Source: Nereocystis luetkeana (lineage: Eukaryota > Sar > Phaeophyceae > Laminariales > Laminariaceae). From it: a stretch of 64,000 nucleotides of DNA. The first letter of the stretch is position 1; each line of letters starts with the position of its first letter. The stretch spans positions 7,056,870 through 7,120,869 of the forward strand of contig JARUPZ010000019.1 of assembly GCA_031213475.1 (NCBI GenBank), given 5' to 3'. The position numbers and the translations under genes are program-made. The notes beneath the pieces were generated by a model. The model was not told where the DNA came from, ran no database searches, and was given only the letters and a program-made list of their open reading frames with translations. Below, piece after piece: positions 1 through 64,000 of the stretch.

Positions 1-69
1 CCTTTGCGTACTTTACCCCCGTCGGCTCGTTGTACCTGTACCACCACCACCAACACGGTAACGTTGTCG

Positions 70-178
70 TATTACGGGGGGCCATAGTTAATAGGACCTA
101 TGGTATACATAAAAACTTATATATTTAACCATTTTTACTAACAATATTTGGTCTTATTAACTATGGTCCCCCGTAATA
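70..178. mobile_element. TA-flanked MITE, copy 1
   Basis: Terminal inverted repeats of about 27 bp beginning TTACGGGGGGCCATAGTTAA and ending with the complement, flanked by TA on both sides. The core holds an AAATATTG/TTAGTAAAAA-type AT-rich segment. Non-autonomous, about 109 bp. TA flanks suggest a Tc1/mariner-type mobiliser. Confidence 0.8.
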
Positions 179-199
179 GTGTAAAGAGAAGCACGGGGG

Positions 200-345
200 G
201 AGGGCGGGCGGGGGGGGTGTAATCGTGTCCGGCATGGCCGTAGTCGTATGATCATAGACCCTCGTATCCCGACAACGTCGGGACACCGCCGACCACGCAG
301 ACATTGCTTGCAACAGCGCGACGCGCCATGAAAAAGCGCGACGCG
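200..345 (-). repeat. poly(C)-tailed SINE-like element, 3' part
   Basis: Minus-strand copy of the family: GGCCGTAGTCGTATGATCAT and AGACCCTCGTATCCCGACA are followed by a GACCACGCAGACATTGCTTG segment. The G-run at its left end is the poly(C) tail on the minus strand. The GCGCGACGCGCCATGA end is duplicated in this copy. Confidence 0.7.
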
Positions 346-919
346 CCATGAGGTTGGGAGGGAGGGGGGTGGCGTAGAGTTGTACGAAAGCTGGGTCAGG
401 CGAAAGCGATGGGGCAGGGCGCTGGTGTGCCTGTCGTTGTTTGGCTGTCGGTGTTCATATCGTGATTGTTGTTGCTATGCGAAGCAGTTATCGTTACCGA
501 AGAATTTGGTCGGAACTACTTTGGTTTGTTTTTTTTTGTAGTCGGTTTTCTTCAAAATAGCAAAAAGCCCAACCCGCGAAAACCTAGGATCCTCCTGAAG
601 GCTGTGGGAAAAAACCCGACCAAACTGACGCCTTCAACTCACATAATCTTGGGTTGGGTTAGGTCTGTGGGCCTTCGGATTCACCTGTTTAATCAAACAG
701 CTCTTCGTGTTTTGTCGGTTCCGAATATTCTTACAACCCAACAGAATCGGATTACCACAAACACCCTATTACAGCGTCATCCCAGAGACGGAGGCGGCGG
801 CGGCGGAAAGTTGTCAATGTCGTCGTCGACATCGATATCGTAACAATTACACTCGCCATTATCCTTGTCGTCATCGCTACAGCGTCATCGCAGCCGCGGC
901 AGGAAATCAACCGACTAAC

Positions 920-3900
920 CTCGTGAAGAACTGTCGGTACTCGTCGTCGAACACCCCGGGGCATCGGGGCAGCATCCCCTCCAGGTGCTTGAGGATGCAG
1001 TAAACCGTCTCCGGCGACCCTCCAGCCATGAGGGTGAGCAGGGGAGCTTTCGTGCGCTCGTACACCTGGGAAGAGAGGCCGGCGGCGGGTGGGGGCGGGG
1101 GGTGTACTCGGTATCATACACGGCCGTAGTCGTATGACCATAGACCCTCGCATCCCTACAAGCCCGAGACGGAGCACGCCTGGTTTTCACCGACCAGGCA
1201 TAAACATTGCTTGCACCAACCGCGAAGCGCCCGTGAGGTAGTTCGGGAGGGGGGGGGAGGGGGGGGGGGGGGTCATAGACAGCTACCAGGTACAGTTCAG
1301 CGTTTGATGTTTGAAAGCGAAAAGTCTCACGATATTAATCGCACCACCGGAAAAAACGCACGGGATTGACCCACAAAGTTTGGTTGACCGACAGGAAACT
1401 TTGCGGGCGCCTCTTTCCCACCTTCCTTTTTCTTTAACCGCGCCGCACCGCACCGCACCGCACCGCACCGCACCGCACCGCACCGCATGTCTGTGGGGTC
1501 CCACCTGATACCGCATATCCGGCATGCCCTTGGTGAGCAGGAGGAAGCAGTTCACGGCCGCCAGCACCGCACCGCTGTTGCTCGTGCGAAGCACCGGGTC
1601 TACAAGGTTCATGATCTCGAATGCCTCATCCTCGTCAGCAGCCTCGTGCCTATCGCAACGAAGGGGAGCGTCGAAAGGAGGCCAGAGGGGGGTGGGGGGG
1701 GCGGGGGGGAAAAGGATCGTAGAGGGAGGGAAGGAGAGACGGAGGGAGGAGGGGGAGACACCGTTCATATTTGGAATCAAGTGTTGGCTGTTATTTTCAG
1801 TTGAAGAAAGCAGGGCGTAAGCACTGACCTTGAGACCAGGGCGAGAATGTTGCACACACCCCACTCGTTGAAGTCCTCCAAGCGGCCCAGAAGGTGGTGT
1901 ATGATGGCCGTATTCGTCGCCATCCCTCCCGCGTCGGCCATGATCTCGTTCAGAACCACCACGCAATTTGCCACCACCTGTCGGGGTTGTTATCGTTGTC
2001 GTTTTTATCGCCCGCGCACGGCGCCACGCGACGGCAGAGAGAGCGGTCGAGCGAGCAAAGCACGCGAGGACACGGGGAGGGGGGGGGGGGCGGTCACTAC
2101 CTCCCCTGTGGGTGCAAACAGAGGCGTTATTATTTTACCAAGCCGGCGGAAGGTTTCAATGAAGGTCCCGACGACAACAACTTCCTTTCTGTTGTTGATG
2201 GGACACTACTGTAAAATGTCCGGTCGTATATACGCAAAACCCGATTAACAGCGGTTCTTAGTAGGATGCAGCTCACCCCTCATGCGACTCGCCAGACACC
2301 TCACGGCGCTTCGCGGTTGGTGCAAGCAATGTCCACCTGGTCCGTGAAAACCCGACATGTTCCGTCCAGGCTTTGTAGGGATGCGAGGGTCCATGGTCAT
2401 ACGACTACGGCCATGAATGAGAGAGATCGAGTAAATATCTCCTATCGAGTACACCTCCCCCCCCCCCCCTCCATGTGCCCTATTCCAGTGTCCGCGCCTC
2501 AAAAAACTAGTCTTTTTTTTGCTGACGGGTGCTGCATTCGTCCCCCGCACTCGCGGACTCGAGTCGAGCAGCCGCTTTTTGTGCGAGGCGCCTTCGGCAA
2601 GGTAGCATATGTCACAGTTTTACTATTAATACGAAGCAGTATTCATACTATTTTATTGTAGTTTCTCGACGACATGAGCAGCTTAAACCGGGCAACAGGA
2701 GGCGACACCTATTACGGGGGGCCATAGTTAACAGGACCAAATATTGTTAGTAAAAATGGTTAAACATATAGGTTTTTACGTATACCATAGGTCCTGTTAA
2801 CTATGGCCCCCCGTAATAGGTGCTCCCGTGCACTCCAATCTTGAAAACACCTGGTGAAAGCAAAAGGCCTTTGAAGCCCAATCCTTCGCCAACTACAATT
2901 GGGGCCTACGAAATATGGGAGGGTGGGGTGGGGGGGGTTGCAGAATGCACCGAGAGTGATACGCGCGCGAACGCCAATCCACATACTTGGCACATTAACA
3001 CGGGCCCTTCCTACAATACCTGCTCCCGGGTATGGCATAGCAGCAAAGCCTTGCATTCCATAGCATAGCACAGCACCGAACAGCACCGAACAGCACCGCA
3101 CAGCACCGCACCGCGCCGTACCGCACAGCACCACACCACACCGCATCATACCACACCAAAACATACCACATAGCACAGCGCTGCACATTCCATTCCATCC
3201 CGTCCAACCACATCCCATCAGCACCGCACCGCACTGCACAGCAAACCACAGCGTCACGGCCCACCTGAGCGTCAGTATCCTGCAGCATATTGTAGAGGGT
3301 GTCAACCATTACCCCGTCCTCCACGGCCTGCGGCCAGAGGTGCCACATCTTCAGGATAGCCATCACCCCCGTCTTTCGAACGTACGAGTTAGCGTCCGTG
3401 AGGCTGGCCTTGAGGGGGTCCGATATGTACTCCACCATCGCCGGCAGCCTGAGGGAGCACAGAGATCGCAGCGCCAGGCCGCGGACCATCGGGTCCTGGT
3501 TGTTGCTTGAGAGGGGTGAGCGGGTGGGGGGTGGAGGGGGGTGGGATGGGGAGGAAGGTTAGTGATTAGAGAGAGAATGGGGGAAATTGGGGGTTAGAGA
3601 CGGGACAGGAACACAAGAGACATATAGGCAGCCGTACAGATATACAGGTGATAACGGGCGGACAGATAGGTGGGAGTGAGACACAGACAGGCAGGCAGGC
3701 AGACAGACAGACAGATGCACATAGAGACAGCAACAGAGATACAGAGAGCAGAGATAATATTGCAGGCGGAGACCTCTTCTTTTGGGTCGGAGAACGCTTC
3801 CATTCCTGCATACTGGCGTGATGTTACCATGTTTACGTTTTCACCACAACAGCAAGAGCAGTAGCGGTAGCAACGTCAGGCGGCTTGGACGGCGCGTGGT

Positions 3901-6900
3901 ACAGCCACAACGGCCGCCACATGGTACAGTTGGATTATGGTGCAGTCTCGCGACGGGCGCAACGCACCACGCAAAGGGAGTCAGTCCAGGCACACAGTCC
4001 AGGCAAACTGACAGACAGACCCCTTCGCACGAATATATACCTCGGCTGATCAACCGATTTTGTTGTCGACCCCCGCCCAGGTAAAGAGCGCACGGGGAGT
4101 TGTCGGAGAAAGAGCGAGGAGGTATAATCGAGTGCGGTGTTACCCAGGCAGAGGTACACCCAGTATATATATACATATACCGGTATGTGTCATTCTCTAC
4201 TCTCAAGTATTTTCACAGAAAAAAACGGAAAGCTGTACCTACCCGTAGAATAAAAATAGTTCAGGTCTACCGGTACAAAATATCAAAAACTGGTTACAGC
4301 AACACGGGCAAACTTGGGAGGCGGGGCCGGGCAGGGGCGACGACGGGGGGGGGGGGGGGGGGGAGGCACCGCCTTTCCACGCGCGGGAAAACCCGGCTAT
4401 GTTACGTACGCCCTCGAAACGTTTGGCTCACCAGTCCCGTTGCAGCGTGTTGATGCACATGATGGCCAGGTCCGGCTTCTGCCTGGCGTACGTGCACAGG
4501 TAGAGGTACACCATCTTCTTCACCACAAGGTCCCGCGTCTCGATAGCCAGCATCATCTCCGGGAAGAGGCGGCTCACATCGATCCCCAGCGTCATGTACG
4601 CGATCACCTTGTCGTGGGGTGTAGAAAAATATGGTTACAAGGAAAAAAAACGTACCACCGCACCCGTTACCGTTGATGGCTGCGTCGTTTGGGTCGTTCG
4701 CCTTTCGCCCGTCGTCCCACCCGAACTCGCTCGCCTGTCCGAAGTCTGCATACCACCTGGTCTGACACTTGGCACTGGGTTACGGTTTTCTACCAGTACT
4801 GAATGGCTCTGTGCTGAATGGCTTTCGTTTGTAACACTTACCTGGTATGGGGATTGAGAGGGAGGAAGCGATTTAAAGAAAACTGACGAGTACAGCATCG
4901 GGTACTGCTTGGTTGGGGGACAATATGTATTTTTGGCGTCCTAACTACTACCTGTACAGCAGTACGGTACGACAGCGCAAGGAGTCGTACAAACGACGCG
5001 GGCGCAGGCAAACATGGTCCTCCTCCACCCGTGTTGCCTGGCGCTGTCACTACTCGTGGGCGGTTGGTTGATCAGACCAAACATGTCATTATGCTTCGTC
5101 GCTGCCTCTGAATCCCAAACGTGTTTTACGAGCACATTGTAACGGATTCTTGTCAGGGTGTGGTATTGTGTCGCTCCGTGTGCTCCCCGCGTGTGAGTGC
5201 GCCCTACTACCTGCGAGGTACCTGGTACGAGTCGCTATGGTCTTAACAGCTCGGTTTCGTGTTTGGGTTGCTCGCCCACCTCGCCACCCTGCGTACTGTA
5301 CTGCGCACGTGGGACAAGTTTCCACGCCAATGCCCCCCCCCCCCCCCTACTTTATACCTGGTATAGCTTGGGTTGGCGTCGGTTGGCAGCAACACTGTAA
5401 AACATGCCGCTCACTACGTGAGCTAGACAACCAGGGTACCGTTTTTTTTTTTTTTTTTTTGGCGGTCGCCCACAGCTGGTTGTCGAGTTATAGATCATTT
5501 GTGCGAAGTGAAGAACCTTTACTCCGAACAAGTGGGAGTGATCGACTCACGTAGCGTTCAAGGTAAGGCACCCAAGAGGCAGTTACATAGTACTCCCATT
5601 GCTGTCTCTGGAATTGCCTACACCGGATATTAAATTAACTCATTGAAGCTGTCATCCATATGCAAGTCCGCCTCACAAGCGGTTCTTAGTAGGACGCAGC
5701 CTACCCTTCATGCGACTCGCCGGACACCTCACGGCGCTTCGCGCTTGGTGCAAGCAATGTCTGCCTGGTCGGTGAAAAGTACATCTCTCCTATCGAGTAC
5801 ACCCCCCCACCCCTCCCCAACGAATGCTCTATGGGCATACCCCTTGTTGCTTGCACCTATCGGGCCTGTCGGCAATAACGCTCAACCCACAGGAATATTA
5901 TAAGCAAACTCGTAGTGGGCCGGAGGCACCATACCAATATATTGCAGATTGCAATGCTGCTGCTGCTGCTGCTGCTGCTGTGGCCTAATGGCGCGCACCT
6001 TCTTGATGACTTCTCGCTTCTTCTTCGGGTCCCTATCCACGCTGACGGTGCGCAGCAACTGCGCAGGCAGAGCGAGCACCATGCACGAAAAAAGGAACGA
6101 CATCCGAAAAAAAAGCAAAAAAAGACGAAACAAGGTTATTGCTACATGGCGTCGCGGGCGGCACCGGTATGATGAGGTGCAGCACGGTGCGGTACAATAC
6201 GGTACGGAGCGGTATGACGGTAAATGTGGTGTACTCTACATTGGCAACTACTGCGGTACCAGGTACCTGGATGCCTGGCGCAAGGTGGAACATGGGGGCG
6301 GACAAGTCTCTGAAGGCTCAGGTCGGCCGGGCCGGTAGCAACACGCAACACAAGGAGGCCAGCACGGCAGTTAGCGATTCCGAGGCGCATCACGTGCAGC
6401 CCCTAACTCGGCAGGTACGAACAACGCGGGTGCAAGCGACGTAACAAAAGCACAGCAGCAGCAGCAGCAGCAGCATGAATGCAGATTGTTGTGCTGAATT
6501 CTGGCTGTCTGCGAGACGTTCGATGAAAAATTGAAGGAGTGTTGATGTTCGGCGGCACAGCAGCGTCACAGCAGCACAAGCAGCGGAGGGGTTTGTCTTT
6601 CCGAAGTTCCTTTGCAGCAGCAGCAGCAGCAGCAGCAGCAGACAAGCTGGCACTGTTATCATGTGTATGGTACCAATTACCCAAACCTTTCTTGGCGTTG
6701 CGGTCCACGAGCTGTCTCGCACATGGCCACGCACTATATATAGGCTTCTAACCCATTCTCCTCTCCTCCCAGCCGTCGCGCCACACTCCACGCATCACTG
6801 CAGGAGAGGCAACCAAATCACCCACCACGTAAACCTGTTTTTAGCTTCGATTGTTTCACGCTTTGCTCGCGCTTTGCTCGCGCTTTGCTCGCGCTTTGCT

Positions 6901-7223
6901 CGCGCTTTGCTCGCGCTTTGCCGTTGTCTCCTTTCAACTCTGCGGCAGCATCACAAATACCGGTAAAAGGCCTTGCGAAGGCAGCAAAGCAACGCCAAAC
7001 ACTACACCCACGACGTGGCAGCACCTATTGCCCCGACACCACTTCGCCATCCACAGCCCAAGTTGAGCACCTGCTTCAATTCGTTGATTTCGCCCTTTTT
7101 TTGATCGACGAAGAACGATGTGCCGCCCGCGGCCGGATTACCCCCAGCTTGCGGCGTCATTTGTGGAGGGCGTCCTTGACCCGATACAGGTGCATGCCCC
7201 CTCGGCTGCCCGTGTTGGTTCAT
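920..7223 (-). CDS. AP4B1: beta-adaptin, probably AP-4 complex subunit beta (N-terminal trunk; gene continues past the left edge)
   Basis: Large subunit of a clathrin-adaptor-type coat complex that sorts cargo at the trans-Golgi network or endosomes. Seven exons join in phase on the minus strand: 7223-7071, 6058-5999, 4607-4432, 3505-3265, 1977-1829, 1649-1505 and 1065-920. Each has GT-AG borders, and the last ends with a split codon. The joined protein begins with a Gly/Pro/Gln-rich stretch, then EINELKQ-LLRTVSVDRD, KKVIAYMTLGIDVSRLF, VVKKMVYLYLCTYA, NQDPMVRGLALRSLCSL, VVANCVVVLNEI and AAVNCFLLLTKGMPD. These are the HEAT-like repeats of a beta-adaptin trunk. CTYA..KPDLA and the INTLQRDC/MVRGLALRS spacing resemble AP-4 beta more than AP-1/2 beta, from memory of the family. 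The start at 7223 was chosen over the in-frame ATG at 7274 for its better context. The remaining trunk and the ear domain are not in the window. Several introns carry repeats. Confidence 0.85.
1088..1250 (-). repeat. poly(C)-tailed SINE-like element abutting AP-4 beta exon 7
   Basis: Carries the family core (GGCCGTAGTCGTATGACCAT, AGACCCTCGCATCCCTACA, ACCGACCAGGCA, CACCAACCGCGAAGCGC). On the minus strand its GAGTACACCCCCCGCCCCC tail lies immediately upstream of the acceptor at 1066. Confidence 0.8.
1441..1488. repeat. ACCGC pentanucleotide repeat
   Basis: Nine or more copies of CCGCA in tandem, 15 bp beyond the donor of the AP-4 beta exon at 1505. A related degenerate field of CAGCACCGCA units fills 3066-3150 in the intron just downstream of the exon ending at 3265. 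Confidence 0.9.
2251..2472 (+). repeat. poly(C)-tailed SINE-like element (AP-4 beta intron)
   Basis: Starts GCGGTTCTTAGTAGGATGCA, then ACCTCACGGCGCTTCGC, TGGTGCAAGCAATGTC, GGTGAAAACCCGAC and ATGGTCATACGACTACGGCC. It ends ATCGAGTACACCTCCCCCC. It is antisense to the host gene. Confidence 0.8.
2710..2818. mobile_element. TA-flanked MITE, copy 2 (AP-4 beta intron)
   Basis: Same 109-bp length and inverted ends as copy 1. Nearly perfect terminal repeats (TTACGGGGGGCCATAGTTAA and its complement), TA on each side. It sits in the intron between the exons at 3265 and 1977. Confidence 0.85.
5355..5818 (+). repeat. poly(C)-tailed SINE-like element, long copy
   Basis: Longest form of the family together with the copy at 38315. 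It begins TACCTGGTATAGCTTGG and holds a T-run, CACTACGTGAGCTAGACA, GGCAGTTACATAGTACTCCC, CTGTCTCTGG and GCGGTTCTTAGTAGGACGCA. An internal segment (the ATGGTCATACGAC hairpin part) is missing before the final CTATCGAGTACACCCCCCC. Confidence 0.8.
6859..6931. repeat. 11-bp tandem repeat GCTTTGCTCGC
   Basis: Six to seven near-perfect copies in the first intron of the AP-4 beta gene. CAG/CTG trinucleotide runs lie in the same introns (5954-5980, 6451-6475, 6616-6641). Confidence 0.9.
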
Positions 7224-7974
7224 GCCACCAATCTTCTGATCCAGATCCTTCCTGGAAGTTCGCCGCACAAACATTCGAAGAGCAGGTACTACTCTACTAC
7301 TCCTCGCCGTACTTTACTTTTGAGCTTTTGATCGCAAACTGTGGTGAGATTGGGTTTCAGTATAGTTGGGAGGCAGTTCCTAGTTCGGGACTAGGGGATG
7401 GTTCAGTCCCAGTAGCAGGCTGAGATTCACAAAGAGACGACCAATGTGTGTTCTTCACATTAAACCGTTCTTTCTACCCGTCGACATCCAGCACAACCAG
7501 TGTCCGTGCCGATTCTCCAATCCTAGAAGATATACAAGTTCTGTGGTCACAAAGCTACGCCACAGAGATACTACGTTGCCACGTGTGCAGTATGCACTGC
7601 AGTGGGCAATGCAAAGCCATGCCATCATACTAGATACGACAGGCACGACATACACAATCTATGAAATAGATAAAACGAAAAGAAATATTCAAAGTAAAGA
7701 GAAAACAAAAACAAAGTAGACAAATCGAAAGAGAAAAGAAAAAAAAATGAAAGCAAACACTAGGAGAAACAATCTGTCGTGCCCCCCCCCCGCAGGCGAG
7801 GTGGCCAACACTTGAACAAGAACGAGCTGGAAAAAAGAAAAAAGAAAAAAATAACAAAAACACCACTGCTTGTAAACAGAGTAAACAGAGTAAGACGAAG
7901 AACCTAGGAAAAAAAATAACAAAGGGAAAATAACAAAGGGAAAATAACAGGCAGACCAAAACCCAAAGCACCTT
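7224..7974. other. intergenic, no gene seen
   Basis: Holds the upstream region of the AP-4 beta gene. From about 7660 it becomes very A-rich on the plus strand, with AAAAGAAAAAAAA and repeated AACAAAGGGAAAAT units near 7920-7950 that probably belong to the tail of the LINE fragment. No conserved protein pattern is seen. Confidence 0.5.
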
Positions 7975-8112
7975 CCAGGTGGCGGCAGCAGTTTGTGGTA
8001 CGAGTAGTATAGCCAGGTCCCCCTTGCTATAATCCGCTTGACACCTTGCTACCCAGACTGCCGTCTCCGCCCTGCGCTCGTCAACTATGCCCAGCCCCTT
8101 GGCGTCAGACAA
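7975..8112 (-). mobile_element. second LINE 3'-end fragment
   Basis: The stretch repeats the last part of the neighbouring LINE (about 8285-8400). Both contain a tagtagtatgg/tagtatagc-like segment, then CCTTGCTACCC and a matching C/T-rich run; on the minus strand both encode RR-ETAV-like residues. Each copy is followed on the minus strand by a T-rich tract with TTTGTTATTTTCCC-like or TTTTTGCTTTG-like units. It therefore looks like a severely truncated insertion next to the larger one. Confidence 0.5.
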
Positions 8113-8319
8113 TACGAAACGAGCAGAGCAGGTTCGTCATCCAACCACGCCACACGGCTCCTTCAGTACGGCTTATCAATCAGAAAAGGAAGAGAAAAAA
8201 TAAAATGAAAATCACGGAGCGTCAGCGCAAGCAAGAAAAAAACAAAGCAAAAAGAGAAGACAAGGGAAGACAACGTTCGAACCAGCTGCACCAGTTGGTA
8301 GCACTAGTAGTATGGTCAT

Positions 8320-9492
8320 GTTCTACTTCCTAGTCGGCCTGTGGTGCCTTGCTACCCTGTCTGCCATCTCCTTCCTACTTTCGTCTACCGCCGTTTCCCT
8401 TCTACCCCTCCTGTTCCCCCCCCTCTCCGCATTCCCTTGGTCGGGCTTTCTGCCACTTCTCCTGTTGCCCCCTCCACCCCCTTGGACACCATCCACGGCG
8501 GATGCGCGGCGCTGCCTACTCATCTCAGCCTCAGCCTCGTGCCACCTCACCATGAACCGTTCGGCTGGTTCAAGGATCCCCCGGTACCACTTCCCCGCCT
8601 TTTTGGCTGCAGTGGACCACAACGCGATCTCAACTCCAAACACCAAGGAGGCAACTTCCGTTGACCCTTCGGTGGCTCGGAACTCCCTAAGGTCTTCGAC
8701 TATGCATCTATGCCAAGTCTTACACTGTCCGCCTGGTCTCGGGTTCTCCCCACCAGCTATCGTCCCGAACATTGCCCGACTGGGTAATCGCTCCTTGCTT
8801 TGCCGTGCCACGCCCCCCGCAAAGAAGAGCCGCCGTTTACGAATGGTCGTTTCGATGCTCTCGCAACGTGTCATCTTGAGGGCCTTCGCGTACGAGAGGG
8901 TGATGGCATGGTCAGTACGAAGTCGGCGCTGGAAGCCAATGACTCGCAACAGGACTTGATGGTGAGCCGTTCGAAGCTTGGCAAAGTGTTCCGCTCTGAG
9001 GGTCCACGTCACACACCCGTACAGCAGGGTCTCAATCCCCTCGGTCTTCAGCATTCGTACTTTAAGGCTAAGGGGGGCGGTCGTCCTATCATACAACTCC
9101 GGGCCGAACCGTTTGAGGCATGCTCGCATGAGGCGGATCCGTCGGTCGATTTCGAGCGAGAGCGCAGCGTTTTCGTGGATAACGCCGCCTAGGTATAAGA
9201 ATTAGGTCGTCTGCTTATACCTCTGGCCTGCCGCTTCGATGACGAGCGGTGGTGCGAGGGTTGTTTGGTCTGGTGTTTGTAGGACCATTGTCTCTGTCTT
9301 CTTTTCCGACACCGTGAGGCCTGCTTCGAAGACAGTCACGATGACTGTCATCATTTTCGCGAGCCCTTCAGCCGACTTCGAGACAATTCCTGCATCATCG
9401 GCGTACAACATGCCCCATACAGACCTTCGCACGCACGCCAATGGCTCCTCCTTCCCTGTTCGAACTACTCCAGCTTCACTGAATATGGCCAA
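8320..9492 (-). mobile_element. 5'-truncated LINE: reverse transcriptase palm to C-terminus
   Basis: A minus-strand reading frame holds MLYADDAGIVSKSAEGLAKM, the YADD catalytic palm motif of a non-LTR reverse transcriptase. It continues through VFEAGLTVSEKKTE, a thumb region with RRIRLMRACLKRFGPELYD, and the typical LLYGCVTWTL, HHQVLLRVIGFQ and GRPGQ-like RPGGQCKTWHRC tail. A single in-frame TAA at about 9202 breaks the otherwise open frame. The endonuclease and fingers domains are absent: similarity stops near 9490, as expected from incomplete target-primed reverse transcription. The element lies between the 5' end of the AP-4 beta gene and the 3' end of FBPase. Confidence 0.88.
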
Positions 9493-12129
9493 TGCGGTAA
9501 GACAAGTTGATGTACGAGTACGTAAAAGAGCACGGACGGCTGCTGATATACTAACAAATGTAAGGGTACAGAAGGCTGGGACCTTCTCGGGGCAGCATAG
9601 ACTGGTGCGAGCGGACAGAGAATCAACAACAATTAGGGACTGATCGCAGGAACCCAGTAGGGCAAGGCTTCGCAGAGTACTATATAGCAGGTAAAAGAAA
9701 GAGATGACTAGGAGCCCGGGTAGACCGATATTTAGGCGAACAGCAATTGATGAGTAGAGAAGGGGACCGACAATTGGACGTAGGGAGTCCGTGCGAGTGG
9801 GTTATTGAACAGTAACTTGGGTAAAGTGGGTTCGCGACACCAGCCCCACCCTTTCAGTGTGCCGATCTGCCTTGTTTTCCACCTCCCTGGCTGAAGCTAC
9901 CAATAAATACCTGGTACCATTCTCTACATCTTTTTCCTCCTTGAACCTGACCACTGTCTACGTCTTCCTGAACCAACTAAATCGTGAAGGCCGTCCCCTT
10001 CAGTCTCCAGTGCGATCCAGGCTACCAAGGTCTCTTTCCATTAGAAAACCCCGCAGGATTTCATGTAGAGTTCGAAGGGATTCAAGGGTCGGGCAGTAGA
10101 TTACTGTAATATGTGGCGAACCCGGCCGAGGGGCCGCAGCGCCCAGCCCAACATAGCCTGCATAGTATGAGGAGGCACTGTCGTTTGGGCGGGCGCACCT
10201 GCGCAGTAGAAGGAGCCGCTTGAAGCTGCAGAACAAAAGTGTGATGTACCCGTAAGAAGTACGCAGTAGAAGCCTGTAAGATTTCCTATCTTACGTACGG
10301 AAAAGGTACATTTGCAACACGAACACGAAGCAGGAAGAGGAGGTATTGGCACGAGATACCAGGTACCTGGTATGCATCATATGTACGACTCTAGTATGTA
10401 CGTACCGCACTACATGAACGGTACATAGCTAAGGCACGGGTGATATAAGGATACCCCCCCTCTCCGTCTCGAGCAACAAATGAGTACGCCCCCCCTCCCC
10501 CCCTCGAAGGGGATGCGTGGTCAGTGGTCAAAGGACTAAGTCAAGAAATGAGAACCCCCCCGCCCCCTCCCGACCAGTCGCCGACGCCCCGGGAGGCAGC
10601 ATCAAATAAAACATTCTCGAACTTTGGATGCACTTCAGCAGTAAACATTCTAGAGGGGAGCAGCCTCCCTTTCCTGTGGCAAAAATCTGGTAAGTAGTCA
10701 AGGCAACATGCAAACTGACTGGTTGATGTGATAGCAGTCGTGTCTAATCTATCAAGAATGTGTTCCGAAGCCTGCGTCACGTGACGCTGGCGGAGCCCTT
10801 TTTGTTTCGAAATGCGCCAGCCACGTGACTCCTAGCTTTGGTGATTTTTTTGTAGCTCGTACTCTTACTCGTAGCTCGCCGAAGTTGGACGTTGTGTGGC
10901 ACACCAAGCAAAAATAGTCCCCTCTCTTTTCATACACGTAAGCGTTGTGGCTTGTGGCAGTGTCGCCCCCCTCTGTCTATTTTGCTGTGCGTGTATGCGC
11001 TTTGACTGCATCTTGCATCCCCTTCGGTCGGATCCGATTGCCGGCCGTGAGGATATGAGGGCATGGGGGGAGAGGCGGTGTCAAAAGCCAAGGTTGACAA
11101 CGTATTGTTCTTCACTTGTTCGAATATAGTCGTGCAACGGCTGCGAATCCTCCGCTGCTGCGTTCTCGATACCGTTGTGGTCTGATTAGCTTAGTAAGTG
11201 GCGGGTGCTGTGTCCCTCTTCACACACAAGGAAGGATCGATCGGCTGCAACCCAATCCTGCAAACTTGTTTGCGCGCTTTTTACCAATGCGTCAAACATG
11301 CCGGTTCTTCCGAGTTTTTTTATTGTGTATGTCGCAACTCCGCGATGGGCCTCACGGCATAAGAGCACACCTGCCCGCCAGGCTCGTATCGATGGAGTTG
11401 TCGGCTGCGGGGCCGCGAAATATGTCTCCGATAACGAAACGACCCCTCTTCGCAGATCCTTCTGCTTAACCGGAGGGACGTTATCGTCAATCCGCACATT
11501 CAATCAGTGGCAACACAACAGCGCCCTGGGTCAGGTGTTCCCACATATAGCTGAAATCACAAACCTGACTTGATTATTAATAGCACACCCCCGAGCTACG
11601 ATGTCTTTACAAGCACGTGGGGAACCTTTTTTCCTTCCTTCCTTCATCATCTATCTTCGAACATCAGCGTCACGGTACCTTACACGTTTCAAGGAAAATC
11701 CACTCGGAGGCCTCCAAGACCCCCGCTCCAGCGAACCCTGGTTTCTTGCCCGCAGTTTTCACATTGGTCAAAACAATTGAAAACAATAAGTGCCCTTGCA
11801 GAGAGAAAGGGATTTCGTGCCCACAGTCTTCTGATTGGTCATTTTTTTTGGAGAAAGGGATTTCGTGCCCGCAGTCTTCTGATTGGTCATTTTTTTGGCT
11901 GGAAATTTTGAACCGAGGCCATAGCCGCACGGCAAGCGCTTGCCGAAGTTCTTACGACAGCTGGCAGCTCAGGTCGAATATTCCACCCGGGCTCAGCTCG
12001 CCACTTGTGTACCGTAGACCAACTCAACGTCGAACTACTCCCATGTCTCTCAGCTCCGGGGAGAGATACACCCGTACTGGCACATCTGATCAGCGACCAT
12101 TGGAGAAAACCTGGAAACCTCGAGGGAGA
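9493..12129. other. intergenic, no gene seen
   Basis: No frame here shows a recognisable protein. It holds a TACCAGGTACCTGGTA palindrome at 10357-10372, poly(C)-ending repeat pieces at about 10450-10570, and two direct copies of an AGAAAGGGATTTCGTGCCC unit at 11804-11900. A ladder of overlapping 70-130 codon frames on both strands at 11186-11573 looks like chance. Confidence 0.4.
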
Positions 12130-13273
12130 CTAGACGGCGTATTTCTTGTTGCCGAGTTGCTGGACTTCTCCGTAGCTCTCAAGCTCCAACACATCCTCCA
12201 AGGATCCTAAGAACGTCGGGATGCGCTCATGAATCTCGGACGGCTGTCGAGAAGGAACAAACGTGATCGAGAGCATACATATACATGTGGATGAGTAAGG
12301 ATAGAGGGAGGAGTGATGCGCGCCGTGGATTGGTGAGTGTTTGTACAACAATCATTGACGGACGAATGCATTTTTCTGGTCTCCCGGTTCCTCCTGCACT
12401 GTATGTTTATCATAACGTCATATGTACCCGCGCAAATGGAGGTGATCTACGGTTGACGATGTACCCCGATTGCTATGTGCAGCTAACAGTTGCTGCTTGC
12501 ACTGGTGCGGATCGCTGGGGAGCATAGGGACCAGGAGTCATGCTAGCCTCCAGCTTGTCTCCAGAAGAATGTATAATGCCGGGCAACGGCACGATATACG
12601 CAGGAGCACCCCACCAAGGAAACATACTAACGACGCTCAATGGTCAGCGTGCTACATTGATTTGACCCGGGCTCATCGAGCTACAGTGGTATCCAGCTTC
12701 GGCGGTCTGGCGCTTCCACCGTTCTCGGCGATTTAGTATAATCGCCCTTTCATGATAATGGACCCAATCAAATAAGCCACAGAAATCACCGACCTGTTGA
12801 TCCAGCATTGCCCCCGCGCCGGTAGAGGCTTTGCCCCCAGCCTGTTCCACCACCCATCCCATTGGGTTCCCCTCGTAGACTAGCCTTAGATGGCTCCTGT
12901 TGAATGGTTGAACGGCGAGTCAGGCAAGAAGAGGGAGTGCATAGGCATAGCGATCGAGATTCCTTTCGGTGAACCAGTCGCACGGCTATGACTAGCGTGA
13001 AAAAAAATCACACGGGTTCCTTATGGTGCATGGCCCGACGGAAGCACATCCGCGGCTTATCGCCTACTCTCCTGTTGCAACTTACTGCTTCAACTACTAC
13101 CACTAGCACCACCACTACTACTGTTATTTCTTCAACTAGTTTTGGTACCAATACCACACTACTATTACTACTGCTACTAATTCCCCTGTAAACACTACAG
13201 CTACGTTGCTGCTGCTACTACTACCAACATTACTGCTACTACTGTGGTGTATTGCCACCACCACCACCACCAT

Positions 13274-13336
<63 letters not shown>

Positions 13337-13344
13337 CACTACTA

Positions 13345-13430
<86 letters not shown>

Positions 13431-13446
13431 GCTACTGCTACTACTG

Positions 13447-13512
<66 letters not shown>

Positions 13513-16500
13513 GTATCGCAAATGCATCTAACTGTGGTAATATATGCTACCGCGAACGCTAACGGGCGCGAGCAGGCTACCATTCAAACTCGGATGCTTA
13601 CGGCGCGCTCACGCTGCACTCCGCCGACCCACAAAGGAGCAGACAGCGGCGGCAGTGTCAACAGAGCCATGCCGCATAAACGCGGCAACTACCTGTGCGC
13701 GGAAACACTACTATAGCTGCAGGCTAAACAGCGCAGGAGGTCACCTCGGGTTCATGGCGATCCCCCCCTCGAACAGCGTGTAGTGCACGTCCGCCACTAG
13801 CGAACAGACGTACACCAGATCGAATTTCTCTCCGCTTACCCCCGCGCCGGTCTTGGCATCCGAGATGTACCGTCTAAGCCCTTCCGGCCAGTCGGGCTCT
13901 CGCGCTTCGTTGAGTGAGTAGCTACGCCCTTCGAGGGTGATATGCCGGGATGGCGGGAGAAGAGAGGGAGGGGAGTGGCGTTACATGAAAGAACGATGAT
14001 CCAGTGGACAGAGGCAAGTGTGACCTTCAGAGTCATCCTGTTCGAGAGACAATCGAAAGTCAAACGCTTCTAATAAAACTTTTCGGTTGTGGCAGCCACA
14101 ACGCGAAACACCCACGTGCACTGTGCAGCTCCCTTTCTACTCCAAAAACCCCTCGTGGGACGCATCGCCAAAGTCCCGAGAAAATATGTGGTGGCATTCA
14201 AGGGTACGGTATCGGTCGCGGGCAGCGTTTCGTTCCAGCGTGTAGTACCTCTTTTCGGCATCTTGATGCTCCGCGTTTTGAGCACGAATTCCCCCAACGA
14301 TCTGTCCAGCTGGAAGACATGAGTACCCGCTCCCAGGCTGATCACCATGACCTATTGGAGTCCACGATGAGCACGGGCAGGTCCAAACCGCGGGATGTGT
14401 GAAATAAAAATAACGTACGAGTAGAGCGAACATGACAGATACCCTTGCGTGAGCAAAAGACGACGCATGTATGACCGTGATGCATGCATACGATCACCGC
14501 CGTTAATCATACATCGTCAGTTTCAACGCATCTCATGTCTTCGGATGGCCTATGAAGGTTTCGATCTTCGGGGCCCATATCATTTTCTGCAGCTCCTGGT
14601 AGTTTACATTTTAACCTTGCTAGATGAACGACGCGATCGCTGCACGGAAAACCGGGACATTGTCTCTGATCGATTCGAGGACATCATGCTGGAGGACATA
14701 CCAAACGACTTCGACTATATCCGAAACCTCAGCTGTCGCGATCCAGAGTTTTGGTTGAAGGAGATACAATCGATGAGTATAGGTCGACGACCTGTCGCCC
14801 AAAGACAAGCCCCAGGCGGCGGGACGTGGAGCGGCTATGTCAGCCGAGTACACCTCCGCCGACAGCAGTGAAAATACATACATGCTTTCCATAGTAGGCA
14901 GCGTTTCCTTCAACCCAAAATCTGGATAGTGATAGCTATTCTTTCGGATATAAGCCACAGTCGCTCGCTACGCCCTGCAGCAGATGTGTCCTTGACTCAT
15001 TCATCCGAATGACCTCCACGTTTTCGTACCAAAATTCACCAGAATGTTCACCATGCCGAACGGAGGTGAGTCTCCGCTCAATTGGATGCTGAACCGCCGC
15101 ACAGAAAAGCCATGAGCGAGAAAGGCGCTTGCAAAAGGTATACCTGGTACACTTTACAGAAAAAAAAATCATGCGTAGCATCGTACGGCAACGCAAGAGG
15201 GGCTTCGAAGCACAGGTGACGTCTTTCTAATTTACACCCTCACCGTGGAGGACGAGTAGAGGCAATATCCGCCGGCCACCATTTTGTTGCCGGGCTGGAG
15301 GGAGTTTTCCCGCGCGCTCTTGCTTGGGTCCGCCAAGTATACCCCGAATATGGTCCCTGGGGTTCGGACGGAAAGGAAAACGCCGCGCGTTAAGGGTAAT
15401 GGCAAGGCGGAAAAAAATGCGAAAATAAAATCGTACAGCCGTCAGAACACACATCTCGAAGAAGACTGCTTGGTTCGCAGACTGACATGTTGTTGTTGTT
15501 GTTCTCACATTAATAACTCTCTGACGAAGAAGTCCGTGGTCACACAAAGGTGCTGGAGCCCTAGGAAGATCCGAAAAACAAAAAAATCGAAAATTCGGCT
15601 GCCTCAAAATACACGAGACGAAAAAAGCGCACACAAGATAAAACCAATGTGCAAAACTGAACTAACATGGCCGCGGGTATATCCTCTCAACTAAAACATA
15701 GAAAAGTACCCCCGTTCCCACCACTAACCAACTCGTGGCTGCTGACTACAGCGGATGCTGTCTGAAGTGCTGCCTGCACCGTACGAAACGCACGGTAGTC
15801 GTGAAAACGAAAGAGGAACACACCTGCCTGCTATCTGGAGTGCTGTCAGAGTGACGACTCGCGGATATGCAGTGAAAAAAGGAGCAATCGAACCTTACTA
15901 CCACACGAATATCAACGATCGCCATCTCTTCCTGGACTGTCTGACACAAAAAGGTGCAGCACAGTTATGATACCACGTCCCTGATAATTGCGTAGGTTAT
16001 TCCCCATGAAGGGTATACAACTCGTTAAACTACAAAGACCAGTGACGACGTTTATAACAAGTGCATGATAGAGCTGGGATGCTCGGGGAGATCACAAAAA
16101 AATATTGTCCCAATGACCACCAAGGTACGACCAACTCAACCTCGCGCAAGGTTGCCGAGGAGCGCCTCCGGGACTATCACACGAGCACCTGTCGGAATTG
16201 AAGCGTCGATGTTGGAAGAGCCGTCCAGCGGATCGAAGACGACCACGTATTTGGCGTCATCCTCTTCGACAAGCACAGGCTCGTCCTCCTGGGCCGTCAG
16301 GAAGCGTCGACGTCGGTGTATTCGGAAGGCCGGAGCGGGGACTGGAGTGACGAACCGATTCAGCATGAATTACTTACAGTGGACTTCTTGAACCACAGCA
16401 ACACGGATAGCTGCTGTTCATATCCACACTACCGTCAGCACAGGTGCTGTATCCTCGTATCATACGATAATTACTACAGTATATCTAAACCCTATGGTGT

Positions 16501-17290
16501 CATAAAGGATGATATACGCCGGCTGAGATCCGCCGGGCAGCTGTATTCGCTGTTGGAGAAACAAGGAAGAGTCCAGTTGCAAGCGTCTTTCTGCTACGCC
16601 GCCGTGTGACAGCTCTATACTGCGGTACGGGTGGCCTATCGTCTTTGCTACTGGTATGTGATACTGGCACAATAAAATCCACCAAGTCGAGTTCAACGGC
16701 AGTCGTCCAGCTTTGAGCTTGGATGATTCGCCCGCGACATCTTGGGACGTCTCAGCGAATCATACTCCTTGTGAATAATCACTGCTTCTGTCTTATGTTC
16801 TACGGCGGCCGCTGTGTTCGTGTAAACTGAGAGGAGACACTCACGGTGTCCAACCGAACAGTGGCTCCCGATACGTACGAATAACTACTGTAAGGCAGCC
16901 CCTTTGCAACTCATCGAGCAGGCTCTACCTCTTCTTCGTACAGCAGTACTCGTATCCACCGTCGGGATATATTGTTGTATAGGTGCGGTCTTATTACACC
17001 AAAAGTATACTGCTGTTGTGTGTGATAAGCGTTGCCGTCGTACAGCACGCACCAGCAACGGCCCACCTCCTCGCTGGCTAGCACTCGCACGACACCCGAC
17101 CTCGCCAAGAAGCCCTTCAGCAAGTCGTTCGAAACCACGTCTAGCTTCTTCTGCTGATCCCCCCCGGCATTCTCCCCGCCTCCGGCAGCGATGCCCGTGG
17201 CCCCCGCGATGGCTGCACGCTGCACCAGCATCGATATGCCTTTGCAGGCTGCCTCCACGGCGGCGAACAGGGGGACGATGTCCTCCAGCC
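12130..17290 (-). CDS. FBP: fructose-1,6-bisphosphatase, seven exons, first exon(s) not found
   Basis: Hydrolyses fructose 1,6-bisphosphate to fructose 6-phosphate, in gluconeogenesis or the Calvin cycle. Exons in phase: 17290-17067, 16288-16189, 15356-15244, 14351-14249, 13928-13745, 12896-12794 and 12243-12130 (stop TAG). Diagnostic blocks in order are GDQQKKLDVVSNDLL, the metal-binding VVFDPLDGSSNID, TGTIFGVY, QPGNKMVAGGYCLYSSS, LGEFVLKTRSIKMPKRG, VADVHYTLFEGGIAM, the active-site signature LRLVYEGNPMGWVVEQAGGKA without its last residue, and IHERIPTFLGS. About 313 residues are recovered against a usual 335-340, so only about 30 N-terminal residues are missing. They need a donor of phase 1 upstream of 17290. 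Between GVY and QPG there is no cysteine-bearing loop. The thioredoxin-regulated plastid isoform is known to have one, so this is a cytosolic or non-redox (type II) form. A long TAC microsatellite lies in the fifth intron. Confidence 0.95.
13255..13512. repeat. TAC/CTA trinucleotide microsatellite, about 250 bp
   Basis: Nearly uninterrupted (CTA)n after a short CAC run, with a few CTG and CAC interruptions. It lies in FBPase intron 5 (13744-12897). Frames through it give poly-Thr, poly-Leu, poly-Tyr or poly-Ser and are not genes. Confidence 0.95.
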
Positions 17291-18541
17291 CTCGGTCTGG
17301 ATGCCGTTTGCGGCAGAGCACAAGAAGAGGCGTGCCACGCGTCGGGGTGCGCGCGAAGCCGCGATAATTGAGCAAGGACAGCAAGCTGCGAATGTGCCTG
17401 GCAGTAGTATCTGGTCGACTGGGAAGCTGAAACCTGCGCAAGATGTTCGAAACATCGACCTTGCACAGCGCAGGGTGATGTCACACCTTTATCATGCGTT
17501 TCAACGACCGATGCAACAACAGCAGCGTGGCGCGCACATGGATTTCCCTATTCGTACGTGGTAATACGAACTTCTGCGACTTCAAACTGTTCCGACAAGG
17601 TCGCTGCACACGAGCGTCACGAGAGCGATGAAAACAGGCGACCCCACCTGGCCGTTCTCTGGCTTCTCGGCCGACTTCACTGAGCAAGGTGGCGGGGGCG
17701 TCCTGAGAACTCATTGCGCATGATCTTGCTCGCGATAAATTTCGAGCTGACGATGAACGTCTTCCCGCAAGTTTGAACCCCCCTGGCATAGCAACGGAAA
17801 ATGAGCCGGATGTCGGGAGCGACGACAACATGCTAGACCATAGCAGCACTTGTGCATAGCAGGTGGGCATCGCACTGTACTGTACTCTGTGCACTTTGGC
17901 ACTGCAGTTTTTGTGTTTTTGTTTACTCTGAGTCTCTGAGTTGAATCTGTGTTCTAATTTCCTGGAAGGGATGTCTTCACCGGGGGTGTTCTAAAAAAAC
18001 TAGCCGTTTGAAAAAATGAATTTTTCATTTTGAACTCCGTGACTTGACTTTTGCACCACCACACAAGAATGGCAAAGCAGAGGATGGCCACTGCCGCCCC
18101 CTTGTCGCTTGACCACGTTATCAACCCCAATCACGATGCCCTGGGCCACTCTGCGGTTTTCTCGGGACCCCAAGGAAACCTTTTTTGCGTCCATTGCGCG
18201 TCTGACAGGTTGTCTACTTTCCGTTGGTGTTGTCCAACCGAAATTATTTTACCCACCTTTTTACGCTCGGACCCTCCGACAGCCGAGTCAGAGCTGTAGG
18301 TAGACCCTCCCTGAAGAGATAACCGCCCGGCAAACGTGAAACGTACTGGCAAATGGGAAACACCAGCCACTCCGTTGTTGTTATGGGAGGGGAGGGGCAG
18401 AGCAGAGGGCCGGAGAACAAACCTTCGCCCTCCTCATAGCCATGGCGCAAAACCAGCCTCGCGTACCACCATCACCTCGTTTGAGCAGCTAACTTTCTGG
18501 TCCCCTCACCCTCTGCTGTCTGCGAACGATGTTTCTTGCAG
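17291..18541. other. 5' regions of FBPase (left) and the MEI1-like gene (right)
   Basis: The two genes diverge here. The missing first exon of FBPase (phase-1 donor, about 30 codons) and the missing 5' exon(s) of the MEI1-like gene (phase-2 donor) should lie in or near this stretch. I could not assign either. No repeat family recognised elsewhere in the window is present. Confidence 0.4.
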
Positions 18542-21500
18542 GTACAAGAGCGCCCCAGACTTTCGCAGGCTGGCACTGCTGGATGGCATCAGCATCATAC
18601 TAAAGTCCCATGGCCCGCAGTATCTCCACGACAGCATCGAGGCGTGCCTGCCCATGCTGCTCCATGGGATTGACAGTGTGGAGACGGGCATCATGAGGCT
18701 GGCAACAGACAACGTTCTGGTGAGACAACCCTCTACCTGCGCAAGGGGCGTATGATATGTATCATTCATATTGATGTACAGTATGCCAATCGCTGCTGCT
18801 GCTGCTGCTGTGCGTTGCCATTCGTTGTCGGCGTGAATGCACGAGGACCTCTGCTGGTTGTTGTCGTTATTTGTCGACGTGACTGTACGAGGACCGCTTG
18901 CCGCTAGCTCAGGGGTCGAGTTTAGACATGGTTTTTATGCAGACGGTGTCAGATGTACGTTCAAGAAAGGGACGACGCAACAGCAGATGATCCTCAATCA
19001 CGGCCTTGTGTATACTCCTGTACGTACGTAGCCTATTAGACTTGTGCATTTGGCCGTTACAGTCTTTGACTTTTTGGTGGCATTGCCCATGGCAACCCCT
19101 TCGGCAATTCCTGCGGCATACCATGGCAAGCCCCACAGCACGCAACGGGGAACCCGACTGCATACCATGGCGGGACTCACGGCAAGCCTCACGACAAGCC
19201 CCGCGGCAATATCCACAGCAATACCCACGGCGAGCGCCGCGGCAAGCTCCACGGCAATATCCACGGTAAGCCCCACGGTAAACCCCACGGCAATATCCCG
19301 GCAAGCCCCACGGCAAGCCCCACGGCAAGGCCCACGGCAAGCCCCACGGCAAGGCCCACGGCAAGGCCCACGGCAAGGCCCACGGCAATCGACACCCTCA
19401 AGGCACTCTCCACGGCAATCCATACATCTACCCGACACCGAGGCGCCATGATCCCACTCAGACCTGATACCACCCGAGCCTGAGCTGTGTGGGCTCAGTC
19501 CCCCGTAGTGTCAGCGCTGGGTGGGATCAAAAGACTGGGTGGGCCTCCGGTGGTTCCTGTGGAGGGCTAGTTATATATCTGCACCTTGTGCGCGGGGTCA
19601 GGTCCAAGTGGGATCAGGTTCGGGTGGGATTAGGGGGCCGAGTGGGCCTCTGGCAGCTCCTGCGGACTGAAATGCCATGGGTTGCCACCGCTTGCGGTGG
19701 AGATTGCCGCGGATATTGCCATGGGCTTCCCGTGGCAAATATCGTGGGGCTTGCCGTGGATATTACCGTGGGACTTGCTGTGGATATAACCGTTGGGCTT
19801 GCCGTGGATATTACCGTGGGACTTGCTGCGGATATTGCCGTTGGGCTTGCCGTGGGTATCGCCTTGGGGCTTGCCGTGGAAATTTCCGTGGGCTTGCCGT
19901 GGATATGTCAATCGGGCTTGGCGTGGGCATTGCTTGCCGTGACTTGCCGAGGTTTGTCGTGGTGGTTGCCGTGGGGGGGTTGCCATGGCAAGTACTGTGG
20001 TACTGTCGTGGGCAGTCATGGCAAAATCCCACAGCACGCACCACGGGCACAACCATAGCACGTGCCGTGGTAGCGTCATGGCCGATGGCAGCCCGTGGGC
20101 CTTGCCGTGGCAAGCCAAGGCAAGCCCCACGGCAGTGCCGCGGTTGGCTGCGGGTTGCCGCGGTCACTGCCATGGTAGAATACCAGAAAGTCATACTATG
20201 CGTTCGTGGGCCCATCGCTGCTATTCTACAAGAAGTTCGATATAAACGTGGATCATAACCTCTCGCTCATCCCCTTTGTTTCCTCGCTTGTTTCCACCGC
20301 CCATTGCACAAGGCTCTGAAGGGAGAACTACCAGATCCCGTAGGAGTTTTGGCCTCCCTCGTCTCTCGAGCTGTATCCTTCGGCCTTCCTCGAGCTTCGG
20401 GTCACCTGTACCTCATTGGACAGCTCCTGACAAACGCTTCTCAAGATCGCACTTTCTCTGCTGCCCTTGGCCACGCTTGCATCGGGATCCATGAGGCACC
20501 GAGGATGGGCGCTGGATTTTACGGCGTTGGCAGTCTGCTGGGAAGTGTAGAAGAGAAGCTTCGAGGTTTCGGTTCCTTCCTGGCGGCGCATGCCATGTCC
20601 TTGTCCTGCCCGGATAACGTCAAGTCGGACGTGTTGTACGTCGCCATGGAGCTAGTGGATTGTTGCGCGACACGGGCACATCAGAAGGTATCCTTGTAAC
20701 TTGCAGCTCGACGCATTTTCACTTATTGTTACAGCAGTCAAATATTCCGAGAAGATCTGGGCTGTCGAGACAGGCCCATGTATTTGTGTCTAACGTTTGC
20801 GTCAAAGGTGGCATGATATATGTATCTCTACAACGCTTCGTTTTCTGATACTCATGGCAGTGCCATGGTGCTGCCATGGGTCTTCATCCCAAGCCATGGC
20901 ACTGCCATGCCACGGCGACCTACCGCGGCGCTGCCATGGCCGTGATAGGCATAGCAATGTACCAAAGCCTATGGCAGATGCCGTGGTATCAGCCATGGCA
21001 GTGTGGCACTGCCATGGCTTATGTCATGACCGTTTACCATGGCACCTGTCATGGCACCGCCATAGTGCGTCACATGGATGTACTGCCATGGGCTGTCGCG
21101 GCCGGACTGTCATTGCATTGTTTTCATCAATCGCCATCAGTTTTGATGGCAATGGATACTATGACACCCTATGACTGCTGCCATGACAATGCCATTGCAC
21201 TGTTGTGGGCTTCGGTAGACCAACATGGCGCTACCATGGGCTTCGATAGGCCCTCTGCTATGTCACTGTCACCGACTGCCACGGGTACCCCAAGACACCC
21301 CTATGGCAATCCACGACCGTGGCACGGGAGGATCATGAAGGCCCATCCAATCCCATGGTAGTACCATGTCGATACATAAATCGCCATTAGCAGTCTCATG
21401 GGAGGGTAATCAAGGCCCATGACAGTGGCACAGGGGTGCCATGAAAGGCCCACGGCAGTTCCGTGGAGTAATCGTCGCAATCTATGACAGTCCCATGGCA

Positions 21501-24500
21501 GTGCCATAAAGGCTCATGAAAGCCCATGGTTCTATCATGGCAGGAACTGGAAGGTCCTGAAAGCTCAAGGCAAGCCCTTGGCAGGGCCATGGCTGTGCCA
21601 CACAGCAGTCCAATGGTAGTGTCATGGCGGGGTCGTGGGGTGTCATGATATCCATTGCCATCTAAACTCATGGAGGTTGACGAAGAAAATGCAACGGCAG
21701 TCCGGCCATAGCACGGAAAGGGCAGTGCCATGTGACGTCTCGTGGCAGTGCTATGTGGCATGAAAGTCCATGACGGTGCCATGAAAGCCCATAGTAGTGC
21801 CATAGCATTCCCATGAATGCTCGTGAAAGTTCGTGAAAGCCTCTGGCAGTGTCACAATAGTGGGATGAACACCATCAAAGCCCATGGCGTTGCCATGAAA
21901 CGCCATGGGGACTGTTGTGTACACTACTTACCTTATACATGGGTTTGCATGGCAGTTCCCGTGGCATTGGCACTGCCATGGGTTCTCACGGCGAATGCCA
22001 TGGCTCCGCTATGCGAGCTCATGGTATTTTATGACCTTTCACGGGCTTTCATGGTACTGCCATAGATCTTCATGCACTGACTGCCATGCAACGCCATGAA
22101 AGCCATGCCTTGAAAGGTTTCATGACACGACCATGAAAATGCCCCATGGCAGTGCCATGAAACCTCCCATGGTACTGCCATGCCGTGCTATGATACTTCC
22201 ATGTGTACCCCATGGTACCCCTACGACTCTGCCTTGGCAGTTTCATGACTGTGCCACGGCACTGTCGTGGATATGGCAGGACCATGTAGGCCCATCAAAG
22301 CCCATGGCAGTCCTACCAAAGCCCCTGGTAGTGGTATTGGAGTGCCCCTCAAAGCCCTGCAGTGCCATGGGAGTGCCATGGCGACTTCATGGCAGTGCCA
22401 TGGTATTGTCATGGCAATCCATAACCGTCCCGTGGTAGTGACACCACAGCCCATGATAGCCCGTGGCCATACGATGATAGCCGGTGGCACGATGGCAGCC
22501 ATTGGGAGACCCTGAAAGCCAATATCAGAGCCATGGTAGTGCGCAGGATCATGGAAGTGCAGCCGTTGCCAGGGCAATCCATGACAGTTCCATATATACC
22601 AGTGCCATGACAGTGCCAGGAGGACCCATGAAAGCCCATGGCAGTACCGTGGTAGGCATTGGGAGGTCATGAAAGCCCATGACAGGCCCATGGCAGTGCC
22701 ATGAATGCACATAGTAGCCCGAAGGCAGTGTCATAGCAGTGTCATGGTATCTATGCGATGAAAAATCCATGGCGGTTGACGAAAACTATGCATTGACAAT
22801 CCTAGTGAGAAAGGGATTTTTTTGCCCGCAGTTTTCTAATTGCATCCCTGTGGCGTGCCACGTGCCACTGCAAATGGTCATGGCTAAAGCCATGGCTATT
22901 GCCATGACAACTGTCGTGTGCTTTCATACCACTACCTTGACAGTGCCGTGGCAGGCCGCTTTAGATTGGCAGTGTCATAGAGCAATCCGATAATGCGCAT
23001 CAGAATATGTCTGCGCCCAGACGCATGGTAAGGTAGGTGCAGGCGAAGAGGATGAGGTTTCTTGCGTGGGGATCTCTATACCACACTCAAACACTGCCCT
23101 CGCGAAAAAATGTACGCTTAACCCGAAGAACGATCCTATGACCTACTCCTGTAGGTATAAGATAATACGTACGTACCAGGTATATATTTCGGGGGGACGT
23201 AGTAATCGGGACCAAATATTCTTAGTAAATATACAATATATACCTGGTACGTGTTTATGTATTTGATGGGTCCTGAGTACTGTGTTCCCACGTAATAGTA
23301 GTAAAACACAAATGATATATTCCCGATGACATAGTGGCATTGGGTTGTGCCAAAAGTTGCCACCCCTATGGTAGCACGCGTCTCTATACTGACTATACTA
23401 ACTATTCTAAACGAGGCTACTAAAACTATACACCACCACGCACATTTTCTTTACTTCGTCCTACAGGATTGGGCACGCGCGCGCGACATGGACACCCGCT
23501 CGTCCCTACCGCGACCGGGGGATGACCCCTTTGTGAGCATCATGTTCGCTATTCCGCGTTTGCTAGTCCGCCGGTCCTCTTGCGACGAATCGCTCCAGCT
23601 GCGTAGTGTCGCCTACCTCGCTTCGGCGACAGCTTACTGCTGCAATCGTACGAAAGCGGGTGTGCCAGGCTGGTTCGCCACTGTTGCTGGTGAGGACACG
23701 AAAGGCTTCGGTGACTCGCTGCATATGGATCCGCTTGGATCGTGTCATATTTTGTTGAAGTGTTCTCAATGCTCCAGTACATCTGGCATGCTCCCTTTTT
23801 TTGTGGTTTATGACAACCGTCAACGATGTTCGCAGTTTACTGACAGGCGTGCACTGATGCGTTGAGTTGTAACGATAGCGACAGTATGCTCGGTTTGCTT
23901 GGTACTTGGTACTGCTTCCCCCAAAGTCCGAGCCACATGAAGCGTTTTGTGCTATACAGCTGACTAAGTTGAAGAGAGGTTTGGGGTGGATGTGTGCCTG
24001 TATATGATTGTACGCCTGTCTCCCTCTGGGGCAACCGCAGCGCAAGGGGTTGGGGCATGGTGCTCGGAATGTCGCAATTAATCAGATGCAGTGGACTTAC
24101 ACGACAAGCGCGTAGTGTGAAGTATCGTATGGGCGCAGCTTACGCATAGGGCACTTTAGGCGCTATTTCCCGCGATGTATAGATAGGTTGCAGCAAAGTT
24201 AGACAAGCGCGCAGCGTGAAGCACTGTATGGGCACAGCTTATGCACAGGACGCTTTGGGTGCTATTTGCCACGGTGTACAGTATGCAGCAAAGTCTGTCA
24301 TCCACAAGATGTAGCAGTTCAATGTTCCCCTGTTTTTGTACTGTTAACAGGAGTGCCGAGAGTTCTGGCCACCTTGTTCGACAGCAGTGGCAACGGCGAG
24401 CACGAAAGCATGGGTGGGGCTAGCAGCTCACAGCCGCCCCCTGGTGGCCTGTGCGGCACGCTCAAGACTCTGTTGATGTCTTCTTCGTATCCAGTACGGT

Positions 24501-27500
24501 CGGCCACAGCGCGGCTAATCTCTTCTCTGTGCAGTGACGGTATTCCCTCCGCGGAAGGTTCGAGGAATACGGATCGAGCGGGGTGTTTCTTCCGTGAGGC
24601 TATACTAGCGGCAAGGACGACAGGTATGCCTCGTGTTCATTGCATGACTGGTACCAGTACATGGCAAGAATAAGGTTGCTGAGACTTCGGTGTTATGCCA
24701 TTGCGCTGTGGAATGCAAAGAGGTGTCTTCGCCAGAATTTGTGCTTCCTCGCTGGCAGCGCGAGTCCACGTACCATTTCTTATCCTATAGCTACGCCATG
24801 TGTCAATGAAAGCGCATGCAGTCACACGGTATGTACTACGGGGTATACTTCGTATAGCTTTAACCCTTTTAGAACCGCAGTCCCATATGTGGGGACAAAC
24901 CACTCAAATGTCAAGTAGTTTGTCCCCAAAACGGGACTGCGGTCCTAAAAGGGTTAACGGGAACGTTTGTCACTAAGCGAACCAGTTCCTCCCAAACTGT
25001 CTGTGCTCAGATTTCTTGTTCGAGGCGATCAAGTCCGAGCGAGAAGGCACCTCGAGGTACTATCTTGACGCGGCAGAGGCCTTGGCCCTGTCCCCGGTGG
25101 AGTTCTTCCACACCGACAATTTCTCCATGAAATTTTCCGCACCGATCCTACTGGGTGCCTCCAGGCGGCAAGGGGTGGTCGGGGGCGACTTCACCGTGCA
25201 TGCGGGAGCCCCCCTTGATCAAGCAGATCGCATCAACGAGGAAGAGGACGAGGTAGGCAGTACATATTTACTTGGAAAAGTGGGGCCATTTGGGAGTACG
25301 CTAGAAAGAGTGCGCCGTGTCTGCATGTGCCTCGCGACTTTGGACGGTTGAGGTATTACTACAGCAGTAGCAATATAATGTGCCGTTATCTGCGCTATGC
25401 GGCGTTAAGGGGCAATTACGACGCACTTGCTGTTTTACCTTGTTCGCCTGAGTGCCGCATTGCGGACTCTCTCCGTGCACCAGCTCCGGCGCAGGGCCAG
25501 TTATCTCAATCTTGTGTTGGGTTCGGCAACCCCCCGACTCGTCGATTTCAGGCGCATTGTGTCTTCATCGCACACTTAATGGCACTTGTCATTCGTCGTT
25601 TTTCCGTCGCTTATTGCATGCATTTCGCACTCTTGAGACTGGAAGTCGAAACTACCCAGCCACCCGTTGTATCTGGTAGGGGCTACGCGAAGACCTCCAG
25701 TGGTCGCTGGGGAGTGCATGTAACTTAGCGGTGGTCGTGTACAAAGGATGTCTCGGAAAGTGTCACTTCATTTTGCGATATCTCGAAGTCTTACAGCTGA
25801 CTTTCTCATTTATATGCGCGCGTGACTTGTAGGCGAGCGCATTTGCGTCGTCCTCCCGTCTTCTCTTGCAAGCCCTCGTCGCTGTACCTGCCTCTTCCTC
25901 TGCAGGTATCGTGGAAGAGCTCCTCGCAACGGCAGCAGCTTCAACCCAATCAGAAACCAGCAAGATTCGGGCAATCGGAGTGGCCGCTGATGTTTTATGT
26001 CTGATATCATCTGGAGACGTGTCTCTTTCAAAGGTAGGTGTTGTTGCCAGAGCTGTGACTGCAAGAGTGCGAGTACATACTGCTGCCGGGTAGGTACCCA
26101 CGGGTTTCACAATATCTTCGGTGTATTGCTTTGCCATCTCCTTGCCGTTGTCAAATTTGCCTGCGACGTCACGACTATATACACAGACAATCTAGTTGTT
26201 GTATACAGGAATCCAAGCTGACCGGTAACGCCACGACGGTACCCCACGATCCGCACCAGGATCGAGGGAAATTCATCGGCGCTGTTGAGGTCCTGCTGGG
26301 CTACTTAGAAACAGCCCTCATGCACGCCGCCAGCTCGAGGTACAAGCAGCCCATAATGTCAACCACAACTTGTGCGGGACGGATACCCCCTTTGGCCGGA
26401 TCAGCTGATATTCCGAATGCTTTGATGGATCAAGACCAGCATGGGGACGGCGGTCTTCTTGTCGAGGCTGCCCGTGTCATGGAGAGCTTGCTACACATGG
26501 TAGAGCAGTGGGTGGCATCCCAAGGGTGCCTCGAGTCCTTGCCCTCGTCCCAGCCGACAAGACATAGCGCCAACATCGGCAGCGACGGAAAGTACACTCG
26601 CGAAGAGGGTGAAGCCCTGTCGAACCTCGTATTTGGGGCGTATGAACGCAGTCTGGCCCATCAGTATGGAGTGACTTCCCGGTCTGGAAACGTTGCCCAC
26701 GAAGTCGCTTTCTTGTCGTGCATGGGCGTAGCAATCGACGTAGCTTCCGCCGCCTTGCGGAAACGAAGGCAGCAAACAACTAGCAGCAGGGGTGGGGTGG
26801 CCGCTTTGCAGCATGTATCCGTGCGACCTTGCTTCTTCGGGGCTCAGGAGCTGATAAGCCTCGTTCAGGAGGATGATGGTCTCACTCAGACTTCCGACGG
26901 GGGCGGTGGTCGGCGTGCCGGTGAGGTTGGTGATTGTCAACGTCTGCAAGAGGGACGGGTTCCGCCGACTGAGCTCCGTGATACCGTTAACCCCGCTGCT
27001 TCTTCGTACAGTTCATGCTTGGAGACAATCTTGAGGACGGCTGTCGAGGCGGATACAGTGTCGTGGATTTTGAGACTCTACACGAGGTGCGGGGTCGCCA
27101 TATCTGCCAGTGCTGAGCCGCATCGTCGTTGCGTCGGGGGCAATAGCTTCGAAGGTGTTGGGACAGAGGCGGCTTCCTCACAGTCGCCGAAGGAAAGGAA
27201 CGACGACCTTGCATGCTTCACCGCAACCCGTGAGCTGCTGGCAGACATTCTGCACAGTATCCTATATGCACAAGGATGGATAAACGGGTTGTGTGTTGGC
27301 GGAGTCGACGGTCCCTCGCAGATGGGTCAGGTCGGTGTTGGTAGCGGTGGGGACGGGACGAGCGGCACGTTGGAGTCTCCTTTCGGGGAAACTGTGCGCT
27401 TGGTCTTGCGGACGTGGAACGCGACGGAGGAGAGCGACCGTGAAACAGTGGCTATAGATCAACACGCAATGTCTCTGTTGGGCACAAGCGCAGATAATGG

Positions 27501-30500
27501 CAACTTGCTCAAACTTGCGGTGAGCGTCGAATGGCATCGACTAGAGCCTCAACATGCAGCGTATTTCCATGAGTTTCTGTAGTTGTGTGTTCGAACAGCA
27601 ACAGGCCGTAGACAACCGAAACTTGTAACTTTCTGGGGCTGTGTTTTTACAGCTTGGCAGGGCACGCATTGGCGCGTCCGACGGTTGGGCATACAGCTGC
27701 GTTGGGGGCGCCGTTCTCGACTTAGTCTTCTTGTTCGATATAAGAAAGTAGTCATTGGGCTGCTTACAGTGCTGCGGTCGAGTTGACCAAGTGGCACAAC
27801 AACTACTGTAGTTATTTAAGAGCACAACTCTAATGAACTAACAAGTTATGCTATCCTTCAAGTGCTTGTTGGGCGAATGTGGGTACCTCAGGCTATCGCG
27901 AAGAAGAAGGACGGTGGTGATACGTAGGAGTTGCGGGTTTCAAACGACGAGGCGTGATTGTACGCTGTGCTATATGTGCTATTATGACGCATGCTAACAG
28001 TTTCGCAGATTCTAGTGGAAAGGTTGTGCTCGAACCCCTGACACGCGCTGCCACACCCTCTCACAAACTGCCAGGTCATACTCGTGAGCCTAAGCCCTTC
28101 GTTCCTGGGCGTGCTCCATCCACACCAGGGGTGCCGTGTCGACTCCGCCGTGACGCTCTTCCGGTACGTGAAGACCCTCCCGGAGGCCGTATTCTGCCTC
28201 AATCTTTTCTCCCACGTCGTCTTGAAGAGTGATGATAGTGGGGCAAGCCCTGGAGCACGCCCTTGCCGCCTCCATCGCAACCTGTCGGACGCAATTCAAA
28301 ACGTGCTTGCTCGATTTCCGGTGGTGGACATCGCCTTCTCTACGATACCGCTGTCCTCAAACGCGTTGGCCTTTGCTGTGCGAGCCGGCTGTGTTTCATT
28401 TCTGGAGGACTGGTTAATCGCCGCGCCCCTTGGACGAATTATTGGGGTGCTAAAGCAGCTAGGTATCCTTCGCGGACAGTGTGTCGGCTATGGCAGCTCC
28501 GACCCGGCTCATCAAAGTGAAGGAGAGGAAGGATTTGGTAGACGGGATGCATTACCTACCGTCGTGACGATGGACGGTCGCGACCAAGTGGCATTGGCGG
28601 GGATACTCGAAGCTGCCGTGGACCGCTGGGAGTCGGGGGTTACCAAAGGTTTCCAGCTTTGCCGGACTGAAATCGTTATACAGCGGCTATCTCGTATCAT
28701 CCTGATGTCGCCGGACGATTTTTTCCGTCTGGCATTCGACTCGGGTTCCGAACGTGATCGAAGACATGGGAGGCGAGAAACGCGGGGCGAGCCGGACGGC
28801 AAACACTTAGAGGCATCTACTATGGTGGGCAAGCTTTCCTCTATCCTTCCTGCAACGCTCGAGCGTTTGTCGGTTGCGTTATCGCCGACGGTATTGCTAC
28901 GGAAGAGCAACAGCGGCATCGACGACTGGAACTCCAAGCTAGTTTGCACGTCTCAAGTATCCCAGCTGGCGATTGTTTTCTTGCGGGCACAGTGCGCACG
29001 CCGTTCGCATGCGCCTAGCAGCATATTTTCGGGCATCAGCACTGCAAGTTGGGCATCACTGCACCGCGCGTCACCTGAACCTGCGATAGCCCGTGCGTGC
29101 GGAGGGATTCTTGAAGGGATGCTTAACCCACGACGAGGCCAAGGGCGCGACGGCATGGATAGCTTGAGCAAAGACACGGGCGCCAACGCAGCTTTACGTT
29201 CAGTCTTCCACCTGGTCAGTACGCTTTTGGTGCTTACTGACCGGGATTCAGACCTGCGGCATGCCAATGAGGCACTCGAGCCCGCCCTTCAAGAGGTGTA
29301 CGCGACTTTATTGGAAGCAGTAACCCCCACCCCCGTGGCGATCGAACGGCTTACGTGCTGGTTAGACCACGCCCCTCAGACTCTCGCGGCCTTTTTGCAG
29401 GTCTGCGTTATCTGGAACACCAAAGAGGCCTCAAGCAATGCCACCATCGCCGATGGTGCCCCTTCCCGCAAGCGCCTCGTCCCCTCCTTTCAAGTGCTCG
29501 ATACCGTTTTATCGTCAGGAAGCAATAGATCGTACCACGCCGGACATGGAACATCTTGTAACACCGGATCGTTAGGGAATGGTGCACCTCCCACACCGGC
29601 TGCATACAGATTTCTCCTGAAGGTGCTCGCTTCGCGCTGTATTGAAAGCATTGCCCCAACAAGACCCTTCTGTCGCCAGGAGGTACTCACGCTACAGCTT
29701 GAACTCCAAGGCATCGCCTGCGACAGCAGCGCGACTCTAGCCTCCGCGGCTCACGGGGCCATCCAAGCCCTCTGGGAGGCGTATGCTGGGATATTGGAAC
29801 CTTGCGATCTGGTGGAACAATCCTGGAACTCTTTCATGGTTGAACATTGCCTGGAAAACGCTCTGCGACTACTGGTTCGTCATGAAGACGGCGACGACAA
29901 CATGTCGCGGCCAGAGGTTGGAAAACCGGGGAGAATTGCCGATATACGGTTTGAAGAGGGCCCTGGAGGTTTTCGTGTAGATGCACCCGACCTCATATCC
30001 TCAATTGGAAGGCTCCTTCGATGTATCGTGGGAAACCAACTTACCCAGCTCAAGAGGTCCGAGGCCTCGGACGGTGGTGCCATCAGTATTATTTCAACAA
30101 CGGCGTTCTCGCATGTACAAGAGTGCGTGGCCTTCCTATCGACGGGGTTGCGCACGTCTTTGGATAACGCATCAGCTGGTGTTGGAATAGGAGTGAATGA
30201 CACCGATCGGGATGCCCTGACCACCAGCAACGAGCTGTGCCGAGGGGCGGGGGGCGGGGCAATGGAAAGCGACGTGGTGTTTCATACACTTGACGCGCTG
30301 GAGCAATTGGTGAAGACACTCTTGTGCATAGAGCCACTTTCGAAATATGCGAGTGCTGCAGAAGGGGGGGCGCAACAGGAGTTGGTGGGTACGCTCTCAC
30401 GGCTTCATGCCAGTCTCCTTGAATCTCTCAGGAGGGGAAGCGTGCTCGTAGATAACGTAAGAAGTAGGGGGCTGCAGCACGTCCCAATGCCACCCTCGGG

Positions 30501-30693
30501 TGAGTTATCCTTCGAGTTTGAGAATGGGCGATCCTTCAACTGTGAAGAGACGTTGTTCATCAGGTATTGCGGACGGCGGACAACTTCTTGTCCGTTGGGA
30601 TCTCTAGCGTGGGCGAATTTAGCCGGGGATGTAAAAAGGCTGGTCGAACGACTGTCAGGGGGTTTGAGGGAAGCCGGAGCAGGTGGAGGGTAG
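18542..30693 (+). CDS. very large alpha-helical repeat protein, tentatively MEI1/PRD1-like (5' end incomplete)
   Basis: Eight exons are read on the plus strand: 18542-18719, 20313-20687, 23467-23659, 24351-24623, 25011-25252, about 25906-26033, 26209-27519 and 28075-30693 (stop TAG). They give about 1,770 residues without the N-terminus. All joins agree in phase except exon 5 to exon 6, where a small exon or other borders may be missing. The protein is rich in amphipathic helix patterns such as SIEACLPMLLHGIDSVETG, DNVKSDVLYVAMELVDCC and SVAYLASATAYCC, typical of HEAT/ARM-like solenoids. No catalytic motif, signal peptide or membrane span is seen. The VKSDVLYVAMEL segment recalls a helix of the MEI1/PRD1 meiotic double-strand-break proteins. 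That is an impression from memory, not a search. THADA/Trm732 was considered but its RR.AGLP-type signature is absent. The last two exons (437 and 872 codons) are far longer than the others. Introns 1-4 hold the densest repeats of the window. Confidence 0.7.
19080..19440. repeat. CCACGGCAAG-type array, left arm
   Basis: About thirty degenerate units of CCACGGCAAGC / CCACGGCAAT. It lies in the first intron of the MEI1-like gene and is opposed by the complementary array at 19672-20170. Confidence 0.85.
19672..20170. repeat. GCTTGCCGTGG-type array, right arm (inverse of the left arm)
   Basis: Units of GGGCTTGCCGTGGATATT and variants, the reverse complement of the array at 19080-19440. A spacer of about 230 bp separates the two, itself with a GAGCTGTGTGGGCTC-like dyad. 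Confidence 0.85.
20850..22780. repeat. 1.9-kb field of CCATGG-rich degenerate repeats
   Basis: CCATGGCAGTGCCATGG-like units recur every 15-40 bp in mixed orientation, with AAAGCCCATGG and TCATGGCAGTG variants. The field lies in the second intron of the MEI1-like gene. Any reading frame through it is low complexity and not coding. Confidence 0.8.
23190..23298. mobile_element. TA-flanked MITE, degenerate copy 3 (MEI1-like gene intron)
   Basis: GGGGGGACGTAGTAATCGGG and ACCAAATATT match the left half of the family, and TGGGTCCTGAGTAC...CCCACGTAATA the right half, with many changes. A TACCTGGTA motif lies inside. This looks like the oldest copy in the window. Confidence 0.6.
24103..24300. repeat. 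99-bp tandem duplication
   Basis: Two copies starting GACAAGCGCG at 24103 and 24202, about 80 percent alike by eye. They share ATGGGC-CAGCTTA, GGCGCTATTT or GGTGCTATTT, and GCAGCAAAGT. They lie in the MEI1-like gene intron before the exon at 24351. Confidence 0.85.
24860..24957. mobile_element. TTAA-flanked foldback MITE, piggyBac-like, copy 1
   Basis: Reads TTAA-CCCTTTTAGAACCGCAG at the left and its near-complement CTGCGGTCCTAAAAGGG-TTAA at the right, about 98 bp in all, with a TTTGTCCCCAAAAC inner arm. TTAA target duplication with ends starting CCC is the hallmark of piggyBac-type transposons. It lies in an intron of the MEI1-like gene. Confidence 0.75.
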
Positions 30694-32702
30694 GATGGGC
30701 GTGCTGGTGACGTGCAAGAGGCGTCCCATGTGACACCCCTTCGTGTCTACGTTTCGTGTGACGAGTGATTTCTTGCCAGCTAATCAACTGGTTGATTCGT
30801 GCCCGGTGTGCTGTATGTATAGCAGTATCGAGCAAGAGAGTGGGTGCCTAGCGTGCTTGGTGATTTCTTGAGCATGAAGTGACCCAACATGCACACGGGA
30901 CGGATGATGCTTGTCTATGGCGACGCCTTCTACGGTAGAGGTAGGCATTTTATGGGCTTTTTCGCTTATCACTGAGACTGACGGGGTTCCTCAACCGAGG
31001 AACTGCCAAGTAAGTCATGCGCCTCATCGTTTGTTTTTTCTATATTTTTCGATGTAGACCTCGTGGGCAACGGGATTGCTCACAATTTTCTTTGAAGCCG
31101 TGTGAGAGGAGCCTCGGAAAATAGTGGGTGCACCCCTGTCGTAGCATGCTTCTGGTATCCGCCCCCTTTCAGGCTGTGTTAGTTTACTCCGCTTACTCCT
31201 TGGGGTAAGCGTTGGGGCTGTCAAGACGAAGAAACCTGAACGCTGCGTGTGTGTGAACCTCTTATATATGTATGTTACCTTCCGTCGCTTCCTCCAGCGC
31301 TACCACAGTATATATCTTTTTTGGGTTGAGATCGGAAATCCACGGTTTGGGATGGACGAAAAACAGCCTAGTAGATAAAAAAGACAGAAATATTCAAGGG
31401 AAACAAGACGAAGCTGTGCACACTTGCGAGGAATCGGTCGCACGCAATATCGAAGGGGGTTGACGATACTGTGAAGAAGCCTAAAAGCTATGCCACGAAA
31501 CAAATGCCCCCAGAAGCAATGGAGCCCGAATAGACTGGCGGGGTTACTAGCGTGATAGAAGGGTGGCAGTACAGCCGGGAAAATTAGGAGAGTGAACAGA
31601 GCTTGCGGCGATGGGAACATCCTCCAGTGGCGATATAGTTAGAGGAATAGTGGAAATGGGGGGTGTTATAGCATGTGTAGGACTGACTTGAGGAGGGGGC
31701 GGGGGTAGCAGAAACGTGTTAGCATGGTATGTTTTTTTACTGTAGTATGAAGACGGAACAGACTCCAGAGGCATGCAGCCGGGCTTCGGGATTCGCATGG
31801 GTGAAGGATAGTGAGGAAGGAGGGAGGAGTGGGAGACCAGAGGCGTGGATTGGCCAAGCGAAAGGTTGGTTACGAAACCGGACAACGAAACAGGACGGTG
31901 GAAGACAGTCGCGTAGAGTAGTTGCGTTCATGGGAGGGAAGGGAGCGGGCAGGATTGTTTACAGGAAAGAGTCAGGCTGCACCTCTTGCACGGCAAGCAA
32001 TCGCCCGACCAAAGTGATTCGCGAAGATCGAGGGGGTTCATTGTATGCTTCTCCGCTCTCTCTATTTGGCGCTCCTCGCCATCGAGTGGGGTCTTCACCT
32101 GTCTGACGATAGACAACGCAGCTGACGCGTGCTTATGATGGGGGTAGGGCGCTTTTGGGCCCAAAACATTTCTGCTTGGAGAGGCAGGCTCCTTAACCCC
32201 TTATCGTTGGAATACCATTAGTGTTGTACTATGTTATTAGCGATGTACAGGTACGTCGTACCTACTGTAGGTTTTGGAAATTTCATCGGGTTTCCCATTT
32301 ATATAGCATTTCTCCCAATCAATTTTCGGGCGACTTACTGCAGGTAGAGAGCTCCTCAAGTGAGGAAGCCTCAGAAAATATAGGTACTACCCCCATGGTA
32401 GCTGGTTATATATAGTTGGTTGAGGCGAACTTCGTCGGGCTGGGATATTAAATGCATACCAGGTGCTTCGTATATGGCCACGGTGCACGGTGCGACCCCC
32501 GTCAGGTGACGCAACCAGACCGGGCTGATGACGTCGTTATGGATACTGCACACAAGGAAGATATGTATGTGCCCGAAGTATCACGCTACGTACGCAACGA
32601 AAATGAGTGCTGCTTGTTGTCCCTGAGGACTGGCAGGAGATTCTTCAAGTTGGGCCTCGTCATCTGTTTTACACTGTACTTAGAAGGAGTTGCCTGTTGA
32701 GG

Positions 32703-32726
32703 TACTTCAGTCACGTGACTGAAGTA
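32703..32726. other. 24-bp perfect palindrome centred on CACGTG
   Basis: TACTTCAGTCAC followed directly by its reverse complement GTGACTGAAGTA. The centre is a CACGTG core (bHLH/bZIP-type site). There is no spacer. Intergenic, with no gene start nearby. Confidence 0.8.
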
Positions 32727-33441
32727 ATGTAGTCCTACATATAGTCCCTTATCGCCAACAAATTATGTATGTTGGAGCTCGAAGCACCGAGTCTCCGCGG
32801 CAATCTCGGTGGCGTACCCCTCGCCACGTACTACAATGTCGTGGCATCTAGGAGCACAACATAACCATTGTTTAGCTCACAAGGACCTCCCAGAGGGCAT
32901 AATCCAGGGACGAAAAAGCGTTGCTGGTGAGAATCGAGCTAGCGCCCAACGTTTTGTGGGTCATATGTCTTCACCCACTAGCCTAGACAGTCACAATTGA
33001 CGGAAATAGCTGCGCACGTACGAGTACAGTACTCTAACTCCTTCTAACGAACCTCGTGAGCGACATAGCGATAACGCGCTTTTAGATCGGTACTATTGCG
33101 TGCAGTGTAGCAAACATCGTGCACACATCTCGTGCAGAAAACCTTCAAGTAAGTGGTGCTGATCTGTCTACTGAAAGATCTGCGCCCCCACCCGGAGCAT
33201 CTTTCTTTAACCCTTAAGCTACGACAGGGATCTATCTCCCCACAGCATCGTCCCTGCGTATACAAATACATATCTGGTAGACCCTCCGCCTGGGACTGAC
33301 TGTTTCGGGCAGTAACCACACGTCACCGTCGTAACCTCGGCGGCCCGGCGATGCAACATTGACTCGACATTTGGTATCAAGCCTCAAGGTGTAACGCTAC
33401 CACTGTACGCCTCTGTCGCTGTGCAGCTTCCCGAACAACTG

Positions 33442-33603
33442 CCCCGGGCTCTTCTTGCCGAGGCCCGGGGATTGTCACGGCAGTATTTTGCCAGGTCTGC
33501 GATTTTAAGAGCCCTCGGCGCAAAGAGCTACGTTCAGAGGACATCTCCACAGCTTGAATCGTATCACTCTACCCCGGGTACGTAGCCCAGGGGGCTCTAA
33601 AAA
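33442..33603. repeat. nested GC-rich hairpins
   Basis: CCCCGGGCTC and GAGGCCCGGGG are inverted around an 8-nt loop (33442-33471). TTTTAAGAGCCCTCGG near 33503 is opposed by GGGGGCTCTAAAAA near 33590. It may be a small foldback element. No flanking duplication is evident. Confidence 0.5.
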
Positions 33604-34298
33604 CGTAACCATTGAAAGACCCAGGAATTGCGACGAAAACAATGCCTAGGGGAAATAAAAGCGTTGGGAGGGGGGTAGATTGAAGCTTGGGCTACTTCCA
33701 GGCGATTCTATGACCAAATAACGCTCGACTATTCCCCCCGCTTAAGTGTGTTATAAAGAGTATCTATAACGATCAGTAATAGTTTCGATAGTAGTCGCCG
33801 CGCAGCCAAACGAAAGGCATTGTTGTATATGTTGCCGCGCTCGTGTCGTCTTGCAAACTAACTTCTTGTATCTTAGTTGGGACACTTCTTGACGAAACCC
33901 AGCTGTCCGGCCTGCTTCGTGCGGCCGATGTTGAAAAAATCGCCATGTGCAGTTTTTTTGTCACTGTTCGCCCTGTGAAAATCCCAAAAGGGTCATTGCG
34001 TTACCGGTACTACTTTATGGCGTCGTCTAGAATACTACGATGGCGTGGGGTTCGATTCCCCCCTCCCTTGCTCGGTACGTATTCTTCAGAGCAAAACATA
34101 ACTGACGCCTCAAGATATGCTCTTGCGTCGATCTGCAACTCTCTTCCCACAGCTGTAGAATCTCGCTGCTGCAGGAGGGAAGGGGGGTGTTTGAAAAGAC
34201 TGACGTGGGCTGAGTGAATTTTACCTTTATCCCGGGTAGCTCGAAGACATGAACACAACAAGCAACTGCACTCATTTGGCTGTGTTGCTACGAAGTAC

Positions 34299-34407
34299 TA
34301 TTACGGGGGACCATAGTTAATAGGACCAAATATGGTTAGTAAAAACGGTTAAATATATAGGTTTTTATATATACCACAGGTCCTATTAACTATGGTCCCC
34401 CGTAATA
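34299..34407. mobile_element. TA-flanked MITE, copy 4 (intergenic)
   Basis: 109 bp, ends TTACGGGGGACCATAGTTAA and complement, TA flanks, core with TTAGTAAAAACGG and AGGTTTTTATAT as in copies 1 and 2. It appears well preserved. Confidence 0.85.
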
Positions 34408-36574
34408 CCACATGCACGCATGCGCGAGATGTACTTGCCCGCCTGTCTAAAAACCGGGCCTTGGATAGACGACTACAGCAGGGCTATCCATGCCGCATGA
34501 CACTATTAATATTAACATATTTTGAACACTTTGTGTACCATGCGGACGTAGTGTGGTACAACTACAACAGTAAAATGGTACACTAGGGATTAGGCCGGCC
34601 CCTCCACACCCAATGGTGAGGGGCCATAAATCTGGAACTACGTAGGAGATCAAAGTGCCAATAGCCTACACCGAAGGCTCTGCTGCTTGCGGTGCTCTAC
34701 ATCGCCCTCGCACGAGGTGATGCTATTCTACACTAAATCCTAGGTAAAGCCCTGGAAAAAAACGATCGACATCCTAGCTATACCTAGCTATAATAGATTG
34801 GCATGATAACCGTACAGCAGCTCTTCGCGATCGTGACTTCAGACTTGACCCCGGGATAGGGGTATCCCTCCCTTCACCACGCGCCCCTCTCGAACTGGAC
34901 GACGCCCCACAATCACTGAAGCCCTCTCGAAAAAACACTAAAACAGCACGCCTTGCTATACATTTACCGCCGTGAGCTACTCGCGGTATGTGTGCGTGGC
35001 GACGAAAGTCGATGTATCTATCCTGATTCGCGTATCGAACTCGACGCCGCTTGACAATTATTGTTCGATGATATCCTCCAGTACGGCAACCTGCAATAGT
35101 GGCTACAGCAGTAGCAATCACACCAGCAACTACAATGGCGGCTCCTAGCGTTCGCCCTTCGGTTCCTACCGATGCAGCGGACTGCTGCTACTGATCTACG
35201 TGCTCACGCATGAAATCAAGTTGGCCGCGAGCGATACTCGCCTCTTTATGCGCCGACGGTACCAGCAACGGGAAGCACATGTCCTTGTTGGGGTTGCCGG
35301 GGGTTGGGGTAGGCCCATCGCGATACGCCTCGCACCTCGAGTGACTTGCAGCAGGACAACGGGCATGTTTGCCGCTCCGCTACCAAAAACGAAAACTAAT
35401 TGGAAAAAAAAATCGATTGCACCGCGCGGGAGCCGCTACAGAAATCGGCAGGGAGAAGATGCGCAAGAGGCGCATCATTCAGGAAAACACAACGAACAAG
35501 AACAACGAAAAAACAAAACTTCCTTTCGTCCAGTTGACGAGACGGGTCTCAAGACAACAAAAAACGTGCGACATGATCATCCCCAGAGTGGTAGCGGCGC
35601 ACCAATCCCTGAAGAACGATGTTTCTCAAAACAACGAACGTGGAGAAAATGTCGGGGGGGGGGGGGGGGGGGCAGCGGCAAGGTATCGCGCTGTACACTC
35701 ATCCCTTTGCCCATCCAACCACCACCACGCACCACACGCGGGCCTGGTTGCAGCTGACACAAACACACTGTAATTTCTTACAGATACTTGAAAAAAAACA
35801 GCATACCTGCTACTGAATCAGAGCACATCCGCGCTCCCGCTACTCACCACATGTTGGGGTCTGGAACCTCCTCGCCGTGACAACATACCGTACACGCATG
35901 GGGCACACGAGCGAGGGGCGATGTCTCCTTCGGAAACATCGACCCTGGGCAAATCGTGTTCCACCACCTGCCTATGCTACGTACCGATGCGATGCCGCCC
36001 TATTACAACGATAACTAAACTAGAAATATCCTCGAACAACGCACAACCCAGTGAGCAGGCCCCTCTAAGGGATGATGAAGCAACCCTCTTTGAAGAAGGC
36101 ATGTGTGGCTTCTATTCCACAGAGAGCAGGGGTATTTCAAATCAGCCAGACGCCTTACGCCTAATAATAGATATATGTACTGCTAGCAATCGCGGCTTGG
36201 TTATACTCGGGGTGTACAGTAGTGGTTCGCCGTTAACTGCAGACTACAAACTCAACATGAGAGAAGGCTTGTGTGAAGAATTCACACAGAGTTTAAACCC
36301 TTCAATGTCAAGCCCAAAAATGTACGCCTATCATCGCGTCGTTACTACGGTATCTTCATGCACTGTTCTGCCTTCACAGGCAGATCCTAAGCGCTCAAAA
36401 AGAACACAGAGGCACCGTATATATAGATAGTCGGAGGGGGGCACTCGACTTGTGCCGCCTCCGCCGGATTATGCGTTCATAAACAGAAAACATAAACTCC
36501 GCTGACCAACTATTTGAGACCTTCTCCAGCGAGACGTGGTACCGCCCGTCACCGCCCGGCAAAGCTAACGAAGA

Positions 36575-36735
36575 GTCGTGCGGCGACCAACCGACCGTCA
36601 TGCCCCGGTCGGTCCCTGTCCCCCTGCAAACGACTGTCGTCCCCCAACCGGTCGTTATTCTCCAGTCGGTCTCTATTTATCCTCTGGTCGGTCGCTGTTC
36701 TCTGGTCGGTCGTCGAGATCTGGTCGGTTGCTGTC
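36575..36735. repeat. GGTCGGTCG short-period degenerate repeat
   Basis: About eight degenerate units of 16-21 bp containing GGTCGGT(C/T)G and CTGTTCTC or CGTTATTCTC. Frames give DRP-rich or SGRS-rich peptides without a domain. Confidence 0.65.
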
Positions 36736-37091
36736 ACCCGTTTCTCTTTCCGGAGTGGGGGAGTCCAAGGTCGTCCTGGTCGATGGATCCCGGCCGAACC
36801 CGTCAACAGAAAAAAACAACGCGAAAAAAAATATGTCAGATTGCAGATAGTTGGCGGTTGCTTTGCGGAGAACCGGAGTGACCTTCAGCAGCGGTGCTTC
36901 CCTGCTTCTACATACCGTACAGCGCACAGCACAGTACAAAAAAATACGGTGCGGACCTCTGTGTGTGCGTACAATGGAGGGCATGGCAGGGCGTGTTTCT
37001 TTACCCCTATGAAACATCGTGGGGTAGGGAGGAGCAATTCACCCGCCCGCTAACGCATCGTACAGAGGCATCTTCGCTCTTACAGGAGATA

Positions 37092-40000
37092 CTACCTTTG
37101 CGAGTTAGGCTTGGAGGCAGCGCGAGGCTTGAGGACGCGCGCCTTCAGGCACTTGGAAAAATCGTCCAGAGTCACCTGTTCACCACCACGATCGACATGA
37201 GCATAAAAGGATGTTGGGGGTCTCCACTTCGCGGGAAACATGTGCGAAAGTTGGGGGTTCGTGAAACGGCTCAAAATGGATCGCAATGATGCCACGACCA
37301 GAGCGCTTGCCGGTAACAGCTACCGAGTGAGGCGGCCGCAAGAACACTGGGTACGAAACATGAAAAAAAAAATGTTGCTCGAGAGGCTACCTTCTTCCCT
37401 CAGAACCCGTCGCGAAGTTTCCCAGACATCGGGAGCGAGGCAAGAAATATGACTTCCTGTGAAACTGCGTTGCACGCGAGTTAACGTACTAGAGCGTCCC
37501 CAAGGACCTCCCCGGGAGCAATCGGAGAAACGATTCATCGTCTGCGACGCACGTCAAGAAGGTGATTGTCAGCGTTACGTGGGACGCGGTATGTTTTCGG
37601 CCCCAACTCTACCAAGGCGAACGGTTTCCGCCGCGGTCGCGAGTGCCAAGTCTCCGCGCACCGCGCTCGGTGCAGTATCGCGGAACCAAACCCTTCATCC
37701 CTCACCAGTCCGTCGCTCCGGCTGGACACCTCTCGCATGTACTGCTCCATGTTGCGCTTGTCGAAGCTGTCGCCTAAATACATACTGACGTCCTCTGCGC
37801 TTATCAGCCCCGCCCTGGTTGGGGCGCGAGGGGGGAGGGGCGGGGCAAAGCGTACGCACACTCGTTGGTTTCCTGCGGTACCCGACGCTTGACATGCTGC
37901 GAGAGCGTGCGCTGTGACGTTAGTCCTGCCGTAAGGGTACACTTGGTGACACGTCCTCGTGCCTCGCCTCGTTCTCTCGCACGCTTCTGCTGTACCCGCT
38001 TTCACGCAACGGCCAATTTACACACAGCCGGGCCGCGGGAAGGTCGCCTATCTGCCAAGCGAATGTGGGTTGGAAAACCGTTCTGACTTATGGCGACAAG
38101 AGGAGGGCAAAAATCGAGCGCCACCGCTGCAGCACGCCGGAGAAAGCGCCACACAACAGTAGCAGCAGCAGCAAAAGCAGCAGTAGGAGCAGCAGGAGCA
38201 GGAGCAGCTGTAGCAGACATATTCAGTAAGGAAAACTTTGCACCCCTCCTGTTCATACGCTACGGCCATGCATGATATCGAAAACACCCCCCAGCGCGCT
38301 ACCCCTCTATTACATACCTGGTATATATAGGTTGGATTGTCGCCGGTTGGCGACGACGCTGTAAAACACGCCTCTCACTACGTGAACTGGACAGCCAGGG
38401 TACCGTTTTTTTGTTTTGGCGGTCACCACGGCTGGCGGTCGAGTTAGATCGTTTTTGTGCGGGGAGAACCTTCACTCCGCACAAGGGGGATGATCGTATC
38501 ACATAGTGTGTATATGGTGAGGCACCCACGAGGCAGTTACATGGTAAACCCATTGCTGTCTCTGGAAGTGGCCACACCAGAAATTAAGTCAATAAATTGA
38601 CGCTGTCATCCATATCCAAGAAAATCCGCTTCAAACGCGGTTCTTAGTAGGATGCAGCTCACGCTTCATGCGACTGGCCCAAGACCTCACGGGGCTTCGC
38701 GCTTGGTGCAAGCAATGTCTACCTGGTCGGTGAAAACCCGACGTGCTCCGTCCCGGCATTGTAGGGATGCGAGGGTCCATGGTCACACGACTACGGCCAT
38801 GCATGATAATGAGAGCACACCCCCCCCTCTTCCCCGCCACCCCTACCTCCCACCCCCATCTCCGCCGCGCAAGTCTGTTTGGCACGCATACGCAAGAACT
38901 GCTTTATTCAGCAAGGATAGCCTTGCACCCCCCCCCCCTCCCCCCGGCCACCCCCCTCTCCCTCTCCAATCCCTCCGCCGCAAGTCTGTTTGGCAGCATA
39001 TTCAATCAAGACTGTTGTCTCAGGTACCTGGTGAAGTCGAGACGATTGAAGGCAGCCTTGATGGCGGCGTCGTTGATCTGTCGCTTCACCAGGCAAGCCG
39101 CGACGAACTCCGTGATCTCGATCGTCCCGCTTCCGTCTACGTCTATCGCCTCGAAAATACGCTCCACCTGGAGGCGGGTGCCAGCGGCCGGAGGAACAGA
39201 GAGCAGGTGCCGTGGGGAGGGAGGCGAAGGGAGAGGAGAGGGGGGGGGGGGGGGGGCAGTACTCTCTTTAACAACGTGCCACTGTAGGTGGAGCGGTGGA
39301 GGTTGGCCGCAACTGCTGTGGTTTCTAAGGGCGGGACATGGTTGTACTGCTTGAGCTGTAGACCGGTAGCTTTGGTTCGTACCTCCCCCCCTTCCCCCTA
39401 TGGTAAGGCAACCACGAGGCAGTTAACATAGTACCCCCATTACTGTCTCTGAAAGTGGCCACACCGGGAAAAAAAAAAATCAACCCCATAAAGCTGTCAC
39501 CTATTATGCAAGTCCGCCTCACAATCGGTTCTTAGTAGGATGCGGTTCACCCTTCACGCGACTCGCCGAACACCTCACGGCGCTTCGCGCTTGGTGCAAG
39601 TAATGTCTGCCTGGTCGGTGAAAACCCGACATGTTCCGTCCCGGCAATGTAGGAATGCGAGGGTCTATGGTCATACGACTGCGGCCAGGCATGATATCGA
39701 GTACCCCCCCCCCCCCCCCCGATTAGCAAAAAGTTTATATGTAATATATGGAATCAACGTAATGAGCGCCCAATTGTGGGAGGTGTCTCTTATTAGGAGT
39801 AGGAACGGTGCTCCGTCTCGAAAGGCATGTGTGGTCAATGGTTAAATGACAAAGGCGAGCAACAAAAGAGTACGCCCCCCCCCGCCCCCTTTCGAATGAC
39901 AGTACGAGTAAGCTTCTGCCCTGCCGGGGCCGCCGACTCCGCCCCGGCACCTATCCCGAAAAAAGTGTTGGGGACATGCCGGGGCCGCCGACTCCGCCCC

Positions 40001-43000
40001 GGCACCTATCCCGAAAAAGGTGTTGGGGAACTTCCACTGGCTGATCACTGCTGACCCAAAGCAAGGGGGGCGATCCATCGATCGACGACACGCTTACTGC
40101 CCACCAGCTTCTTAGTTACTACTATATGCCGTGTAGTTACTACTATATGCCGTGATATCGCTTTAGTCCAGGGTTTACATTCCGTCCCACCGTCACGACG
40201 TAGACGCCCCCCAAGACCCCCTTGGCATACAAACCCGGATACTGCCTTCGCCGTTTTTTAGTGTGTCGCGCGCCGGGTTCCCTCGGCACTAGCGACACTC
40301 GTCGACGTGCTGGGTCGAAGGTCGAAGGGCATCACCACACTAGACGACCAACAGCGGTGGCCGTGGCGACTCACTCCTTCCTCGTCGAAGCGGCCGACAA
40401 CGCTCGCCCCCGTGCTGCTCGTGGTGCTCTGCTTCCCGTACATCCTGCGAGAATTCTGGGAGGAAAAAACAGCGGGGAAAGGAGCCCAAGAGGGGTCGCC
40501 GGTGAGACCCTGGGGAGCTCAGCTTGCGGACGATTTGACTGACCCCGCCCCATCGTCAGGCGGAGGCTGCTTTTCCACGTTGCCGCGTAGCCCGACCACG
40601 AGGCCAACTCCTGCTGCGCTAAAAACCAAACCAATTCAACACCTTCACAGCGTCGCCATCGGCGTGCCTCGTGCGCATGGCAGCCGTCAGTGCAGGGTTT
40701 GTGGAGAAACTGACGGCTAAATCCCGCTCGCTTGTCGTGCCAAACATGCAGTCGGACTTATTACGGCCTACTGGTATCTCGTTCTCACGGACCACCACAC
40801 ATACTCGGTACATGCTGATAGCGTCGGGCCCTGGCCGCTGACGAAACAGAAGTATGCCGCTCTCTACAAAAACACGTGGGGGGTCTTGTTGGAGATGGAC
40901 TTGTTTTGTTTTTTCGCGTCGCACCTCATCCTCCCCGCCCGCCTCCCCCATGCCCCTATCCACCATTGTCGATGCCGCCGTGGGGAAGTCCTCGCCACTG
41001 GCCGCCACCGATTCCCCCCCCCCTCGCTCCTTCTCTCGCTCCTGGCTTGCAATGAGCTCGCCCCGCCCGCTTCCATCCCGCCCCCCCCCCTCTAGCTTTT
41101 CGTCGGGCGGCTCCTCGCGGCTTTCCTGTCCTGTACCGGCGACGATGGTTGAATCTCCGTCCCCGTCGCTTGGCTCTGCAGTCATCGCATTCAGGGCCTT
41201 TTCCTCCTGCTGCTGCTGGACGATGGCTCGCCGTCGCTCCATAATTGCCGCCTTGAATTCGGAGAGCGTCACAGCGCCAGTGCCGGTTGTGTCCATCTGA
41301 TTCCACCACAAAAAATTTAAAGGGTCCATCGAAACGGCGGCGGCGGCGGCGACAGAGGGGGCGGTCGTGAGAGAAGCACTAGACAACAGCGAAGCCGATT
41401 GCGCCGACCGTGATCAAAACGAAGCGATTGCGGTGCACAAGACCGGGGGAGCCGAGCGTGTGTGTTTTGCATCAATGACGTGCTTCCTCTGAACACCGTG
41501 AGGCGGCAAAGGTCCGCTTGCCATCGGCGACGGGGCAAGCCACAAGGCACCCATGGCGGGAAACGCTTGCGCCTGTCGTGCCGGCTATTGCTTAGGACTG
41601 CGCATACTGTTCGACCAAGTTGCTGCGTCGGACAAAACGAACAACGCCGAACACAACTTCCGGAGTGCCTCGGCGACCTACGCGCGTGCTGCCATGAAAG
41701 TTGCGCCTCTTGACTACTACCGCTGAACAAAGCGCAAGCGGACGGGCTGACGATCCGAAAAAAACACACCCACGTATCATATGTACGACATTTCAAGTTT
41801 TAAGCGCCCGCGAAAGGGGGCGTTCTTCGTGGGATCCCCACCAACCAACCTCAAGGAAGTGTCTTTCCAGGTCTTTGATCTGTGACGGCTCGTACGAGTA
41901 CGCCACGAGCTCCATGGCGATCCTGCGGCGAAACGGGAGGACGAATGAAAAGCGAACGACAAGTCAGCTTGCGACGGTCTAAAAAGAAACGCCGAATACA
42001 ATAATGGCACAGTCCAGAGCGCCACTGGCACGGCTGAAACACCGCAAAAAACTACAATACGCTCTCCTTGGGAGAAACAGAAGCACAGGCCATGCCCACC
42101 GGAGGAACACGTAACGGAACACCCCGTGCAAGGGACACCCATGCGCATTGTCATACAGACTTTCTGGCAATGTGCTGGGGCGAGACTGCCTACTAAGTTG
42201 ACACCCTCCGAGAGAGCGGCTCCTAGAGAGCGGCCCTCTCGCCCATCGCCGAGAAAAGACCCGTTCGGTTATGGGACGTGTCCCCCCATTTAGTGCTCTT
42301 CCGTAGTCCGTATTTCACAAATCGACAACAACAAAAACGGGTAGGTCCCCAATTCCTCGACCCGACATCAACTCCACCCTATGGCTCGCTCACTTCTCGA
42401 ACGTGTTCGTCGCTTGGAACTTCGCCATCGATAGCATGGCCTCCTTGCTCAACGGCGTCCCTTCCATCGCCTTCGCGGCCCTCTTGATCCACGGGTGCGC
42501 CTGGGCCTGCTTCGCTGTCATCCGTTTCTTTCGGTTCTTGTTCAGGCATTTGTCTATAAAGTCCCGGCACAGCGCCGATACCCCTTTCCACACCTTGAAA
42601 TGTGCGGCAGAGGAGGCAGCACACGGGCGCCCCGCGGGACGGGAGGGGGTGGGCCAACGCATCCAGTTACAACAACAACAACAACAACACGAACAACAAC
42701 AAAAACAACAACTACAAGTACAGCAACAGCTAAAACCCGAAACCAAAAAGTGTTGGGGCGAGCAGGAAGCGCGGCGCGCTCCACCGCGTGCTGTGTCTGT
42801 CTCAGCCGCCTATGCATATGGCCGCGGGTGAAGTCACGCTCTCGCACAAGAGAGTCACTGCTTCGTGACGGGAGATCAGCATGTGCACGGAAAAAAACAC
42901 AACACTCAAGTCCGTCAGTACTGCTGTTCACACCTCCGATTCACCGCTTTGCCCCCTCCCCTACCCCCCACTTCCCCCCCTAACCCACCTCATCCTCGTA

Positions 43001-46000
43001 GGAGTGAGGAATATACTTGATCTGATATTGGAGTGCACCCTCGTCGTCGGTGTCGAACGGAAGCTTGCCGCCCACGAGCGCGTACGTCATCACGCCGACC
43101 GACCACATGTCGCACTCGATTCCGTGGCCCTTGTTCCTGACGATCACCTGTCTCCAGAGCGATGGGCAAGCACGCATATGCAGGGGTATCAGGAAGAGAA
43201 GGCGTCCTATTCTGCGATCGGTGGCGGCCCTACAAACAAACGAAAAAACAACTGCAACGCCAGCAGCAGCAGCAGCAGCAGTAACGGGCCCATCACGACG
43301 CAACTGAACTTGTGCCGACCGTACCACGGCCTAAGATGGCGCCCAATCGATGCACCCAGCAGCACACCCGATAGCCGCGGACCTGTGCTACTGCCGTACT
43401 CCTCAACTGCAACAACACTGCTGTCACTGCAATAGTGCTGCACTCTGCTGTACTGTTCATGTTGTAGCACTGCCGAACTGCAAGCTACGGCTGCGTTGCT
43501 CTGCACTATGATGTTGTGCTGTGATACTGCACTACCGAACGGGAATGCTGCTGTACTGCTGTGATATTGCACTGCTGAACGGGTGCCACTGCCTGTGCCG
43601 GTACGTACCTCAGGTGCGGCGTACGTCATGGTCCCGACGAAGGCGCTCGACGTGTGACCGTCCTTGAATTCCGCGCAGAGACCGAAGTCGATTATCTTCA
43701 CGATGGGCATCGCCGAAGTGTCCTCAAACATGCAGTTCGCCAGCTTCAGATCCCGATGCTGCGGTTGACCGACGGCGTGAGGAAAGATGGAGGGGGGGGG
43801 GGGGGGGCTGTGTGGGTGACGAACAGCACGTCGAAAGTGAAAGCAAACGGAGAGCCATTAACTCGTGTCTGTCTGTTTTAGGCTACGACACCGCAAGGCT
43901 TGAAGCACCGCTTCATCTTTCAAAACAAATCAACTCTTACTAAACTAGAGACAGTATCATGGCACGGGCTTTGAGTGTAACTATTTAAAGTGGGTTGCGA
44001 AAAGACGTGATGAGGGACGTAAGCGCCGTTTGCGAGCAGTAGTCACCCACTCGAGGAGTTCACCATCGAAACGGTCAGGATGTTGAGGCAAAAAATGACC
44101 AAAATGTCCTCCTCAAAAGTATACGCGCCTATCATGCGTGCGTGACAAAGAATGTGTCTTGTTCTTTTGGGGGGGTGCGGGGATTCAAGTAGGACACCCG
44201 CAGTAACCTTATGAACTCCGTGAAGTACCATCACGGCGATCCGAGTGACCGTGTTCCTCGCCGTCACAACTCGTACAAGGGTCTTCGCGCAGCCTCCCTC
44301 CCCTCCCCCTTTTCGGGAAGTCATGCCCAACCCTCCGACGAGCAACCGTGCCCCGCTGCCACCATCACCACTGCCGCTATCGCCGCGGCCACCGATGCCA
44401 GTGCATGCAAGGGCCCTTCGTCGAACGGATTAGGCCATGACCTCACGGGTGCGCCTTGCAAAAAAAACTCAGCCGCCGTGCCCTGCCCTGCCCCAGCTCG
44501 CTAAGCGGGGATTAGACCATGATCTAACGGGTACGCCTTGCAAAAAAATCTCAGCCACCGTGCCCTGCCTCGCCCCGCCCCGCCCCACCCCCCCCTCGCT
44601 GAGTGGGATAAGCACGGCGCCTTTAGCTGTTTACGAATCGCTCTTTCTTCCGCAACTCACCGCCATGTTGAGGGAGTGGCAGTAGCGCACCGCATCCACC
44701 ACCTGCGCGATGATGTAGGCGGCGTGTCCCTCCCCGATGCGGCCCTCCTTCTTGCGGAGGGCATCCACGCTGCCCCCCTCCAAGCGGTCCAGCACCAGGT
44801 ACAGCTTCTCTTCGTCCTTTGGCTGGTACACCTGTCGTTGCCGTTTCCGGTGGAGAGAGATTGAAAGACGGGGTTAAGCGCCACTTTTGAGCTCAGAGTG
44901 CGAGCGAGGTACAAAAAAGCGTTGGGTTTCCGGTTTCCACGAGGAGTGAATTATCCGCACGGCGGAGAAGGGAGGCGTATACCCCCCCCCCCCCCTCCCC
45001 CTCAGTTACATAGTACTCCCATTGTTGTCTCTGGAAATGTCTACACCGGAAATTAAATCAACTCATTGAAGCTGTCGTCCATATGCAAGTCCGCCACAAA
45101 ACCGGTTCTTAGTAGGATGCAGCTCATCCTTCATGCGACTCGCCAGACACCTCACGGCGCTTCGCGCTTGGTGCAAGCAATGTCTGCCTGGTCGGTGAAA
45201 ACCCGACATGCTCCGTCCCGGTATTGTAGGGATGCGAGGGTCTATGGTCATACGACTACGGCCATGCATAAGATCGAGTAAATCTCTCCTATCGAGTACA
45301 CCCCCCCCCTCCCCCTCCCAACCCGCCCCCTGGGATCGAAACGTGGAGGTGTCGTGAGCACAGCAGTAGTATGGTGCCATAGTGGCTCCGAAGTCACGCA
45401 CCTCCTGCAACCTCACGATGTTGGGATGAGACAGCATTTTCATGCCCTCTATCTCGTTGTACAGCATACGCATGGTCGGCGCGTGGTGCTTGATACCCGC
45501 AAGATTAACCTGACAGTTGGACGATGCGCATTAAGATGTAGGGGGGGGGGGGTGGGTGGCGTCGACACGAAACGCTCAGATGTTGCCGAACCCTACAATA
45601 GTCATTGGCAACACCAGATTCCCACGACTACTGGTGTCTGGGTCCACCTAGCGACTGCGAATTTTAAAAAAATGGTATAGGTATGCAAGAGCTCCTCTGA
45701 CTAGTTAGCGCACGCGGGCAGCGGGGACGCATCCATCATTAGGGGGGGGCACCCGTGAGGAGATCGTGCTTGACCCCGCCAAAGACACTTGTTCGAGCGA
45801 AATTGAGAACATCGAAATCAGACAACCAGGACGCTTCACCGCGCCCTAACACCGATGCGGGGGGAAACATACTTGTAGTAACGCCTACAGTAGTGCGGTT
45901 GGGGGTTGTTTGACGGCTTGGGCTGGGATAGCCTGCAACCGGTGCTCGGTAGGAGGAGTTTGAGGTGATGAAAGGCGACCAGTACACATTGTGAAACCCG

Positions 46001-46595
46001 CTAACCTTTTACAACTGCAGTCCCGTTCGGGGGACAATCCACTCAAAGTCTAAGCAGATTGTCCCCAAAACGAGACCAAGTAGATTGTCCCCAAAACGAG
46101 ACCGCAGTCTTAAAAGGGCTAAGGACGGCACTCCCGTTTCGGGGGCACATCACATCACTTGGAACTACAGTAAGATACAGTCGACAGTAAGATACAGTCG
46201 TATGTTTCTCTGTAAAGCGCGGAACTATTAATAAAAGGGCCAACTCCCAACTGTTGGAACCGCCGACGGTATGGCCTCTCTACCGACGTTGTACAAGCAC
46301 GTTTTACGCATTCACGGCATGTTTTACAGCAGGCGGTGAAACATAGCTCTACGCAGCAATTTCCCATCATCCGCGCCATCGTGCGGTGCTCGCCCCCATA
46401 CATGGCAAGACACCCCTGCTGATGAAGTAGATATAATCTTCATATAGAGCGCACCTGCTTGATGGCGTACTCGACTCCGGACATGCGGTCCTTGACCCTC
46501 AACACCGTGGCGAAGGCCCCGGACCCCAGCACTGGCCCCGTGAAGTCATAAGCTTCGTGCACATCCTCGTCAAACACTGCTCTTGTTGGAGTCAT
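37092..46595 (-). CDS. calcium-dependent protein kinase (CDPK-like), kinase domain plus EF-hands
   Basis: Ser/Thr kinase fused to calmodulin-like EF-hands, coupling calcium signals to phosphorylation. Exons in phase: 46595-46455, 45509-45402, 44831-44661, 43758-43609, 43147-42989, 42593-42394, 41922-41850, 41296-40925, 39167-39028, 37814-37730 and 37175-37092 (TAG), about 560 residues. Seen in order are GSGAFATV (Gly loop), YAIK (VAIK Lys), HRDLKLANC (catalytic loop), IIDFGLCAE (DFG), TYAAPEV (APE), ECDMWSVGV, and HPWIKRA at the lobe end. The junction segment is AMELVAYSYEPSQIKDLE. EF1 is MDTTGTGAVTLSEF and EF2 is IDVDGSGTIEITEF. EF3 is degenerate (LDFTRAGLISAEDV). EF4 is reduced to VTLDDFSKCLKA, so a small exon between 37730 and 37175 may be missing. 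About 95 acidic, Gly/Glu-rich residues lie between EF1 and EF2, which is unusual. The start at 46595 lacks a pyrimidine tract upstream, which favours a true ATG, but the N-terminus is short and an earlier exon is possible. Confidence 0.92.
38315..38830 (+). repeat. poly(C)-tailed SINE-like element, most complete copy (~515 bp)
   Basis: Begins TACCTGGTATATATAGG and shares the whole 5' part with the 5355 copy. It keeps the full 3' part: ACCTCACGGGGCTTCGC, GGTGAAAACCCGACGTGC, GGTCACACGACTACGGCC, then a C-rich tail. It lies about 200 bp from the EF-hand exon at 39028-39167. Confidence 0.85.
39400..39721 (+). repeat. poly(C)-tailed SINE-like element
   Basis: 5'-truncated copy starting at GGTAAGGCAACCACGAGGCA, with an A-run, GCGGTTCACCCTTCACGCG, the ATGGTCATACGACTGCGGCC hairpin segment and a tail GAGTAC followed by about 17 C. 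It lies on the other side of the same kinase exon as the 38315 copy, in the same orientation. Confidence 0.85.
39808..39890 (+). repeat. second poly(C)-ending family, single unit
   Basis: Reads CCGTCTCGAAAGGCATG, TGGTCAATGGTTAAATGAC, AGAGTACGCCCCCCCCC. It matches the units at 62679-62835 and pieces at about 10450-10570. Its last bases (GAGTAC then C-run) are shared with the SINE-like family. Confidence 0.65.
39922..40031. repeat. 55-bp tandem repeat with GC-rich hairpin
   Basis: Two copies at 39922 and 39977, each TGCCGGGGCCGCCGACTCCG then CCCCGGCACCTATCCCGAAA and GTGTTGGGG. Each can form a perfect TGCCGGGGC/GCCCCGGCA stem. A 23-bp duplication (TAGTTACTACTATATGCCG) follows at 40112-40155. 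Confidence 0.85.
44428..44605. repeat. 82-bp tandem duplication in a kinase intron
   Basis: Two copies beginning GATTAG-CCATGA at 44428 and 44510, each with GCCTTGCAAAAAAA and CTCAGCC-CCGTGCCCTGC. They lie in the intron between 44661 and 43758. Confidence 0.8.
45003..45312 (+). repeat. poly(C)-tailed SINE-like element (kinase intron)
   Basis: Starts at CAGTTACATAGTACTCCCAT. It has every later block of the family and ends CTATCGAGTACACCCCCCCC. It lies about 90 bp from the kinase exon at 45402-45509 and is antisense to it. Confidence 0.85.
46001..46122. mobile_element. TTAA-type foldback MITE, piggyBac-like, diverged copy 2
   Basis: CTAACCTTTTACAACTGCAG at the left and GCAGTCTTAAAAGGGCTAA at the right match copy 1 with changes. 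An inner GATTGTCCCCAAAACGAGAC segment is duplicated in tandem, making it about 122 bp. It lies in the kinase intron between 46455 and 45509. Confidence 0.7.
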
Positions 46596-46602
46596 GTTTC
46601 GA

Positions 46603-46650
46603 ACCACCGACCCACCCACCCACCCACCCACCCACCCACCCACCCACCCG
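46603..46650. repeat. CCCA tetranucleotide microsatellite
   Basis: About eleven copies of CCCA just upstream of the proposed kinase start. On the minus strand it reads GGGT. It lacks pyrimidines there, which argues against a splice acceptor for the first kinase exon. Confidence 0.9.
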
Positions 46651-48949
46651 AGGAGAAAAAAAAACGGCAGGCAATCGGCAAAAAAAATGGAGCCGGCGAC
46701 ATATTGGCGCGAATTGGATGGGAGCCATGCATCAATACATACCGGCACCAGGTGCACCAGTAGCAGCATGGGTTGAGTATGTATACAGTAGGATACAACC
46801 AGATCGTTGCAGACGGTAGATCGCTGCAGACGACATCGAACGCAAAGGCTTCAGGACGGATTGAAAAAAAGAAAATCCGGGACGGTCTTTATTTATACTC
46901 CGAGCAAAACATGGTGGAGAGTCTATCCGTCTCCCACGTGCAATTTGAACTGCACAGATGTCTGTCTGCCATACTATCAAATCTCCCCCAACGGCATCAT
47001 ATCTGATATCTGGTTTTAGTATCCTGGGCACGATACGTATAAATATGTGTCGAGCAGTCAGATGTTCCGATATTTCCTCGATATCTCCTACCAGGTACGT
47101 GTATTATACCAGGTATCTACAATAATGCCAACATGTCCGAATATTTCAGCACCGTTTCTGTATTTTATTATATTACCCGAATGGTCCTTGTATTCTCAGA
47201 ATGATGGGCAAATAGTTGCCATATTAAGTTGGCGCTCAAACCACATACCCCAGGCAACCCACACAGCACAGAAGCACGGCCCACACAGGTGGGTAGGCCC
47301 ATGCCTTTAAGGCATACCTGAAAGAATACCTAAATGACATTTTCTAAACCAACGTGCCTGAACGCTCTTCGTGCGGATCTTGCCCATCTCTTGCGAGGCA
47401 CTCAAAACGACAAAAAGGCACTGAAAAATGGTGGGAATTCCCAAATTTAGGGGGAAGGGGATTCTTTTTTTCTGCGTTTCTTTTTGAAGCCATGCGTTGG
47501 GCGGAATAGACACTTATGCCTAAAACCCTGAACTACTTGTAGGATACGCCTCGGCGGGCTCGTCAGGTTTCAGGCACGTCTAAAGTCTAAAGACATGATT
47601 TCAGGCACGTTTTGGCCTTTCAGGCATTTGCCTTTTATAGTGCCGACCTATGTCGGGCTCTCTCGCCTGCGGGGCGCCAATCTCCATGTGCCTATATGCG
47701 CCTGCGGCGTGCCTTAAAAGGCATGGAATGGGCCTACAGGTGTTTTTTTCCCGTGCTCGTAGCTCAAGACAGCGAACAGCAGCCAGTGATGGCGGTACCA
47801 GCGGTCCAGAGGCCAGACGCGATTCGGAATATTTGAATATTCGGATATCATCATTGCCGAATAAAGTTTCACTGGTGATACAATGTAGGGGCATAATCTT
47901 TGAAGATCGGCACTGACAACTGCCGACAACCAGGGCTGCGTACACGCCACAAATGTTTGTACCTATGAACGCCAAAGCCTTGAAAAACACGTGTGCGCAG
48001 GCTGCCAAAGAGATTTGACTGCAGAGAGACTGTAGAGATGGAGGGAGAGTCAAGCCATGCCCATGCCTACATGTTGGTACTGTACCTGGTACCCGGTACT
48101 GAACAACGGAGATATCATATGACACGATATGATGGATACTTTGATTGCTTGCTCTGGTACTGACATTCTCGGACCAGACTGTTGTCAGCGATGGAGCAGT
48201 GCCCACGGCTCCGCTTCACCCTGGTGCGTACAAAAAGAAGAGCAAGGCCGAGCGGAAAGAGCAGGCCGGTCAGGACGTCATGACAACTTCTGACTGCTTT
48301 ACACTCGTTGCCGACTGAGCGCCTTGACTTGAAGTTGGAGACGTGACTACTCCGTATTAATAGACTCTTCGGAAGAATTTTGAAAATTGGAGACAAAACA
48401 ACTGAAAGGAAACGAGTACAAGGTGCTGTCCAGTTTTTAAACGTAATATAAGGGCTGGAAACATCGGCAAGCCACTTCACTCACAGCCTCGGCCGATCTC
48501 CCAGGTAAAAGCCATGGCCACCGCGTTTTGAAGCACCGCATCCCATTATCGAGGGGGGCACCTAGGACCCACAGCTTGGATAGTAGTACCTGGCAATGCG
48601 GCCCCAGCACCACTTTTTTTTTTTTTTAACGTCCTGGTTCCGCCGCACCCCTGGTATTGCACGCCTCTTAATCATGTTAAAAACTTGTGTTGTTTATTTT
48701 TGCATGTGTGTTTTGAGGTTTTCGGTTCCCCTATTTTCGTGTAGTCCAACGCTGCACCGATGTACTGCTGTTCGTTGTTGCTGTGTACGAACTCAACCCA
48801 TAGGTGATGAGTGATGCGTTATATGTCGGCCGGGCGTATTCTTCAACTCCACACGAAGGGTGTGGGCCAGTGACTTCTCGGATACGTGTCGTTGTTGGTT
48901 GTATGATGTGTATGATCTGATTGATTTACCTGGTACCTGGTACGTTTGT

Positions 48950-49012
48950 TTTCGGTGGGGGAGGGGGGGGAAACTCATGTCATGCATGTCCGTAGTCGTA
49001 TGACCAGAGGGG
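48950..49012 (-). repeat. SINE-like element, short 3' fragment
   Basis: Only the tail and the hairpin block remain: GGGGGAGGGGGGGGAAACTC, CATGCATGTCCGTAGTCGTA, TGACCAGAG. Confidence 0.6.
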
Positions 49013-51646
49013 TCTGGTGCAATGCAATACGCACCTTCAGTGATCCTGGGCAGCGCAGGAGAACCCTGCAAGCTGGGGCACGGACGGACACTCACAGGCA
49101 GAATTCTGGGCAGGCTCGTGCAAAAAATGTTGTGGTTTCGGCGGCCCTTGAACATCTATCGATGCATACTCATATACATGTGTGGGGGCTTCGTGGACTT
49201 TTACTCACTAACCACGAAGGAGGTATCCCACAAATGTTGCGGCACCTTGTCAGCGCCTACTGCTCACCACGTATGTGTTGTGAAGGCTGTGCGGGATTTC
49301 TTACGTCGACTGCGTGCCCTCGAGGTAACTGCGTGAGCTTCACGCTGTGTAGCGTGGGGAAGGCGCGGGGGGGGTGTCCACCCGTGGGATAGTTGAGAGA
49401 GGGGGCAGGGGGATCGCAGTTAGTTGCTGCCGAGGAAGAAGCATAGTGCTTTGGTGTATTTTAGGCAATCACAGAAGAAGAGGGCCGGACAACGGAGAAG
49501 GGTATACAAGTTTTTCGTATCACGTTTGTTTGCGGATTTGGCGTGGGAGCAAGTTTCGTTGGGCCAGAGCTTGGCCAGAGAGAAAACACTGACTGGGCTT
49601 GACTGGTTCACAGATTGTTTTCCAGACGAACACGAACGGGTGGAATAGCACGGGTACTGGGAGCAGGCTCGTGCAGAATATGTTTCCACGCGGCCAGGAA
49701 ACGTCATGTTCGGCGGGACCAAGGTTATGACCGTATACACCAGGCGCAGCACTAGACACATATACGAAGAATAAATGAATGTGCGCGGAAATTGTGGAAT
49801 CCGTATGCTGACCGGGTGTCATGAACAGGGCGTTGCCAACTTCTATTGCTTATCACGTTGCGCAGAATATGCAGAAAAATTCTACAGTAGCGACCCATCC
49901 GTGTTCAAAAAAGGCCCAAGTTGTTCTTGGTCTCTGCTTATATACACAAGTTACAAAACACGTGTTGGGGGGCTATCGCAGTCCCATAAGTTATGATCCC
50001 CTGCTGCTCGTTTCAGTTGTGCTTCGGGATCACAATTCGTCCGAAAACCAACCTGTACACAAGAGCAAACGCGTGCGCCACATCTAGCAGCGCTGGCTAG
50101 GTGTTTCGCGGTACGTTCGCGAGAGGGGCATCATCAGTACTTGTAAAACATATGTTATGGCGCCCCGCAATACTTGCTTGTGTTCACAGATGACGCACAT
50201 CTAGTTCGGCCAGTTTCCGGGCATGCTTACTGACTTGGCGTGTTCACGTTTTCTTACGTGTGAAGTTTTTCGTCTCTTGTGTGTAGGCATAAGCAAACGA
50301 GAGCCGACAAAACCCCTCCCCTCCAGCATATCATATAGTCGATCGAGCTCTGACCACCGTACTGTTTTATATACTATCGTAGGATTCCCACCCACCCAGC
50401 GGCCAACGGCGAAGACATGCACTCCAGAAAACCAGAATCCCTGTAAAACCGATACGAGCTACGTACCAGTATGAAATGGAGTACAAAATGCCTCAAACGA
50501 AACATACCGCCCGCGCATGGCGAGGGTTTCCACACGTGCATCGCGGTGCATCGCGGCGCACCACCGACATAGCTCTCTCGTCCACACCAAAAGCCAGGGG
50601 CGAAACTGCTACCGGTACCGCACGCGGACAACGACCCAGCCGCACCGGCCCATATGCTGCTACACAATCCCTGTTCAGCTTTATCGCAGGCTGGATCCGC
50701 TAAAATTGGGACGCATGCCCTGACACTGCGACCAAAAGGACCCTCACATGAGTTTTCACCTCTCACAAGCCGGTTCTAACATTGAGAGCAGGCGCGTGCG
50801 GGGGGAGGAGGGGATCCGCGATGCTACTTTTATGGCACTGTGCCCAAGAAAACAGGAGGGCAGTCAGCCATCATCCGCACACGCTGCGTGATCTCCATTC
50901 TTCCGTCTGCCAGCGATCCCGAATCTAGAAATATCTGAATCTAAACTGAAACGCCCGGCGATGAAGCGGCCGACGAGCTCTTGCAGGGTAGGGCGCGGGC
51001 AGTCTTCGCCAAGCTCGGGAGGCGTTGTCACTAAGGGATAGGTCGAATCTGGTGCGGTCAGAAGTTTTGATGGCAAAAGACGAGACGAGACGTGGTGTCG
51101 GGCGGGGGGTAAGCACGACTCGGGAGAAGGAAGCAGACAAGCTCAAGGCGATGGACCGACTAGCGCTTGTATCCCAACGCGAAAGCACTGGTGTTGCATA
51201 AAAATGACGGGAACGCGTGCGATTTTCAAGAGCTTCGTTGGCCAAGGCAGAACGTGATCATCCCCACAGTCAAAGCATATGGTGGTCATGGAGGGCGACC
51301 GACATGCCGCCTCATACACTTGCCGTCCGGAAACACATCCCATCGAGCCAAGTATTACACGTAGGGGTGAGGGCAACACACAAACAGATGCTATCGCTAT
51401 AATATATATGGTATCAGGTAGTCTACTGTGGACATCGGCTACTTTCCCAAGAAAGCTTCCCGTAAAACGGACGAGGAGACGTATGACATGATTCGCGAGA
51501 CACCCACCAAGAGAAACGCCTACTCGTAAATATTTGACTCGCTGTGCCGCTCAATTAATGAATCACAGCAAAATATCGGATTTTGATGAAGCATTCTACG
51601 CTACCTGCCGTGGAAAACAGAGGGCTGGTGACGCGCCGAGCCCTAC

Positions 51647-54600
51647 CTTGAAGTGTAGGGTGATGAGGGAGAACACCAGGCACTTGAGGTCCTGGATGAG
51701 GTAGTAAAAAATGCGCAAACCTTCCGGGTCATTGCTCTCTTGCACGTCCAGCAGGGATCCTATCTTGGAACACTTCGGAGTCAAAACCAGGTGTAAGGGA
51801 CGGGGGGGACGAGAGCAGAATCGGTCACCTCACGACTCCCTGTAGAAGGAAGAGACGGCGCGCGCCCTCAACACCTGGGCTTCATTCGGGAAGCGCGCTC
51901 GTGCGCTCCACGCCAACAGCCCTCCCCCAAACACGCTTCTTCTTACCGTGAAAGAAATGTGTTCCTTGCCCAGTTTTACCTCCAGCTCTTGCCTCCCCAC
52001 ACGGTCAGGCTCCGGCCAGTTGTGGTCGTCCTCCCTGCCCGGCAAGGTGACAGAGGCCGATTAGTTGAAGGTATTTCATCGATGCTCAGGGACTAGGCGT
52101 GCAGGCAGCGAAGGCTCGCAAAACCGTCCCGAGGGTTGTGGTCGGAAAACGTCAAGGAATCGCCTCCTCCCCGACTCTCAAGAATGCGCTACTTTCGAAG
52201 CAGTTTCTCTGTTCCAACTCACGGGGGAAAATAATCAGGCCCATTCCGAAGCAAACGATCAGCGAGCTCTCGTATGCACATGCGCAACGACATAACCCTT
52301 CCGTGCCGCCCGCCCAAAAGTCTCAGTCCTAAGAAGGTAGGCAGACTACTCTTACCCCAACCCTCGACCGACAAAGGTAGACAGACGGTCCGGCCGGGAA
52401 AAATAGAGAAAGACAAGGCAGACACAATAGTCTACAGCAAGTGCCCAGAAAGTGCGACTGCGCGAAAACGCTACTGATACAACCTACGGTCCTTCCGAAC
52501 GAGGCGTGGGACCACCCACGCCGTCGCACAATACACGCCAGGGACACGTTGCGCCAACCAGCAGACGCTTTAAAAACGCCAAAGGAAAATCGGCGGCGAT
52601 TGCGCACGGTGCATCTCCCTTGCTCTTCGTCCGTCGGCAGGGGAGGGCGGGTTGTGAGTTGACCCATAATCAGATGAGAGTGTGCTTGAGGGCACACGGC
52701 GCCACGATACGTTTCTGAACCCGGCCTCTGGCGGACCCTCTCCTGCACGATCCCCTGCCTTATACTGGTACCGGGCACTGGTATGTGTTCCGGAACTGCC
52801 GGATTATCTGCTTATCGGGCTGACATTGTTGCCTCCATCACTACTGCCGCCCCGCCCGCCCATTCCAGCAAGCGAGGTCTATTAGAGATACGCCCTAACC
52901 AACTGAGCTAACAGTCAGTGCTAACTCCAATAGAAGCATTCGGGGTCCACCGACTGTATGTATAACGGAATAGGGTGCTAATACGAGTCCACGCGCAATG
53001 CAGCCGCTACCGATCGAGGAGACAGTTGGGTTAGCCTGGACGGGCGTTCGGTGCGAGACACTCACGCAATGATATCCGCCTCCTGAATGATTCGACGAAC
53101 TTCGTCGAGGACGGCCTGGCTCACGGTCACCTCCTTCCGAATCATTGTGTCGTTCTTGTAGTTGGAGTTGTTGGCATACCTAAGCTTGCCGGTGCTCGAG
53201 AACTCGAACTCCATGAACTCGTGCCCGAACTTACCCTTGTGGCCCACACTGATACCAAAACGAGCGCACAACGACACAGGCAGGATCACCGCGAAAAAAA
53301 AAGTTCATCGAAAGCAGAGGAACAGGGTCGAGGGTGACGACGCGTCTCTCTCTTGAGAGACAAGGCTTTTTCTCGCGGTGCTCTGAGGGAGCAGTAAACA
53401 AATGTCTTAAAATTCCCATGAAACGACGCAGGAAGTGCTTTGCGAAAAAAGGCACGCCAGCGGAACCGCATGCATGCATCCCGAAAGTGTCAATCTTGTT
53501 CGGGTGTCGAAAACGTCAACATGTCGAAGCACAACGAGGCCACCAACGCCTCCTAAGCACTCGTACAGACCCTCTGCCGTTTTGAAGCCGACGGACTTTT
53601 GCGGGTCACTGATAACGCGAACGTTGAATCGACCCGCTGCTGCTTTTGCGACGGTGTTAACAGGTCGTTTACTGGCTTATAACAGTGACAAATACTGGTG
53701 ACAAATCTACCAGGTTCAACCCTTTGTGGCTTGGGTGCGTCCTAATTCTGGAAAGGGTTGCACGTGAATCATGATGTCGGCAATCTCTACATAAGTCGGC
53801 GGTCGGCATCTCCGGTCTGCTTGCTTGGCATTGTCACTGCCCCTGCCGAACTGTGATATGAACACGAGCACATCCAGAAGCCAGCTCGACCAAATCGCAT
53901 CCATAGCCGATTTTTTTTCTTGTAAGTTTTTCGGATGTACCTACGTAGGGCTCCAGCACCTTTGTGTGACCACGAACATCTTGATTTGAGAGTTAATAGA
54001 GAGCGATATCTATTTTGTAGCTTCTAAATCTCCAAAAATAGCCCTGAAGTAACAAAATGAGGTAATGATTTGAAAAGACAGCGAAAAAGTACCTTAGGGA
54101 AGGTATTAGATCGAAAGTTCCGGTCATTTTAGTTTCGTTGGCCTACACGCACCGAGCATCATCCCGACGCAGAACGCATCTTCGAGGATTAAAACATCGA
54201 GCATCTTCCATGCCCCCACGCACCATGATGCTTGCTGTATACAACACGACAAGGCACAGAGGCTCGAGAGGTGCAGCTGGAGTTTAACGCGGACGGTCGG
54301 CGTTGGATTGTGCCAGCGGGCCACCGGCGGCCCGCTGCTACGATACGCTTTCGCCGCTTGGTGTCGTGGAGGAGTCGTCCCGAAAGGACTCGTACTCGTC
54401 CTCGTGCTCGTACCGCCTTGCTCGTGGAGCGCGACAGCATGACAGCTCGTGTATGATTTCAATTCCATCATACTGCGGTAGCAGCAGCAGCAGCAGCAGC
54501 AGCGGCGGCAGCTGCAGCGGCGGCGGCGGAGCGGAGCGCGCCGGCGCTGTGGCGCGCGTAGGCTGAGCGCAGCAGCAGCAACAGCAGCAGCAGCATTCGA

Positions 54601-55660
54601 AAAAAGCAAAAATGGAAGCTGGTGCTGGTGTCGATGCTGTTCATTTTCGTTGCTGGAGCTGATGGTGCCCCTACCTGCCGCTTGCTGTGCTGCTGCTTGC
54701 GGTCGTAGGAGGGCTGTGCCGCCACTGGCACTGCGGTCAAATCTGCCGCCGACACCGTTGCTGGGCTGCCGTTACTACTCGCAGGCTGTTTTTATGTTTT
54801 TTTGTTTGTTCTTGTTGGTTTGGCGCATTGCCGCACACCCCCGCTTCCCTCCTCGATTTCGGAGGAGTCGCCTGCAGGATTTGGTCTACCTCATCCGCAA
54901 ACTCACCAAAATCATGATGGGGTGGGAATTCATTTTTTTAGCGGAAGAAAAGTAAATTCCTGAAGACACTTTTTCGCACTTTATCATAATGCGAGGGCAA
55001 CAACAACACCCCAGGTGTACCAAAGTGGCCCGAAACACAATAACGAAGGGCCTTTTTAGGATACTATTAACTCTATGCTCGTGGCTCGTGCACACCGTAA
55101 ACCAGTACGATATACTACAGCAGTACAGCAGTAGATCTATGATATGCAACATCGAATCAGGTACCTGTACGTCAGCATCCTGAATCAAGCCCTTATATAC
55201 CAGCTATCATATGGTTACGAGTATTAATACCTGGTCGTCGGTAAGCCGCAGAACGAGCACACGGGTGTCTCGTGCCTCGTGCAGGGTCTCATCGAGCTTA
55301 CCTGGTAGTTTAATCGACCCTTGCGCCCCAGGGGGACCAAGAGGCAGGAGAGGGGCAACGACACCTACTTGATCACCAGGTACATTACAGTATGCAAATA
55401 ACTTTGCACACCCTAGCCTGACCCCGCTTGGCACCCTGGTCACACCCCCCACCCGGACCTGATCCAAACTGACAGGAGGGAGGGGCCAGAAGTTGTTTGA
55501 GAATCAGGAGGCGTGATTCTCCTTCCGTTCCCCCTTCTCGAATTGAGATCTCTCACCCACCGCCATTCGCAATAGTGGATCCCTAGGTATCCCACCACAT
55601 CAAACACCTCGCCCCATGCACTTCCACTCACTAGTAGCGACAGTAGAACTGGTCCGCCAT
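51647..55660 (-). CDS. MAGOH: Mago nashi, exon junction complex core subunit
   Basis: Binds Y14 as an obligate heterodimer that locks eIF4A3 on spliced mRNA; acts in mRNA localisation, translation and nonsense-mediated decay. Exons in phase: 55660-55632 ([10 protein letters not shown]), 53248-53066, 52034-51947 and 51772-51647. The product reads [60 protein letters not shown] and [16 protein letters not shown]. It is among the most conserved eukaryotic proteins and matches throughout. Exons sum to 142 residues against 146 in the human protein, which ends IKPI after HFK. The fourth exon ends at HFK with a good donor (AAG|GTAGGG), so a terminal exon of about four codons should lie downstream. 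I could not place it. Reading through would instead add 16 residues before a stop. The 29-nt first exon was found by phase and sequence: ATGGCGGACC start, GTGAGT donor. The gene diverges from Y14. Confidence 0.96.
52880..52918 (-). tRNA. tRNA-Ile(AAU)-like 5' half, fragment
   Basis: On the minus strand TTAGCTCAGTTGGTTAGGGC is a canonical D-arm with the A box, followed at the right distance by a 7-nt loop CTAATAG with AAT in anticodon position. After the loop there is no 3' anticodon strand, no GGTTCGA T-arm and no acceptor match, so this is a half-tRNA relic rather than a working gene. It sits in the second Mago intron, same strand. Confidence 0.55.
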
Positions 55661-57835
55661 GGAGACCTCTATGCCCTCGCTCCGGTCCTGGCTGAAACTT
55701 CGCCCCTCCTCCTCCGCGCTTTGAGCTAGGCAGCGTTGCAGCGCTTCCCTGCTTTGCTAGCCGATTTGTAATCTCCACGCTCCGCCCCTCAGTCGCCGAG
55801 CGCTCAGATTTCTCCCACAATTAAACGAGGAGGTGGCGACCGAGGGAAGTCACTCTCTCTCTAACCCTCGCCACTCTTTGGTCTGAGCACCCTGTGTAGG
55901 ATCAGGACGTCGGTACCGCAGGAGAGGGGATAAAGATGGGTTGCCGTCAGACGAGAGACGAGAGAGACGAGAGGAGAGGGCGTTCACTGGATAGCGTTGG
56001 CGTTCGTATTAGGGGATGGCATGCGTATCACCCCTAGCCACGACCAGCCATCTTGCAGCCGGCAGCGCAACCCGAAGTCGACTGCTGGATCCACAAGGGA
56101 GCCACATAGAGCAGGTGTGTACCGCCGCCTACATTGCTCGTAAAAAATATGTCGATGGCCTCCTCTGCTTCATCCCAAAGGCCGACCTGGCTGATTGGGA
56201 GGTCTATGGGTCGGAAGGCGGAATGGCCAAGATGCAGCAATTTGCAAGTTTTCGATGCAAAGCGCGCCGATTTCGATTGCTCTGCGCCCGCGCACGGCGG
56301 CACCCTTCGATTCCACGAGGAATTTCTCAGGCAGTAGTCGAGCGATGCAGGGTTGGTCGATACCTTCCTCTGAGTTGGGGAAGTCTCGGTAGCGAGAGAA
56401 CGAGAGAGGTGAATTTTTGGATGGGAGCTGCTGTCCCGCCCATGGTGAGACACGCGCCACACCGCGATCGCGATCACCAGACAGGGGGAGGAATAGACAG
56501 AGGAAGAAAGCAGACCTTTGGCTATCAACCTCAACAGTTGAATGGTCGCAGCCCTACGTGCACGGTTCCTGTGGTGCAGGGTGTAGTTGCCCTCTCTTGG
56601 CGCTGTGACGACGCGGACCTGGATCCGCCCAGCCGAACTGCTCGCCTCTAGAGATGATGTGGTCCAACTCTCACTGGCCGGTTAATTTTGTAATATGTTT
56701 GCTGCTGCCAAGTTTCCTTCCTCTGTCCCTCTCTCTCTGGCTGGTGACTTGTGGCGCACTGGGGAGGAAGTGTTTTACCCCCCTTGGCAAACGAGACAGC
56801 GAGAGCTAGAGGGGAAAACAATTAACACTCCGCGCTCGCGCAGTTGCTGAGCTGCACCTTCGAGGGTCTGTCGGCGCGGCTGCTGCTGTGTTGGCGCTGT
56901 TTTTTCCCTCGTTATATCTGGTACCTGTAGACTCGAATGCGACAAACCACCATGTGCGGAAATGTAAGAACCGTTTGATCGTTTGTGGTAATAAGCTCCC
57001 CACAGAACGGCCTTTACATTTCCGGACAGAGCTCGGATCGTATCATCTCCCACGTCACGTGGTACTCGTACCTGGTTCCTGGACCCCTTTCCTGGTACCT
57101 GGGAGTACCACATTACCATGTTGTTTTAGCTCCGTGTCGGGTTGGGCATTACGCTCCTTGTACACGAGAACTAAACCCTCGATATTCGCTTTTGTTTCTT
57201 AGCAACCTAGCTCTATATAACAACGCCGCGCGCGTTGCTTGATCTTGAGTTTTTCGGTCTGCTGATCGCCAGTATGTATAGCACGAGCTTCGGCTGCTGG
57301 ACTACATCGACGGAAGAGCGGCTGACATGCACTCACGTTGCAGCAGCCACAAGCGGTGGCAGTTCTCTTTCACGACTGTTGCTGTTGTGTCGGCGTTCTG
57401 AGGTGGTCTGAGGTCCCTTCCGCCTGGCAAGGTCTACCACGGTGATGTTTGTTACGGAGTACCCTGGTAAACGCTACGGTGCCGCCTGCGGTTTCTGTCC
57501 AGGTACTGCTACTGTCTATATAGCCACCCCTCGTCCTGAGGCATCGGTGTTCTCCCTCCCCTGTAGCAGGCGTCGCCTCTTCTTGGCCGCCCTCCCTCGT
57601 TCATCATATCATATCATACGAGTAGGTAACTCCGCCGATCACATCGATGTTGTACCAACTCCATCCCGCTTTACCCCCAAGCCACCAATCCAGCCCCACC
57701 CCACCCAACCGCCTCCGCGAAGAAACTAAGGGGCAGCAGCAGCAGCACCCAACAGCAAAACCGACCCCCCCTCCCGCCTCTTGCGCGCCTCCCGCCAGCC
57801 AGCTGTGCTCCCATATACCCTGCACAAACCAGACC
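55661..57835. promoter_or_regulatory. divergent intergenic region between Mago and Y14, candidate bidirectional promoter
   Basis: The start codons of the two exon junction complex genes face away from each other across about 2.2 kb. A purine-rich GAGAGACGAGAGAGACGAG-like stretch near 55950-55980 and a CTCTCTCTCT run near 55852 stand out. No TATA box or other element can be assigned with confidence. Large frames on both strands at 56016-56651 show no domain and are taken as non-coding. The promoter role is inferred from position only. Confidence 0.4.
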
Positions 57836-60800
57836 ATGGCGGAAGAGGTCGACTTCGAGCCCGAGTACGATGAGGAGCAACCCATGGACGAAGGCGAGGG
57901 CGAGGCAGAGGGGGGTGGGCAAGGGGACGAGGATGTAGGCAACGGCAGCGCGGCGGCGGGGGCGGCGGCGGGGACGCCGGCGGGCGGTAAGGGTCGGAAA
58001 GGCGCGACGAAAGGAAGGGGGCATCAAAACGCCGCCATGGAAGTGGAAGACAGGCAAGAAAGACCACAGCACAGATTTCGTTCCGTGTACGGGGGTATGA
58101 TGTACTGTGGTATTAATAGTTCATGTTTGAAAATACGAAGGGTCGGCGCTTTTTTCGTGGTGTTTTTTTTTCAATGCGGTTTGTGATGGCGCGGCGTGGG
58201 AGCGAGCCTGTTCCACGGGGGGGGGGATGTACTCATGTCATCATGCTTGGCCGTAGTCGTATATGACCATAGACCCTCGCATCCCTACAATGATGGGATG
58301 GAGCACGTCGGGTTTCCACCGACCAGGCAGACGTTGCTTGCACCAAGCGCGAAGCGCTGCGAGGTATTCGGCGAGTCGCATGAAGGGCAAGCTGCATCCT
58401 ACTAAGAACCGCTTGTGAGGCGGGGTTGGACCAGGCAGGCAGTGCTGCGTGTTGGTGTTGGTGCTAGCGTGCTCGTGCCGGAGGCTGCCCTCTTCTTGCT
58501 GTTGATGTGCGTTCCATGTTCTGGTGAACAGAGTATGCCTGTGGGTCTTCGGAAATCGGGGCGCACTACGACGTACTACTGTACGGCTTTTGTGCCCCTC
58601 TCTTCATGGTCTGCGTGTGTTTATTCTGGCCATGCTACGGGTACGAGTAGGAGGTTCGCATGCTGTTCTCAGGTTGTTTCAGGTTGCGGTGTTCTCGCAG
58701 CTGTGAGAGCTTTGAGGCGGTAGCTTTTGTCGCAAAACAGGAGTAAAAAAGTACGGGTTTCGTAATTGATCTCTTGTGCATGTGTTTCGCAGCCAAGGGA
58801 AGCGGCGGAGGGCGGGTCGAGTTCGCAAGCAGAAAAAAATACATGCATAGCACGAGCTGCACGGCGTGCGGCAGCGAGTTGATTGGCCTACGGAACCTAC
58901 TGGTACAATAGTTGTACAACCCATGGAGGGTACAGCACACTCAAACAGATATCAGGAGGCAAGGGCGAAGTCTTCAAAATGGTACTGGTGCATACCTTGT
59001 ATCACAGGAAAACAGGGAGGAACCCGCCTCTTTCAAGGTGGCCGTACCGCCGCACAGTCGGCACTACAGTGCAACTGTAGGTAAACAACTCAGGGGGGCT
59101 GCCTGTTAGCGCAAAGCACGGCACCCTCTTTAGTCCTGAGGTATTGGGGCAACGGCGATATCACGCGCTCGATCGCTGGTAACATGCTACCGCTGCTGTG
59201 AAGGCTCGCACCGCCGTACATACTACCGCCCGTTTCGAAGCGGTGCGCCGTGTTTGACGATCGACGACTCTCGACATGATGACCCTTCAGCACCCACCGT
59301 CCGATGCGATATCAGCCGACCAACAACCGAAAGCCGGTTCGCGCTCGGTTTGATTGGAGCTTCGAGCGATATGTACGCCGTTTTTTTTGTCGTCGTTGTT
59401 TCCGATTCTCTTTTTTCAACGGTAATGTAGTAGTCATGAGCACCAACGCCCCCCCCCCCCCGTCTCAACGTGCCTGGGGGTGACGGCATTGTTTCCGTAT
59501 GTATACCCAACCGTTACCTACCCACCCGCAAAATCCCCCTCCCACGTCCCACATCCTCCGTCTCCACGGACTTGTGGCGATGGCGTTTTTTTGTGTTTTT
59601 GTAGTTGTAAAATATACAAGGATCGCGGCGGCGTGTTCGAGTCGGTAGACGTCGGGCCAGCGGCGGCGTTTTGTTCCGTTTTTAGTTTCAACCGTCACCT
59701 AGCCACCCGCAAAACGCCCGTCGCCCGTCCCCTTCCCGATCTCAACGGACATGCGGTGATGTCGTTTTTTTTTTGCTTTTTGTGCGTTGATTTTCTTGTC
59801 GTATATATGGGAGGGTCGCGGGGGCGTGTTCGAGCGGGTGGACGTCGGGCCGACCGGCGGCGGGTGTTTTTTGTTTGTATTATCAACCGTTACCCAAGCA
59901 TCTGCATCGCGCTTTCCCCCCCCCTCCGTCTCAACGGCTCAACGAGCTTGCTACTATGGCGTGTTTTTGTTTTTTTGTTTTTTGCCGTGAAGATACAAGG
60001 GTCGCGGAGGCGGGTTTGAGCCGGTGGACATCAACCCGACCGGCGGCCGGCGTTATTTGCGCTTATATTCTGGACCTTCACCTAACCATCTGCATCACGC
60101 TCCCGCTCGTCCCCCGTCCCCCGTCTCGACGACCTTGCGGCGATGGCGTTCTTTTTTTTGTGTTTCGTGGACTGCTGTTGTAAAGATACGAGGGTCGCGG
60201 AGGCGTGTTCGAGTCGGTGGACGTCGGCCCGACCGGCGGCCCACAGCGCAGCGTAGAGGGGTGGATCCTGTTCGTGCGCAACGTTCACGAGGAGGCCCAG
60301 GAGGACGACATCATGGACAAATTCTCAGAGTTCGGCGCGGTTAAAAACCTGCACGTGAATCTCGACAGGCGCACGGGCTTCGTCAAGGTGTGTATTGTAG
60401 TGCCTGGTATATGTTTTGTGTATGAATGTGAGTAGCGCGTGTGGTGCTTTCTGTCGAGGTTGGAAATTGAGTTGGTTACCCGCAGTGCTTCCAGGAGGTC
60501 TCAATGTGTCGGGTAGGGATTGGAGGGGTGGAGCGGCGCGGGGAGGGGGGGTGTACTCATAGTCATGCATGGCCGCTGTCGTGTGACCATAGACCCCTCG
60601 CATCCCTATATACAATGCCGGGACGGAGCACGTCGGGTTTTCGCCGACCAGGTAGACATTGCTTGCCCCAAGCGCGAAGCGCCGTGAGGTGTCCGGCGAG
60701 TCGCATGAAGGGAGCTGCATCCTGCTAACGACCACTTGTGAGGCGGACTTGCATATGGACGACAGCTTCAAAATGAGTTAATTTATTCTCCGGTGTAGGC

Positions 60801-63315
60801 ACTTCCGCGTGGAGGCGGGGGGGGGGGGGCGAGGGCGAGGTACTCATTTCATGGTTTGAAAATATGTTCATGGTTGCTTTGCGGCACCACTAATCTGGAG
60901 AGCTACCCTGTTATTTTGGGTGCACCTATTCCTGTGTTGAACCACAAGGGATAGCGATGCTGATAGCCAGAGCTAGAGCCAAAGCCAGAGCCAGGGCCAG
61001 AGCCAGAAGTGACGGTCGAAGTGACGGCAACTACGACAGCGATGTCGGCGTGTCGGCCCTTCCGATGGCCCGTGTCGGCTCGGTATCGTGACGTGCAGGG
61101 CGTTGTATTTTCGCCATCGATGTTGGCGCCGCTTCTGGCGGCGCGAGTTTCCCTCACGGCAGAAGTTTGTGATGAGGATGGCAAGGGCCGTTGTTCCCGT
61201 TTGTTGTGGTCGCGCCGGGGAGGGGGCTGCCTGTTGAGGCTATTTTGTCGTTGGTGTACGTACGTGGGTGTGAGCTCGGGGGGGTTGGCAAGGTTGACTC
61301 AACTACCTCGCCGTGCCGCTAGCTAGATGTGTCAGTCCTGTACACCAGTCGGTACTGTTACGACCGTGCAAGACACAAGATAGCACATGCCCTGGGATGA
61401 GTAGCTCGCCCTCTGGGGTTAAACTTCAAGGCGATGAGCATTTCCGAAACAAGAGAGGCACACACGCACGCACGCACACACAGCGAGAATTCCAGGCCAG
61501 GTCGTGGTTTGCTTGGGGATCGATATTGTCTATTACGGGGGGCTGTAGTAAATAGGATCAAATATAATGTTGGTAAAAATAGGTAAATGTACAGGTTTTT
61601 GGGTCTACCGTAGGTTCTACAGTATTTCCTATGGTCCCCCGTAATAGTTACAGTTAAAAACGCCTCGTTCGGCCTGTGCACTCCCCTTCCCCCCCCCAGT
61701 TCCCAATATAATCAACTTGGAACTCGTCCGAGGGGGGGGGTGTTTTTCTATTAATAATAGTAATAGTGCGTTTGACAAACCTGGCATTTTTTTAAACACG
61801 ATATTTTGGCCTGTACACCAACCAGTCAGTAAGTCTGGATTGAATAGTTGAGGTGGCAACGGCGGGTATGGCGGTCGAGACGGCCCGTCGTGCCTGCGTA
61901 TGCGGGGTGAATGTTTCACACCTCGAATACGTAGGTCATTGATTCCAACCTAATGATTAATAGGCGATTTTGAAACAGGGCAGCTGGATAGATCCCTGAT
62001 TTGTATGATCTGTATGGTCTAGCCCCATGTTGCCGGGTGGGAGGAGCCGTAGGCAGCCTTTGATACACTGTAGGACAGTTTTCCTCGGCTGGATCTGTAC
62101 TGTACAACAGATCCTGCACGGCATATCGTAACGGCGGCTTATGATCTGGAGATGGTCTACTTTGAAAGACAGATTGATTGTGATATGCCCGAGGTGTGCC
62201 AACGTTTTTGTAGGCGCGATCTGACGGTGATGTCGTGTGAAGAACGAGAGGCTGCGTTTGTTGCTGGATGCCGCCTGCGGTATCGGGCGAAGCCGCCTGC
62301 GGTATCGGGCGAAGCGCGCGGCCGGACGGGCGCTGCAGCAACTCCGATCTCGATGAATGAATAATTTTGACTGTTTTTTTTACCTGCCCGGCAGATGCGA
62401 GCACCAGGTATTTCCTGACTGCGGGTTAAATTGACACACCACACGGATTCTGAACGTGGAAGTGTCGTGAGCTCAAGGTTTATTTTTACCAATCCGCCGG
62501 AGGAAAAAAACAAAGAAAAGATAAAAGAAAAAGACTGCTGTACTTTATTGGGTGATTAGGGTTAGGGTTAGGGTCAAGTTATGTTGGCATCGACCGACGA
62601 GGGCTTGGCGTGCTCTGTTACCGTATGGCGGACCACGCGCGTGGTCTCTCATGTCGTTCGCAAGGTGCCCCCCCACCCGTCTCGAAAGGGGTGCGTGGTC
62701 AAGGGTCCACAAGGCTAAGGCAAGCAACATGAGTACCCCCCCCGCCCTGCTCCGTCTCGAAAGGGATGCGTGATCAATGGTCAAATGGCTAAGGCAAGCA
62801 ACAAATGAGTACGCCCCCCCCCCCCCCCCCCCCCCTCCCCACCTGGTTGGTGAAAACCCGACGTGCTCCGTCCCGGCATTGTAGCGATACGAGGGTCTAT
62901 GGTCGTACGGCTACGCCCATACATGATGATGAGTACCCCCCCCCCCCCCCTCTATGGTCATACGACTGCGGCCATGCATGAGATCGAGTACATCTCTCCT
63001 ATCGAGTACACCCCCCCCCCCCCCCTCCCCCCTCTATGGTCATACGACTGCGGCCATGCATGAGATCGAGTACATCTCTCCTATCGAGTACCCCCCCCCC
63101 CCTCCATCCCCAACCCTAACCCTCCGCCTATCCCCTATTCCTTTCGATTCGTCCTTGCGAAAAAATACCCAAAAATATCAAAAATAACGCCTTGGCACAG
63201 GGGTATTGTTTGGTGGAGTTCGAGAAGAAGGAAGAGGCGCAGCTGGCTATCGACGAGATGGACGGTTCACAGCTATTGGAGCAGGACATTTCCGTGAAGT
63301 GGGCCTTCGTGAGGG
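57836..63315 (+). CDS. RBM8A: Y14 / RBM8A, exon junction complex RRM protein (3' end incomplete)
   Basis: RNA-recognition-motif partner of Mago nashi in the exon junction complex. Exon 1 starts at ATG 57836 ([20 protein letters not shown], like the acidic plant Y14 N-terminus) and runs through [11 protein letters not shown] to about 58050. Exon 2 spans about 60193-60387 ([19 protein letters not shown], then [15 protein letters not shown] and [11 protein letters not shown]|, donor AAG|GTGTGT). Exon 3 spans 63201-63315 ([25 protein letters not shown], donor GTGAGT). The RRM's RNP2-like ILFVRN and RNP1-like GYCLVEF are visible. The exon 2-3 join is in phase. The donor of exon 1 is not settled: a tempting GC donor at 58054 has the wrong phase for an acceptor at 60192, so a small exon may lie between. 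The Arg/Ser-rich tail is expected beyond 63315 and was not found. Introns of about 2.1 and 2.8 kb hold tandem repeats, SINE-like copies and a MITE. Confidence 0.93.
58216..58430 (-). repeat. poly(C)-tailed SINE-like element (Y14 intron)
   Basis: Minus-strand copy: a G-run with TGTACTCATG, GGCCGTAGTCGTATATGACC, CTCGCATCCCTACAATG, CACCAAGCGCGAAGCGC and CTGCATCCTACTAAGAACCG. Confidence 0.8.
59450..60246 (+). repeat. four ~190-bp tandem units carrying the Y14 exon-2 acceptor
   Basis: The anchor GTCGCGG-GGCG occurs at about 59622, 59815, 60001 and 60194, spacings of 193, 186 and 193 bp. Each unit has a CAACCGTTACC-like start, a C-rich tract, a T-rich tract of 20-35 nt, an AG, and about 50 nt matching the start of Y14 exon 2 (translated [16 protein letters not shown]). 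The last unit runs into the real RRM exon. A partial fifth unit (CCCCGTCTCAACG) is seen near 59450. Confidence 0.85.
60541..60800 (-). repeat. poly(C)-tailed SINE-like element (Y14 intron)
   Basis: Minus-strand copy with the family blocks through CTGCATCCTGCTAACGACCA. It runs further into the 5' part (GACTTGCATATGGACGACAG, AATGAGTTAATTTATTCTCC) than the 58216 copy. Confidence 0.8.
61531..61646. mobile_element. TA-flanked MITE, copy 5 (Y14 intron)
   Basis: 116 bp. Left end TTACGGGGGGCTGTAGTAAA and right end TATGGTCCCCCGTAA match the family; TA flanks are kept. The interior is slightly longer and more diverged than in copies 2 and 4. Confidence 0.75.
62556..62573 (+). repeat. interstitial telomere-like (TTAGGG)3
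   Basis: Three perfect TTAGGG units in Y14 intron 2, at the left border of the poly(C)-module chain. A short CCCTAACCCT at 63114-63123 lies at the other border in opposite sense. Confidence 0.8.
62679..63100 (+). repeat. chain of poly(C)-ending repeat modules
   Basis: Two copies of a GTCTCGAAAGGG..TGCGTG unit ending GAGTAC-poly(C) (to about 62735 and 62835) are followed by a SINE-like 3' part (62842-62950). After these come two tandem copies of only its hairpin end (62953-63020 and 63032-63100), each closing with CTATCGAGTAC and a C-run. The chain ends about 100 bp before Y14 exon 3. Confidence 0.8.
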
Positions 63316-64000
63316 GTGAGTGGCGTCGCCCCGTAGGGAGTTTCGCGTTTTTTTGCATGACTCCCTTTACAACCCTAGCCCATGTGTTGTTTTTGGGGAC
63401 AAGACTAAGTTTGAGTTAGTGTGGCATACTTTTTGCATTGGGAAGGAAGGAGGGTTCACGCGTCGGAGAGACAGATGACGATCTACTGTAGATCATCTGT
63501 TAGATCCTCACCCGCCGTTGTGTTAGATGCTGTGCAGGATCCGTGAAGTACAGATCCTACCCATGAAACTTGTCCGAGATCATGCAGATTTTACCGCTTC
63601 CACCCGGCAACGTGAGCAATTAATATATTACACAGGTCAGGGATCTACCTGCCCTCCTGCCCTGAAAGACCTACAGTAGATCAATTGAGAATGATCTGTA
63701 GGATGATCTGTTCGATGTGTGAAGACCCCCCTCCCCTCCCGTTTGCCGTCGCAGCCGCAGCCGCAGCCGGTATTTCGCCGAGCTACAGTAGAGTGGCGTG
63801 GTCGTTTTTGTGTTACAGTTTTGTAGGAGTCGGTTGCGCCGGCCTTTAGTGTAACGGCGTGTGCAAGCAGAGCGCTCGGCGGGAGCCGTAGGCGTGGAAT
63901 AAATGCTACCTGGTGGATAGGAGAGACGGTTATTTGGGCACGTCAAGGCCCCCTTTGGCCTCTGTATACTAGTTTTAGTCAAGGGGACGGCTAGTTAGAG
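63316..64000. other. right end, Y14 intron or 3' part
   Basis: Follows the third Y14 exon. The Arg/Ser-rich C-terminal tail was not identified. At 63479-63715 there are repeated GATCTACTGTAGATC-type dyads and their degenerate copies (GATCATCTGT, TCTGTAGGATGATCTG) in opposing order, suggesting a small foldback element. Confidence 0.35.

What the first reader, a model, noticed from the sequence alone, without database searches (positions are those of the whole stretch)
51647..63315. Mago nashi and Y14 are adjacent and divergent
The two genes encode the obligate heterodimer of the exon junction complex. Their start codons (55660 minus, 57836 plus) face away from each other over about 2.2 kb with no recognisable gene between. 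Clustering of partner subunits is rare in eukaryotic nuclei; a shared promoter would give 1:1 dosage. I know of no description of this pairing, but cannot exclude one.
Basis: partly seen in the sequence, partly recalled or inferred. Interest (0 to 1): 0.88.

Follow-up and report, generated by a model that had tools for sequence, protein, structure and literature searches.

The report
Neighbouring Mago and Y14 genes, divergent
In this brown alga the genes for two proteins that work as a pair on spliced messenger RNA sit side by side, pointing away from each other, and they appear linked in at least three related genera; a shared control switch is possible but not shown, and head-to-head neighbours are common in brown algae.

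Summary
Confirmed: an intact Mago nashi gene (minus strand, five exons, 147 aa) and an intact Y14/RBM8A gene (plus strand, four exons, 191 aa; last exon 1 kb beyond the window) lie head to head, 2,175 bases between start codons, no recognisable gene between. The host is a brown alga near the Ectocarpales. Mago has one locus in the 465-Mb assembly; a genome-wide search for a second Y14 never got an answer. Mago and Y14 proteins report contigs of identical length in Pylaiella littoralis (430,891 bp), Scytosiphon promiscuus (161,745) and Ectocarpus (109,102): linkage in 3 of 3 brown-algal genera listed for both; spacing and orientation there were not readable. The shared-promoter, equal-dosage reading is unsupported: in Ectocarpus 61.7% of genes beside TSS-adjacent intergenic regions belong to divergent pairs, expression within pairs is uncorrelated, and 2.2 kb between start codons exceeds the ~600 bp at which TSS chromatin is shared. 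Best reading: a conserved partner-gene neighbourhood, probably kept by slow gene-order change. My literature searches found no description of it. A new member of a known kind; moderate interest.

The parts
55632..55660 (-). Mago nashi exon 1 (start codon at 55660; [10 protein letters not shown])
   Evidence: GT donor; same first ten residues as P0001, P0002, P0003 and P0005
53066..53248 (-). Mago nashi exon 2
   Evidence: PF02792 E 1e-24
51947..52034 (-). Mago nashi exon 3
   Evidence: PF02792 E 8.5e-7
51647..51772 (-). Mago nashi exon 4
   Evidence: PF02792 E 1.9e-16
51031..51048 (-).
   Evidence: the only place on the minus strand between exon 4 and the window's first base that fits AG + I(R/K)PIP + stop; same C-terminus as P0002, P0006 and P0010
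55661..57835 (.). 2,175-bp gap between the two start codons; the 5' ends and promoter(s) are expected here; no recognisable gene
   Evidence: no blastn match elsewhere in the window at 1e-5
57836..58053 (+). Y14/RBM8A exon 1 (start codon at 57836), ending at a GC donor CAG|GCAAGA
   Evidence: junction ...[14 protein letters not shown]... as in P0121-P0124
60186..60387 (+). Y14 exon 2 (first part of the RRM)
63201..63315 (+). Y14 exon 3 (second part of the RRM). Terminal exon GGKGTGQPGRRRR-stop lies outside the window at L004:1012-1052 (C19:7121881-7121921); it was picked from eight candidates by likeness to the C-terminus of P0123
59614..60185 (+). three degenerate upstream copies of the start of Y14 exon 2 in intron 1 (starts 59614, 59807, 59993), spacing 193, 186 and 193

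Best explanation
Shown: two intact, intron-containing genes for the Mago-Y14 heterodimer are immediate head-to-head neighbours in a brown alga, and proteins of both genes come from contigs of identical length in Pylaiella, Ectocarpus and Scytosiphon, so the genes are linked there. Inferred: the pairing arose once, by a chance rearrangement before these genera split, in a lineage where most genes already sit in divergent pairs, and has persisted mainly because gene order changes slowly there. Each gene most likely has its own transcription start region in the 2.2-kb gap; both are housekeeping genes and would be broadly expressed whether or not they share elements. Dimer stoichiometry would then be set by stability of the bound partners rather than by a common promoter (general knowledge, not tested).
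For: Complete gene models and family matches. One Mago locus genome-wide. Identical longest-contig lengths for Mago and Y14 in Pylaiella littoralis 430,891, Scytosiphon promiscuus 161,745 and Ectocarpus 109,102. Divergent orientation is the common state in Ectocarpus (61.7%) and expression within divergent pairs is uncorrelated. The gap is longer than the 409-bp median of Ectocarpus divergent pairs and than the ~600-bp limit for shared TSS chromatin (start codons here, intergenic regions there). Other EJC-related families are not here: PYM on C21 and C32, Btz/CASC3 on C3.
Against: A given partner being the 5' neighbour by chance has odds of roughly 1 in 15,000-20,000 (recalled gene numbers), so chance is not comfortable for this pair alone; a few hundred possible obligate pairs bring it to a per-cent level. 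Linkage in three genera is also what selection for co-regulation would give. Promoter sharing cannot be excluded, because the true 5' ends are unknown. The base-rate control with other complexes got no answer.
Confidence: 0.6

Rival explanations
1. A shared bidirectional promoter in the gap co-expresses Mago and Y14 so that the heterodimer is made in balance, and selection keeps the pair together.
For: Partner subunits, head to head, no gene between them, linkage in three further genera. Divergent pairs of subunits with shared control are known elsewhere (collagen and TAP1/LMP2 named in PMC2871058).
Against: 2,175 bp between start codons is long for a shared promoter; Ectocarpus divergent pairs are independently regulated on the whole; no expression data here; the gap shows no CpG enrichment over the window (o/e 0.88 against 0.95).
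Confidence: 0.22
2. The pair is much older than the brown algae (ochrophyte or stramenopile) and survives as ancient microsynteny.
For: Not excluded: outside the three brown-algal genera no stramenopile was seen listed with a contig for both genes. Y14 of Phaeothamnion (4,254-bp contig), Chrysoparadoxa (28,418), Ochromonadaceae (6,947) and Choristocarpus (7,140) was listed with no Mago among the best 120.
Against: No positive evidence outside the three genera.
Confidence: 0.1
3. Adjacency is an artefact of assembly or of retrocopies.
For: The assembly has many small contigs, some of which may be duplicate copies (one RRM match appears with the same score on C27, C244, C538 and C1332).
Against: No Ns; both genes keep introns; 10.8-Mb contig; both genes share a contig in assemblies of three other genera.
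Confidence: 0.01
4. The pairing is not general in the order: some ectocarpalean relatives have the two genes apart.
For: Two EukProt predictions carry gene numbers far apart (Mago P0022 g5499.t1; Y14 P0121 g9928.t1); if from one genome numbered along its scaffolds they are not neighbours.
Against: The entries may be from two different genomes; no source species is shown, and this could not be resolved.
Confidence: 0.07

Closest known systems
Divergently transcribed gene pairs of Ectocarpus (PMC7784034, passages seen)
   Same: Head-to-head neighbours in a brown alga; 61.7% of genes flanking TSS-adjacent intergenic regions belong to such pairs
   Different: Median intergenic distance there is 409 bp, here 2,175 bp between start codons (different measures); the pairs as a whole are not co-expressed, and partner identity is not discussed in the passages seen
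Conserved divergent pairs of partner genes in eukaryotes, e.g. histones H2A/H2B and H3/H4 (PMC2871058, passages seen)
   Same: Genes for direct binding partners arranged head to head
   Different: Those pairs are listed as conserved in several eukaryotic groups; Mago and Y14 are not named in that paper's main text (0 occurrences)
eIF4A-III / PRP9 divergent pair (PMC2871058, table passage; fungal by its table codes)
   Same: An exon junction complex core gene in a conserved divergent pair with a splicing gene
   Different: A different EJC subunit and a different partner, apparently fungi
Head-to-head integrin alpha/beta genes in Capsaspora (PMC5560861, passages seen)
   Same: Heterodimer subunits head to head in a nuclear genome
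   Different: Membrane receptors in Holozoa, four pairs, co-expressed in the life cycle

Membership tests
Mago nashi (PF02792) | Full-length Mago domain | tested here: met
   E 3.2e-76 over 142 of 142 positions; Drosophila Mago and human MAGOH chains E 2.7e-72 to 6.2e-72
Y14/RBM8A | RRM protein with closest similarity to RBM8A rather than to other RRM proteins | tested here: met
   The ten best PDB sequences are all RBM8A or Drosophila CG8781, E 3e-38 to 1.1e-33; the next is a poly(A)-binding protein at 3e-22 (60 of 185 shown)
Y14/RBM8A | Binds Mago as an obligate heterodimer | not testable with these tools
   Inferred from homology to chains of shared PDB entries such as 1hl6, 1p27 and 2hyi
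Head-to-head (divergent) gene pair | Adjacent genes on opposite strands with 5' ends facing, no gene between | tested here: met
   a non-coding or very short gene in the gap is not excluded (no Rfam match in the window)
Bidirectional-promoter pair | Start sites within 1 kb (PMC7817982, abstract in listing) | tested here: inconclusive
   Start codons 2,175 bp apart; transcription start sites unknown
Bidirectional-promoter pair | Co-expression or a shared nucleosome-depleted region | not testable with these tools
   No expression or chromatin data available
Conserved microsyntenic pair | Both genes linked in related species | tested here: met
   Equal contig lengths in 3 of 3 brown-algal genera listed for both genes with a contig; an indirect test, since the contigs themselves were not read
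Conserved microsyntenic pair | Immediately adjacent and divergent in related species | not testable with these tools
   No DNA of those contigs was accessible

The most novel reading that the evidence does not exclude
Brown algae keep the two genes of the exon junction complex heterodimer in one head-to-head unit under selection, with a shared regulatory region that balances Mago and Y14. It would be a splicing-complex counterpart of the divergent histone pairs, in a lineage with intron-rich genes where supply of this dimer may matter.
Probability: 0.15. Interest if true: 0.6.

Novelty: new member of a known kind. Interest (0 to 1): 0.36.

Why it matters
If the pair is kept by selection, it gives a natural system for asking whether dosage balance of the exon junction complex heterodimer is set at transcription, and the 2.2-kb gap is small enough to test. 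If it is kept only by slow gene-order change, it is a useful marker of brown-algal microsynteny and a caution against reading co-regulation into head-to-head partners.

Tried and rejected
First Y14 model: I placed the exon 1 donor at 58094 (GTATG), giving an extra stretch, and used wrong forms; the relatives' proteins showed the true junction at a GC donor after 58053, and later calls used the corrected 191-aa form. One search's listing therefore rests on a 187-aa query wrong at one junction and lacking the last exon; one search repeated the search with an alignment holding the corrected form and listed the same five brown-algal entries (P0121-P0125). The Mago query lacked the last five residues.

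The 200-aa frames in the gap were considered as a third gene and rejected. Assembly join and retrocopies were rejected (see rivals). Pfam scans of 40 stop-free frames in and around the window, including the two gap frames, gave matches above the curated cut-off for 2 of 40: a protein kinase (43210-43857, minus) and a Zn_clus domain (L005:2490-3794, minus); below it were a mucin-like and a reverse-transcriptase match. These 40 are a choice of longer frames, not all. tRNA and Rfam scans of the window were empty.

Not achieved: genome-wide search for a second Y14, copy number of the gap in the genome, and a base-rate control with other complexes (MCM, LSm, CCT, proteasome). The RRM_1 family search (18 matches at E 1e-10 or better, 150 of 189 candidates scored) cannot settle Y14 copy number: Y14's RRM is split between two exons and the Y14 locus itself was not listed.

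Full report
What was checked. The finding says that Mago nashi and Y14, the obligate heterodimer of the exon junction complex (EJC), are adjacent and divergent. I rebuilt both genes from the DNA. Mago on the minus strand has five exons (55660-55632, 53248-53066, 52034-51947, 51772-51647, 51048-51031), its four introns all GT-AG, and gives a complete 147-aa protein. Y14 on the plus strand has exons 57836-58053, 60186-60387, 63201-63315 and a last exon 1 kb beyond the window (L004:1012-1052), giving 191 aa. That last exon was chosen from eight candidates for its likeness to the C-terminus of an Ectocarpus Y14. Intron 1 starts with GC rather than GT; the resulting junction is the one seen in four related proteins. 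Family membership is clear. No transcript was available to confirm the borders.

The gap. Between the start codons lie 2,175 bases. Stop-free frames of just over 200 aa occur on both strands, but 117 of 500 second-order Markov sequences reach the longest one, and neither frame matches Pfam. The gap has no match elsewhere in the window; its copy number in the genome was asked for and not answered. The window, the 20 kb after it and the 10 kb before it hold no Ns, and the contig is 10.8 Mb long.

Uniqueness. The Mago family matches three places in the 465-Mb assembly, all exons of this one gene. For Y14 the same check never got an answer (calls listed in Tried and rejected, last). Two other EJC-related families lie elsewhere: PYM (two matches, C21 and C32) and Btz (one match, C3). 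eIF4A3 was not searched. So this is a pair, not a larger EJC cluster, as far as tested.

Host and conservation. Mago is 100% identical over the 142-aa query to a Pylaiella littoralis protein and 94-99% to the other named brown-algal entries in the list, so the host is a brown alga close to the Ectocarpales. It need not be Pylaiella littoralis: the partial Y14 of that species is 98% identical over 55% of the query. The protein searches give no context but do give the longest contig of each protein cluster. Mago and Y14 carry the same length in Pylaiella littoralis (430,891), Scytosiphon promiscuus (161,745) and Ectocarpus (109,102) (Y14 again). For Ectocarpus the two clusters bear different strain names (sp. 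12 AP-2014 for Mago, CCAP 1310/34 for Y14) and the Mago cluster covers three contigs, so there the identity of the contig rests on the equal length alone. Equal lengths to the base can hardly be coincidence for contigs of this size, so I take the genes as linked, within 109 kb in Ectocarpus. These are 3 of 3 brown-algal genera listed for both genes with a contig. Other brown algae had only one gene listed (Mago: Laminaria, Hapterophycus, Ascophyllum, Sphacelaria, Undaria without contig, and further Ectocarpus entries, among them E. siliculosus on a 5.8-Mb contig; Y14: Choristocarpus). The lists show the best 120 of 3,171 Mago, 1,904 Y14 and 2,920 Y14 matches, so absence from a list is no evidence. 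As comparison outside the brown algae, of the plants that I noticed in both lists, Fraxinus pennsylvanica also shows one length for both (35,000,339, a chromosome-sized contig, hence uninformative), and Nepenthes gracilis and Sphagnum troendelagicum show different lengths; I did not count these systematically. Against general conservation: two EukProt predictions, Mago g5499.t1 and Y14 g9928.t1, would be far apart if they come from one genome; their species is not shown.

What it means. A chromatin study of Ectocarpus (PMC7784034, passages seen) reports a relatively strong tendency of adjacent genes to lie on opposite strands: 61.7% of genes flanking TSS-adjacent intergenic regions are in divergent pairs, with a median distance of 409 bp. 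Pairs closer than about 600 bp share a nucleosome-depleted region, yet expression within pairs is uncorrelated (Pearson 0.042; 0.054 under 600 bp). So divergent orientation needs no special explanation in this group and does not predict co-expression. A survey of gene order in 64 eukaryotes (PMC2871058, abstract start and passages seen) states that a significant number of genes for subunits of stable complexes lie close together, and lists divergent histone pairs and an eIF4A-III/PRP9 pair. The pairing is thus a new instance of a known kind of arrangement.

Chance. With 15,000-20,000 genes (recalled for brown algae), a named partner is the 5' neighbour with odds near 1 in 15,000-20,000. Counting a few hundred obligate pairs that a reader might have noticed, one such case per genome has a probability of the order of 1-2% (inference). 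This leaves room for selection but does not demand it, and conservation among genera of one order can be inertia. A control with other complexes in this genome was tried and not answered.

Literature. Searches for Mago nashi with Y14 and head-to-head, EJC with Mago, Y14 and synteny, Ectocarpus with exon junction complex, and Mago with Y14 and bidirectional promoter listed 1, 4, 3 and 1 papers. Of these nine I looked for terms inside five: PMC6351623 (synteny there concerns UPF3/THP1 and PYM), PMC5560861, PMC13236599 (exon junction complex only in a reference title), PMC5158136 (head-to-head not in the main text) and PMC9674712 (only in reference titles). The other four I saw in the listing only. 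I also searched PMC3885619 on Mago-Y14 co-evolution for chromosomes and synteny (0 occurrences of either). Four searches on divergent or bidirectional arrangement in brown algae brought PMC7784034 and nothing on this pair in what I saw. The library holds open-licence papers only, so a description elsewhere is possible.

Verdict. Interest is moderate.

Noticed in passing
window 59614-60240: Y14 intron 1 holds three degenerate tandem copies (spacing 193, 186 and 193) of the start of exon 2 and the sequence before it. Frames stay open over 18 codons; silent versus replacing codon changes against exon 2 are 1/5 (59993), 2/2 (59807) and 4/5 (59614). Only the 59993 copy keeps an AG right before it, so only that one could be a decoy acceptor at the same spot.
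   Followed up: partly
window 58053-58060: Y14 intron 1 uses a GC donor (CAG|GCAAGA) instead of GT, as inferred from relatives' proteins.
   Followed up: yes
window 58217-58423, 60541-60746, 39514-39716, 38626-38827, 45091-45269 and others: A dispersed element of about 200 bp: the copy at 58217-58423 matches ten further places in the window on both strands, the four longest at 83-88% identity, others shorter or weaker (72-92%); copies lie in Y14 introns 1 and 2. Not identified.
   Followed up: no
public Mago entries P0016, P0020, P0021, P0022, P0035 and P0001, P0003, P0005, P0007: Several brown-algal Mago predictions lack the sequence before MEFEF or carry a different C-terminus instead of IRPIP; the small first and last exons seem to be missed by automatic annotation.
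   Followed up: partly
G000:C27:3166179-3166370, C244, C538, C1332: One RRM match occurs with the same score on a large contig and three others, suggesting duplicate contigs in the assembly or recent copies.
   Followed up: no
G000:C21:3617130-3617210 and C32:1500228-1500290: Two loci match the PYM (Mago-binding) family, E 1.7e-12 and 3.6e-8; both may be real paralogues.
   Followed up: no
window 43210-43857, minus: Frame with a protein kinase match (PF00069, E 4.2e-13).
   Followed up: no
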